42,156 nt of DNA from an uncultured Eubacteriales bacterium (GTDB taxonomy: Bacteria > Bacillota > Clostridia > Christensenellales > Aristaeellaceae): assembly GCA_902765305.1 (NCBI GenBank), contig CACWZI010000020.1:1-42156 (forward strand), given 5' to 3'. This document shows positions 1-42,156 of this stretch, piece by piece (positions within the stretch are counted from its first letter, which is position 1; each line of letters opens with the position of its first letter). The position numbers were made by a program, and so were the translations under genes. Under the pieces are notes generated by a model, which saw nothing but the letters and a program-made list of their open reading frames with translations, did not search any database and was not told the origin of the DNA.

Positions 1-2
1 CT

Positions 3-130
3 GTCTGCGAAGCAGACTGAAGAGGTGTCCCCGTTACACCTCGTTCGTCTATTCCGATAGACGATCTTATCCCAGTGGGGACACCTCTTCCGACCCGCTA
101 CGCGGGCCACCTTCCCCTCCAAGGGGAAGG
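3..130. repeat. Cluster of consecutive palindromes in gene-free left edge
   Basis: Four stem-loops follow one another: GTCTGC/GCAGAC at 3-17; a 13-bp stem AAGAGGTGTCCCC (20-32) with GGGGACACCTCTT (77-89), enclosing a smaller stem CGTCTAT/ATAGACG (46-63); CCCGC/GCGGG at 94-106; and CCTTCCCCT/AGGGGAAGG at 110-130. The string GGGGAAGGCTTTGGG recurs near 172. Nothing in 1-400 looks like a gene; the short reading frames lack a ribosome site and recognisable content. The block resembles dispersed intergenic repeats of clostridial genomes. It could be a folded RNA or a REP-like element; the sequence alone does not decide. Confidence 0.6.
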
Positions 131-235
131 CTTTGGGAGACCACACCGTTAAATTGATGACATTGCCCTCTGGGGAAGGCTTTGGGTTGTGCCCACTATT
201 TTCCCTAACCCCTAAAACCTAACCCCTTACCCCTC

Positions 236-272
236 AAATACTGATTTGTCGCAGCGCGACAAATCAGTATTT
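236..272. repeat. 17-bp-arm palindrome, GATTTGTCGC family
   Basis: The arms at 236-252 and 256-272 are perfectly complementary, with a 3-nt centre. The core GATTTGTCGC/GCGACAAATC recurs at 35288-35314 and 37154-37186, and in diverged form (GATTTATCGAGC) at 35403-35441, so this is a dispersed family. As at 35.3 kb, the palindrome is preceded by a CCTAAAACCTAA-like stretch (about 205-235). A second short palindrome (AATCCGTAAGGATT) follows at 302-316 and has relatives near 35355, 36845 and 37069. Confidence 0.75.
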
Positions 273-362
273 ACCTGACTGCACCGATCCATCCAATCAA
301 AGGAATCCGTAAGGATTGACGATGCGAAGCCGCTCCTTCACGCGCATGCGGTTATATACTGC

Positions 363-390
363 GACCGGGCGATCCGAAGATCGCCCGGTC
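363..390 (-). terminator. Strong UUCG-capped hairpin after the last wzz-like gene
   Basis: GACCGGGCGATC (363-374) and GATCGCCCGGTC (379-390) form a perfect 12-bp stem. Read on the minus strand the loop is C(TTCG)G, the exceptionally stable tetraloop, which implies that the minus-strand RNA is what matters. It lies 17 nt beyond the stop of the chain-length gene ending at 408. There is no T-tract after it, so it may be a 3'-end stabilising structure or a factor-assisted stop and not a classic intrinsic terminator. Confidence 0.55.
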
Positions 391-407
391 GAATGGAAAT
401 ACCCCTG

Positions 408-1934
408 TCAGAACCTTCCTTCCCGCTTGCGGCTGATGAAGATCATCAGCATGCAGGCCAGGAAGCCCAGCGTACAAATCGGGCCCGCGACCATGATGGC
501 CTTCTTCACAAAGGCTCCGGACAGAACCCTCGGGGCATTGTAGCGCACCGACGTGGCTGCGAGGTTCAATTCGTTGATCTGCTCCTGGTTGAAGGCTTCA
601 AGCATCGCCTTGAAATCGTTGAGAATGCCCTGTCCCTTCTCCACGAGGGCGCTCAGGTTCTTCTCAAGGGTGTCCTTCTGCGCCTGCGTCTCGCGTTCGG
701 CATCCTCCGCCGCCTGGGCGATTTCCGCTTCGGTCATCTCGACGACATCGGTCAGGGCTTCTTCGGCGGTCTGCCCGGCATCCGCCTCCACGCTTGCCGC
801 GTCCGCCTCTACGCTTGCCGCGTCTGCCTCCACACTTGCCGCGTCCGCCTCTACACTTGCCACATCCGCCTTCTGATCTGCAAAGGCGTCTTCGCCGATC
901 AGGTCGGCCAGCTTGAGCTGGTATTCGGATATCCTGGAGTTGATGTCTGTGATGTCGTCGGCGACCATCTTGCGCCTGTCGACCAGCGCGTCATAGGTTT
1001 CCGAGGAATTGCCGTCGATCTTGGTCAGCGAATCCGCGGTGCTCAGGTAGATGATCTCGTTCTTGCTGTACTTGTCGATGATCGCGTCCATCTTCTCCAG
1101 GTGCTCACGCTGCTTTTGCAGCTGATTGTTCAGGTCGCGAATCTCGAACTGGTACCGGGTCAACAGGCGAATGGTATCCTTGGTCAGCGCATTCATCGTC
1201 AAATCGGCGTTCAAGCGGCCGATGTCGCTGTTGATCAGGTTGTTCAGCCTGACGCTGATGTCGTTGAAGCCGACGCCCTGCCAACGGAAGATGGGCTTCC
1301 ACGCGTAAACCTCCATGGCGTATTCAGAGATCATTTCATAATGGTTCTGGAGGATCTCCAGCTGCTGGGGATAGTCGTATTGATCCAGGGTAAACAGCAG
1401 GCTCTCGGTCTCCAGGCCGTTGGCGTAAACCTGCGCGAAGCGATTCCTGAAAGCAACCAGTATGTTCTGCATCAGGGCAACCAGCTTGTCCTTGGGGATG
1501 GATTTGTCAAAGTCACTGCTCAGCGAAACGTCGAACACGGTGGGGTGATAATCGCCCACGTTGGTAGAGCGACTGGTGGTGAAATCCAGCAGCGAGGCGT
1601 AGCTGGTGACCTGGTCCACCATGTCCTTGGGAAAGACGCCCCGCGCCGTCAAGCAGACGCGAAGCTGCTCGGGCGTATAGGTGCCCTCCAGCCCCGCCTC
1701 GCGCAGGGCGGTGGTCAGCACCTCGTCGGAGGCGATTTCAGAGATATTGAAGGGTCGGCCATTAGGCGCGAGGCCCTCCGGGGCGCCTTCAAAGGTGAAC
1801 TGTATGTTGGCGCTGGCGGTGGTCTTGTCCGGCTTGCCGAAGAACATCGCGGCAGTCAGTGCCAGGCCGACGATGCCGCAGATCAGGAGGACGACGATCG
1901 TCGTTCGAAGCCAATGGGATTTGCTGGAAGTCAT
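408..1934 (-). CDS. Wzz/CapA-type polysaccharide chain-length protein (second copy)
   Basis: The 508-residue protein has the layout of a polysaccharide co-polymerase: a transmembrane helix at about residues 11-32, a long extracytoplasmic part rich in predicted coiled coil (about 200-430), and a second helix near 475-498 before a short basic tail (ISRKREGRF). Such proteins pair with a Wzy polymerase to set polymer length and export. No Walker A kinase domain is attached. Residues about 355-385 are a run of four-plus heptads of the type ASVEADA encoded by a 21-bp tandem repeat. Its ATG overlaps the stop of the upstream wzz-like gene (ATGA, 1931-1934), so the two are probably translationally coupled and may form a hetero-oligomer. 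Family assignment rests on topology and locus context. Confidence 0.7.
   Translation of the reverse strand: MTSSKSHWLRTTIVVLLICGIVGLALTAAMFFGKPDKTTASANIQFTFEGAPEGLAPNGRPFNISEIASDEVLTTALREAGLEGTYTPEQLRVCLTARGVFPKDMVDQVTSYASLLDFTTSRSTNVGDYHPTVFDVSLSSDFDKSIPKDKLVALMQNILVAFRNRFAQVYANGLETESLLFTLDQYDYPQQLEILQNHYEMISEYAMEVYAWKPIFRWQGVGFNDISVRLNNLINSDIGRLNADLTMNALTKDTIRLLTRYQFEIRDLNNQLQKQREHLEKMDAIIDKYSKNEIIYLSTADSLTKIDGNSSETYDALVDRRKMVADDITDINSRISEYQLKLADLIGEDAFADQKADVASVEADAASVEADAASVEADAASVEADAGQTAEEALTDVVEMTEAEIAQAAEDAERETQAQKDTLEKNLSALVEKGQGILNDFKAMLEAFNQEQINELNLAATSVRYNAPRVLSGAFVKKAIMVAGPICTLGFLACMLMIFISRKREGRF
778..870 (-). repeat. 21-bp in-frame tandem repeat (about 4.4 copies)
   Basis: Units lie at 778-798, 799-819, 820-840 and 841-861, with a partial unit to 870. 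Each encodes the seven residues ASVEADA in the coiled-coil part of the chain-length protein. Copies differ at only one to four positions. Because the unit is a multiple of three, gain or loss of copies would change the length of the extracytoplasmic coil without breaking the frame. Confidence 0.9.
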
Positions 1935-3514
1935 GCCTCAATCGCCTCCTTTTCCCTGTGCGCCCCGTCCACGCCTGCCTCCGCTTCCGGTTTCCTGCGG
2001 AACTCAGGGGCAAGGGCGCTGATGAACCACAGCGCCAGGGCGATGAGCGCGCCCAGCACGCCGCCGATGGCCATCTGCTTTCCCGTCTTGGCAAACAAGC
2101 CCTCGTCCTTGCCCTGGGCCACGGAGTGATCCGCGAAGGTGGTATAGAAGGGGCTGGTCATGATTTCCTGCATCTGCAGGTTGATCTGCTGATAGGCGTT
2201 CTGGCAGATCCGGATGGCGCTTGCCAGCTCTTCGCTGGCCTGCTCGGTGTCGGCCAGCCCATTGTTGGCCTTCAGGCTCTCGAGCTTGTCCTCGAGATCC
2301 ACGATCTTGACCTCCAGCTTTTCGGCCTGGTCGTAATTATCCGATTGCTCAAGTACCTTCGCGTTGTAGTAGTCGGTGGTGGTCTGCGTGGACTTCGCGG
2401 TGTCGCTCTCCTGCATGGACACGAAGATCTCGTCGTTCTTGTAGTTGTCCAGTATCGTCTGGGTGGTGGCGATGTTCTCATTGACCTTGTCCAGCTCCGT
2501 GCGGGCATTGCGCAGCTGGAACTGGTAGTTGGTGATCATGGACTTGCTGTCCTTGACGATGCTGTTCGTATAGGCGTAGGAGTAGAGGTAATCCACGTTG
2601 ACCTCGGTGGCCGTCCGCAGATCCTTCATCAGGTCGTTCAGGGAACGGCCGGTCCTCCAGGAGCGATAGCTTTTGATGGCCGTCGGCTGGTTGTCGCAGT
2701 AATCGTAGAGGTTGTTCGTCGCGTTCCGCAGCAGGTCCAGGCTCTCGAGGAGATCCAGGTTTTCCACGTCGATGACGGAAATCTCGTCGTCCGGCAGCCT
2801 GGTATCCGCATAGGTGATCACCAGGTAGTCGTTGTAGGCGGCCAGGACCTGGTCCAGCAGCTCCTTGAGCTCATCATTCTTCAGGTAGTACTTCTTGTTG
2901 GAATTCTCCTCCCCGAAGCCGTTTGTCAGGGAAACCACGAAGCGGTTGTCATAGGTCAGCTGGATGTCCATGACCTGGTTGTAGGCGTTGTTGTTCTTGT
3001 CCTCGACCATGCTGGCGGCGATTTCCTGCTGGCGCCGGCTGTCCTCCGTGAGGATGCGGTCGATGCTGATGTTGCTGCGCAGGCTGCTCAGCGTCACCGG
3101 CTGGGAAAGCTCCATGCTGTTCAACGCGTTGTTCAGCACATAGGAGCCGGTAATCTGGTTGAGATCCAAATCGCCGCTCTCATCCGGGGCCGTCAGGTTT
3201 GCCACAGGTATGGTCGGCGGCGCCTCGGGGTTTTCCAGGAGTTCCGGGTTGGAAACCTGGTACTTCAGCGTGACCACCGAGGAGACCTTGTACGGCTTTT
3301 CGTTGAACTGATGCAGGACCAGGGAACCGGCGATGCCGGCGACGATGCAAAAGATCATCAGCCACGCATAAGCCCTGGTCCTCAGCTTGAAATTATGAAA
3401 GACGCGCTTCAGGTCAATTTCAATATCCGCCGACGGCTGATTGACGACGACATTGATGTTCGCGTCCCTGTCGACGGACAGAACCTGGTCCTTTCGACGT
3501 TCGTCCCTATCCAA
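1931..3514 (-). CDS. Wzz/CapA-type polysaccharide chain-length protein (first copy)
   Basis: This is a two-helix polysaccharide co-polymerase: a helix at about residues 34-54 (WLMIFCIVAGIAGSLVL), a large extracytoplasmic coiled-coil domain, and a C-terminal helix (IGGVLGALIALALWFISAL) before a charged tail. The open frame reaches 3574, but I prefer the TTG at 3514. It has GGAGGG 7 nt upstream, whereas the extra 20 residues of the longer form are an arginine run with no ribosome site. The protein then has 527 residues. The gene overlaps the next chain-length gene by 4 bp. No tyrosine autokinase is encoded in the window, unlike the usual CapA-CapB pair. Role inferred: control of capsule chain length at the membrane. 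Confidence 0.7.
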   Translation of the reverse strand: MDRDERRKDQVLSVDRDANINVVVNQPSADIEIDLKRVFHNFKLRTRAYAWLMIFCIVAGIAGSLVLHQFNEKPYKVSSVVTLKYQVSNPELLENPEAPPTIPVANLTAPDESGDLDLNQITGSYVLNNALNSMELSQPVTLSSLRSNISIDRILTEDSRRQQEIAASMVEDKNNNAYNQVMDIQLTYDNRFVVSLTNGFGEENSNKKYYLKNDELKELLDQVLAAYNDYLVITYADTRLPDDEISVIDVENLDLLESLDLLRNATNNLYDYCDNQPTAIKSYRSWRTGRSLNDLMKDLRTATEVNVDYLYSYAYTNSIVKDSKSMITNYQFQLRNARTELDKVNENIATTQTILDNYKNDEIFVSMQESDTAKSTQTTTDYYNAKVLEQSDNYDQAEKLEVKIVDLEDKLESLKANNGLADTEQASEELASAIRICQNAYQQINLQMQEIMTSPFYTTFADHSVAQGKDEGLFAKTGKQMAIGGVLGALIALALWFISALAPEFRRKPEAEAGVDGAHREKEAIEA

Positions 3515-3720
3515 TAATATTCCCTCCGTTTCCCATTGGCGGCGCCGCCGGCGGGATCGCCGCCTCCCTGGCATCGCCTGATCTGCAAATCAAAATATAT
3601 ACCTTGCTGTATTGTATCATGTTATTGTTAAAATGGCAACCCATGGTGTGAGGGAATCCATGTGAACAGTATTGCGTAACCATTACAGATCATTGCGCAG
3701 CTTTTACCGCCAGCCCCTCC

Positions 3721-3769
3721 GTAGGGGCGATTTCCAATCGCCCGCGGGCGCTCGGAGAGCGCCCCTGCG
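3721..3769. repeat. Double-hairpin REP-like element
   Basis: Two adjacent 8-bp stem-loops lie side by side: GGGCGATT/AATCGCCC (3725-3743) and GGGCGCTC/GAGCGCCC (3746-3764), framed by GTAGGGGCG and CGCCCCTGCG. It sits in the 275-bp gap between the VanZ-domain gene (ends 3790) and the start of the first wzz-like gene, so it could also act as a processing site or partial terminator. I see no T-tract. The rest of the gap (3515-3720) holds no recognisable gene. Confidence 0.6.
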
Positions 3770-3789
3770 AAATATGTTTACAGTAACCT

Positions 3790-5253
3790 CTACAAAAACG
3801 GACGGAACGCCGCGCCCCCGGTCCTCCCCCGGCCCTGGTCCGGAGGATTCGGTGGCGCGGTGCGCCTCCAATGGCCTGCCAGATCGGCCAGTCCGCATCC
3901 TGTGAAGCTGCCGAGGCCGTTGCTGAGCAGATCGTCAAATTCCGCAAGTCCAAATCCGGTCGTATATTGCATGATCTCGATTGCCGCCGACAGGCCCAGC
4001 GCCGCCAGCAAACCGGTCCATCCCATCAGCCGGTACAATATCGTCCCCAATGGGATGAACAGCCAGACGTTGTTTATGATCTCCTGCCTCAGCCACGCAT
4101 CCCGGAAAAACTTTCTGTATGACCACAGAAATGCAGCCCCGCCCGTCGTCCCGGTCGCGTTCCTGTTCATGAGGGTCATAAAGAGGATGAAAAACAGATA
4201 GCCCGACAGCAGCAACGCATTGCCCCTCTTGTTCAGCGACATCGATATCGCGCAGATGAGCAGCCCAAAGAGAACGACGAGCAGGGGATTGTTGTAAATC
4301 ACCGTATAGGGGCTGAATTTGTCCTGCCCGTTTGCATCGAGGTATATATGGTAAATGCCTTCAAACCTCATGCCGTACTGGCCCTTTTTCAGGCAGGCCG
4401 GGTTTCCCTCCGCGTCATAGTACATCTCCCTTTCGACCGTTCCGTTGACGTCATCATACGCCCGCTTCACCGTCGCATAGCCCGCACCCGCAACCATGGG
4501 GCGGCCTTCTGAATCGATAAAGGTGGTCACGGCTTCCCTGCCCTGGTCGTCGTATTCATAATAGAAACCGTATTGCCCGTTTGTTGCAGGGGCGGGATTC
4601 CCCTCTTCATCAAAATAGAATGCCCGCTTCAGCGCTCCGTTCCAGTAGAACTCGCGCTTCACGGTCGCAAAGCCCTGCGCGGTCCTGTAGGGCCGCTTCT
4701 GGCCATCGACATACGTCGAGGCCACACGTCTTCCCAGCGCGTCGTACAGATTGAGCCTTCCGTAGGCGCCATCGCTGTTTGCAACGGGTTTCCCATCGGC
4801 GTCAAGGTACCAGTGTTCAATGGCCCTGCCTTCTTCGTCGCGCACATATTCCCGCATGGCATAGCCCAAATCCGTCATCATGGGATTGCCCTGGCTGTCG
4901 GTATAGACGACCCTGTTGTTCTGTCCGAAGGCGTCATACTGCCTTATCAATCCGCAATAACCCTCCGGCTGTACCGCCGGTTTGCCCGTTTCATCGAAAT
5001 AAAAAACAGAGATGACCCTGCCGGCGTCGTCCTTTGTGCTTACGGCGCTTGAATAATGAAGGTCTTCGGCAAACGCTGGCTCGCCCCGGTCATCCAGGTA
5101 ATCGATGCGTTCCACATTCCCGGCTTCTGTTACGCTTTTGGTCAATGTGGCAGAATAGTGCAATTCCCCGCCGTTCCAGCCCAGCTTGAACACGGTGGCC
5201 AATATCAGCAAGAGGACGCTGACGGTTCTGGTAATGGCTTTCAATACATGCAT
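3790..5253 (-). CDS. YD-like repeat protein with C-terminal VanZ domain
   Basis: From the ATG at 5253 the protein has about 487 residues. It has an N-terminal helix (VSVLLLILATVFKLGW), then some eight repeats of about 35-45 residues, each with an aromatic-rich strand followed by D-x-x-G-x-P (YFDETGKP, YTDSQGNP, YLDADGKP, YFDEEGNP, YYDAEGNP), then four hydrophobic helices. The last part matches VanZ family features: NVWLFIPLGT, then an E-I-M-Q-Y-x-T-G stretch and DDLLSNGLG. VanZ-like proteins are membrane proteins linked to glycopeptide tolerance; their biochemistry is unclear. The repeats probably lie outside the cell. A second protein of this locus (27527-29353) has the same repeats. The frame extends upstream to 5346; I chose 5253 because the helix then follows directly, but the ribosome site is weak (AAGGA 13 nt upstream) and the longer form is possible. 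Confidence 0.75.
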   Translation of the reverse strand: MHVLKAITRTVSVLLLILATVFKLGWNGGELHYSATLTKSVTEAGNVERIDYLDDRGEPAFAEDLHYSSAVSTKDDAGRVISVFYFDETGKPAVQPEGYCGLIRQYDAFGQNNRVVYTDSQGNPMMTDLGYAMREYVRDEEGRAIEHWYLDADGKPVANSDGAYGRLNLYDALGRRVASTYVDGQKRPYRTAQGFATVKREFYWNGALKRAFYFDEEGNPAPATNGQYGFYYEYDDQGREAVTTFIDSEGRPMVAGAGYATVKRAYDDVNGTVEREMYYDAEGNPACLKKGQYGMRFEGIYHIYLDANGQDKFSPYTVIYNNPLLVVLFGLLICAISMSLNKRGNALLLSGYLFFILFMTLMNRNATGTTGGAAFLWSYRKFFRDAWLRQEIINNVWLFIPLGTILYRLMGWTGLLAALGLSAAIEIMQYTTGFGLAEFDDLLSNGLGSFTGCGLADLAGHWRRTAPPNPPDQGRGRTGGAAFRPFL

Positions 5254-5405
5254 AATTGATGTGCAATCCTTGTTGCCGGATCTCATGCGGCAGCGTCGCC
5301 GCGCGCAATTCGCGTTCTCATACTGACCGGGCGTCAGTATGCCCATATAGGGCGCCCCTATTGTAACTCAGGCGGGAAACGCCCCGATTTCTACGCGAAA
5401 GCGGT

Positions 5406-6266
5406 TCACTGCAGTTCAACCGTAGCAATTCTCGGCTCGAAGCAGCAGGCGGGGCGGACGCATACGATCCGCACCCCGGAGGCTCTCTGCGGCCCCACCT
5501 TCATGAAGGTGGCGATGACGGAAGTATCGCCCCGGAGCCCGAGCGGACCGATGTTCGCTTCGTTTACTCTCCGCGTGATCTCCCGTTCCATCTCGGATTG
5601 TTCGTCGTACTTCCCGTCCACCTGCGCCTGGAGCATCATGGAAGTCGCCTCAAAATGGCTCCGGCCCACGCCGACGGCCAGCGTGCAGGGAGAACATCCA
5701 AGCTGCGCCACGCCTTCCCTGGCCCATCCCACGATCTCGTCCAGGACGACCTGGGTGCTATGCCTGTGAAACACGCGATAGGTCTTTGCCCGGATCGCCG
5801 GGCCGCCGCCGAACATCAGGATGTGCAGCCGAATCACGTTGTCCTTGCACCTTCTCAGCAGGATCGGCGCAGGCGCCACGCCAGCGCTGTCCGGGTTCAG
5901 CCCGCCACTCTGGTCGATTCGATGGCTGTCATCCCCCATGATGCCCATAGGCCGTCCCGGGAGCTTGCGCAGGCCTTCCGCCACGCCCTCCCTGATGGCG
6001 TCCAGCATCCTGCCTGTCACCGCGCAGTCCTCACCGACCTCGAGGACAAGATGCGGGATCCCTGAGTCGTCGCACAGGGGAGACTTGTCCCGCTCCGCCG
6101 CTTCCGCATTGGCGAGAACCTGCTCCAGCACCCACCTGGCCTGTTCATTGCGTTCTGTGTCGATCGCCCTTTGATAGGCCGCTTTCTTGTCCGCGCGGAA
6201 CGTACTTCCGGCGTCCACCAGCGTATCCCGCACGAGCGCGACGATCGCTTCATAAGTCCTGGTCAT
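5406..6266 (-). CDS. Class I fumarase / tartrate dehydratase, alpha subunit
   Basis: The 286-residue protein is the iron-sulfur subunit of the two-subunit class I hydro-lyases (fumarate hydratase, L-tartrate dehydratase and relatives), which add or remove water at dicarboxylic hydroxy acids. Three cysteines in typical cluster-ligand settings are visible: PLCDDSG, GCSPCTLAVGVG and RPACCFEPRIATV. Length is normal for a free alpha subunit. The start has a strong site (GGGAGGAG, 5 nt before ATG) and lies inside the end of the beta-subunit gene (17-bp overlap), so the pair is co-translated. It is the last gene of a metabolic cassette inside a capsule locus. A housekeeping TCA role is unlikely given that setting. 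The substrate cannot be read from the sequence. Confidence 0.85.
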   Translation of the reverse strand: MTRTYEAIVALVRDTLVDAGSTFRADKKAAYQRAIDTERNEQARWVLEQVLANAEAAERDKSPLCDDSGIPHLVLEVGEDCAVTGRMLDAIREGVAEGLRKLPGRPMGIMGDDSHRIDQSGGLNPDSAGVAPAPILLRRCKDNVIRLHILMFGGGPAIRAKTYRVFHRHSTQVVLDEIVGWAREGVAQLGCSPCTLAVGVGRSHFEATSMMLQAQVDGKYDEQSEMEREITRRVNEANIGPLGLRGDTSVIATFMKVGPQRASGVRIVCVRPACCFEPRIATVELQ

Positions 6267-6765
6267 AGATGCTCCTCCCGTGCGCCGCGCCGATGATGGC
6301 GGGGTATTTGTCCACCTTGATCAGGTGCAGCGCTTCCATGCCCAGCTCGGGGAAGGCCACGACCTTCTGCTCCGTCGTCTTTGCGCCGAGCAAAGCCGTC
6401 ACCGGAGGAATCACGGCGTACACCGCATTGCAGCGATCCAAAGCGGCTATCGTCTTCGGATGCAGCTGTCCCTTCCCCAGATGCAGCTTGATCCCGGCGG
6501 CGGACAGCGGCGCAATGCTGCTCTCGATCTCCAGCTTGTTGCTGGATGTCGGCCCCACGCCGGCAGGGCTTACCGCCGTGTGGAAGATGACCTGCCCGTG
6601 CAAATCCACGCCAAGCTCTGCGACTGTTCCATCCTCGATCATCTTCAGCACCTTCGGCAGCACCGCGTCACGGCCACAGAGGATATAACCGCTGATCTCG
6701 ACGGTATCCCCCACCTGGAGGCTTGCCGCCGCTTCTTCTGAAATCGGCGTGCTCAATTGAACCAT
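6250..6765 (-). CDS. Class I fumarase / tartrate dehydratase, beta subunit
   Basis: At 171 residues this is the usual size of a separate beta subunit. Family segments are visible: VGDTVEISGYILCGRDA near the N-terminus, SPAGVGPTSSNKLE in the middle, then LGKGQL and LGMEALHLIKV. In fumarases and tartrate dehydratases the loop normally reads GPTTS followed by an Arg-Met pair; here it reads GPTSSNKLE, a change next to the substrate-binding region that may signal a different substrate. GAGGG lies 7 nt before the ATG. The gene overlaps the alpha subunit and follows the HpcH-like lyase gene after 21 bp, so it belongs to the same transcript. Confidence 0.85.
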   Translation of the reverse strand: MVQLSTPISEEAAASLQVGDTVEISGYILCGRDAVLPKVLKMIEDGTVAELGVDLHGQVIFHTAVSPAGVGPTSSNKLEIESSIAPLSAAGIKLHLGKGQLHPKTIAALDRCNAVYAVIPPVTALLGAKTTEQKVVAFPELGMEALHLIKVDKYPAIIGAAHGRSIYDQDL

Positions 6766-6786
6766 TGTTTTGCCCTCTTACCGTCT

Positions 6787-7932
6787 TTAGTCGTTCACCG
6801 CAAACAGCTTCACATGGCCGCTCTCGTCCCGGATGACGCCATAGGCGCGGGCACGATTGTACACCTTGCGCGCCCAATTGGTGTGCGGCTTGATCTCGTT
6901 CATCTTGTTGCCGCCGGAGCCCTTGATCACGCCGCCGCTGGTGCCCAGGATCTGGCAGGCGTCGTTGTATTCTTCCTTGGTCACGGCCATCATGGCATTT
7001 ACGAACTTGACGTGGGTGGGATGGATGACAGTGCGGCCCACAAAGCCGTTCGCCTTGTCCAGGATGACCTCGCGCAGCAGGCCGTCGATCTCATTGTTCA
7101 CGATCGATTCATGCCTGGTCAGGTAGTCCTGAATGCCGTAGTGGGGCAGCTCGTCAAACATGAGCTCCTTCGGCGCGCGGAAATACTCCCACACGGGGCC
7201 GGAGACGACATAGTCATTGTCGCGGCCAAACATATTCAGGATATCGTTCAGGCACTCGCGAACCGTCATTATATCGTACACCGAATAGCCCACGCCACGG
7301 CGCACGCCGAACACAGAGGAAAAGTCCGTCGCGCCGACGCGAACCTGCAGCACCAGATTCTTGTACTTGTCGAGAATGCGCTTGATTCCCGTCAGCTCGT
7401 ACATGCGGGACTCCTTATAGGCGACCTCCTTGTCCTCGATGATCGGCATACCATAGATGATCTCGCCGAACTTCTCGTTCAAATCGCGGAGGTAGGCATA
7501 GTATTCATAGCCGTTCTCGGCATTGAACTTCGGGAAATTGATGCCGCAAAGTACCTTTACCTGATGCTTGGTCAGTCCAGCGCCGAAATGCTTGAACTGG
7601 CCCAGATTGCGAACGCGGACGAAAATCAAGGGAACCTTATCCTCATCCAATTCGCCGTTCTCAATAGCGCTGGAAACCGTATCCAGCAGCTTGTGAATGT
7701 TCTCCTCCGCCTCAAGCACCCGCTCCTCAGGGCAGGCATCCTCGCAGCACAGCACCATGCTGGTCAGTCCAGGCATGGCGTTGGACAGGATCTTCGGCGC
7801 AAAATCCTTGAAACCCGGCATATACATCGTAGCGCCAAGGCAATACTGCAGCATTTCACGTTCAGTGTACTTATTGAAGTGTTCGGGCTCCACAATGAAT
7901 TTGAAGTCCGGATTATACATATGATGTCTCAT
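6787..7932 (-). CDS. HpcH/HpaI-like C-C bond lyase, TIM barrel
   Basis: The 381-residue protein resembles the C-C bond lyase branch of the HpcH/HpaI aldolase and citrate lyase beta superfamily, the same broad phosphoenolpyruvate/pyruvate-binding fold as PEP mutase. Segments that fit metal and substrate binding include LVLCCEDACPEE near residue 60, LIFVRVRNLGQF, MPIIEDKE and VRVGATDFSS. Near the C-terminus GFVGRTVIHPTHV matches the G-(K/R)-xx-IHP motif of this superfamily. Family members cleave or form hydroxy-acid C-C bonds (malyl-, citramalyl- or citryl-type substrates). The ATG has AAGGAAGGA 7 nt upstream. Neighbours are a U32-like protein upstream and a fumarase-type hydro-lyase downstream, suggesting a short acid-building route. 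The exact reaction is unknown. Confidence 0.7.
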   Translation of the reverse strand: MRHHMYNPDFKFIVEPEHFNKYTEREMLQYCLGATMYMPGFKDFAPKILSNAMPGLTSMVLCCEDACPEERVLEAEENIHKLLDTVSSAIENGELDEDKVPLIFVRVRNLGQFKHFGAGLTKHQVKVLCGINFPKFNAENGYEYYAYLRDLNEKFGEIIYGMPIIEDKEVAYKESRMYELTGIKRILDKYKNLVLQVRVGATDFSSVFGVRRGVGYSVYDIMTVRECLNDILNMFGRDNDYVVSGPVWEYFRAPKELMFDELPHYGIQDYLTRHESIVNNEIDGLLREVILDKANGFVGRTVIHPTHVKFVNAMMAVTKEEYNDACQILGTSGGVIKGSGGNKMNEIKPHTNWARKVYNRARAYGVIRDESGHVKLFAVND

Positions 7933-8125
7933 GACAAGTCCTTCCTTTCGGTTACTGTTCAGGCATGCAAATTCTGATTTACCGAACTGAATAGATACGA
8001 TTCAGTCATAGCTAAATACTGATTCGATACGCCTCTCGTTTCCCCTGCCGTGGCTGTCTGCCTGTCACGGTTTCATGCCGTCGGCCCGATCCAGGCACGC
8101 TTTCCTGTCAGGGCAGGCAAACGAC

Positions 8126-9040
8126 TCACATCGTCTCCTGGGTCAGGCTCCCCTTCGGGCTCCAAACGGCCTCCGGGTAATACGCGTCGATCATGCGCTT
8201 GACGAGGCTGCACTGCTTGGCGCGCTTGCGGGCGTCGTCCTCGGTGCTGTCCCAGCTGTGGGTGGCGGCCACGGAACCGCCGGTCTTCAGATAGATCGGG
8301 GCGGCAATGCGGATCATTTCCGGCACCTCATAGTGGCGGATGAAACCACCCGTTGACTTCGGATTCTCGGTGTGAATATCTATGGGGCAAGAAATCGCCT
8401 GGCGCATGGCAGAGAGCATCTGGAGCTGGATGTCGCGCACGGGATTGATGGAATCCGCGCCGATCGTCTCCAGGAGCTTTGCGGCGCAGGGATTCCCGTG
8501 CCCCGCGTGGGCGGAAATCTTGAAATGGCAATCCTCCGGAATCTCGCCGGCTTTGCGCATCTCATTCAGTATCCACAGGCAGCCTTCATCGTAGACCAGG
8601 AATCCGCGGCAGCCGAGCCGGGCCGCCCGCTTCACGTCCTCGATGGCCCGCACGATCTGCTCCTGTCCGCGCAGGCGATAGCCCATCCTGACGCCTTCCT
8701 CCGTGTGAACAGACGCAGAGGTATCGGTCGTCGCGCGAGGCCCGATCGCGAGGATCAGGTCGGTTTGCCACTGGTGGGCCAGCTCCACCATCTTTGCGAT
8801 TTCCTCGTCCGTCAGACGCATGATGCCCTGGGTCTGGGTGACGCGATGCAGGTAAAGGCCATAGCCGTCCATGGCCTCCAGCAGCGCCTTCATGACCTTG
8901 GGTCCCTGGATGCCGGGCACCTCAAACCGGTACTGGCCGCCGTCCTTGAAGCGCTTCTCAGACGTCGGCAGGTCGTAGGCATCGCCCCCGGGAAGGCCAA
9001 CAGACTTCAGAAACGCTCTCGTCTTTTCTATGCTGTTCAT
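8126..9040 (-). CDS. U32-peptidase-like TIM-barrel protein, function unknown
   Basis: The 304-residue protein has alternating strand/helix character and resembles a group labelled U32-family peptidase by automatic pipelines. Recognisable stretches are LHRVTQTQGIMRLTDEEI, LILAIGPRATTD, GCRGFLVYDEGCLWIL, GADSINPVRDIQL and CPIDIHTENPKSTGGFIRHY. Most U32 members are not proteases; several act in RNA or cofactor modification, and nothing here indicates peptide hydrolysis. Its place between the TPP decarboxylase and the C-C lyase, in one transcript, argues for a metabolic role such as an aldolase or isomerase. A gap of 193 bp separates it from the lyase gene and I see no gene in it. AGGAAGG lies about 10 nt before the ATG. 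Confidence 0.5.
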   Translation of the reverse strand: MNSIEKTRAFLKSVGLPGGDAYDLPTSEKRFKDGGQYRFEVPGIQGPKVMKALLEAMDGYGLYLHRVTQTQGIMRLTDEEIAKMVELAHQWQTDLILAIGPRATTDTSASVHTEEGVRMGYRLRGQEQIVRAIEDVKRAARLGCRGFLVYDEGCLWILNEMRKAGEIPEDCHFKISAHAGHGNPCAAKLLETIGADSINPVRDIQLQMLSAMRQAISCPIDIHTENPKSTGGFIRHYEVPEMIRIAAPIYLKTGGSVAATHSWDSTEDDARKRAKQCSLVKRMIDAYYPEAVWSPKGSLTQETM

Positions 9041-9090
9041 CTCAACATATTCCTTCCTGCCACAGTGTGGCGCTTATTACCTGGTTTAAG

Positions 9091-9110
9091 CCCTCCAACA
9101 GGCTGGAGGG
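9091..9110 (-). other. Intercistronic hairpin between decarboxylase and U32-like genes
   Basis: CCCTCCA (9091-9097) and TGGAGGG (9104-9110) form a 7-bp stem with a 6-nt loop, 17 nt beyond the decarboxylase stop and before the U32-like gene. No T-tract follows. It may tune the relative expression or stability of the two parts of the transcript. Confidence 0.4.
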
Positions 9111-9126
9111 GATATTTGATCGGGGT

Positions 9127-10257
9127 CTACCCGTTCAAATCATCGATCAGGGCGTCGATGGCTTCCCGGTGGTCGAAGACGATCGGGGGCAGCTTTCGAG
9201 ACAGTCCCTTGTGTATGCGGCAGTCGATGAACGCGGCCTTTGGGCAGTTCTTCAGCTGCTCTATCGCTTCGGTCAGCTCACCCTCGGTCTCTACGGCCTT
9301 TCCAACCGTCGCATAGCCGCACGCCTGCGCGATCTTCGTAAAATCCACCAGGTGCCCGGCCGAGGGCTGCCCGCCCACGGACTCGTGGGCCCCGTTGTTG
9401 AGGACGACGTGAAGGAAATTCGGCGCCTTCACCTTGCTCACCATCGTCATGGCGCCCATGTGCATCATGGCCGCGGAATCGCCGTCCAGCGCGACCACGG
9501 GGCGGTCCGGCCTGGCCAGCGCGATGCCCAGGGCGACAGACGACGCATGCCCCATGCTGCCCACGTTCAGGAAATCGCGCGCCTTCGTCTCGCCTCGCTT
9601 CTGCCGGAGGAAGAACAGCTCACGGGTCGCGCGTCCCGTTGTCGCGCTGTAAATCGTGTTCTCCGGCATGTGGTCGAGAATGACCTCAATGGCCTCCTCC
9701 CGGCTCATGGGGTAAGCGGCGTCCACATTGTTGGGCTTGTCCGGATCAGCCATCACGCCCTTCGGCGCGATAAAGGCGTAGACGCCGCGCGCCTCACGGC
9801 AGTACGTGACCGCCTTATCTACAGCCCTTGCGAACGCCTCGTTATCATCCGTGAGAATGGAATACGGGATATGCATGATGTCGAGGACGGACGCCGTGAT
9901 CTCACCCTGCCGCCAGTGCTGGGGGTGGTTCGGTTCGGTATTGCCCTGTCCGCGCCAGCCGATCAGAAGGATCATCGGAACCGCATAGACGTCCTTATCC
10001 ACGAGGGACGCCAAAGGGTTGATCGCGTTGCCCTCTCCGCTGTTCTGCATGTACACGAGAGGGATCTCTTTCGTTGCCAGATAGTGGCCGGCCGCCAGAG
10101 CCACGGCGTTCCCCTCGTTCGCCGTGATCACGTTCCGATCGCCACAATGCGCCAGCGCGTAATTGCAGAAGCCGTTCAGGTAGCTGTCCGGCACGCCCGC
10201 AAAATAGGAAACGCCGTGCCGCGCCAGACAATCAAATACTTTCTCCTGGTCCAACAT
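9127..10257 (-). CDS. aepY: Phosphonopyruvate decarboxylase-like TPP enzyme
   Basis: The 376-residue protein closely resembles phosphonopyruvate decarboxylase, which uses thiamine diphosphate and magnesium to turn phosphonopyruvate into phosphonoacetaldehyde. Visible hallmarks are the N-terminal GVPDSYL, the glutamate that activates the cofactor (ITANEGNAVALAAG), MQNSGEGNAINPL, and the cofactor/metal motif GDSAAMMHMGAM followed by LNNGAHESVGGQPS. Sulfopyruvate decarboxylase is a close relative. The usual partner, PEP mutase, is not in this window, so the true substrate may be another beta-substituted pyruvate. The gene starts one base after the stop of the aldo/keto reductase gene, which would be a natural next step for its aldehyde product. 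Confidence 0.8.
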   Translation of the reverse strand: MLDQEKVFDCLARHGVSYFAGVPDSYLNGFCNYALAHCGDRNVITANEGNAVALAAGHYLATKEIPLVYMQNSGEGNAINPLASLVDKDVYAVPMILLIGWRGQGNTEPNHPQHWRQGEITASVLDIMHIPYSILTDDNEAFARAVDKAVTYCREARGVYAFIAPKGVMADPDKPNNVDAAYPMSREEAIEVILDHMPENTIYSATTGRATRELFFLRQKRGETKARDFLNVGSMGHASSVALGIALARPDRPVVALDGDSAAMMHMGAMTMVSKVKAPNFLHVVLNNGAHESVGGQPSAGHLVDFTKIAQACGYATVGKAVETEGELTEAIEQLKNCPKAAFIDCRIHKGLSRKLPPIVFDHREAIDALIDDLNG

Positions 10258-10258
10258 C

Positions 10259-11242
10259 TTACTTCTTCTCGCCTCCTACGGAGCCTTTTCCCCTGTACAG
10301 CGTGAAGTATTCCGGGCTGTCGCCCTTTGTGAGCGCCCAGGCTTCATCAAACGCGGCCACAATGTCCTCCGGCAGGGGACCGGCTTTGACCGCCGCCATG
10401 TTGCCAAGCAGATGGTTCAGTTTGGAAGCCCCGATCAGTATCGCGTCACCCCGCGCCGCATCCAGCATGGAGTGGTAAGCCAGCCAGCGGTAGGTGGCCT
10501 CGACGGGACCGATCCCGCGCTTCTCTGCCGCCGCCTTGATGACCTCGACGCCATCAAAGAAGCGCTTCTTCCAGTATCGCCCCCGGTAGTTGGGGCGATG
10601 GGTAAACCGTCCGTCCGTGGGCGTGTCCTCATATTTGCCATACCGCCCGGTCAGCAGGCCGCCGCACAGGGGATTGTAGGCGTAAAAGCGCATGCCGAAA
10701 TAGTTCAGGCAATCGTTCAGCTCCGCTTCCGCGCGCCTGGTCAACGGATTATAGATACCCTCGAACACCGTGGGCTTCACCCAGCCGTGCCTGTCGCAGA
10801 TGTGCCAGGCGTCGGCAACCATCCACGCCGGGAAGTTGGAAAGGCCCAGCTCGCTGAACTTTCCCCGATCATGAAGGTCTGCCATCGCCCCCAGCACCCC
10901 CTCCACCGGCGTCGCGGGATCGGGGAAATGCAGGAATACGGTATCCACAGATTCCAGTCCCAATCTCTCCAGGCTCTCAGGAAGCTGTTTATAAGCCGCG
11001 TCCGCATCCAGCCTTCCGCTGATTCTCGGGTTCACCTTCGTGGCGATTTTGAACGGTCGGTTCAGTCCCGGCAGCGCCTCGCCCAATAACTTCTCACAAT
11101 TCCCTTCGTTATAGACATAGGCGGTATCCAGTTCATCATAGCCTGCATCCAGGAACGCGTTCACAAACGCTCCGACCTCCGGCTGAAATACGGACTCACC
11201 GAACGTCATCGTGCCAAGGATCAGGTTCACGGGTTTTTTCAT
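10259..11242 (-). CDS. Aldo/keto reductase
   Basis: The 327-residue protein is an NADPH-type aldo/keto reductase with a TIM-barrel fold. The catalytic tetrad is visible: Asp and Tyr in ELDTAYVYNEG, Lys in KIATKVNP and His in VFLHFPDP; GLSNF and IGASKLNHL, near the cofactor site, are also present. It is nearest to the aflatoxin-aldehyde reductase-like group. The open frame extends to 11284, but the ATG at 11242 overlaps the stop of the MmgE/PrpD gene (ATGA), so that start is preferred. It ends one base before the decarboxylase gene. A plausible role is reduction of the aldehyde made by that decarboxylase to an alcohol. Confidence 0.85.
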   Translation of the reverse strand: MKKPVNLILGTMTFGESVFQPEVGAFVNAFLDAGYDELDTAYVYNEGNCEKLLGEALPGLNRPFKIATKVNPRISGRLDADAAYKQLPESLERLGLESVDTVFLHFPDPATPVEGVLGAMADLHDRGKFSELGLSNFPAWMVADAWHICDRHGWVKPTVFEGIYNPLTRRAEAELNDCLNYFGMRFYAYNPLCGGLLTGRYGKYEDTPTDGRFTHRPNYRGRYWKKRFFDGVEVIKAAAEKRGIGPVEATYRWLAYHSMLDAARGDAILIGASKLNHLLGNMAAVKAGPLPEDIVAAFDEAWALTKGDSPEYFTLYRGKGSVGGEKK

Positions 11243-12582
11243 AGCGCTGCACCTATCAACTTTATTGGATTCTCGAATCGGCATATTCCTTCTATCTTTT
11301 CTATCGCTTCTACCAATTTCATTATCGTTTCTTCCGTTGCCTGCCCCTGCGCGCAGACGCTGAGCTTGTCGATAATGACGTCTCGTGTCAGAGGCTTCTC
11401 GGGATCGCCCTTTGGAACGAGAATCGTTTCCTCTTCCCGCCGGCCATCCTTCATTATCACTTCAACCCTTGTTCCTCGGATTCCTCTGGCGCGATCCTCC
11501 ATCGTTGCATCGGGGATCAGGCTCGTCTTCTCAATAAGGCCCAGGACATCTTCCGTCAGCTTTGGCGGATCCATATCAGCTATTCCATAACTGCCCTGCA
11601 AAAGCGCGCAAGCCAGCGTGTATTGGATGGAAAACTTCGTCTCGTCCTGATCCTTCGGGATCTTGATCCCTGCCAGCTTTATTGCGTTGGGGTAGATATG
11701 AACATTTACGGATTTGATCAGGGAAGGCTCTACCCTTCCGTGCAACGCTACAGCCGCATCGATCCCACAGTGCGTATGACGGCAGGACGGATAGAGCTTG
11801 AAGTAGCAATCATGGAGGAGGAGATGGTCTGAGCTTTTCAAAAACGCCTCATGTACCTCGTCTGTCACGGCATGGAACCAACCGTTCTGTCCTTCCAGCG
11901 ACTCGGCAGGCCCCTGCACCCCCTCATTGGCCAGCATAGCCGCAAACACACCGTTCTCAGCGGCCTTCCCAGGGTTCAGGGGCTTAATCGCCGGTCGTGA
12001 ATCTCCGTAGGAAAGGAGTCCTCCCGTCATTGTGGTCGCCAGCGCAATAGCGTCCTCTATCCCCTGCGCGCCTGATCCATACAATCTCGCGCATGCGGCT
12101 GCGCAAGCTAAAGTACCGGCCACACCGGTGGAGTGGAAGCCACGGGCTACCAGCCCAGGCTGCGCCGCTGATGAAATCCTTATATACGCCTCATACCCTG
12201 TGGCCAGAGCAACCAGCACATCTTCGTTACTGCTGCCCAGCTGATCTGCCAGGGCGAATACAGCGGGGATCAAATGAACACCCGCATGCCCGGCAGCCTT
12301 CTTGTTTCCGTCATCAAGCTCCGCTCCGTGACCATAGAATGCATTCATGAATGCGGCAAGGCGAACAGGGTACTTTTTCTCCTGGAAGAGTACATAGCTC
12401 TCCTCCACTCCCCCCTGTGGATACACCACGGCTTCAACCTTCTCATTAATGGCTCGGTTCTGCTTGTATCCGGCATAAGCCGCAGCGAAGAAGTCTATGA
12501 TCAATGTCCGAAGCTGTTCTCTATCCTTTTCATTCAAATCTATTTTTTCCAGATCTCTGCACAGATCGGTTGTAATCCCCAT
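11239..12582 (-). CDS. MmgE/PrpD family protein
   Basis: The 447-residue protein has the length and all-helical first half of the MmgE/PrpD family, which includes 2-methylcitrate dehydratase, cis-aconitate decarboxylase and iminodisuccinate epimerase. Typical segments are the early Y-x-x-x-AxNAFYGHGAELDD-like stretch (about residues 93-107), AGVHLIPAVFALAD and the middle region FHSTGVAGTLACAAACARL. These enzymes act on di- and tricarboxylic acids without an iron-sulfur cluster. It is the first gene of the seven-gene cassette, follows the ATP-grasp gene by 103 bp, and is coupled to the aldo/keto reductase by a 4-bp overlap. The particular reaction cannot be assigned. Confidence 0.8.
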   Translation of the reverse strand: MGITTDLCRDLEKIDLNEKDREQLRTLIIDFFAAAYAGYKQNRAINEKVEAVVYPQGGVEESYVLFQEKKYPVRLAAFMNAFYGHGAELDDGNKKAAGHAGVHLIPAVFALADQLGSSNEDVLVALATGYEAYIRISSAAQPGLVARGFHSTGVAGTLACAAACARLYGSGAQGIEDAIALATTMTGGLLSYGDSRPAIKPLNPGKAAENGVFAAMLANEGVQGPAESLEGQNGWFHAVTDEVHEAFLKSSDHLLLHDCYFKLYPSCRHTHCGIDAAVALHGRVEPSLIKSVNVHIYPNAIKLAGIKIPKDQDETKFSIQYTLACALLQGSYGIADMDPPKLTEDVLGLIEKTSLIPDATMEDRARGIRGTRVEVIMKDGRREEETILVPKGDPEKPLTRDVIIDKLSVCAQGQATEETIMKLVEAIEKIEGICRFENPIKLIGAAL

Positions 12583-12685
12583 TTCTATATCCCCACAATA
12601 CTCGCTATACTCACTATGCCCACCTGATACGGTGTGGCGCGCTCAAGGCATGCCTTCCGACGGTGCACAATAACCCCTGTATATT

Positions 12686-13843
12686 TCAATGTCTCTTATT
12701 CTTTATTTTCGTTCTGTAGCTTGTGATTTGATGGAACAGGTTCCTCCAGAACGGCTTCTTATCATCCTTGCTATAAAGAACTTCCTGCGTGTTCTTCCAG
12801 CTGAACCAGGATGGCTTCGCCCTGAACCGATCCGGAGATTTCAGAAACCATGCTATATCTGTGTCAAAATGCCTGAGGTACATGCCAAACTTATCATTCT
12901 CTGGATACTTGATAACATCCTGATCAAAGACCATCTCCAGCATCTGACGGGAGATGTTGAATCCACACATAAATGCCATCTTGACGCTCTGAGGAATGCG
13001 CCCGTTTATTTCCATCAGCCTCGGTTCGCCGGTTTCTTTATCGATCATAAAAGCCACATCGGCAAATCCTCTCCATCCAAGCGCCTGAAGGAGCTTTCCG
13101 GCATAGGGCATCATTTCTTTCGCGTCAACCGTCTGGAGCAATACTGCTGATCCGGCATCGACAGGGAATCGACGTAATACATCAACTGAATATGACGTGC
13201 ATACCTGTACCTTCTGATCAATGAACAGCAGGCAACCCAAGTGCTTATCGAAGTTTACAAATTCCTGCACCACATAGTCGTCCGGATCCAGCTTCCTTTC
13301 CTTCATGTACCGCCAGAAATCTTCCCGTTTTTCAAACTTACAAAAGCCGATGGAGCCTAACCCCTGCCGCGGTTTGATGATGATCGGAAAACGGCAGGTG
13401 TTCAGGTATTCCTCGATATCCTGTTTGCTATGGCGCGTATATGGGCACGGAATGCCGTTTTCAATGGCTGTGTCAAAAGTAAACTGCTTATTGAACGCCT
13501 TGATGTAGACCTCCCGCGGCGCACATGCGATCTTTACATAGGGCTTGAATTCATCCTCATGCTGCGTGACCGGATTCGTGCTGAGCTCACCTATGGGCAT
13601 GATGACATCGTAATTGCCGCTTTTGGCCTGATCCAAAAGAAACGGTATGTATTCAGGATTCTGAGGTTTCATATCCTTTACCAACAATTTCTTGTCGGGT
13701 AATTTGGACACATAACAGACATCCAGTCTTGTTGTGCAGAGGACCGTTACTTGGCAGCCTATTTCCTTTAAGCCCCGGATCATGGCGATCGTCTGCTTCC
13801 CTGCGCCGTCAAGAACCAGCACCCTTGTTCCTTTAAAATCCAT
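12686..13843 (-). CDS. ATP-grasp ligase (carbamoyl-phosphate-synthase-like)
   Basis: The 385-residue protein starts with a Rossmann-like strand (GTRVLVLDGAG), then a typical ATP-grasp core: FPIIIKPRQGLGSIG for nucleotide binding, VVQEFVNFDKH, and a metal site ending in LMEINGRIPQS. ATP-grasp enzymes activate a carboxylate as acyl phosphate and join it to an amine, thiol or hydroxyl. In capsule loci such enzymes are thought to attach amino acids or other acids to sugars. It lies immediately before the metabolic cassette, so it is a candidate for using that product. AAAGGAG stands 8 nt before the ATG. A 15-codon vestige with a near-identical N-terminus is found at 24062-24160. Confidence 0.8.
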   Translation of the reverse strand: MDFKGTRVLVLDGAGKQTIAMIRGLKEIGCQVTVLCTTRLDVCYVSKLPDKKLLVKDMKPQNPEYIPFLLDQAKSGNYDVIMPIGELSTNPVTQHEDEFKPYVKIACAPREVYIKAFNKQFTFDTAIENGIPCPYTRHSKQDIEEYLNTCRFPIIIKPRQGLGSIGFCKFEKREDFWRYMKERKLDPDDYVVQEFVNFDKHLGCLLFIDQKVQVCTSYSVDVLRRFPVDAGSAVLLQTVDAKEMMPYAGKLLQALGWRGFADVAFMIDKETGEPRLMEINGRIPQSVKMAFMCGFNISRQMLEMVFDQDVIKYPENDKFGMYLRHFDTDIAWFLKSPDRFRAKPSWFSWKNTQEVLYSKDDKKPFWRNLFHQITSYRTKIKNKRH

Positions 13844-13889
13844 TACTCTGACTCCTTTTTACCTGCCCTTCTCTTTTAAAGCTGTTCCC

Positions 13890-13957
13890 CTTCATTTTTA
13901 TCCGCGCGCTTTGCGGATTGATGAATGATGTCATCATCGGCAGGGATAAAAATGAAG
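13890..13957. repeat. 14-bp inverted repeat with inner palindromes
   Basis: CTTCATTTTTATCC (13890-13903) pairs perfectly with GGATAAAAATGAAG (13944-13957). The 40-nt loop contains CCGC/GCGG (13902-13916) and TGATG-T-CATCA. It fills the 129-bp gap between the polymerase gene and the ATP-grasp gene. On the minus strand no T-run follows. It may be an attenuating hairpin or a small insertion scar. Confidence 0.65.
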
Positions 13958-13972
13958 AAGCTGTGTTGCCAA

Positions 13973-15220
13973 TCATCCTTTTATCCGAACGATTTTTTTC
14001 CTTCTCTGCAGGGATATCGTTTTCATCATTTTGCGCAGAACATCTTTCTTGCCATATCTTAAGCTATAGGCAAAAAAGAACCATAGAACATACCTCATCC
14101 AAAGGTCGCCCGAAAAAAGCGATCCAACGACAGAAGCAGAAAACAGTAATGCCCATGGTACGAACAAGCTAAATCTCTTCTTGGCAAGGATTCTGACTGA
14201 GGCTTGAAATACCGGCACAAGCACAATAATCAACATTATAATACCGCCGTCATACGCCAATTGCAAAAAAAAGTTGTGTGGATAGGGCAACCCGGTATTT
14301 GTGGCAAACATGTCGAAGCCCTTTCCGAAAGCAGGACTGTCAATGAAGCCCTGCAACGCAAGCGCATAATAATCCGACCTGCCGTGCAGCACATCGGCTT
14401 CATCAGATAAGCGGATCATCTTATTCAGGGATCTTATACGGATGTTATGATCTCCCAGATACTGAGAAACGATCGATAACAGTTCCTCGCTGAACATGAT
14501 GATCAAAACAGCGGCGATTGAAAACAACAGAGCGGAAAGGCTAAAATGTCTGTTGATAATGTCAGATTTATTGTCCGGCTTGAAATACATGATCAGGATC
14601 ACGAGCACGATCAGGGAAAGAATCGGCCCCCTCGAGCCAAATGATACCATTTCGAAAAGATAATAGATTTGTGGAAGGCAGAGGACGGTATATATGAATT
14701 TACCGGCCTTTCTGTCGTATCCCCGGTAATACAACAGGTAAGTCAACCCACATGACGCGGAAAACAGAATAGAATAACTGAGCAGCATTTTAATAACATT
14801 TCCGCTGCCCAGATGAACGAATATTTTATTCGACACCAGCATTGCCGGCGCCGTGATGATCAGCGTCAGCTTCACAACCTTACTCATGTCCACATCCAGC
14901 ATGGTCAGAAAAAACGGCATTATTGCATAACTGAACACTTCAAAAAAGCTGATTGCGCTTCCACCGGGAAACAGATAGCTTGTGACCAGGTAATACAGAA
15001 CGATGACGAACGGTATCAGAATTTGATACAGGCCGATCGCTATTGTTCGAACAGACAGGAGAAACAACACGGCGCTGATTACAATAACAAATCTGATTCC
15101 GTGCGCCGTGAATCCAGGCACAACCGCCGCAAGAATGCTTCTGACAAACTGACAGTTCAGGTAAAACGCGACCGACAGATTTCCAAGCCCTTTTCTGATA
15201 TTGGTTGCTCTTAGAGTCAT
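13973..15220 (-). CDS. Wzy-like polysaccharide polymerase (O-antigen ligase family)
   Basis: The 415-residue protein is strongly hydrophobic with about ten to twelve predicted membrane helices and a loop near residue 310 reading PYPHNFFLQLAYDGG, typical of O-antigen polymerase/ligase proteins (H-N-x-x-L-Q-L-x-x-x-x-G). Such proteins join lipid-linked repeat units outside the membrane, here presumably feeding the chain-length proteins at the end of the locus. The ATG has GAGG 8 nt upstream. The C-terminus is basic (SLQRRKKIVRIKG). The gene is AT-rich compared with the outer parts of the locus, as usual for Wzy. Sequence alone does not separate polymerase from ligase; the locus context favours polymerase. 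Confidence 0.75.
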   Translation of the reverse strand: MTLRATNIRKGLGNLSVAFYLNCQFVRSILAAVVPGFTAHGIRFVIVISAVLFLLSVRTIAIGLYQILIPFVIVLYYLVTSYLFPGGSAISFFEVFSYAIMPFFLTMLDVDMSKVVKLTLIITAPAMLVSNKIFVHLGSGNVIKMLLSYSILFSASCGLTYLLYYRGYDRKAGKFIYTVLCLPQIYYLFEMVSFGSRGPILSLIVLVILIMYFKPDNKSDIINRHFSLSALLFSIAAVLIIMFSEELLSIVSQYLGDHNIRIRSLNKMIRLSDEADVLHGRSDYYALALQGFIDSPAFGKGFDMFATNTGLPYPHNFFLQLAYDGGIIMLIIVLVPVFQASVRILAKKRFSLFVPWALLFSASVVGSLFSGDLWMRYVLWFFFAYSLRYGKKDVLRKMMKTISLQRRKKIVRIKG

Positions 15221-15275
15221 AGGTCAAACCTCGGTATGTCGATTCAATATAGAAACTGTTCCAGAGACGACCAAT

Positions 15276-16127
15276 CTAACGCTTATCAGCGCTCCAAACG
15301 ACAATTTCTCTTTTACAGGGTTTATGGGCAATTTTGTGGAATAATTCAGCTCTTTTGATCAGGCCTAGCGCTTCATCGAAGCTTCCATTGTCGTTCAAAA
15401 GCCAGTTTTTCGTCTTGGGAGAGTACATGACGCCGCCTTTTTTCCCAAACACAGGTTTTCTCATAAGATTCATGATACTGTTATTGGATTCAGAAAACAC
15501 TGACCCGAAATTGGGCTTGGAATTGTCCTGAACGCGCTTGCACAGCGCGATCCTTTCTTTCCGTGCCTTTTCCGTTTCCTCGACAGGAATGCTGTCAAAC
15601 TTCATTTTTATTTCCAGGACCAGATCATTTGAATTCTTAAAGACGGAATCCCGGTACCGGAAGCCGCATTCATCTTTTTTTATCCAGATGACCTCCTGAT
15701 TCCGGAGTACCTTTACCTCTTGTATATAATCGCTGATACACTGGTGATAGCTTCTCCCCCTGCCGGCATTCATCGCTACCGCCCCGCCAACAAGGCCAGG
15801 GACCGAGAACAGGTACTCGATTCCGCCATACCCTCTGGAGTTGACCGTTTTGATCAATTCCTGTAACCTGACGGAAGCGCCGACGGTAAAACAGCCGTCC
15901 CCATCGTCTTGCAGCTTTGTGTTGAAAGCCCTCAGGCTGACGACAACATCATATTCTCCGTCGTCGATCAGCAGATTCGAACCACCGCCGATATAATACC
16001 TGGGAGAATACTCCGTTGAAAGGCTGACCAGCTCCGCCTCGTTTTCGGGGACGAACATTTTTTTAGCGGTTCCGCCAAGCCTAAAAGTCGTATAATTGGA
16101 GAGGGAAACGTCTTCCAGAATCTTCAT
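15276..16127 (-). CDS. MurB-like FAD-dependent enolpyruvyl reductase paralogue
   Basis: From the ATG at 16127 (4 nt after the flippase stop) the 283-residue protein has clear UDP-N-acetylenolpyruvoylglucosamine reductase features: YIGGGSNLLIDDG and PGLVGGAVAMNAG for FAD binding, CGFRYRDSVFK, a catalytic-type serine in NFGSVFSES, and a C-terminal glutamate in KREIVVW. MurB makes UDP-MurNAc from an enolpyruvyl ether in peptidoglycan synthesis. Finding it between a flippase and a polymerase suggests a second copy that reduces an enolpyruvyl sugar to a lactyl ether in the capsule precursor. It could still be the only MurB of the cell; this window cannot tell. Confidence 0.8.
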   Translation of the reverse strand: MKILEDVSLSNYTTFRLGGTAKKMFVPENEAELVSLSTEYSPRYYIGGGSNLLIDDGEYDVVVSLRAFNTKLQDDGDGCFTVGASVRLQELIKTVNSRGYGGIEYLFSVPGLVGGAVAMNAGRGRSYHQCISDYIQEVKVLRNQEVIWIKKDECGFRYRDSVFKNSNDLVLEIKMKFDSIPVEETEKARKERIALCKRVQDNSKPNFGSVFSESNNSIMNLMRKPVFGKKGGVMYSPKTKNWLLNDNGSFDEALGLIKRAELFHKIAHKPCKREIVVWSADKR

Positions 16128-16131
16128 TGGC

Positions 16132-17646
16132 TCACCCTGCCTTCCGCGCATTGAAGCGCCGCATGATTGTCTTCAAGGTCGTATAGATCTTCCTGTTCGC
16201 AAGAACGTTTGCGACTGAGAACAACAGTACAGAACAAACGGTGAACAGGATCCCATATTTGACAAACATGCCATAGGAGCTTATATCGATATCAATATGG
16301 TTCCTGACAAACACAAGCACGAGGAACAGTCCGATGTTCACCGCAAGGATCCGGATCGTCTTGAAGGGGCTTCGCTTCAGGATTACCCTGTCTGCGAGCC
16401 AATTGCAGTAGATCAATTTTAACGGCAATGCGAAGACGGTCGCAAACAAAACACCGGCTATGCCGAAGCGATTGACCAGTATAACCGACAGGACGATGTT
16501 GGTGATCGCTTCAATCATGGAAATCTTGCTTACCTGCTTGGCGTATCCGGCAAGACCGGACAAATTTCCCGCGATCATTCTGCTCCACGACAATAGCTGC
16601 ACCAGGCAAAAACCGATTGGCAACGCATAATTGATGTAATTGATATCGTGTACGCCCGACGTATATAAGCGGACAAACGGTATGCACAAAAAATAGGTCA
16701 CTGACATTGCGGCGGACATGGCGCCGAGAACCAGTGAATTGAACAGGTCGTGTACGTCCTTGTATCTTTCAATGTTGTCGTGATAGGTTTGCCCGAGATT
16801 AAATTTCAGCCCGGTATAGACAGCGTTCAGCAAGTGGTTGATCGCCACAAAGACCATATTATACACCGAATAAACGCTGGCATCCTTCGTGGAGCAAAAG
16901 ATGGAAAGGACGATCATATCGGTGGAAGAAAAAACGGTCCAGGCGATTTCCGTCAGTATAAAAGATCCCCGATCCTTCAGCTTTCTATCGCCGGTATCGT
17001 TATTATACGCTATCCACCCATATTTGGCGTTCATATAGATCTTATAGAGGAACAGCCGGATGATCGACGCCAAAAAAAAGCCGAGCTCCATATAGATAAT
17101 ATTGACGCCGGTTCTCGCCAATACGATCTTGACGGAATAGCAGAGGATTTTGTTGACCAGGTCAATATTGGCATTTACGTATTGCCTGCCGTCGACCATC
17201 AATAAGTTTTTCCAGTTCTGGACGAAATAAAACGAGATAACGCCTGTCGCGCCCTCCAATAAAACGACGAAAAAGACCGTCTTATAATCCAGGTCGGTTT
17301 TGATAATAAACGGCGTGGTCAATGCAAGGAATAACACAGCCAGGGCATAAAATCTGGTGATATCCCGAAATGACTTCCTGGATACGGACATGACCTGACA
17401 GATGTTCTCCTTGTCATATACCTTTCCGTGAATATAGTGATACAGCTCGTTGCGCGCCGCCTGTCCAATCCCCGCTTCCAGCAGGGCCATATAGGTCATG
17501 ATCTGCGTAACGGTACCCAGCAGGCCGTTTGTATCCGAGCCATAGCTTTTGAGCAGAATCCAGGGAACGATCAGGCCGAGGGCAAGAACGATGACCTGGC
17601 TGGCGATTGAATAGACAAGGTTTTTAATGCTCCTGTTTTCTTTCAT
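16132..17646 (-). CDS. Wzx-type oligosaccharide flippase
   Basis: The 504-residue protein has 12-14 hydrophobic segments from the N-terminus (IVLALGLIVPWILLKSYG) onward, with the charged loops usual for the polysaccharide transporter branch of the MATE/MVF superfamily. It would flip undecaprenyl-linked repeat units across the membrane. The residues around SYGSDTNGLLGTVTQIM and the second-half segment GFCLVQLLSWSRMIAGNLSG fit capsule flippases. It begins 3 nt after the stop of the pyruvyl-transferase gene (GGAAAGGG before ATG) and ends 4 nt before the MurB-like gene, so all are in one operon. Confidence 0.8.
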   Translation of the reverse strand: MKENRSIKNLVYSIASQVIVLALGLIVPWILLKSYGSDTNGLLGTVTQIMTYMALLEAGIGQAARNELYHYIHGKVYDKENICQVMSVSRKSFRDITRFYALAVLFLALTTPFIIKTDLDYKTVFFVVLLEGATGVISFYFVQNWKNLLMVDGRQYVNANIDLVNKILCYSVKIVLARTGVNIIYMELGFFLASIIRLFLYKIYMNAKYGWIAYNNDTGDRKLKDRGSFILTEIAWTVFSSTDMIVLSIFCSTKDASVYSVYNMVFVAINHLLNAVYTGLKFNLGQTYHDNIERYKDVHDLFNSLVLGAMSAAMSVTYFLCIPFVRLYTSGVHDINYINYALPIGFCLVQLLSWSRMIAGNLSGLAGYAKQVSKISMIEAITNIVLSVILVNRFGIAGVLFATVFALPLKLIYCNWLADRVILKRSPFKTIRILAVNIGLFLVLVFVRNHIDIDISSYGMFVKYGILFTVCSVLLFSVANVLANRKIYTTLKTIMRRFNARKAG

Positions 17647-17649
17647 GCG

Positions 17650-18840
17650 TTACCCTTTCCTGTTGATTATCCCTGAAAGATAGTCGATAAACTGGTCAAG
17701 CATTTTTTGTTCTGCTTTTTTGATCATTCTGTAATCGTCCTTGAGCGCCCCGGATATCAAACCGGTCATGAAATCATCGACGGCCTTTGTATACGCCGTT
17801 GAGTCGTTCATGCCCGTATACAGGTCTGTCCGGCCGTATCGGGACAGCAGGTCGTAGGATTTGCTCTGCATGGGTTCCTTCACTTTCCTGTATTCAAAGA
17901 GCCTGAACGGGACGTTTCCGTTGATTGCCATGCACATGCCATGATAAAAGGACGTAAGCAGGCCATCCAGGGCATATATGATATGAACCCATTCGATCGG
18001 ATCGATATCCCCACAGTTGGCGAGGCTCTTGACGTACTTATAAAGCGGAACGATCTGAACCGATCGGCTGTATTTCTTTACGGCATACTTCGAAATCCTG
18101 CCATTTGCGTCCATGACGCCAACGGCAGGCCGATTCGGGTCTATGCCGAATTTTTTCCTTAACAGCTGTTTTCCCCTGTTGATGTCAATGTCAAAATCAT
18201 AGGCCATCGTCGGATCGCACATGATCTTTATATCCCTGTCAGGCGCGATTTTCCCGATCAGGGCCTTGGTGACGTTATCCCTGACACTGATAAATGAAAA
18301 GGTATCGAGATAGGCTTTCATCAGCTTTGCCTTGTCCGGTGAAATGCTCTCATAAGTTTCCCTGGATGACGCGGCAAAAGAAGCCTTGATACAGTTTTCT
18401 ATCTCCGGCAGCCAATAGGCGTTCGGGAAGGGCCTCCAGGCGTGAACCTTCCAAACCTCATCGCTTCCGACAATGATCAGGTCATATTTATCCTGAACAA
18501 AGGTCCTGAACGCTTCGATGTCGTCGGAGACCAACGATTCCTCCGAGAGCGTCAAATATTCACGCATCCCGCGCCTGAACGCTTCTCTCTGCGCCTTCGC
18601 ATATTGGAGCTCATCCGTTGTCCTGTTTCGATATATCTTCAGTATCTTCAGATTATATCTGACCGTTTTTTTGCTGAGAAGCTTGCGATACTGTTCGCTG
18701 CTGGCGGAAGATTCATAGTCTATGATTTCAATTTCGGCGCTATCCCCAAATCTTCCGATCAATGTCCTCTGCAACGCGTAAGCCTGAACAAACGCCCCAT
18801 AATTGATGGATCTGTGGTAGGTCAGTATTCCAATTTTCAT
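17650..18840 (-). CDS. Polysaccharide pyruvyl transferase family protein
   Basis: From the ATG at 18840 the protein has 396 residues. It begins MKIGILTYHRSINYGAFVQ and contains GSDEVWKVHAWRPFPNAYWL, DPTMAYDFDI and the C-terminal SFYHGMCMAI, all typical of the pyruvyl-transferase (CsaB/WcaK) family. Members transfer pyruvate from phosphoenolpyruvate to sugar hydroxyls as a ketal, giving the polymer negative charge; many members remain untested. The longer open frame to 18891 has no better ribosome site and would place residues before the conserved first strand. A second family member is fused to another domain at 20243-22366. Confidence 0.75.
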   Translation of the reverse strand: MKIGILTYHRSINYGAFVQAYALQRTLIGRFGDSAEIEIIDYESSASSEQYRKLLSKKTVRYNLKILKIYRNRTTDELQYAKAQREAFRRGMREYLTLSEESLVSDDIEAFRTFVQDKYDLIIVGSDEVWKVHAWRPFPNAYWLPEIENCIKASFAASSRETYESISPDKAKLMKAYLDTFSFISVRDNVTKALIGKIAPDRDIKIMCDPTMAYDFDIDINRGKQLLRKKFGIDPNRPAVGVMDANGRISKYAVKKYSRSVQIVPLYKYVKSLANCGDIDPIEWVHIIYALDGLLTSFYHGMCMAINGNVPFRLFEYRKVKEPMQSKSYDLLSRYGRTDLYTGMNDSTAYTKAVDDFMTGLISGALKDDYRMIKKAEQKMLDQFIDYLSGIINRKG

Positions 18841-18905
18841 AATAACGCAATCATCCTTTTCAAATATCTGTTCCCCTGCGCGCAGTCCCATTTCAACTTC
18901 CCATA

Positions 18906-19997
18906 CTATCGCCTTAACAGACTGCTGACGACTATTGCTCCATACGATTTCACATAATCATAGAGTCCGTTCCTTTTTCCGCGTTCCGTATTGAGCTTAA
19001 GATAAGCCTTTCTCATCCCGTCAAAGGATGTGCGCCTGTAGCACCACATTTTAAGTCGGATGATCTTGTTTCCAAAGTAACGAATCGGTTTTTCACGGAA
19101 TTTCCACTCGGGTTCATATTGGTTATGAAAGGCGTCGTATACCTCTCTGCACGATTTCTCGAACTTTACATTCTTTTGAAACGTGTTGAAAAAAGCTTCC
19201 GCGCATCTGGTATCGATCGTTCTCTGCCATGCCTGATCGTTCTGATGCAGTTGAAGGACATTGTCTCTCGACTTTCCAAACGCCTGCAAGGCACAAAGCG
19301 GTTGCTTTGTCGCTTTATCCTGAGTGCTCACGCCCGTTCCCGTCCTGTAACGCAACAATCTTTCCTTTACGAAACACACGGTCTGCGCCGCCGATATCGT
19401 GGAGCATACGAATGCCACGTCATTGCAATGCCGAAGATTCTGAAATTCATACGGATATTTCCGGAGAAAGGAATGCCGAAACATCTTGTCCCAGCAAAAA
19501 ACCGTCATCAAATCATAATAACCATCCACCAATTCCCCGGTTTGGTATACCCGACCCTCATCAAAGTCCCTATATTTTGCGCTCTTTAAGAGAATTTGAC
19601 CGGTCTTCGAATCAAAGGTTTCTCTCTCGCATATGCACACATCCGCCTGCGTCTGATCCAAAGCCTCAGTCATTCTCTTGAGATAATCCGGATGATACAG
19701 ATCATCGCCGTCCAGGAACGACACATACTCCCCTGTCGCCTTGCTCAATCCGTTATTGCGCGCAGGCCCGGCGCCGGAGTTTTCCTGAAAGACATAATGA
19801 AACCGCTGATCCGTCGCGGCAAATTCCTGAATGATGCCGGAAGAGTTATCCGAACTGCCGTCATCGACGCAGAGCGCTTCAAAGTCTGAAAACGTCTGCG
19901 CCTTCAGGCTGTTCAGGGTTTCCCTGATGTATTTTTCATTGTTGTATATCGGAACAATAACCGAAACTCTGGGGTTATGACTCATATCAAAATCCAT
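18906..19997 (-). CDS. Family 2 glycosyltransferase
   Basis: The ATG at 19997 has GAAGG 7 nt upstream and gives 363 residues; the frame runs on to 20135 but overlaps the ferredoxin gene for its full length, so the short form is preferred. The N-terminus is a GT-A fold: RVSVIVPIYNNEKYI, then FEALCVDDGSSDNSS (first nucleotide-binding aspartates) and FLDGDDLYHPDYL (D-x-D metal site). The C-terminal half is less conserved and probably binds the acceptor. It overlaps the end of the ferredoxin gene by 11 bp. Donor and acceptor cannot be predicted. Confidence 0.85.
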   Translation of the reverse strand: MDFDMSHNPRVSVIVPIYNNEKYIRETLNSLKAQTFSDFEALCVDDGSSDNSSGIIQEFAATDQRFHYVFQENSGAGPARNNGLSKATGEYVSFLDGDDLYHPDYLKRMTEALDQTQADVCICERETFDSKTGQILLKSAKYRDFDEGRVYQTGELVDGYYDLMTVFCWDKMFRHSFLRKYPYEFQNLRHCNDVAFVCSTISAAQTVCFVKERLLRYRTGTGVSTQDKATKQPLCALQAFGKSRDNVLQLHQNDQAWQRTIDTRCAEAFFNTFQKNVKFEKSCREVYDAFHNQYEPEWKFREKPIRYFGNKIIRLKMWCYRRTSFDGMRKAYLKLNTERGKRNGLYDYVKSYGAIVVSSLLRR

Positions 19998-20202
19998 CTT
20001 TCTGCCTTCTTTTCTTGATGGGGCATACGCCCAGGCATTTTCTGCAGCAAACGCATTTTTCCACATCGATTCTCGGATAGAGAAAGCCTTCATCGTCCGC
20101 CGCCATCTGAATTGCGCCGACGGGACAGACCGCATAACACGCGGTGCAGCCGCAGCACTCCTCTTTTCTCTGAAACAATACCGGGGGAGCCTTCATTTTC
20201 AT
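19987..20202 (-). CDS. Small 2x[4Fe-4S] ferredoxin-type protein
   Basis: The gene encodes about 71 residues with two perfect cluster motifs, CCGCTACYAVCP and CVCCRKCLGVCP, and little else. An ATG at 20202 has AAGGTGA 5 nt upstream; a GTG at 20217 is the longest alternative. In most relatives this domain is the N-terminal part of an F420-hydrogenase-beta-like protein of capsule loci. Here it is free, encoded directly after the gene whose product carries that beta-like domain fused to a pyruvyl transferase, so the two products very likely work together, with the ferredoxin passing electrons to the flavin-type domain. Confidence 0.85.
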   Translation of the reverse strand: MKMKAPPVLFQRKEECCGCTACYAVCPVGAIQMAADDEGFLYPRIDVEKCVCCRKCLGVCPIKKRRQKDGF

Positions 20203-20242
20203 CCGCTTCACCTTCACTGGTTATCCGTATCGCTCCGAAGGC

Positions 20243-22366
20243 TCAGCGTCTGCCAGCCTTCAGAAGGAGCTTCATATCTCTGATCCGCACAAACGGTCCG
20301 CCCTTCCCGTAGCGCTTGGCCAACGCGTCAAATCCCTTGGCGTTGAAATAATCCCAGTATTTCTGGCGATTTGCCGGCCTCGCGCTGGGTGCGTAAAAAT
20401 TCAGCTGTAAATAGTCTTCAAGATCGACAGGCTCCACCGCAATGTCCGACTGGCAGCGGGTGAACAGCGCCCGCCCTCTGTCACTGTTGAGCAGAACAAT
20501 GGAACATCCCTTGTCGTCATTCAGCGGAGAATTCGTCGCTTCAATTCCCCAGGCGTCTCCGATCGTGATGTCGCTCTTGCGTCTCAGGTTCGAGGACGGG
20601 CATTCATAGCACGAGGGGCGCAGAAACGCATTCCTGAAAAACAGAACCCTGAAAACGGATGTCCTATGCAGGGCGCCGCCTGTCCGGACGGTTTCAAAAT
20701 GGGCCTTCCAGCCGTAGTGCTTGTCCCTGAAGTTTACCTCCGAGATTTTTCCACCGAATCGACGCTCCATCCATTTCAGGTATTCCCGCCACAGTCTTGG
20801 GCTGGGCGCGCCGTGGCAGACGATGTCCACCGTATATAACCTGGAGGTGTCAACGCCCTCAAGAAAGCCGAGCAAGCCCGCTACCTGGCAGCCGGTGCCG
20901 GAAAACAACACGGGAAGTCCGTTTCCCAAATCCGTCCTGACCTGCTTGAAGCAATCCCCCATCTCGCTTTGAATGTATTTGCTGCCCCGGAAAAGATCAC
21001 GCTCGGCCTGAGTGGTCGCTCTGCAATGGATCGCCTTCTCCGGGCTCTCCATCCTGCAGCCGTAAACAACGCCTCCGTCAGCCAATATCGCGTCACTGAG
21101 CGCGGTAAAGACACCGCCGCTCCGGCTTTTGGCCACGATCTCCGGGCTTCTGTGTCTCACCAAACAGGCCTGCCTTCTCCATTCCACAAAGCTCAAAAGT
21201 TCGCTGAGATTGCTGCGCCGCTGCGAAACGAGCGCAGGATCGGCTTCCCGGCGCAGCGCGGGCAGCAACCCCAGGGCACGGAGAAGGTAGTCGGAAGAGG
21301 GCTCCCGGAAGGCGCACAGCGCCTGTTCGATCCCACTGTAGTCGATCGCCTTCTCAAAAGCCGATTCCTCGCTTTCTTTGTAAAATATACGGTCCTCGAG
21401 ATTTAAGGCGCTCAACAGGTTCACCATCCTGGAGCCTGTCCCATCTTTCAAAAATGTGATGAACTGTCTGGAATAGAGGATGGCAAACGCCGTTGCGTGA
21501 AAGGAGTTGCTGATCACATATTTAGCGTTTTTGACCAGGGAGAGGAAATCGCAGGGATCACAACCGAATACATTTTCACCGTCGATGTGACAGAAGGTCT
21601 TGTCGCCGTCGATCAGGTAATACAACTGCAAGCCGTTTTTCTTTGCCATTTTCTCCGCATAGGCGATCACGTGCTTAAAGGCGGCGGCCGTTCCTACGAC
21701 GTACAGGAAGGCGAATTGTTTCCCTTCATATCTGGCTGAGCAGATCGCGTCGTAACACGCTTTATCGGGCAAAAATACCGGGTCACAGCACTTTGTAATC
21801 TCCTGTTCGCAGTAGGGCTGCATCAGGTCGATCGCGTCCTGTTCGCGAATGGAGAGCGAGGCGAAAGAGGACATGTATTCCGCGATCTTCGCAAGCTGGA
21901 ATTCATGCAGCTCTTTTAAGCCGATGCTCGGCGCGTAGGCAATCTTCTTGCGGGGGTCGGTCACGAAACTGAGGTAATACACTGGATCGGGTCCTTTTGT
22001 CAGGACCGGATTCCATATCTGATCGCTTCCGCAGATAAAGTAATCATACTTGCCTGTAATGCCGTTGAAATCGCTTTCGGTGTTGTATACCGCGCCAGAG
22101 ATCGGCAGATAGCGCCTTCGAAACGCATCAAAGCCCTTGTTTCTTTTCTTTTTTCCATGAAATTTGATCAAATCCACGCCCAGCATGTAAGGCGCCTTTT
22201 TATACTGCCAGGTTCGGAGTAATTTGTATTTATCAAATACCCTGGATTGATAATCGATGATCTCGGGCTCAATTCCATGTTGCGCGAGCCATTGCGTCAA
22301 AGCATAGGCCTGCAGCACGGCGCCGTAATTGTTTGCGCCATGGAATGTCACAATACCGGCTTTCAT
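20243..22366 (-). CDS. Fusion: pyruvyl transferase plus F420-hydrogenase-beta-like domain
   Basis: The 707-residue protein has two parts. Residues 1 to about 365 are a pyruvyl-transferase-family domain (TFHGANNYGAVLQAYALTQ, FICGSDQIWNPV, SNSFHATAFAILY). From about 385 to the end it is FrhB/FdhB-like: SRSGGVFTALSDAIL, FSGTGCQVAGLLGFL, VDIVCHGAPSPRLW, a cysteine pair in SCYECPSSNLRRKSDIT and GDAWGI. FrhB-type proteins carry flavin and an iron-sulfur cluster and move electrons. The two families are frequent neighbours in capsule loci; here they are one polypeptide, while the usual N-terminal ferredoxin is encoded separately next door. The reaction is unknown; a redox step on a pyruvylated sugar is conceivable. 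GAGGAACCA precedes the ATG. Confidence 0.85.
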   Translation of the reverse strand: MKAGIVTFHGANNYGAVLQAYALTQWLAQHGIEPEIIDYQSRVFDKYKLLRTWQYKKAPYMLGVDLIKFHGKKKRNKGFDAFRRRYLPISGAVYNTESDFNGITGKYDYFICGSDQIWNPVLTKGPDPVYYLSFVTDPRKKIAYAPSIGLKELHEFQLAKIAEYMSSFASLSIREQDAIDLMQPYCEQEITKCCDPVFLPDKACYDAICSARYEGKQFAFLYVVGTAAAFKHVIAYAEKMAKKNGLQLYYLIDGDKTFCHIDGENVFGCDPCDFLSLVKNAKYVISNSFHATAFAILYSRQFITFLKDGTGSRMVNLLSALNLEDRIFYKESEESAFEKAIDYSGIEQALCAFREPSSDYLLRALGLLPALRREADPALVSQRRSNLSELLSFVEWRRQACLVRHRSPEIVAKSRSGGVFTALSDAILADGGVVYGCRMESPEKAIHCRATTQAERDLFRGSKYIQSEMGDCFKQVRTDLGNGLPVLFSGTGCQVAGLLGFLEGVDTSRLYTVDIVCHGAPSPRLWREYLKWMERRFGGKISEVNFRDKHYGWKAHFETVRTGGALHRTSVFRVLFFRNAFLRPSCYECPSSNLRRKSDITIGDAWGIEATNSPLNDDKGCSIVLLNSDRGRALFTRCQSDIAVEPVDLEDYLQLNFYAPSARPANRQKYWDYFNAKGFDALAKRYGKGGPFVRIRDMKLLLKAGRR

Positions 22367-22428
22367 TGGTTCCTCTTTTCTGAATAACGATCGTGAAGCT
22401 GAGAAAAATGATATCGGAGAAATCTATT

Positions 22429-23439
22429 CTATTTGAATCTCCGCCTTTTTGCGCCTTCATGTACCGAAAAGACGATCTTTGAAGGGATATATCCAAGCTG
22501 TACCGCGATGATTCTCGCCTTCATGGTCGCTTTTGCGCGCTTATCCTTCAGTACCTCGCTGGCATATCGTTTCATCAGCGCCCTGAGCCGCCGGAAAACA
22601 GCCCTGTCGCTGCCGGAATTGAAGCATACCGCGATCAGTTCGATCGCCTTGGCCGTAAACCGGTACTTGCCTGATTGTACTGCGCCGGGATAGCGGGATT
22701 CAAGATATTGCATTTGCGCAGTCACCGCATCCATTGCCGCCATCTGCCGTTCGTCGAACGCCATTCTCATGGTGCTGCCTTCGCGCTGAACCCAGTAATA
22801 AATCTGTCTGCTCCCCAAAACGACTGTATCGCAGTCTCCGAGAATCTTATATAAAGTGGCCAGATCTTCGTAAATCTGCCCCACGGGGAACGGATGGGCC
22901 AAAATCAGCTCTTTTCTGTACAGCTTCGCCCACGGCGTCGCGCCAAATCCCATGTTGTAATTCATGCGGATAATCGCTTCCTCCGCATTCAGCTTTACTA
23001 CCGACGCTTCCTTGCTGCGCGGACCCGGTTCATGTCCTGCATAAAGGTACCGGAAGTTACCGATCGCCACATCGGCCTGATTCTCTTTCTGCAATGAAAC
23101 CAGATACTCTATGCAATCCGGTTCAACATAATCGTCCGAATCAATGAAAACAATATAGCTGCCCGCGGCCGTTTTCACGGCGTTGTTGCGGGCAGCGGAC
23201 TGCCCCTGATTGGGCTGGTGGATCACCCTCGCGTATGTATGTGTTTCGGCAAAAGCTTCACTGATCTCCCCGCATCTGTCCGGAGAACCGTCGTCAACCA
23301 GAATCACTTCGATGTTTTTATAGGTCTGGGAGGCTATGGAATCCAAACACTTTGGAAGATATTGTTCAACATTGTACATCGGTACGATGATGCTGACAAG
23401 GGGATTTTCAGTATCGTGCCTGGCCGCGTTCTTTTCCAT
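22429..23439 (-). CDS. Family 2 glycosyltransferase
   Basis: The 336-residue protein starts with an EpsJ/WcaA-like GT-A domain: PLVSIIVPMYNVEQYLPKCL, EVILVDDGSPDRCG, NQGQSAARNNAVKTA and FIDSDDYVEPD with the metal-binding DxD. A family-typical aromatic/acidic segment follows in the middle (IYEDLATLYKILG). It most likely adds a hexose or hexosamine to the lipid-linked repeat unit on the cytoplasmic face. GGAGGGG precedes the ATG by 4 nt. It lies between the broken acetyltransferase and the pyruvyl-transferase fusion in the same operon. Confidence 0.85.
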   Translation of the reverse strand: MEKNAARHDTENPLVSIIVPMYNVEQYLPKCLDSIASQTYKNIEVILVDDGSPDRCGEISEAFAETHTYARVIHQPNQGQSAARNNAVKTAAGSYIVFIDSDDYVEPDCIEYLVSLQKENQADVAIGNFRYLYAGHEPGPRSKEASVVKLNAEEAIIRMNYNMGFGATPWAKLYRKELILAHPFPVGQIYEDLATLYKILGDCDTVVLGSRQIYYWVQREGSTMRMAFDERQMAAMDAVTAQMQYLESRYPGAVQSGKYRFTAKAIELIAVCFNSGSDRAVFRRLRALMKRYASEVLKDKRAKATMKARIIAVQLGYIPSKIVFSVHEGAKRRRFK

Positions 23440-23459
23440 CCAACCCCTCCTGTTTCCTG

Positions 23460-24030
23460 TTATGAATGTCTCTTCTCAAATCGCTCCCAAAGCAGCTTCG
23501 CCAGTTCATTGGAAACCATCTGTCCTTTGGGCTTCAATTCCTCAGGATACTTTTCTGCTTTTAGCATCTTCTCGACGTAATCATCAAAGCTTCCGATGAC
23601 TCTGGCCGGTACGCCTGCAACGACAGAATTATCGGGAATATCCTTCGTAACCACGCTGCATGTTCCAATGATCACATTCGAGCCGATCTTCGTATCATAG
23701 AGAATATGCGTACCCGAACCCACAAAGACATTGTCCCCCAATCTCTATGCAGCCGACTCTTTCCTGGACTCCCCCGGCTTTGGAAATGTCAGGAATGTTG
23801 TTCAATACAAGATAAGAAACGTCATGCGTCAGGAAGGACACATTGGAAGCAATGTGGACATTATTCCCAAGCCGAATCAAGTTCGCATAAAGCGGCACTT
23901 TCCGCTTCTGTATTGTGCAATTATCACCGATCGCCCCATAAACATGCTGTTTTCTGATATACTCGGTTCTTGCTTCGGATCTGCGAATGGTAAACAGCCT
24001 GAATGTTTGCCACAATCTCTTAAAGGTCAT
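23460..24030 (-). pseudogene. Frameshifted hexapeptide-repeat acetyltransferase
   Basis: Two overlapping frames (24030-23695 and 23741-23460) together make one left-handed beta-helix acyltransferase of about 190 residues. The first ends its sensible part at RVGCIEIG; the second continues with GDNVFVGSGTHILYDTKIG and the typical SVVTKDIPDNSVVAGVPARVIG. The join is at a run of five C (23735-23739, five G on the coding strand); four would keep the frame. This is a true inactivating or phase-variable change, or a sequencing error in a homopolymer. The intact product would O-acetylate a sugar of the repeat unit. The start has GGGAGAAGAAG upstream. Confidence 0.8.
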
Positions 24031-24061
24031 CTTCTTCTCCCTTTTCCTGTATCATCTGTTC

Positions 24062-24160
24062 TCATCTTACCTGTTTCAAGCGGCCAGGTCGAATCAGTGT
24101 AGCTTCTTCTTCATGTCCTGCGCCATCCAGAACCGGTACATTCAATCCTTCAAAGTCCAT
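24062..24160 (-). pseudogene. Vestige of an ATP-grasp gene N-terminus
   Basis: A 32-codon frame begins 2 nt after the stop of the sugar transferase gene. Its first 15 residues, MDFEGLNVPVLDGAG, match MDFKGTRVLVLDGAG of the intact ATP-grasp protein (start 13843) at 11 of 15 positions, and the DNA is similar as well (GGCGCAGG shared at the end). After that the frame has unrelated content (HEEEATLIRPG) and stops. It is best read as the left-over start of a second ATP-grasp gene lost by deletion or gene exchange. A real small protein is much less likely. Confidence 0.65.
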
Positions 24161-24162
24161 TC

Positions 24163-24816
24163 TCATGCGCGCCCGGCCCTGTTCTTGATCTCTACCAGCT
24201 CAGGCTGGTCTTTAAAGTCTTTCTTTCCCACCAATACCTGAAGAATGGTTACGATCGTTCTCCAAACCAAACTACAGTCGTATTTGAAGCTTTGTCGTTC
24301 AACATACATTTTTTCCATTTCCAACTTGATGGGCAGAACCTCTCGCCTGTATGCCATATCATCTTTATATGTATCGCCTACTGTATAATCATAAAGGCTT
24401 GCTGCGCTTGTCAGTCCAGGCTTCACTGTTGAGACCTTGGCATACCTGCCCGTGTAAAGATCATCTACCCTTTCAACAGACATCGGCCTTGGACCCACAA
24501 TACTCATATCCCCCTTGATCACATTAAACAGCTGGGGCAGCTCATCGATTTTCAACCGACGAATCACGCTTCCAAAGGGAAAAACCCGATCCGGGTCAGC
24601 CACAAACATGTCCTTCTTTTTGCCCTGGTGCATGGATCGGAACTTATAGAACTTGAAAGGTATTTTATTCAACCCTGCCCTCATCGTATGATATAAAATC
24701 GGGCCGGGACTGGAAAGCTCAATGCCTATGATCGCAAACAAGAACAGAGGAGAGAGGACAATGGCTGCAAAAGAGCATAAAACAATGTCAAGGCATCTCT
24801 TCACATACTTATACAT
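24163..24816 (-). CDS. Initiating sugar-1-phosphate transferase (PglC/EpsL type)
   Basis: The 217-residue, single-domain enzyme lacks the extra N-terminal helices of WbaP/WcaJ and so matches the short PglC/EpsL form of monotopic phosphoglycosyl transferases. A re-entrant hydrophobic helix lies at about 11-33 (VLCSFAAIVLSPLFLFAIIG). The family core follows: FKFYKFRSMHQGKKKD, RRLKIDELPQLFNVIKGDM and SIVGPRPMSVER. It moves a sugar phosphate from the UDP-sugar to undecaprenyl phosphate and so starts the repeat unit. With the dehydratase, aminotransferase and NeuD-type genes upstream, the first sugar is probably a bacillosamine-type diamino sugar. Confidence 0.88.
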   Translation of the reverse strand: MYKYVKRCLDIVLCSFAAIVLSPLFLFAIIGIELSSPGPILYHTMRAGLNKIPFKFYKFRSMHQGKKKDMFVADPDRVFPFGSVIRRLKIDELPQLFNVIKGDMSIVGPRPMSVERVDDLYTGRYAKVSTVKPGLTSAASLYDYTVGDTYKDDMAYRREVLPIKLEMEKMYVERQSFKYDCSLVWRTIVTILQVLVGKKDFKDQPELVEIKNRAGRA

Positions 24817-24829
24817 ACGCTTAAGCTCC

Positions 24830-25498
24830 TTATTCCGGCTTGATCTCCCTGATCAGGCTGAATGCCTCAGCCGCAAGGCAATTCACGGTCGACCCCCTGT
24901 ACCTGGCCAGCGCCTCGAGCGCTCCAATTGATCTGGCCGCAGGGAATTCTCCCAACTGAATTTCAAAAGCCTTCATTGCATCGAGCTTTTTTTGAAGCGT
25001 ATTCGAGATATCTTCGTATACGGTAGGTATAAATTCATTTGTCGTGTTCGGGATGTCCCATCCCGTTTCCGACAGAGTTTCATAAGCATAGATCCTCTCA
25101 GGGCAGTTTTCATATTTGGGCCTCAGGGCAACCATACATGCATCGACAATCATCTTATGATCGAGCTGCATATCCCCTCGGTGAGGAATGTAGACTTCAT
25201 CCGGCGCAGTCTTCTTTACGACTTCCATGATTGCCCCGTTCAATTCATAGCGGGGCACCGTTTCAAGCATAACCGCGGGATAATTGAGGAATATCGTCTC
25301 TTTCACCCCTAACAGTCTGTCTGCTTCCCTGCATTCCCGCTGTACTTCTTTGGTCCTCTCTTCCGTGTAAAGCGGCGGCTTTCCGCACGTTACAACACAC
25401 ACATATACACTGTCTCCGGCAATGACTCTCTTTGCTATCGTTCCACCTACGCCAAGTATTTCGTCATCTGCATGTGGCGCAATTACCAATACATTCAT
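24830..25498 (-). CDS. PIG-L/LmbE family deacetylase
   Basis: The 222-residue protein opens with VLVIAPHADDEILGVGG, the zinc-binding AHxDDE-type motif of the PIG-L family, and has the second metal-binding stretch IPHRGDMQLDH. These enzymes remove N-acetyl groups from GlcNAc-type sugars. It lies between the initiating transferase (13 bp) and the NeuD-type acetyltransferase (20 bp), so it presumably edits an acetamido group on the first sugar, a lipid-linked intermediate or a nucleotide sugar. Having a deacetylase next to an N-acetyltransferase suggests that another acyl group is put on the freed amine, possibly by the ATP-grasp enzyme. Confidence 0.85.
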   Translation of the reverse strand: MNVLVIAPHADDEILGVGGTIAKRVIAGDSVYVCVVTCGKPPLYTEERTKEVQRECREADRLLGVKETIFLNYPAVMLETVPRYELNGAIMEVVKKTAPDEVYIPHRGDMQLDHKMIVDACMVALRPKYENCPERIYAYETLSETGWDIPNTTNEFIPTVYEDISNTLQKKLDAMKAFEIQLGEFPAARSIGALEALARYRGSTVNCLAAEAFSLIREIKPE

Positions 25499-25518
25499 TC
25501 TGAATACCTCAGATGTTG

Positions 25519-26169
25519 TTACTTCCTGAAAACTCTTTGGCTTTCATTTTTCCTGACAAACTTAGCCGGATTTCCAACCACAACAGCGTCATCCCCGACG
25601 TCCTTCACCACTACAGCGCCCATCCCGACGATAACATTCTTTCCGATCGTTATGCCGTTTCTTACCAGTGCGCCTGTCCCGATATAGGTGTTGTCCCCTA
25701 CTTTTACATTTCCACCCAGTGTAACCTTTGGACTCAAAACACAATAATCGCCAAGAACACAATCATGACCAACGAGTGCATATTTATTGATCATGCAGCA
25801 ATGCCCGATTTGCGCATTGACAGATACATAAGAATGACTGTGTAATAGCGTGCCCTTTCCCACGGCAGAAAACTCCGGATTGAAATGATCGGAAATGTCC
25901 ACTGTTACTTCGCCGACGCCTGCCCTTGCAACTTTCTCTGAAACAATCCTTCTGACAGCAGGTTCCCCGATAGAAATGATCACCTTGATCTCTTCTGGCC
26001 TTCTTTCTGTGAGCATCTCGTCAAGGGTTCGGCTTCGCACGCCCATGCACGCTCTGATATTCGGATTGTCATCGATAAATCCCATTAGCTTGTATTTCTC
26101 AGAGTACATAAAATACTCTGCAAGCTCATCTCCCACTCCACCGCAGCCATAGATATATACTTCTTGCAT
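25519..26169 (-). CDS. NeuD/PglD-type sugar N-acyltransferase
   Basis: The ATG at 26169 follows GGGGGG and gives 216 residues; a GTG at 26181 would add four. The N-terminal Rossmann-like part (VYIYGCGGVGDELAEYF) binds the nucleotide sugar. The second half is a left-handed beta-helix of hexapeptide repeats (LVGHDCVLGDYCVLSP, VKVGDNTYIGTGALVRNG, VIVGMGAVVVKDV) ending in VVVGNPAKFV. A histidine in the GHDC turn fits the catalytic base position. PglD acetylates the 4-amino group of the bacillosamine precursor. The gene directly follows the aminotransferase gene that would make this amine. Confidence 0.85.
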   Translation of the reverse strand: MQEVYIYGCGGVGDELAEYFMYSEKYKLMGFIDDNPNIRACMGVRSRTLDEMLTERRPEEIKVIISIGEPAVRRIVSEKVARAGVGEVTVDISDHFNPEFSAVGKGTLLHSHSYVSVNAQIGHCCMINKYALVGHDCVLGDYCVLSPKVTLGGNVKVGDNTYIGTGALVRNGITIGKNVIVGMGAVVVKDVGDDAVVVGNPAKFVRKNESQRVFRK

Positions 26170-26186
26170 TTTTCCCCCCACTTAAA

Positions 26187-27494
26187 TCACATAAAGCACC
26201 TGTGAATAATCTCAATAATCTGGGCCTGCTGCTCTTCCGTCATCTTGTTGTCGCTCGGCAAGCACAGTCCACGACGGAAAATATCGGCTCCAACATCCAC
26301 GCCTACGCCCTTGATATAGGCATTCGTACGACCCCTGCCGTTCCCTTCGGCCGTGACAAACGGGTTCGTTCTGTAGATCGGCTGCATATGCATGGGCTTC
26401 CAGATCGGCCGGCCCTCGGCGTTGAAGGCGCTGATCGCCTCCAGTATCTCATGCGGGGAGCTCTTCCCCGGCTCCGTCTGCCACAGGTAATCCTGCTCGC
26501 CGCGAACCGTCGGCGCCATGGCGTCCTCGTCGATGATGCAGCAGCTCAGCCAGAAGTTCGGCATGCTGTCCTGCCGATCCCAGGGGTTCATCCGCACCGG
26601 CAGGTCGGCCAGCCCCTTCTCGTACCTTTCCCAAATCCTCCGCTTCTGGTCGATATGCGCGTCCAGGTACGGAAGCTGCCCGCGCACGATGCCGGCCACG
26701 ATATTGCTCATGCGGTAGTTATAGCCGATCTCCTCGTGCTGGTACCAGGGCGCCGCCTCCCGGCTCTGCGTGGACCATTTCCGCACCTTTTCGGCGTCCG
26801 CCCTGGAATCCGTGAGGAACATTCCCCCGCTGCTGCCCGTGATGACCTTGTTGCCGTTAAAGCTGATGACGTTGTACTGGCCCAGCGTGCCGGTCTCCAC
26901 CCATTCGCCGTTCAGCCTGTACTTCGCGCCCAGGCTCTCGGCGGCGTCCTCCACGATCAACGCGCCGTGGGCGTCCGCGATCCTTTTGATCTGCGCCATC
27001 CTGCCTGGCGTGCCGTACAGGTGGGCGACGACGATCAGCTTCACGTCGGGGTAGATTTCAAACGCCTTCTCCAGCGCCTGTGGGTCCATGTTCCAGGTGT
27101 CGCGCTCCGTGTCGATAAAGACCGCCTCGCCGTCCTCGTAGGCGATGGGGTTGATCGAGGCGTCGAAGGTCATGTCCGCGGCGAAAACCTTCCTCCCTGC
27201 CAGGGTGCCCGCATTCGGCTTCGCCTGGCCATAGAGCCGCTCGCCGGCCAGCTTCGTGGCCAGATGCAGCGCGGCCGTTCCGCAGGAAACGGCGACGGCA
27301 TATTTGCAGCCGATATACCCGGCCACCTGCTGTTCAATGGCGTCGATGTTCTCTCCAACTGTAGATATCCAGTTGGTCCGTATGGCCTCGTCCACCCAAT
27401 GCTGTTCATCGCCATGAACGGTGGGGGAGCTCAGCCATACCTTTTTCTCAAACGGTTTGATGCCCTCGAATCTCGGGTCCTTCTTAAAGTCCAT
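26187..27494 (-). CDS. DegT/DnrJ/EryC1/StrS aminotransferase
   Basis: The 435-residue PLP enzyme is a sugar aminotransferase. The PLP lysine is K216 in FNGNKVITGSSGGM; VSCGTAALHLA (69-79) holds the cofactor phosphate, and IVEDAAESLGAKY (180-192) has the aspartate that binds the pyridine nitrogen. It would convert a UDP-4-keto-6-deoxy-hexosamine from the PglF-type dehydratase to the 4-amino sugar, as PglE and EpsN do. It is longer than PglE (about 386 residues), with insertions near residues 85-100 and 325-345. The next gene is the matching acyltransferase. Confidence 0.88.
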   Translation of the reverse strand: MDFKKDPRFEGIKPFEKKVWLSSPTVHGDEQHWVDEAIRTNWISTVGENIDAIEQQVAGYIGCKYAVAVSCGTAALHLATKLAGERLYGQAKPNAGTLAGRKVFAADMTFDASINPIAYEDGEAVFIDTERDTWNMDPQALEKAFEIYPDVKLIVVAHLYGTPGRMAQIKRIADAHGALIVEDAAESLGAKYRLNGEWVETGTLGQYNVISFNGNKVITGSSGGMFLTDSRADAEKVRKWSTQSREAAPWYQHEEIGYNYRMSNIVAGIVRGQLPYLDAHIDQKRRIWERYEKGLADLPVRMNPWDRQDSMPNFWLSCCIIDEDAMAPTVRGEQDYLWQTEPGKSSPHEILEAISAFNAEGRPIWKPMHMQPIYRTNPFVTAEGNGRGRTNAYIKGVGVDVGADIFRRGLCLPSDNKMTEEQQAQIIEIIHRCFM

Positions 27495-27526
27495 ACTGCC
27501 TTCTCTCCCGTCTCAATACCGGACGC

Positions 27527-29353
27527 TCACGTCTCGCTGTTTTTAACAAATATGCGGGGGCACACGGTTTCATCGACGTTCTCCCCCCCAGCTACCCACA
27601 GCCGTATGGTCACCGCCTGGCAGTTTTGGGGCACCGTAAACTCGGTATCGCCCAGCGTTTTCAAGCTGCCAATCCTTTTCTTCCCTTTGTTGTTTGCATA
27701 GAAATAAATACACAGGTACACTTTATCCGATGAATACCGAACCCTGTACGTCTCCCCATTTAACAAATAAAAGGGCCTCTCCCCCATGAGAAGGTTATTA
27801 AAGGAAGTGCCCTGGGCCACACCGGCCACCCTGCACGAGCCGTCCTCCTGCCACCGGTAACTGATACCGACGCTGTTCTCGACGCTCTCCTTCCGCACCA
27901 ATTCCAGCAGGTTGACGCCTGCATCCCCCAATACCCGTTCACGAATGTCCACGGTATTGCCCTGGGCGTCCAGGAACGCCTCGCCGGTGAGATTGCCGTC
28001 TTCATCGTAGCTTCGGCGCCATGTGGCAAATCCGTTCCGATTGTCTGCGGGCATCCCCTGGCCATCGTAGTATTTCTCCACGGTCAGGCGGCCTTCTTCG
28101 TCGTATTCACGCGCGTAAGCGCTGTAACCGTCGGTACAGGCCACCGGATTCCTGTCAACATCGAAGTACTTCTCGGAAATGACTTTGCCCGCTTTATCGT
28201 ATTCCTTCAAGGCAATCGCGTATCCGGTATCCAGTCGGTTCATGAGCCGGCCTTCGGCGTCGCAGTAGCTTTCTTCGATGAGATCCCTGCGCCTGAGGTA
28301 CCTGTACCGCGTCTCATACCTGCCAGAGGCCAGTATGGGCTGGTCCTGCACATCCAGGCTGGTGTCCGAATTGATCAGCCAGGCCAGGCCATGCATTTCA
28401 TAGCTCCTCCTCTTGCCGGAGAAGCCATCTGTCGTCGTTACCCGCCGGCCTGTATGGTCATAGTACCTTTCTTCGGTCCGGTTGCCCCATCTGTCGTAGG
28501 CATATTCCCTTGTGGCAATCGTCGATAATTTGCTGTAGAAAGGCTTACCGTCCGCGTCCAGGGACGCGTTCAACACGATCTGGCGCTTCTCGTTCAGTAC
28601 TAAATCAGTCCGCTTCGTCCCGCTTACAGCATAGATGCTGTACCCTTCCGTTTCCCCGATCGGTTCATATCCACTTTTACGGAAGGCCGCCGTTGACTTC
28701 CAGTTCCGCTTTACGACGACATAGTCGACGTCGTCGTTGCCGGCCAGGGTCATCACCCTGGCGGCATCCGGGTCACGCTTGTTCAATTCGGCGAGCAACG
28801 GCACCGGATCCCCGTGAATCACCCGGCCGTAGGGCATCAGGATGCTTCCGTCCACCTGCCTGGCATAGATGTGCAGCGGACTGGGCAGGGCAACGCGCAC
28901 GGTTTCATCCTCATGGGGTATGGCCGCCAGGACGTTGAGAACCTCATCGGGCACTTTTTGGGGGTTCTCCGCCGCCTTCATCCAGGATTCCCGGTAAATG
29001 CTGCTCCCTGCGAAGACAAAGACCAGCAGCGCCGCGCAGACGCCGAACAGCTTAAGAATGCCCTGGACCTTTTTCACGACCATCGTCGCGCCATGGGCCA
29101 TGCAATAGAAAACCGGTATGATCGAAAACAGTCGGACGTAGTACACCTCGGCTTTCTTGAAAAACAGGGATACAGCCTTCGAGGTCAGGGGATTGAACAC
29201 GGCGACGAGCGCCACGACGGGAAAAACGCCAAATACCAGCTTGTAGGTCTTGCGCTTTTCAAAAATCAGGATCAACAGTATGCTGGCATAGAAAACCCAC
29301 TGCAAGCGGCTCCCGCTCCAGTACATTTCATTGACCTTTGTGTATTGCTCCAT
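27527..29353 (-). CDS. Membrane protein with YD-like repeats, downstream half
   Basis: The protein has about 608 residues. It has three or four membrane helices in the first 120 residues, then a globular part, then about six YD-like repeats between roughly 265 and 465 (YYDHTGRRV, YCDAEGRLM, YFDVDRNPV, YYDGQGMPA, FLDAQGNTV), and a beta-rich C-terminal region. GGAG stands 7 nt before the ATG at 29353. The upstream membrane-protein gene is in the same frame: its TAA is followed by seven sense codons and then ATG (29359), so the two could be halves of one protein of about 966 codons (DUF6077-like polytopic protein, from memory). The repeat type is shared with the VanZ-domain protein at 3790-5253. 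Function unknown. Confidence 0.65.
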   Translation of the reverse strand: MEQYTKVNEMYWSGSRLQWVFYASILLILIFEKRKTYKLVFGVFPVVALVAVFNPLTSKAVSLFFKKAEVYYVRLFSIIPVFYCMAHGATMVVKKVQGILKLFGVCAALLVFVFAGSSIYRESWMKAAENPQKVPDEVLNVLAAIPHEDETVRVALPSPLHIYARQVDGSILMPYGRVIHGDPVPLLAELNKRDPDAARVMTLAGNDDVDYVVVKRNWKSTAAFRKSGYEPIGETEGYSIYAVSGTKRTDLVLNEKRQIVLNASLDADGKPFYSKLSTIATREYAYDRWGNRTEERYYDHTGRRVTTTDGFSGKRRSYEMHGLAWLINSDTSLDVQDQPILASGRYETRYRYLRRRDLIEESYCDAEGRLMNRLDTGYAIALKEYDKAGKVISEKYFDVDRNPVACTDGYSAYAREYDEEGRLTVEKYYDGQGMPADNRNGFATWRRSYDEDGNLTGEAFLDAQGNTVDIRERVLGDAGVNLLELVRKESVENSVGISYRWQEDGSCRVAGVAQGTSFNNLLMGERPFYLLNGETYRVRYSSDKVYLCIYFYANNKGKKRIGSLKTLGDTEFTVPQNCQAVTIRLWVAGGENVDETVCPRIFVKNSET

Positions 29354-29380
29354 CCGCATTCTCCATTGGGCGCTCCGCCA

Positions 29381-30427
29381 TTATATCAGGTTTTTCAGCA
29401 GTATATAGCTTGCCATGTAGGCACAGGGCATCGCGCCGGCCCACAGCGCGTACAGCAAATGCTTCCAGCTTCTCTGCTTCCTGAAAAGCGACAGCACCGT
29501 CAACAGCACGACGATGGCGATCACATACCCGGTACCCATCAGGGAAAGCGCGCAGGCGGAATCAGACAGGAAAAACAAAAAGAGCCCGCATTTCCGCTGA
29601 TACGGTCGATCCAGCCATTTCCGCAGCACCACAAACAACAGCGGAACCACTGTGACGGCGAGGATCGCCTTTCCCTGGGAATTCGGGCCGAGCAGTCGGA
29701 AGGTCATAGAGTAAGAACTGTGATAGCCGAAGATATAGGCCCCGGAAAGCAGAATCAGGAAGATGAGTCGGTCTTCACGCTGCCTGTACAGATCCTCCGC
29801 CATATAGACGTAGCACCCGTAGGCGAGCAGGAGATTCAGCCCGTAGCTGAACGTCCGTTCCACCATGGTAACCGGCATGCCCGTCATGCGCGAAATATAC
29901 GCCGGGAAAAGCAGCGCTGACTGAACCACGCGAAAACCAAGCGGCCTGAACAATCCGGTCAGGGGGTTTGTGATAAACATATAATCCGTCGCCAGCGCGT
30001 CGCTGCTGTAGACGGTATAGCCTGCGTCGTCGTAGGTTTTGGTCGTCGGATCCATGGTGACCGTCAGAACCAGCTGCACCACCAGCAGCGCCACAAAAGC
30101 CAGCAGGTATATGCGATCGAACGCCGTGAACTTCGGCTGTTTTTCCCCGTTCCGGAACGCATCCCTTCCCAGCCATGCGGACACCAGGCACGCGCCCACC
30201 AGCAGCACGGTGAACACATTGGCCATGGTGGAAAAGCGCAGGCCCAGGACGGTCATGGGCAGGGCGACCGCGTGAAACAGCGCCAGGCGCATAAAATAAC
30301 CGGCGACGCAGGCAAAGCACGCCTTCGCGACGGCGCTCTTCGCTCCTCCCGCCTTCACCCACGGAAGCCCCATGCAAAACTGCGAAAGCAGTATCAGCAG
30401 CAAGCCAAGTACGTTAAACATATCCAT
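29381..30427 (-). CDS. Polytopic membrane protein, upstream half
   Basis: The 348-residue protein is almost wholly hydrophobic, with about ten predicted membrane helices and one conserved-looking outer loop (TMDPTTKTYDDAGYTVYSSD). It resembles capsule-locus membrane proteins with glycosyltransferase-C-like topology (DUF6077-like, low certainty). It ends in KNLI and TAA, and the same frame reopens at once in the next gene, so this is either a gene split by a nonsense change or a pair kept by reinitiation. The ribosome site is weak; the gene lies 36 bp downstream of the dehydratase gene and is probably coupled to it. Confidence 0.6.
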   Translation of the reverse strand: MDMFNVLGLLLILLSQFCMGLPWVKAGGAKSAVAKACFACVAGYFMRLALFHAVALPMTVLGLRFSTMANVFTVLLVGACLVSAWLGRDAFRNGEKQPKFTAFDRIYLLAFVALLVVQLVLTVTMDPTTKTYDDAGYTVYSSDALATDYMFITNPLTGLFRPLGFRVVQSALLFPAYISRMTGMPVTMVERTFSYGLNLLLAYGCYVYMAEDLYRQREDRLIFLILLSGAYIFGYHSSYSMTFRLLGPNSQGKAILAVTVVPLLFVVLRKWLDRPYQRKCGLFLFFLSDSACALSLMGTGYVIAIVVLLTVLSLFRKQRSWKHLLYALWAGAMPCAYMASYILLKNLI

Positions 30428-30463
30428 CGCTTCGATGTCCCCGGATAAATGCCTTCAACGCCG

Positions 30464-32443
30464 TCACGCGCTTCTGAGCGCCTCTGCCGCCGCCTGTTCT
30501 CCCTCCGGACGGTACGTCGAAACCATGTCCTTCACCAGCCCCCTGATCTGTTCCTCCTTGTTCGCGTACGCGGACAGCATCAAATTCTCCAGCTTGCCCA
30601 GGAACACATCCTCGTCGAATTTGATGGGATTGCCGATGTGGATCAAGTCGTTGTCGGTCTTCTGCATGCCTTCCTCGGCCATCAGCTTTTCCTCGTACAG
30701 CTTCTCGCCGGGGCGCAGGCCGGTATACTCGATCTTGATGTCGATGTCCGGCTTGTAGCCCGACAGCTTGATCAAATTCCGCGCCAGCGTGTCGATCTTC
30801 ACCGGGCTGCCCATGTCGAGGACGAAGATCTCGCCACCCTTGGCGTAGACCCCTGCCATCATCACCAGGCTCACCGCCTCGGGGATGGTCATGAAGTAGC
30901 GGATGATGTCCGGGTGGGTGACCGTCACCGGCCCGCCCTTCTCGATCTGCTTCTTGAAGATCGGGATCACCGAACCGTTGCTGCCCAGCACGTTCCCGAA
31001 GCGCACCGCCACGAACTCGGTTTTGATATCCTCGAACACCTTCCCGGTGCCGTCCTTGTCGGCGTTCTCGGTGCCGTCGTGGGTAAACAGCTGGGGGATC
31101 TGACCGGCCTTGCCCGCCTTGATCTTCATGTCGAAGGACTGTATGATCATCTCGCACAGCCGCTTCGACGCCCCCATGATGTTGGTGGGGTTGACCGCCT
31201 TGTCGGTGGAGATCAGCACGAACCGCTCGCAGCCGTGGACCATCGCGGCATAGGCCGTCTTGTAGGTGCCGATGGCGTTGTTCTTGATGGCCTCGCAGGG
31301 GCTGTCCTCCATCAGCGGCACGTGCTTGTGGGCCGCCGCGTGGTACACCACCTGGGGATGGTACTTCCCGAACAGCTCGAACATCCGCCGGCTGTCCCGC
31401 ACCGACCCGATGATGGTCTCCAGGTTCAGCTCGGGATACTTCTCCCGCAGCTCCAGCTGGATGCTGTAGGCGTTATTCTCGTAGACGTCGAATATGATCA
31501 GCTGCTTCGGCTTGTGGGCCGCGATCTGGCGGCACAGCTCCGAGCCGATCGACCCCCCGCCGCCGGTCACCAGCACAACCTTGCCCGTGATAAACCGGTA
31601 GACCTCCTGCATATCCGTGCGAATCGGTTCGCGGCCCAGCAGGTCCTCCACCGACACGTCCTTCATGGCGCTGACGGTGGCCTCGCCCACCACGAACTGG
31701 TACAGGCCCGGCAGCTGCTTCAGCTTGCAGTTGGTCTCGCTGCAGATCGCCAGGATGTCCCGCTTCTGCTCGGCGCTGGCGCTGGGGATCGCCAGGTAGA
31801 TCTCGTCGATCTGGTACTTCTCCACAGCGCCGAGGATCTCGTCCCGTCCGCCCACGATGAGCACGCCGTTCATGTACCGGTGCCACTTGTTGGGGTTGTC
31901 GTCGATGATGCAGACCACACGGTCGCTGACCTCGCTGGCCTGGGTCATCTCCCGCAGGATCATCTGCCCCGCGTTGCCCGCGCCGATCAGCATGATCCGC
32001 TTGGCGTCCACCTCCACGAACTCGTGCCGCTGTCGGAAGACCTGTATGAAGCGAAAGCCGAAGCGCGGCGCGATCAGCAGTATGAACTGGAAGAACGCGC
32101 CCATCATGTAGTAGGAGATGGGCATGCGGTGCAGCAGCACCGTGATCAGCACCGTGTGGGCGACGGACGTCAGAAGCGACACCACCAGTGTCCGAACGAA
32201 CTCGATGTAGCCGGCGTAGCGCCAGACGCTGTTGTACATCTTCGCCAGCAGGAACACCACGATGCAGCCCGCGGCATAGGGCAGTATGAACTTGTTGTAG
32301 GGGTTTAAAAATCTGGCCGGAATCGCCCTGTACACACAGTCAAAGCGCAAAAACAGCCCCAGGAAATACGCCCCGCACACCGCCGCGAAATCGTACAGCA
32401 TCAGCGCCACTGAAATGATCTGCCAGTGTTCAAGGCGTCGCAT
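30464..32443 (-). CDS. PglF/EpsC/CapD-type UDP-GlcNAc 4,6-dehydratase
   Basis: The membrane-bound dehydratase has about 659 residues: four helices in the first 130, a first Rossmann-like region with MLIGAGNAGQMIL near residue 157, and the catalytic short-chain dehydrogenase domain with VLVTGGGGSIGSELC near 293. The catalytic stretch ISTDKAVNPTNIMGASKR has Thr-Asp-Lys in place of the usual Ser-x-Tyr-Lys, as in PglF and other retaining UDP-GlcNAc 4,6-dehydratases. RPGEKLYEEKL near the C-terminus fits too. It would make the 4-keto-6-deoxy sugar for the aminotransferase. I chose the ATG at 32443 (AAAGGA 11 nt upstream); a TTG at 32494 with GGGG 6 nt upstream is an equally possible start. It is the first gene after the locus promoter. 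Confidence 0.88.
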   Translation of the reverse strand: MRRLEHWQIISVALMLYDFAAVCGAYFLGLFLRFDCVYRAIPARFLNPYNKFILPYAAGCIVVFLLAKMYNSVWRYAGYIEFVRTLVVSLLTSVAHTVLITVLLHRMPISYYMMGAFFQFILLIAPRFGFRFIQVFRQRHEFVEVDAKRIMLIGAGNAGQMILREMTQASEVSDRVVCIIDDNPNKWHRYMNGVLIVGGRDEILGAVEKYQIDEIYLAIPSASAEQKRDILAICSETNCKLKQLPGLYQFVVGEATVSAMKDVSVEDLLGREPIRTDMQEVYRFITGKVVLVTGGGGSIGSELCRQIAAHKPKQLIIFDVYENNAYSIQLELREKYPELNLETIIGSVRDSRRMFELFGKYHPQVVYHAAAHKHVPLMEDSPCEAIKNNAIGTYKTAYAAMVHGCERFVLISTDKAVNPTNIMGASKRLCEMIIQSFDMKIKAGKAGQIPQLFTHDGTENADKDGTGKVFEDIKTEFVAVRFGNVLGSNGSVIPIFKKQIEKGGPVTVTHPDIIRYFMTIPEAVSLVMMAGVYAKGGEIFVLDMGSPVKIDTLARNLIKLSGYKPDIDIKIEYTGLRPGEKLYEEKLMAEEGMQKTDNDLIHIGNPIKFDEDVFLGKLENLMLSAYANKEEQIRGLVKDMVSTYRPEGEQAAAEALRSA

Positions 32444-32494
32444 CCCGCTCTTTGTCCTTTCACTATGCTCGCTTTCCCTGTTTTGCTGCAGCAA

Positions 32495-32856
32495 CTGTTT
32501 CCCCGTCCTTTGGTATATTGATGTTCCTTACCATATCCGTTCCTTGCGTACAGGCTCCTGCCTGCAGTTCTGAACGCATCCAACGATCCAAACGTGCCAA
32601 AACACCGCGTCAGAGGGCATAGCTCCGCCCTCCGACACAGTCGGCAGATTGGGTGATATGTGCGCAGCCTTGCCACGCTGCTGATTCCCAGCATCCGCTT
32701 CCGGCTGCGCCTGTAGCGTTTCCTTCGCCATCCTTGCACGCGCCCCGTAAGATCGAACCAAAGCCAGCAGCCCTGGCCGGCCAATCCGAAGTATCACCTA
32801 TAAAAGGCGCCTTCATCCATGTCTTCAGATAAAAATCCCATGTTCTTATATCTATT
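32495..32856 (-). other. Long untranslated leader of the capsule operon
   Basis: From the predicted start near 32856 to the first gene there are about 360-410 nt without a convincing gene; the short frames here lack ribosome sites and recognisable content. On the minus strand it contains several potential stems: CCGAC-TGT-GTCGG and AGGGC/GCCCT (about 32605-32640), CAGGC-AGGA-GCCTG (about 32550), and GCTGGGAATCAGC (about 32690). Long leaders of this kind in exopolysaccharide operons often hold an antitermination element or riboswitch. I do not recognise a known class here. Confidence 0.4.
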
Positions 32857-32862
32857 TCAGTT

Positions 32863-32891
32863 ATTATAACATGTTCCGGGAAAGATGTCTA
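32863..32891 (-). promoter_or_regulatory. Sigma-A type promoter of the capsule operon
   Basis: On the minus strand TAGACA (32891-32886, 5 of 6 to the consensus) and a perfect TATAAT (32868-32863) are separated by exactly 17 bp. Transcription would start near 32856 and run into the dehydratase gene and probably the whole locus, since genes downstream are tightly packed. The rest of the 32.9-33.0 kb gap contains no gene. Confidence 0.75.
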
Positions 32892-33002
32892 CTCAATCCC
32901 CAACACTTTACAAGTAACCATCCATAATATCACATTGCCGCAAAGGTGCATTTACTCCCGCAAATCAGCTTCTCCGCCCTGCCGTTCGCCCCTTCAGGCG
33001 GA

Positions 33003-33032
33003 GGAAACAAAACAGAGGCGCCGTCAGGCGCC
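33003..33032 (-). terminator. Intrinsic terminator after the zinc-ribbon gene
   Basis: GGCGCC (33027-33032) and GGCGCC (33017-33022) form a 6-bp GC stem with a 4-nt loop on the minus strand, followed by the T-rich run TCTGTTTTGTTT. It lies about 45 nt beyond the stop of the zinc-ribbon gene and separates that gene from the capsule promoter. Confidence 0.65.
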
Positions 33033-33076
33033 TTGTCCAAATGCCGTTTACAACCATTATTCACGATCAGGTGCTA

Positions 33077-33613
33077 TTATTCCGCCGGTAGCTGGCATGG
33101 CACCAGCGCCCAGGTCACAGACACTGTCTGGGCGTCCTTTGACTGATTGGTCATTGCCAGGGTAAACGAAGTGGGTGTCTTCTTCCTTATGCCAACACTG
33201 ACCTTGGTCGAATCGATATCGAGCGCTACCAGATAATTCTCATTGGGCTGTGCGGGTATATCAACCGGAACCGTTATATATTTGCTTCCTTCTATAGCTA
33301 TGCTCCTGACCTGTCCGGAGGCGGCAACCCCCTTCGACCGCATCCCCACGACCAGCGCCACGATGCTGATGATCAGCGCGACAACCACCGCGCAGGCGGT
33401 GATGCGAAGCAGGACCCCGGACCTGTCGGCCTGCCTTGCCGAGCCGGACGATCTCTCCTCGCGTTCATTAGGCGCCATCTGCTTCCTGGATCCCAGGGGC
33501 GGTACATCTTCCCTTGTGCTACGCCTGTAGGCCCTGCCGCAGGAAGGGCATGTAAAGCTGTCCTTTCGAAGCAACTCGCTCGGTATAACATTTCCGCATG
33601 CTTTGCACTTCAT
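33077..33613 (-). CDS. Zinc-ribbon, single-pass membrane protein
   Basis: The 178-residue protein has an N-terminal zinc ribbon (CKACGN and CPSCGR, residues 3-26), a polar linker, one strong membrane helix at about 69-91 (ITACAVVVALIISIVALVVGM) and a beta-rich outer domain of about 85 residues. The layout resembles small zinc-ribbon membrane proteins of clostridia of unknown role. It is a single-gene unit with its own promoter, a GAGGGTGAT ribosome site and a terminator. A regulatory or envelope-sensing role is possible but not shown. Confidence 0.7.
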   Translation of the reverse strand: MKCKACGNVIPSELLRKDSFTCPSCGRAYRRSTREDVPPLGSRKQMAPNEREERSSGSARQADRSGVLLRITACAVVVALIISIVALVVGMRSKGVAASGQVRSIAIEGSKYITVPVDIPAQPNENYLVALDIDSTKVSVGIRKKTPTSFTLAMTNQSKDAQTVSVTWALVPCQLPAE

Positions 33614-33657
33614 TTCTGTATCACCCTCTGATCATTAGTATGTTAATAGCATCTACC

Positions 33658-33686
33658 CTTATACCATATTTCCGGTATTCAGTCAA
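33658..33686 (-). promoter_or_regulatory. Promoter of the zinc-ribbon gene
   Basis: On the minus strand TTGACT (33686-33681) and TATAAG (33663-33658) are spaced by 17 bp, about 45 nt before the ATG at 33613. Confidence 0.7.
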
Positions 33687-33760
33687 TCCTTACGGAAAAA
33701 TGCCCGAAAGAAGTACCCGCTTCATCATATTCTTTCCCCGTTTACAATCATTCAGGCAAT

Positions 33761-33787
33761 AAAAAAGCCTGCGGGTTCAAACCAGGC
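33761..33787 (-). terminator. Terminator of the SRP RNA gene
   Basis: GCCTG (33787-33783 on the minus strand) pairs with CAGGC (33771-33767) and is followed by six T (33766-33761), directly after the SRP RNA. Confidence 0.75.
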
Positions 33788-33893
33788 AGCTCCCGCGGCG
33801 CTCGTCAACTTCCGCTTATTGCTGCTGCCTTCCGGCCCTGACAAGATTCACAGCATGACGCCGCACGGGACCCAGTCATCATCACCCACAGAC
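33788..33893 (-). ncRNA. ffs: Signal recognition particle RNA, small bacterial (4.5S) type
   Basis: On the minus strand the conserved SRP domain IV core is present: TTGTCAGGGCCGGAAGG followed by CAGCAGCAA (about 33843-33817), the site bound by Ffh. Flanking arms GGGTCCCGTGCGGCG and GAGCGCCGCGGGAGC can pair to form the long hairpin. The RNA is about 90-105 nt, so this is the short form without an Alu domain, unlike the long RNA of Bacillus. It has its own promoter and terminator. The mature 5' end is probably near 33875. Confidence 0.93.
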
Positions 33894-33899
33894 ACGTTG

Positions 33900-33928
33900 A
33901 GTATACCACATCCAAGCAGGCATTGCAA
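33900..33928 (-). promoter_or_regulatory. Promoter of the SRP RNA gene
   Basis: On the minus strand TTGCAA (33928-33923) and TATACT (33905-33900) are spaced by 17 bp, placing the start near 33893. Confidence 0.75.
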
Positions 33929-33945
33929 GTTATTTTTTCACAGTC

Positions 33946-35220
33946 TCACTCCAAAAAGATATTCCAATCGTTCAGTATCGCCAGCGTGCCCACGATGTTG
34001 AAGCACAGGCCGAACACCAGCGCGGGGGGCAGCAGCGCGTCCAGGACCTCGCCCTTTCCCCGGCGCAGCAGCATGATGCCCAGCGCCGCTGCGGGAATGG
34101 CGTCGATGGTGTAGCGCAGGCCCCACTGGATGCCGCCCATGCTGCCGTGGGCGCACAGCGCCAGCAGGTGCAGCGACACGCAGACGCCCGTGATCCACAG
34201 CGCGACCCCGTTCCCGATCCGCTCGCCCCGCAGCCGCCCGACGACGCGCCGCACAAGGTACGCAAAGCCCGCCGCGAATATGGGGCTGACGACGAAGAAC
34301 GCGAAGCCGCTCTTGGACACCCGCATCCAGCCCTCCTCCACCGGACCGGGCAGCCGGATCAGCTTGTCCGCGAAGTTCCAGGGGATGGATTTCAGCGAGA
34401 ACTGCACGTGGTCCGGCGATTCGGTAAACTCGGGCAGGTAGTCGTGGCCGAACTGGAAGGGGCTGTCGAAGCGCAGCTGGTTCAGTACCATGTAGAACCC
34501 GCCCACCAGGGCCGGGGCGATCAGCCAGGCCCAGTGCTTCTTCACCGCGCCCCACAGCGTCAAGCCGTTCTTCCTGAACTTCTCCCGCAGCAGCCACGCC
34601 ACCAGGGGCAGGTAGACGAAGTTCAGCGGCCGGCAGCCCACCGCGCAGGCCAGCCACAGAAGCGGCCACTTTCCGTCCGCCTCCACGTCCGTCGCGGCGT
34701 AGTACAGCGCCATTGCCGTGAACATGAAGGCCGCCGTCTGGGCCAGCAGCCACACGTCGCCGTTGTAGCCGATCAGCAAAAAGTTCGACCCTATGGTGGA
34801 AAGCAGCGTCCACACCATCGCCATGCGCCGGTCCTCGCAGTACCAGTCGAACAGCTTCAGCATGTGCACCGCGGCCACCAGGCTCATGACCGTGGTGATG
34901 AAGTATTCCGGCGTCCGATCCACCCCGAACAGCGCCACGAAGGGCATCACGATCAACGTCGGCAGCGGCGGAAAGCTGACGTAATACCGCCCCTTGTAGA
35001 CGGCCAGCTCCAGCCAGGAATAGTTCTCCCCCAGGTCCAGATGCCCCTCCAGCCACCGCTTGGCCTGCAGGGCATAGCTGCAATAGGGGGTGTGCATAAA
35101 GGGCGTCTTCTCGGTGAACATCCACACCACCGCATAGGCCGCCAGCACGCACAGAATCGCCATCCCGTACCACTGCCACCGCACCTTCAGCGATTCCCGC
35201 CGCAAATCCCCCCGCTCCAT
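33946..35220 (-). CDS. Polytopic glycosyltransferase-C-like membrane protein
   Basis: The ATG at 35220 with AAAGGGGG 7 nt upstream gives 424 residues; the longer frame to 35301 is not supported. The protein has about ten membrane helices. An early outer loop carries acidic and aromatic residues (FTEKTPFMHTPYCSYALQAK, then YYVSFPPLPTLIVMPF), an arrangement seen in dolichyl-phosphate-mannose/ArnT-like GT-C enzymes, which use lipid-linked sugars. Late helices hold ALCAHGSMGGIQWGLRYTID. It ends next to the SRP RNA promoter. It is downstream of ypeB but separated by a palindrome cluster. Substrate unknown; a role in wall or teichoic-acid glycosylation is possible. Confidence 0.6.
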   Translation of the reverse strand: MERGDLRRESLKVRWQWYGMAILCVLAAYAVVWMFTEKTPFMHTPYCSYALQAKRWLEGHLDLGENYSWLELAVYKGRYYVSFPPLPTLIVMPFVALFGVDRTPEYFITTVMSLVAAVHMLKLFDWYCEDRRMAMVWTLLSTIGSNFLLIGYNGDVWLLAQTAAFMFTAMALYYAATDVEADGKWPLLWLACAVGCRPLNFVYLPLVAWLLREKFRKNGLTLWGAVKKHWAWLIAPALVGGFYMVLNQLRFDSPFQFGHDYLPEFTESPDHVQFSLKSIPWNFADKLIRLPGPVEEGWMRVSKSGFAFFVVSPIFAAGFAYLVRRVVGRLRGERIGNGVALWITGVCVSLHLLALCAHGSMGGIQWGLRYTIDAIPAAALGIMLLRRGKGEVLDALLPPALVFGLCFNIVGTLAILNDWNIFLE

Positions 35221-35287
35221 GACAAAACCCCCTTTTGTTATGGGGTATTTTATCATAAGGAGGGAAGATTGTCCAGAGAGAGAAATT

Positions 35288-35441
35288 CTGATTTGTCGCA
35301 CTGCGACAAATCAGTAGTTAGGTTTTAGGTTATAGGTTTTAGGTGTTAGGGAAGGTAGAAATCCTGACGGATTTCTTTTATTCAACTAAAACCTAAAACC
35401 TGAATACTGATTTATCGAGCCCTGCTCGACAAATCAGTATT
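35288..35441. repeat. Paired GATTTGTCGC palindromes with inverted AGGTTTTAGG arms
   Basis: Two palindromes, 35288-35314 (13-bp arms) and 35403-35441 (18-bp arms, one mismatch), frame a segment with TAGGTTTTAGGTTATAGG on the left and the complementary CTAAAACCTAAAACC on the right, plus a small AAATCC/GGATTT palindrome at about 35352-35369. The whole block is therefore a large inverted structure. It fills the gap between ypeB (stop at 35441) and the GT-C-like gene. I see no gene in it. Confidence 0.75.
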
Positions 35442-36778
35442 TACCTCACCTTCGCCCCACCCTCGTCCGAGATCACCTGCATCAGCCGGCGCTCCACGCC
35501 GGTTTCGGCGTCGATGTAGGCCAGGAAGGTGTCGGCCCCGGAGGTGGCGCGGACCTCGTAGCACAGGAATTCGGCGTCGTTTTCGGGGATCACGCACAGC
35601 CGCGCGGCCACCGGGGTCAGCGCGCCGCCGATGCGGGCCAGGGCGTCGGCCTCGGTCAATTTGGGCAGGCTGATCTCCCGGCGGACGTGGTTCATCAGGT
35701 AGCCCGCCGCCTCCAGCCCCACCACGGTTCCGTCGGCCAGGGACACCTGCACCTTCACCAGGTCCGGGTACATCACCACGCCGTCCTGCACCGCGGCGAA
35801 GTTGGCGGTCAGTATGCCCTCGAAGCGGCTGGAGTAGCTCAGCTCCATCTCCCCGTAGCCCCGGGACAGCAGGAACGCCCGCGCCGCGTCGGCGGCCTGG
35901 CCGTCCGACAGAACCGCCTCGCCGGCGGCGCTGTCGCAGAGCATGTACAGCACCTCGCCGCCCGCCTTGGTCACCCCGGCGCTGATGCGGTAGCCGCCCA
36001 GCTGCAGCGCGTACTCATAGCACTCCACCGGGATCTCGCTCTCCCCGGTAAAGCTGACCTGGGCTGCCTGGTGGCCCACGAAGGCAGTAAGCGCCTGACG
36101 GGCCGCGGCCTCGTCCACGGCGGCCAGCCCCGCCAGGGCCTTGAATTCGCCGTCCGTGCGCCCGTCGGAGAAGGGGCCGTCGTACAGCAGCGTGGGGTAA
36201 TCGGTGGCCGGGCCGGTGATGGGATACAGATCCTCGCTCCCGCTCTCGCCCGACGTATCGAACACCGCCTCGCCCTTCTCATAGCGGTCCAACAGCCGGC
36301 CCATGCGCACCGAGAAGGCCGCCGCCGTCTCGGACAGCCGGGCCATCGCCTCGTGGTCGGCCCCGGTCACCGCGCCGCCGTTGCCCAGCCGCGCCGACAG
36401 CGCCGTGGCGAAGTCCCCGGCCTGGTTGATGAACTTCAGCGTGCCGGAGACCGTCTCCTGCCCCAGGGGCAGCAGCGCCAGGTTCGACAGCGCCCCCTGG
36501 GTCTGCAGCGCGATCTCCCCCAGCAGCGATTGCAGCTGACCCGTCTCCCCGGCCACCAGCGCCTTGCGGAAGTTCACCGACACGCCCTCGGTCAGCTCGC
36601 AGGTCTCGTAAAACGCCTTCTGCACCACGGCGTTCAACCGGGCGTCCGCCTCGTTCAGCCGCGCCGTCTGGGCCCAGGAAAATGCCAACACCCCCGCCAG
36701 CACCGCCGCCAGCGCGACGTTCAGCACCCGCGCCCAGTCGCGGGAACGGGCCTCTGCTACGTAGTAGGATTCGTTCAT
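35441..36778 (-). CDS. ypeB: Spore germination protein YpeB
   Basis: The ATG at 36778 has AAGGAG 8 nt upstream and gives 445 residues, the usual YpeB length. There is one N-terminal helix (WARVLNVALAAVLAGVLAF), a helical region with the typical QKAFYETCELTEGVSVNFRK-like start, and C-terminal PepSY-type repeats (GEMELSYSSRFEGIL, then a segment ending in IDAETGVERRLMQVI). YpeB sits on the inner spore membrane, is needed for SleB incorporation and inhibits it until germination. It follows sleB, as in Bacillus and many clostridia. The frame runs on to 37054 through a repeat array, which is an artefact. Confidence 0.92.
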   Translation of the reverse strand: MNESYYVAEARSRDWARVLNVALAAVLAGVLAFSWAQTARLNEADARLNAVVQKAFYETCELTEGVSVNFRKALVAGETGQLQSLLGEIALQTQGALSNLALLPLGQETVSGTLKFINQAGDFATALSARLGNGGAVTGADHEAMARLSETAAAFSVRMGRLLDRYEKGEAVFDTSGESGSEDLYPITGPATDYPTLLYDGPFSDGRTDGEFKALAGLAAVDEAAARQALTAFVGHQAAQVSFTGESEIPVECYEYALQLGGYRISAGVTKAGGEVLYMLCDSAAGEAVLSDGQAADAARAFLLSRGYGEMELSYSSRFEGILTANFAAVQDGVVMYPDLVKVQVSLADGTVVGLEAAGYLMNHVRREISLPKLTEADALARIGGALTPVAARLCVIPENDAEFLCYEVRATSGADTFLAYIDAETGVERRLMQVISDEGGAKVR

Positions 36779-36796
36779 ATACAAAACTCCTTTTTG

Positions 36797-36837
36797 GGAA
36801 TTAGGAATTAGGAATGAGGAATGAGGAATGAGGAATG
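36797..36837. repeat. Heptamer tandem repeat (GGAATKA) next to the ypeB ribosome site
   Basis: About six 7-bp units (two GGAATTA, three GGAATGA, one partial) begin 4 nt from the AAGGAG of ypeB. The complementary array lies at 37084-37150, so the two flank the REP cluster as a large inverted repeat. Confidence 0.9.
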
Positions 36838-36869
36838 GCTGTGCAAATCCTGCGGATTTGTTTTGATTG

Positions 36870-37049
36870 TGGGACACGGGGACGGTTCTCTTGTCCCACT
36901 CTTCAGGCTGCCGCCGCGACAGGACTGGGACACGGGGACGGTTCTCTTGTCCCACTCTGTGGACTGCCGTCACGACAGGACTACCGATGTCCAACGTCCC
37001 ACACATGCGCAGGCAATAAGTGGGACAGAAGAACCGTCCCCTTGTCCCA
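36870..37049. mobile_element. REP cluster with RAYT-derived, internally deleted element
   Basis: Three 29-bp REP palindromes of the type TGGGACA...TGTCCCA lie here: 36870-36898 and 36926-36954 in one direction and 37021-37049 inverted. The first two belong to a 56-bp tandem unit. Between the second and third, 36961-37020 is clearly related to the 3' end of the RAYT gene at 41131-41889: read on the plus strand, it encodes TTGLPMSNVPHMRRQ and stop, against ATGLPKSNVARMGGE and stop in the transposase. So 36926-37049 has REP ends and a RAYT tail but lacks the rest: a non-autonomous derivative. The first 56-bp unit keeps a shorter piece (36904-36925). The sleB-ypeB gap (36779-37186) contains no gene. 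Confidence 0.85.
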
Positions 37050-37083
37050 TTCAATCAGAGAAATCCGCAAGGATTTCCTCATC

Positions 37084-37150
37084 CATTCCTCATTTCTCAT
37101 TTCTCATTCCTCATTCCTCATTCCTCATTCCTCATTCCTCATTCCTCATT
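37084..37150. repeat. Heptamer tandem repeat (CATTCCT), nine-plus copies
   Basis: Nine units of 7 bp (seven CATTCCT, two CATTTCT) plus a partial one run without a break. They are complementary to the array at 36797-36837. Such arrays change copy number by slippage. Confidence 0.92.
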
Positions 37151-37153
37151 GTT

Positions 37154-37186
37154 GTTTGGATTTGTCGCGCTGCGACAAATCCAAAC
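37154..37186. repeat. GATTTGTCGC palindrome abutting the sleB stop
   Basis: The arms 37154-37168 and 37172-37186 are perfectly complementary (15 bp) with a 3-nt loop. The element ends exactly at the base before the sleB stop codon (37187), just as a relative ends at the ypeB stop. In the transcript it would form a strong 3' hairpin, but no T-run follows. Confidence 0.75.
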
Positions 37187-37852
37187 CTACACCGCAAACT
37201 GATGATTCCCGATCACCGTCTTGACCGTCCGCGTCCTGATCCACTGGTCGTTGGTGGCCTTGGGGTTGTAGTAGTACAGGCAGCCGCCGGTGGGGTCCCA
37301 GCCGTTCAGGGCGTCCAGGGCGGCGCGGACGGCGGTGCTGTCCGGGATGTTGTTGATGGAGCCGTTGCTGACGCAGCTGAAGGCCCCGGACTGGAAGATC
37401 ACGCCGGAGATGGTGTTGGGGAAGGACGCGCTGGCCACCCGGTTCAGCACCACCGCGGCCACGGCCACCTGGCCCTTGTAGGTCTCGCCCCGGGCCTCGG
37501 CATACACCAACCGGGACAGCAGCCGGTGATCGGCGGAGATGATGGACGCCGACGCCGCCACCGCCCCGCCGCTGCCGGAGAGGCTCACCCCCATGGCCTT
37601 CGCCGTAGCCGGGCCCACCCGCCCGTCGGCGGCCAGGCCGTTCTTGCGCTGGAAGGCGATCACCGCCTGACGGGTCTTTTCGCCGTAGCGCCCGTCCGCC
37701 GCGCCGGAGAGGTAGCCCCACTGGATCAGCTTCTTCTGCACCGCGGTGACGTCGCCGCCCCTGGAGCCCACCTCAAGCACCGCCGCCAGCGCCACCGGCA
37801 TCAGCGCTACCGCCAGCGCCGCCAGCAGGGCCAGCGCCCGCCGGGCGGTCAT
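37187..37852 (-). CDS. sleB: Spore cortex-lytic enzyme SleB
   Basis: The ATG at 37852 has GGGAGG 6 nt upstream and gives 221 residues. A signal peptide (ALALLAALAVALMPVALA) is followed by a peptidoglycan-binding domain (GGDVTAVQKKLIQWGYLSG, DGRYGEKTRQAVIAFQRKNG, DGRVGPAT) and a hydrolase_2/SleB catalytic domain with RLVYAEARGETYKGQVAVAA, where the glutamate is the expected catalytic residue, and GAFSCVSNGS. SleB is a lytic transglycosylase that cuts muramic-delta-lactam cortex during germination. Its ATG overlaps the spoIIR stop (ATGA), and ypeB follows after a 408-bp repeat-filled gap. Confidence 0.93.
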   Translation of the reverse strand: MTARRALALLAALAVALMPVALAAVLEVGSRGGDVTAVQKKLIQWGYLSGAADGRYGEKTRQAVIAFQRKNGLAADGRVGPATAKAMGVSLSGSGGAVAASASIISADHRLLSRLVYAEARGETYKGQVAVAAVVLNRVASASFPNTISGVIFQSGAFSCVSNGSINNIPDSTAVRAALDALNGWDPTGGCLYYYNPKATNDQWIRTRTVKTVIGNHQFAV

Positions 37853-38376
37853 CGGCCGCCTCCCAGCAGCCCCCGCAGCCACTCCAGCAGCGCCGAGCGC
37901 AGCGGCGGCGCGTCTTCGGGGACGCACAGCGACGGATACAGCACGCACCACCAGTTGTGCCCCTTACCTTCTCCGATCACCACCCGCAGCGCCCGGTATT
38001 CCCCGGCGGGCACGAACACCGCGCCGTAGTGTCGGTCCGGGAAGTCGAACACCCCCGTCTCGGCGGCCACCGGCCCGTCGTAGCCCAGTTCCCGCGCCCG
38101 CAGCGCCGCCGCGGCCTCCAGCGCCTCCACGCTCTGGCCGATCCGCCGCCAGGCCTCGTCCGCGTCCCCGCAGTCCGCCACCAGCGGCCGTGCCGCCGCC
38201 AGCACCGCGTCCCGCACCTCCAGCTTCAGCGCCTGCGCCGCCGCCCCGTCGTCCGCCGCCACCACGTGCAGCCGGATATACTGCGAAACCGGCACGTCGT
38301 TAAGCGACGCCGCCCGCGCCGGAATCGCCGCCAGCAGCACAATAAGTATCCATCCAAAAATAAAACAGCGCTTCAG
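37849..38376 (-). CDS. spoIIR: Stage II sporulation protein R (SpoIIR)
   Basis: SpoIIR is made in the forespore, secreted into the intermembrane space, and triggers SpoIIGA to activate sigma-E in the mother cell. Family features seen are YIRLHVVAADDGAAAQALKL, VRDAVLAAARPL, and a C-terminal GHNWWCVLYPSLC. The first ATG/GTG-type codon in frame is GTG 38340, which would begin inside the signal peptide. A CTG at 38376 has GGAGG 7 nt upstream and gives a full signal peptide (LKRCFIFGWILIVLLAAI, cut after ARA) and 175 residues, so I place the start there. It is fused by a 4-bp overlap to sleB. Confidence 0.88.
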   Translation of the reverse strand: MKRCFIFGWILIVLLAAIPARAASLNDVPVSQYIRLHVVAADDGAAAQALKLEVRDAVLAAARPLVADCGDADEAWRRIGQSVEALEAAAALRARELGYDGPVAAETGVFDFPDRHYGAVFVPAGEYRALRVVIGEGKGHNWWCVLYPSLCVPEDAPPLRSALLEWLRGLLGGGR

Positions 38377-38464
38377 AACAATTCCTCCGTTTCCATGGGA
38401 ATATGTTCTAAGCGTCGGCAGATTTGGAGAATTTTATACAGAGAAGGCGGATTTGTTGAACATA

Positions 38465-38564
38465 GTCACGGGGACAGGTTCCTTCAGAATCACGGGCAGA
38501 GCCACGGGGACAGGCTCCCTGGCTCATTCGCGAATGATTGAGTCAGTGTGCCTGTCCCCGTGAC
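38465..38564. repeat. REP-like inverted repeat upstream of spoIIR
   Basis: GTCACGGGGACAGG (38465-38478) is perfectly complementary to CCTGTCCCCGTGAC (38551-38564). A further direct copy, CCACGGGGACAGG, lies at about 38502-38514, and ATTCGCGAAT forms a palindrome near 38526-38535. The core is related to but distinct from the RAYT-linked REP family (CACGGGGACGGTTC). The gap 38377-38646 holds no gene. Confidence 0.75.
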
Positions 38565-38646
38565 GCTGGCAGAATCGCTTTGCGTTCCGGTATCTGACCG
38601 AACGTGCCGCCTCATGCCAGCAGCTGAGCCGCCGCTTTGCGGCGCG

Positions 38647-40902
38647 TTATTTCTTCACCTTCACGGTCTGCTTGACCGTCACATCCGCGTAAGTCGCCGT
38701 GATGGTGTATTTCTTGCCGACCTTCAGCGCCTTGGTGACCTTGACCGGGATCGTCGCCTCCGCGACGCCCTTCTTGTTTGTCTTGGCCGTGTACTTCTTG
38801 CCGTTGAAGACAAAGGTGACTTTCTTGTCCCTGACCGCCTTGCCGCCGATCGTCAGCGTGGCGGTCAGCTTGACCTTTTCGCCCTTTTTGATCGCGCTGA
38901 TCTTCGATTGCTTCAGCGAAATCTTCTTCCACTGGGCGTACAGCGTCAGATCATTCTTAAGCTTGATCTTCGCGCCGGCCTTGTAGGCCTTGCCACTGCC
39001 GTTCTTCATTGTGTTCCAGCCGCCAAAAACGTGCTTGGCGCGCTTGAACTTGTTGGCGTTCAACGTGACCGTGGCGCCCTTTTCCGCCTTCTGCGCCTTC
39101 ATGGTGCCCTTGCCGCCGTTGGGCTTGAAGGTGATCGTGCAGATGACCGGCGCGGGCTGTTTCTTCCACCGCGCGGTGATGACGGTATCGGCCTTGATCT
39201 TGATCTGCGCGCCGACGGCGCCCTTGTCCCAGGCCTTGAACACCTTGCCCTTCGGCGCGGTAAAGCCGCACTCCGGCAGGGTATACATCTCGCCGCGGCG
39301 CACCTTGACCGCCTTCATTTTGCCGGAACCGCCGCCCGCGTCGAAGGTTACCTTGCAGGTTTTGGGCGCGGACGGGTCGTAGGCGGTGGTGAAGTTCAGC
39401 GCCGCGAAGCCGTCCTGGAACACGGCCGTCAGGGTGTGCGCCCCGGGCTTCAGCTTTTTCAGGTAGCTCTCCGTCAGCTCGATGACCGTGCTGCCGTCCC
39501 GGTCGGTGAAGTCCGTGCCGCACTTCAGCGCCGCGTCGCCATCCTTGACCACGCCGGTGAATTTATCGTAAGCCGCCTTGACGCGGAATTTCGCGCCGTC
39601 CGCGGCGCTTTCCACGGTCTGGCCGTCGCCCTCGCGGACGGCGTGCTTTTCGGCGGGCACCCTGTACAAGCCGAGGCACTTGGTGCACCTATACCAGCAA
39701 TAGCCGTTGGGATAGTCGGCCCTGTACTTGGTCGGCACCGCCTCGTACGGCACGAATTCATCGAATGCCCCCTGCACGTGCGGCTCGGATTCGACGAGCA
39801 CCGTTTTGCATGCCGAACAGTAGAAGCGGTGCGTCGCATCGTCTTTTTTCTCGTAATAGCTACTCCCCTCCGGGTGGGTGCAGGAATAGGTCACGGTCTC
39901 CTCCACGTCCGCGCCGTGGATCGTGCCCTCCACGACCTCCTTGTCCGGGACCCATCCGCCGATCTCTATAAAGGCGTAGGGGCCGCCGCCGCCCCATTGT
40001 GCCGCCACGGCGTTGGAAACCTTGCGGTATTCCTCTCCGTCCGCGAGCTCCCATTCCATTTCAACTTCCTTGCCATAACGGCGCGTCTCCTTGGGGAACA
40101 CGTAGGTGATCCTGAGCGTGTAGAGCTTTTTATAGGTCACGGTCTCGGTCTTGTCCGCGGCGGGCATGGTGCCCTTGACCTTTTTAAAGGGGCGCTGGTA
40201 GCCCTTCACCTCCGGCACGGGCACGCTGTACGCCTCGCCCTCCTTCTTGCCGGATTCGACGACCGAAGCCGGGGCCGGGAAGCCCTTCGGCCCGGTGAAG
40301 TTGACGGTGAGCGTGTAGGTCTTGGTCTCGCTGCCGACGGTGTAATCCCGGGGCAGCTCGCCGGGCTTGTAGACCACGACGGCCTCGTTGGACTTGATCG
40401 GATTGTCGTCGTAGCCCTCCACCCACGATTCCAGCCTCATCTTGAGGGTATCGCCGCTTTTGAGGCCGTTCACCTCGTCCTGCCCGGTGGCCGCGCTGTG
40501 CTCCACCGACTGGGTGTCGCCGTCGCCCAGCACGGGGACGTTGTATTTCAGCGTGCCCTTCCCGGTCGCCGGATCCCATGTAAACTGGTTGTTGCCGGGG
40601 CTGCTGCTGACCCGCATCAGCGTCATGCCCACGCCGGCCACGTCGTTCTCGCCCTTCGCGTGCAGCGCCTTGACGATGCCCTCCAGCATGGCGTGGCCTT
40701 CGCCAGGGTTTTCCTGGCTGGTGAAGTGGACGGTGACGGGAATGTACTTCTTCCCCGTTTCGACGCTTTTAATCGGCTTGCCGATCGACACCTTGGTGAT
40801 GTCGGGCTTGTAGGCGTCCGGGTTGAACGCCAGCGCGCTCACCGACAGCACTCCCAGGCATAGGAACGCCGCCAGCATCAGGCTCAACAGATTCTTCCTC
40901 AT
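38647..40902 (-). CDS. Large secreted repeat protein with MucBP/InlB-like modules
   Basis: The ATG at 40902 (AGGAG 8 nt upstream) gives 751 residues with a signal peptide (LSLMLAAFLCLGVLSVSALA). Modules follow: an outer N-terminal region, MucBP-like strands (YTLTVNFTGPKGFP, GYQRPFKKVKGTM), a part with three CxxC-type pairs (YSCTHPEGSS, YCSACK, YRCTKCLG), two InlB/Flg_new-type repeats ending in W-containing strands (GGWNTMKNGSGKAYKAG, LTLYAQWKK), and a C-terminal lysine-rich Ig-like domain (about 660-751). There is no sortase motif or membrane anchor, so it is probably released or held by charge. Such proteins occur widely in gut clostridia; binding partners are unknown. Confidence 0.75.
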   Translation of the reverse strand: MRKNLLSLMLAAFLCLGVLSVSALAFNPDAYKPDITKVSIGKPIKSVETGKKYIPVTVHFTSQENPGEGHAMLEGIVKALHAKGENDVAGVGMTLMRVSSSPGNNQFTWDPATGKGTLKYNVPVLGDGDTQSVEHSAATGQDEVNGLKSGDTLKMRLESWVEGYDDNPIKSNEAVVVYKPGELPRDYTVGSETKTYTLTVNFTGPKGFPAPASVVESGKKEGEAYSVPVPEVKGYQRPFKKVKGTMPAADKTETVTYKKLYTLRITYVFPKETRRYGKEVEMEWELADGEEYRKVSNAVAAQWGGGGPYAFIEIGGWVPDKEVVEGTIHGADVEETVTYSCTHPEGSSYYEKKDDATHRFYCSACKTVLVESEPHVQGAFDEFVPYEAVPTKYRADYPNGYCWYRCTKCLGLYRVPAEKHAVREGDGQTVESAADGAKFRVKAAYDKFTGVVKDGDAALKCGTDFTDRDGSTVIELTESYLKKLKPGAHTLTAVFQDGFAALNFTTAYDPSAPKTCKVTFDAGGGSGKMKAVKVRRGEMYTLPECGFTAPKGKVFKAWDKGAVGAQIKIKADTVITARWKKQPAPVICTITFKPNGGKGTMKAQKAEKGATVTLNANKFKRAKHVFGGWNTMKNGSGKAYKAGAKIKLKNDLTLYAQWKKISLKQSKISAIKKGEKVKLTATLTIGGKAVRDKKVTFVFNGKKYTAKTNKKGVAEATIPVKVTKALKVGKKYTITATYADVTVKQTVKVKK

Positions 40903-41100
40903 GTCTCTCACTCCTCTTCGCGATCGTATAAATGAAAAGAAAAAAACAGCTTATCGCTCTATAATCCTGACATAAAAGCAACGAAAGTGCAATGCTTTCA
41001 ACCCGAACGGTCGATTATGATGTCTGAACGGTCCTCGCAGCGAGTCACCGGGGACGGTTCCAACGGCAGTTACTTAGGAAAAAGTAGTGAAAATATACTA

Positions 41101-41973
41101 TGGGACACGGGGACGGTTCTCTTGTCCCACTCATTCCCCGCCCATGCGCGCGACGTTGGACTTCGGCAGCCCTGTCGCGGTGGCGACCTGTCGAATGGTC
41201 GCGCCGTGCTGAAGCATCCTTTGGACACAGTCGCGCTGAAGGGGCTTTTCCAGCTCCGCAAAGGAAGCCTTCCCCGCCTCGCCGACAAATTCGTTGACCC
41301 GGGATAAAACGTCGGCGTCGGCAACGCGCGATTTCGGCGGATCGACGTCCAGCGCCTTGTCGCGGCTCGGCGCCTTCAGGAATTCGACCAGCCTGTTCCT
41401 GTCTTCAAAATAGCCGAAGGCGAAGCCGGTATCCGTAAGGCCGTCCGGTATGCCCGCATAGGCCTTGAAGCTGCTGTACGGGTATTCTCCCATCTCCTGT
41501 TCCAGCCCGGCCTTGATGGGATTTTGCAGGATGTATCGCAATACGGTCAGGAAATAAGCGTCGTTTTCCACGGCTTCACTGCGATAGCGATCCTGAAAGA
41601 GGTGTCCGACCCGCTCATACTTGCGATTGTACCAGTAGACATACCGGCAACCGATGCGCTTGAAGACCAGCGACAGCGGCTCCCGACCGGGACGGATGAG
41701 CAGGTGGACATGGTTTCCCATCAGGCACCAGGCGAACAGGTCAAAGCCGCAGATCGCTTTGCACTGCCGCAAAATGGCCAGAAAGCGCTCGCAATCCTCG
41801 GATTCCTGAAACAAATCGGCCCGGTTGACACCCCTGAGCATGACATGAAATACGCCCGTCTCACTTTGGCGCCTTGCAGATCTCGGCATAATCATCACCC
41901 GTTCTGACCTTATCACAGTTGAGCCGCGTTGTCAATAAAAAAACTGGGACAAGAGAACCGTCCCCTTGTCCCA
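41101..41973. mobile_element. RAYT element bounded by inverted REP palindromes
   Basis: A 29-bp REP at 41101-41129 and an inverted copy at 41945-41973 flank the transposase gene; each starts TGGGACA and ends TGTCCCA. They match the REP copies at 36870-37049 almost exactly. The transposase stop is one base from the left REP, the same spacing as in the derivative at 36926-37049. The full element is 873 bp. RAYT proteins are HUH single-strand transposases that recognise REP hairpins. The right end abuts a truncated methyltransferase-like frame, suggesting insertion or rearrangement there. Confidence 0.8.
41131..41889 (-). CDS. REP-associated tyrosine transposase (RAYT, Y1_Tnp family)
   Basis: The ATG at 41889 (GGGTGAT upstream) gives 252 residues; the frame extends to 41916. 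The HUH nuclease core is clear: GVFHVMLRGVNRADLFQ at the start, the His-hydrophobe-His motif in WCLMGNHVHLLIRPG, then YVYWYNRKYERVGHLFQDRY and YFLTVLRYILQNPIKAGL, where the nucleophilic tyrosine is expected. The C-terminal part has a DnaA-like helix-turn-helix (GATIRQVATATGLPKSNV). RAYTs differ from IS200 transposases by acting on REP hairpins, and here REPs bracket the gene. All core motifs are intact, so the protein may be active. Confidence 0.9.
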   Translation of the reverse strand: MPRSARRQSETGVFHVMLRGVNRADLFQESEDCERFLAILRQCKAICGFDLFAWCLMGNHVHLLIRPGREPLSLVFKRIGCRYVYWYNRKYERVGHLFQDRYRSEAVENDAYFLTVLRYILQNPIKAGLEQEMGEYPYSSFKAYAGIPDGLTDTGFAFGYFEDRNRLVEFLKAPSRDKALDVDPPKSRVADADVLSRVNEFVGEAGKASFAELEKPLQRDCVQRMLQHGATIRQVATATGLPKSNVARMGGE

Positions 41974-42156
41974 GGACAACGTCCAGGCCTGCCGGGCGCG
42001 GCTGTTCGACATCTGGGACGGGCAATATACAGAAAACTGCAAGGGCGAATGCCGGGAGGACTGCCGGGACGCCGTGCGCTACATCCTCAGCCGCAACATG
42101 CTCTGCGGCAACGCCCTGACCATGCGCCGGGTGGACGCCGGGGGCAACGACACCGG
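41974..42156 (+). pseudogene. 5'-truncated DNA methyltransferase-like gene, runs off the edge
   Basis: From 41975 a plus-strand frame reads DNVQACRARLFDIWDGQYTE, then cysteine-rich residues and YILSRNMLCGNALTMR. This resembles the middle or C-terminal part of large class I S-adenosylmethionine-dependent DNA methyltransferases (Eco57I-like, often phage-borne), in which a D-N-V-x-x-C-R-x-R-L and an L-x-R-N-I-x-x-G-D-A-L stretch occur. No start codon exists upstream: the frame passes into the REP of the RAYT element and hits TAA at 41936. The head of the gene is therefore missing. The assignment is from remembered motifs and only about 60 residues are visible. Confidence 0.5.

What the first reader, a model, noticed from the sequence alone, without database searches (positions are those of the whole stretch)
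5406..12582. Seven-gene acid-chemistry cassette embedded in a capsule locus
MmgE/PrpD, aldo/keto reductase, TPP decarboxylase, U32-like barrel, HpcH-like C-C lyase and a two-subunit class I hydro-lyase are packed with overlaps or short gaps, directly after an ATP-grasp ligase. Seen: gene order, overlaps, motifs. Known: these families act on di/tricarboxylic and 2-keto acids. Inferred: they build a short hydroxy acid, phosphonate-like or diol-type group which the ATP-grasp enzyme attaches to a sugar amine freed by the PIG-L deacetylase. I know of no described capsule pathway with this set.
Basis: partly seen in the sequence, partly recalled or inferred. Interest (0 to 1): 0.78.

Follow-up and report, generated by a model that had tools for sequence, protein, structure and literature searches.

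The report
Capsule-locus operon making an unknown acid
Gut and rumen bacteria share a conserved seven-gene operon, mostly inside their surface-sugar gene clusters, that probably makes a small, still unidentified acid for attachment to capsule sugars.

Summary
Window 5406-12582 (minus strand) carries a PrpD/IRG1-like protein, aldo/keto reductase, Ppd-like TPP decarboxylase, U32-like TIM barrel, PF15617 C-C lyase and a two-subunit class I hydro-lyase, tightly packed after an ATP-grasp gene. It is no one-off: 48 of the 80 nearest loci carry all seven in one order and strand. Of 39 loci of 20 kb or more, 33 carry polysaccharide markers, against 2 of 28 control stretches. In 10 of 15 transporter-type genomes an ATP-grasp lies upstream on the same contig. 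This supports acid synthesis for a capsule sugar. The product is unknown: most likely an omega-hydroxy acid (Ppd+AKR loci) or a 2-hydroxy acid (loci with a D-2-hydroxyacid dehydrogenase), amide-linked to an amino sugar by the ATP-grasp enzyme. The barrel is uncharacterised; wider kin sit beside citrate-lyase or malic-enzyme genes in catabolic-looking clusters.

The parts
12686..13843 (-). ATP-grasp ligase, 103 bases upstream of the cassette; probable acid-to-amine ligase
   Evidence: Pfam ATP-grasp_3 40.5 bits (cut-off 23.2), CPSase_L_D2 30.3 (19.8); NCBIfam only below cut-off
11239..12582 (-). MmgE/PrpD-superfamily protein of the IRG1 / IDS-epimerase branch
   Evidence: PF03972 169.5 bits and PF19305 107.9; best solved relatives B. 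subtilis IRG1 (117.5 bits) and IDS-epimerase (95); 2-methylcitrate dehydratase only 31 bits; methylcitrate-dehydratase equivalogs far below cut-off
10259..11284 (-). Aldo/keto reductase; an ATG at 11242 (ATGA overlap with the PrpD stop) is the likelier start
   Evidence: PF00248 184.5 bits; D53, Y58, K83, H119, which fit the recalled AKR tetrad, are kept in at least 97% of 59 aligned sequences
9127..10257 (-). Ppd-like TPP-dependent 2-keto acid decarboxylase, a clade of its own
   Evidence: TIGR03297 399.9 bits, cut-off 312.5; separate from the PepM-linked Ppd clade, support 1.0
8126..9040 (-). U32-like TIM-barrel enzyme of unknown activity
   Evidence: No Pfam hit itself; 7 of 12 alignment members weakly hit PF01136; AF2 mean pLDDT 81.1, pTM 0.83; Foldseek/VIA matches to aldolase, U32, ICL/PEPM, CutC and RuBisCO barrels
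6787..7932 (-). CitE-like C-C bond lyase, PF15617
   Evidence: 378.3 bits, cut-off 28.4; weak citE and RipC hits below cut-off
6250..6765 (-). Class I hydro-lyase beta subunit (FumB/TtdB-like)
   Evidence: PF05683 76.6 bits, cut-off 22.2
5406..6266 (-). Class I hydro-lyase alpha subunit (FumA/TtdA-like); Cys 65, 191, 194, 274, 275 conserved
   Evidence: PF05681 158.7 bits, cut-off 25; cysteines kept in at least 97% of 70 sequences
24163..32494 (-). Amino-sugar part of the same capsule locus: priming sugar transferase, PIG-L/BshB-like deacetylase, NeuD/PglD acetyltransferase, LegC/PseC-like aminotransferase, UDP-GlcNAc 4,6-dehydratase-like protein (with two other genes between)

Best explanation
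The operon is a portable module that makes a short hydroxy acid for attachment to an amino sugar of the cell-surface polysaccharide. Shown: gene content, order, recurrence, polysaccharide context, recurrent ATP-grasp genes, two alternative exit modules. Inferred: the IRG1-like PrpD, the [4Fe-4S] hydro-lyase FumAB, the CitE-like lyase and the U32-like barrel reshape a C4-C6 hydroxy di- or tricarboxylate, drawn from central metabolism or (where DctM is present) imported, into a 2-keto acid that keeps a second carboxylate, an oxaloacetate-like isostere of phosphonopyruvate. The Ppd-like enzyme decarboxylates it to an aldehyde acid and the aldo/keto reductase reduces that to an omega-hydroxy acid. 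In variant loci a D-2-hydroxyacid dehydrogenase instead reduces the keto acid to a 2-hydroxy acid. The ATP-grasp enzyme activates the remaining carboxylate and forms an amide with an amino sugar; in the window this would be a bacillosamine-type sugar made by the 4,6-dehydratase and the LegC/PseC-like aminotransferase.
For: 48 of 80 loci with all seven genes in one order and strand. Polysaccharide markers in 33 of 39 long loci against 2 of 28 stretches from 13 of the same genomes; two or more classes in 25 of 39 against 1 of 28; DegT or Neu amino-sugar genes in 23 of 39 against 1 of 28. ATP-grasp within about 10 kb in 23 of 39; in 15 of the 22 DctM-type loci I asked for the whole genome, and in 10 of 15 an ATP-grasp is on the cassette's contig and strand, the nearest 9-28 kb upstream (six of the ten have one of 44-50% identity to the query, the others only 24-29%; chance rate not computed). 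Ppd+AKR is replaced by a D-2-hydroxyacid dehydrogenase in a minority (12 against 61 labelled rows), and L060 has both exits with one barrel, one lyase and one FumAB, which fits a shared 2-keto acid. CitE-like role of the lyase: CitDEF stands in that place in L025/L026 and CoA-transferase-like genes follow it in L083, L090, L094 (these named by eye). Precedents: V. cholerae O1 perosamine N-acylated with tetronate (PMC3441752, passages); an ATP-grasp enzyme that amidates a C4 diacid derived from fumarate (PMC12568646, abstract).
Against: No enzyme activity or glycan structure is known. The lyase gene was not found anywhere in 4 of 6 genomes (MAGs) whose locus lacks it, so it may not be essential. 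The barrel has no assignable chemistry. Wider kin of the barrel sit beside citrate-lyase, malic-enzyme and transporter genes with no polysaccharide genes recognised, so the core chemistry may have been catabolic first. 12 of 39 long loci have DctM, 8 of these with LysR, which could be read as import and degradation. 16 of 39 long loci have no ATP-grasp of the two clusters within the fetched stretch, and 5 of 15 DctM genomes have none on the cassette's contig. The 80 loci are the nearest of 405 relatives; the rest were not seen.
Confidence: 0.5

Rival explanations
1. A catabolic or fermentative operon for an imported di- or tricarboxylate: hydration/dehydration, C-C cleavage to acetyl-CoA plus a keto acid, then decarboxylation and reduction as an electron sink. 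It lies in capsule islands only because those are insertion hot spots.
For: DctM (TRAP large subunit, PF06808) close upstream in many loci, often with a LysR regulator (22 of 80 with a DctM hit); CitDEF, malic-enzyme and Tct/TAXI contexts of wider barrel kin.
Against: 33 of 39 long loci carry polysaccharide markers against 2 of 28 controls, and 9 of 12 long DctM loci do too; an ATP-grasp is on the same contig in 10 of 15 DctM-type genomes; by eye I recognised no TRAP solute-binding subunit in the DctM loci whose genes I printed; loci without DctM keep the whole set.
Confidence: 0.22
2. The acid is real but is not amide-linked by the ATP-grasp: it is an ester or ether, is linked to an amino acid, or a sugar-transfer ATP-grasp or acyltransferase does the joining.
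For: ATP-grasp proteins near the cassette are diverse and sometimes several (L063, L034; one search shows LAL_C2, PylC-like and ATPgrasp_ST hits); 16 of 39 long loci have none of the two clusters within the fetched stretch.
Against: An ATP-grasp directly precedes PrpD in 18 of 75 PrpD genes, and amino-sugar genes recur (23 of 39).
Confidence: 0.19
3. A phosphonate or sulfonate pathway: the decarboxylase works on phosphonopyruvate or sulfopyruvate and the AKR makes hydroxyethylphosphonate or isethionate.
For: TIGR03297 over cut-off; 2-aminoethylphosphonate on glycans is known (PMC6697681, passages); in 2 of the 7 PepM-bearing cassette genomes (those of L045 and L072) the PepM gene lies about 4 kb downstream of the cassette, and in a third (that of L052) about 50 kb away on what appears to be the same contig.
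Against: No PF13714 match in the own genome; PEP mutase over cut-off in 7 of 50 cassette genomes; 7 of the 9 PepM stretches read carry a Ppd of their own, 42-45% identical to the window's, in a separate clade; no ComA over cut-off in 50 genomes, one sub-cut-off match; neither product has a carboxylate for an ATP-grasp amide.
Confidence: 0.06
4. A relative of the Ter-associated biosynthetic module, which also has PF15617 and an ATP-grasp and was proposed to make a nucleoside-like metabolite (from the Pfam names and recall).
For: PF15617 over cut-off and a sub-cut-off ATPgrasp_Ter hit (26.5 bits against 29.1).
Against: No Ter proteins among the 30 window ORFs scanned; the other cassette enzymes have no known place there (recalled).
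Confidence: 0.03

Closest known systems
Vibrio cholerae O1 tetronate (3-deoxy-L-glycero-tetronate) N-acylation of perosamine
   Same: A gene set inside a surface-polysaccharide locus assigned to making a small hydroxy acid that acylates the amine of an amino sugar (PMC3441752, passages read)
   Different: None of the seven families here is named in the passages read; its enzymes are of other families (recalled)
PepM-Ppd-AEPT phosphonate tailoring of glycans
   Same: Uses a Ppd-family TPP decarboxylase in surface-glycan loci (PMC6697681, passages read)
   Different: PEP mutase not found in the own genome and over cut-off in 7 of 50 cassette genomes; cassette Ppd is a separate clade; AKR instead of transaminase
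Mesaconate/citramalate and itaconate degradation (class I hydratase, CoA transferase, CitE-like lyase, CitDEF; recalled pathways)
   Same: Hydro-lyase, IRG1-like member of the PrpD superfamily, CitE-like lyase; CitDEF or CoA-transferase-like genes in some kin loci
   Different: Those are catabolic (recalled); here Ppd, AKR, U32-like barrel and ATP-grasp are added and the operon sits in polysaccharide loci
E-64 biosynthesis ATP-grasp enzyme
   Same: ATP-grasp amide ligase using a C4 dicarboxylate (epoxysuccinate) derived from fumarate (PMC12568646, abstract)
   Different: Fungal, couples to an amino acid, and the acid is made by an oxygenase

Membership tests
Phosphonate biosynthesis (PepM-Ppd) | PEP mutase present | tested here: not met
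   Own genome: no PF13714 match (93% complete MAG).
Phosphonate biosynthesis (PepM-Ppd) | Decarboxylase belongs to the phosphonopyruvate decarboxylase clade | tested here: inconclusive
   Over the TIGR03297 cut-off, but in a clade apart from PepM-linked Ppd, with fixed differences such as S293T, Q297M, S299T; no assay
Sulfopyruvate / coenzyme M-type route | ComA phosphosulfolactate synthase present | tested here: not met
   PF02679 over cut-off in 0 of 50 cassette genomes, one match below cut-off (own genome not among them); cysteate as a source not tested
Class I fumarase / tartrate dehydratase superfamily | PF05681 and PF05683 with conserved cluster cysteines | tested here: met
   158.7 and 76.6 bits, both over cut-off; Cys65, 191, 194, 274, 275 conserved in at least 97% of 70 sequences; cluster binding itself not testable
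Named fumarase or L-tartrate dehydratase | NCBIfam subfamily or equivalog cut-off reached | tested here: not met
   TIGR00722 88 of 100.65; TIGR00723 77.4 of 145.15; the equivalogs listed are also below cut-off
2-methylcitrate dehydratase (PrpD proper) | Equivalog cut-off reached | tested here: not met
   27 to 39 bits against cut-offs 458 to 950; nearest solved are IRG1 and IDS-epimerase
Citrate lyase beta (CitE) | TIGR01588 cut-off reached | tested here: not met
   28.4 of 443.4 bits; PF15617 met at 378.3 of 28.4
Peptidase family U32 | PF01136 match | tested here: inconclusive
   No match for the window protein; 7 of 12 alignment members weakly, best 1e-5; fold match to U32 Mk0906
Ter-associated biosynthetic module | Ter proteins nearby | tested here: not met
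   None among the 30 window ORFs scanned with Pfam
Hydroxy-acid N-acylation module of polysaccharide loci | Lies in polysaccharide loci with amino-sugar genes and an amide-forming type of ligase | tested here: met
   33 of 39 against 2 of 28 controls; amino-sugar genes 23 of 39 against 1 of 28; ATP-grasp 23 of 39 within about 10 kb, and in 10 of 15 DctM genomes on the same contig
Hydroxy-acid N-acylation module of polysaccharide loci | The acid is found on the polymer and the enzymes make and attach it | not testable with these tools
   Needs NMR/MS and enzyme assays

The most novel reading that the evidence does not exclude
The barrel founds an undescribed family of TIM-barrel C-C lyases or isomerases for hydroxy polycarboxylates. 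The operon is a new acid-building route in which an IRG1-like protein plus a class I hydro-lyase do aconitase-like hydroxyl relocation, with two interchangeable exits (Ppd+AKR or D-2-hydroxyacid dehydrogenase). It spread among gut and rumen lineages to give capsules hydroxy-acyl groups not seen before.
Probability: 0.3. Interest if true: 0.78.

Novelty: new variant of a known kind. Interest (0 to 1): 0.62.

Why it matters
Small acyl decorations of surface glycans can decide recognition by phages and antibodies (for the V. cholerae O1 antigen: PMC3441752, passages; otherwise general knowledge), yet their biosynthesis is known in few cases (recalled). Here one enzyme set with an uncharacterised barrel enzyme recurs complete in 48 of 80 loci, each from a genome representing one species, among them named isolates such as Acetatifactor muris (L102), Sporofaciens musculi (L097) and Sarcina sp. 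DSM 11001 (L064). The product can therefore be sought directly by NMR/MS of strains already in collections, and the enzymes assayed.

Tried and rejected
Phosphonate: PEP mutase searched in the own genome and in 50 of the 80 cassette genomes (8 matches at E 0.001, 7 over cut-off); nine stretches around PepM fetched and read, Ppd trees compared. Against my reading: in the genomes of L045 and L072 the PepM gene (fused to a nucleotidyltransferase-like part, by eye) lies about 4 kb downstream of the acid cassette; in L045 it has its own Ppd, which falls in the other clade; in the L072 stretch no Ppd was found. I noticed the second case only on rechecking and raised the odds of the phosphonate reading from 0.05 to 0.06 for it, with the second rival lowered from 0.20 to 0.19.

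Sulfonate: ComA not found over cut-off.

ATP-grasp and DctM looked mutually exclusive within 10 kb (2 of 39 loci with both; 12 label changes on the barrel tree). A genome-wide search showed that the ATP-grasp usually lies further upstream on the same contig, so the exclusivity is an effect of the fetched length and I dropped it. Four of the ten (G395, G396, G406, G421) have only weak matches (24-29% identity), which may be other ATP-grasp enzymes.

A specific product (3-hydroxypropionate, 3-hydroxyisobutyrate, 2,4-dihydroxybutyrate, malate-type) could not be chosen on evidence. Paper searches gave no description of the set; I saw listings only, except passages of PMC6697681, passages of PMC3441752 (found by one search, read) and the abstract of PMC12568646. 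The library holds open-licence PMC papers only.

Rows dropped: L039 left out of the context count because marker proteins came from the same genome; U32 rows with a stop in the translated stretch (L032, L046, L081, L109) and rows over 95.5% identical left out of the structure alignment, 60 rows kept with the window; one Ppd row (L045_16) counted with the 65 cassette rows is in fact the PepM-linked copy. Control stretches: 40 asked for, 34 given, the 28 of full 20 kb used, from 13 genomes; four of them lie on a contig that also carries a cassette (G402:C27, G408:C20), tens of kb away. The 20 regions are my choice from the matches, the ten from those. Gene calls in the loci are my own simple ORF calls, and cluster names were given partly by eye, so counts of rarer neighbours are approximate.

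Full report
What is there. On the minus strand of the window the genes run ATP-grasp, PrpD-like, aldo/keto reductase, Ppd-like TPP decarboxylase, U32-like barrel, C-C bond lyase (PF15617), FumB, FumA. PrpD and AKR overlap as ATGA, Ppd follows AKR after one base, FumA overlaps FumB by 17 bases; the largest internal gap is 193 bases. Upstream lies a capsule locus: O-antigen-ligase-type Wzy_C protein, MurB-like enzyme, two pyruvyltransferase-family genes, two GT2, a priming sugar transferase, PIG-L deacetylase, NeuD/PglD acetyltransferase, LegC/PseC-like aminotransferase and a UDP-GlcNAc 4,6-dehydratase-like protein, with unassigned genes between. The host is a 3.88 Mb, 93% complete MAG.

The cassette is a unit. 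A scan of genomes of 84,980 species with a profile of the barrel gave 479 pattern matches, 405 of them relatives; the 80 nearest (88-95% identity) were fetched. By record titles, mostly of MAG contigs, they are 72 Clostridia, 3 Erysipelotrichia, one each of Spirochaetia, Lentisphaeria and Kiritimatiellia, and 2 without a rank (the third unranked row there is the window). 48 of 80 loci hold all seven genes in the same order and strand within 6.6-9.3 kb; the others are cut by contig ends, carry the dehydrogenase variant, or lack the lyase. A more distant relative in a one-contig genome of the same phylum (L161) has the same order with an ATP-grasp in front and DegT, RmlA and RmlB behind; six of its seven genes are 47-71% identical to the window's, while its PrpD is of another type (37% to that of L026).

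Context. With marker proteins taken from the window and from loci outside the tested set, 33 of 39 long loci have at least one polysaccharide marker class and 25 at least two, against 2 and 1 of 28 stretches of 20 kb from 13 of the same genomes (Fisher p 1.7e-7 for two or more). DegT or Neu genes are in 23 of 39 against 1 of 28. An ATP-grasp of two clusters is within the fetched stretch in 23 of 39. In loci with a DctM permease the ATP-grasp is usually further off: in 10 of 15 such genomes one is on the same contig and strand, the nearest 9-28 kb upstream; in six of the ten it is 44-50% identical to the query, in the others weak.

Variants speak to the chemistry. Ppd and AKR go together; where they are missing a D-2-hydroxyacid dehydrogenase (PF02826) is found (12 rows against 61). 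L060 has both exits with single copies of barrel, lyase and FumAB. That fits a common 2-keto acid that is either reduced to a 2-hydroxy acid, or decarboxylated and reduced to an alcohol; for an ATP-grasp amide a second carboxylate must remain. The lyase is CitE-like: citrate-lyase genes CitD, CitE and CitF stand in its place in L025 and L026 (named by eye), and CoA-transferase-like genes follow it in L083, L090 and L094 (named by eye). It may be dispensable: it was not found in four of the six genomes checked (MAGs). The PrpD-like protein is nearer to IRG1 (cis-aconitate decarboxylase branch) and IDS-epimerase than to methylcitrate dehydratase. FumA keeps five cysteines, enough for a [4Fe-4S] site, but neither subunit reaches the cut-off of a named fumarase or tartrate dehydratase, so the substrate may be another hydroxy acid.

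Probably not a phosphonate. No PEP mutase was found in the own genome; 7 of 50 cassette genomes have one over cut-off, and 7 of the 9 stretches read around them carry their own Ppd, 42-45% identical to the window's and in a separate clade with full support. ComA is over cut-off in 0 of 50. Against this, in two of the seven genomes (L045, L072) the PEP mutase gene lies about 4 kb downstream of the acid cassette; since phosphonates also decorate surface glycans (PMC6697681, passages), both may simply share a capsule island.

The wider barrel family. In the class sample (16 of 391 genomes with a match, own included, five of them weak) and the phylum sample (32 of 398) more distant barrels sit in other settings. 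Of ten class regions read, L021 has the full set, L022-L024 parts or variants of it, L025-L026 have CitDEF, L027-L029 FumAB with malic enzyme and a PrpD, L030 PanB and folate genes (several names by eye). Of 20 phylum regions read, one is a full cassette, eight have malic enzyme (most with FumAB, Ldh_2 or Tct/TAXI/TRAP transporters), one (L169) has Ldh_2 and CoA-transferase-like genes, and ten show the barrel with none of the other query genes apart from weak hits in L180. These other settings look catabolic. So the core chemistry is probably hydroxy-di/tricarboxylate chemistry, and the seven-gene set is its polysaccharide branch.

Verdict. The precedents are the tetronate acyl group of V. cholerae O1 (PMC3441752, passages) and an ATP-grasp that amidates a C4 diacid (PMC12568646, abstract). 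The product and the barrel's reaction are open and testable.

Noticed in passing
15276-16151 (-): A MurB-like flavoenzyme (NF010480 146.5 bits; TIGR00179 119.4 against cut-off 144.5) sits in the capsule locus near two pyruvyltransferase-family genes; the genome has a murB over cut-off elsewhere (248.4 bits). It may reduce an enolpyruvyl group to a lactyl (1-carboxyethyl) ether on a capsule sugar.
   Followed up: partly
20243-22366 (-): A fusion of a polysaccharide pyruvyl transferase domain with an FrhB/FdhB (F420 hydrogenase beta-type) domain.
   Followed up: no
12000-20000 against the cassette: GC is 45-49% from about 12 to 20 kb (Wzy_C, MurB-like, pyruvyltransferase, GT) but 57-61% across the acid cassette, so the two parts of the locus may have different histories.
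   Followed up: no
L124 (genome of L045) and L123 (genome of L072): A PEP mutase gene lies about 4 kb downstream of an acid cassette in two genomes; the L045 one has its own Ppd.
   Followed up: partly
L162, L164, L168, L170: Apparent catabolic clusters with a cassette-like barrel, Ldh_2, FumAB and malic enzyme, and in parts a creatininase-like protein, an aldehyde:ferredoxin oxidoreductase, a cupin and a nitroreductase; substrate unknown, names given by eye.
   Followed up: no
L018, 10907-23144 (Enterobacter chuandaensis plasmid): A barrel homologue (35% identity) annotated as U32 family peptidase in a gene cluster with a phosphotransferase, an NAD(P)-dependent oxidoreductase, an aminotransferase, two iron-containing redox enzymes, a nucleotidyltransferase and an MFS transporter; it may make a small molecule.
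   Followed up: no
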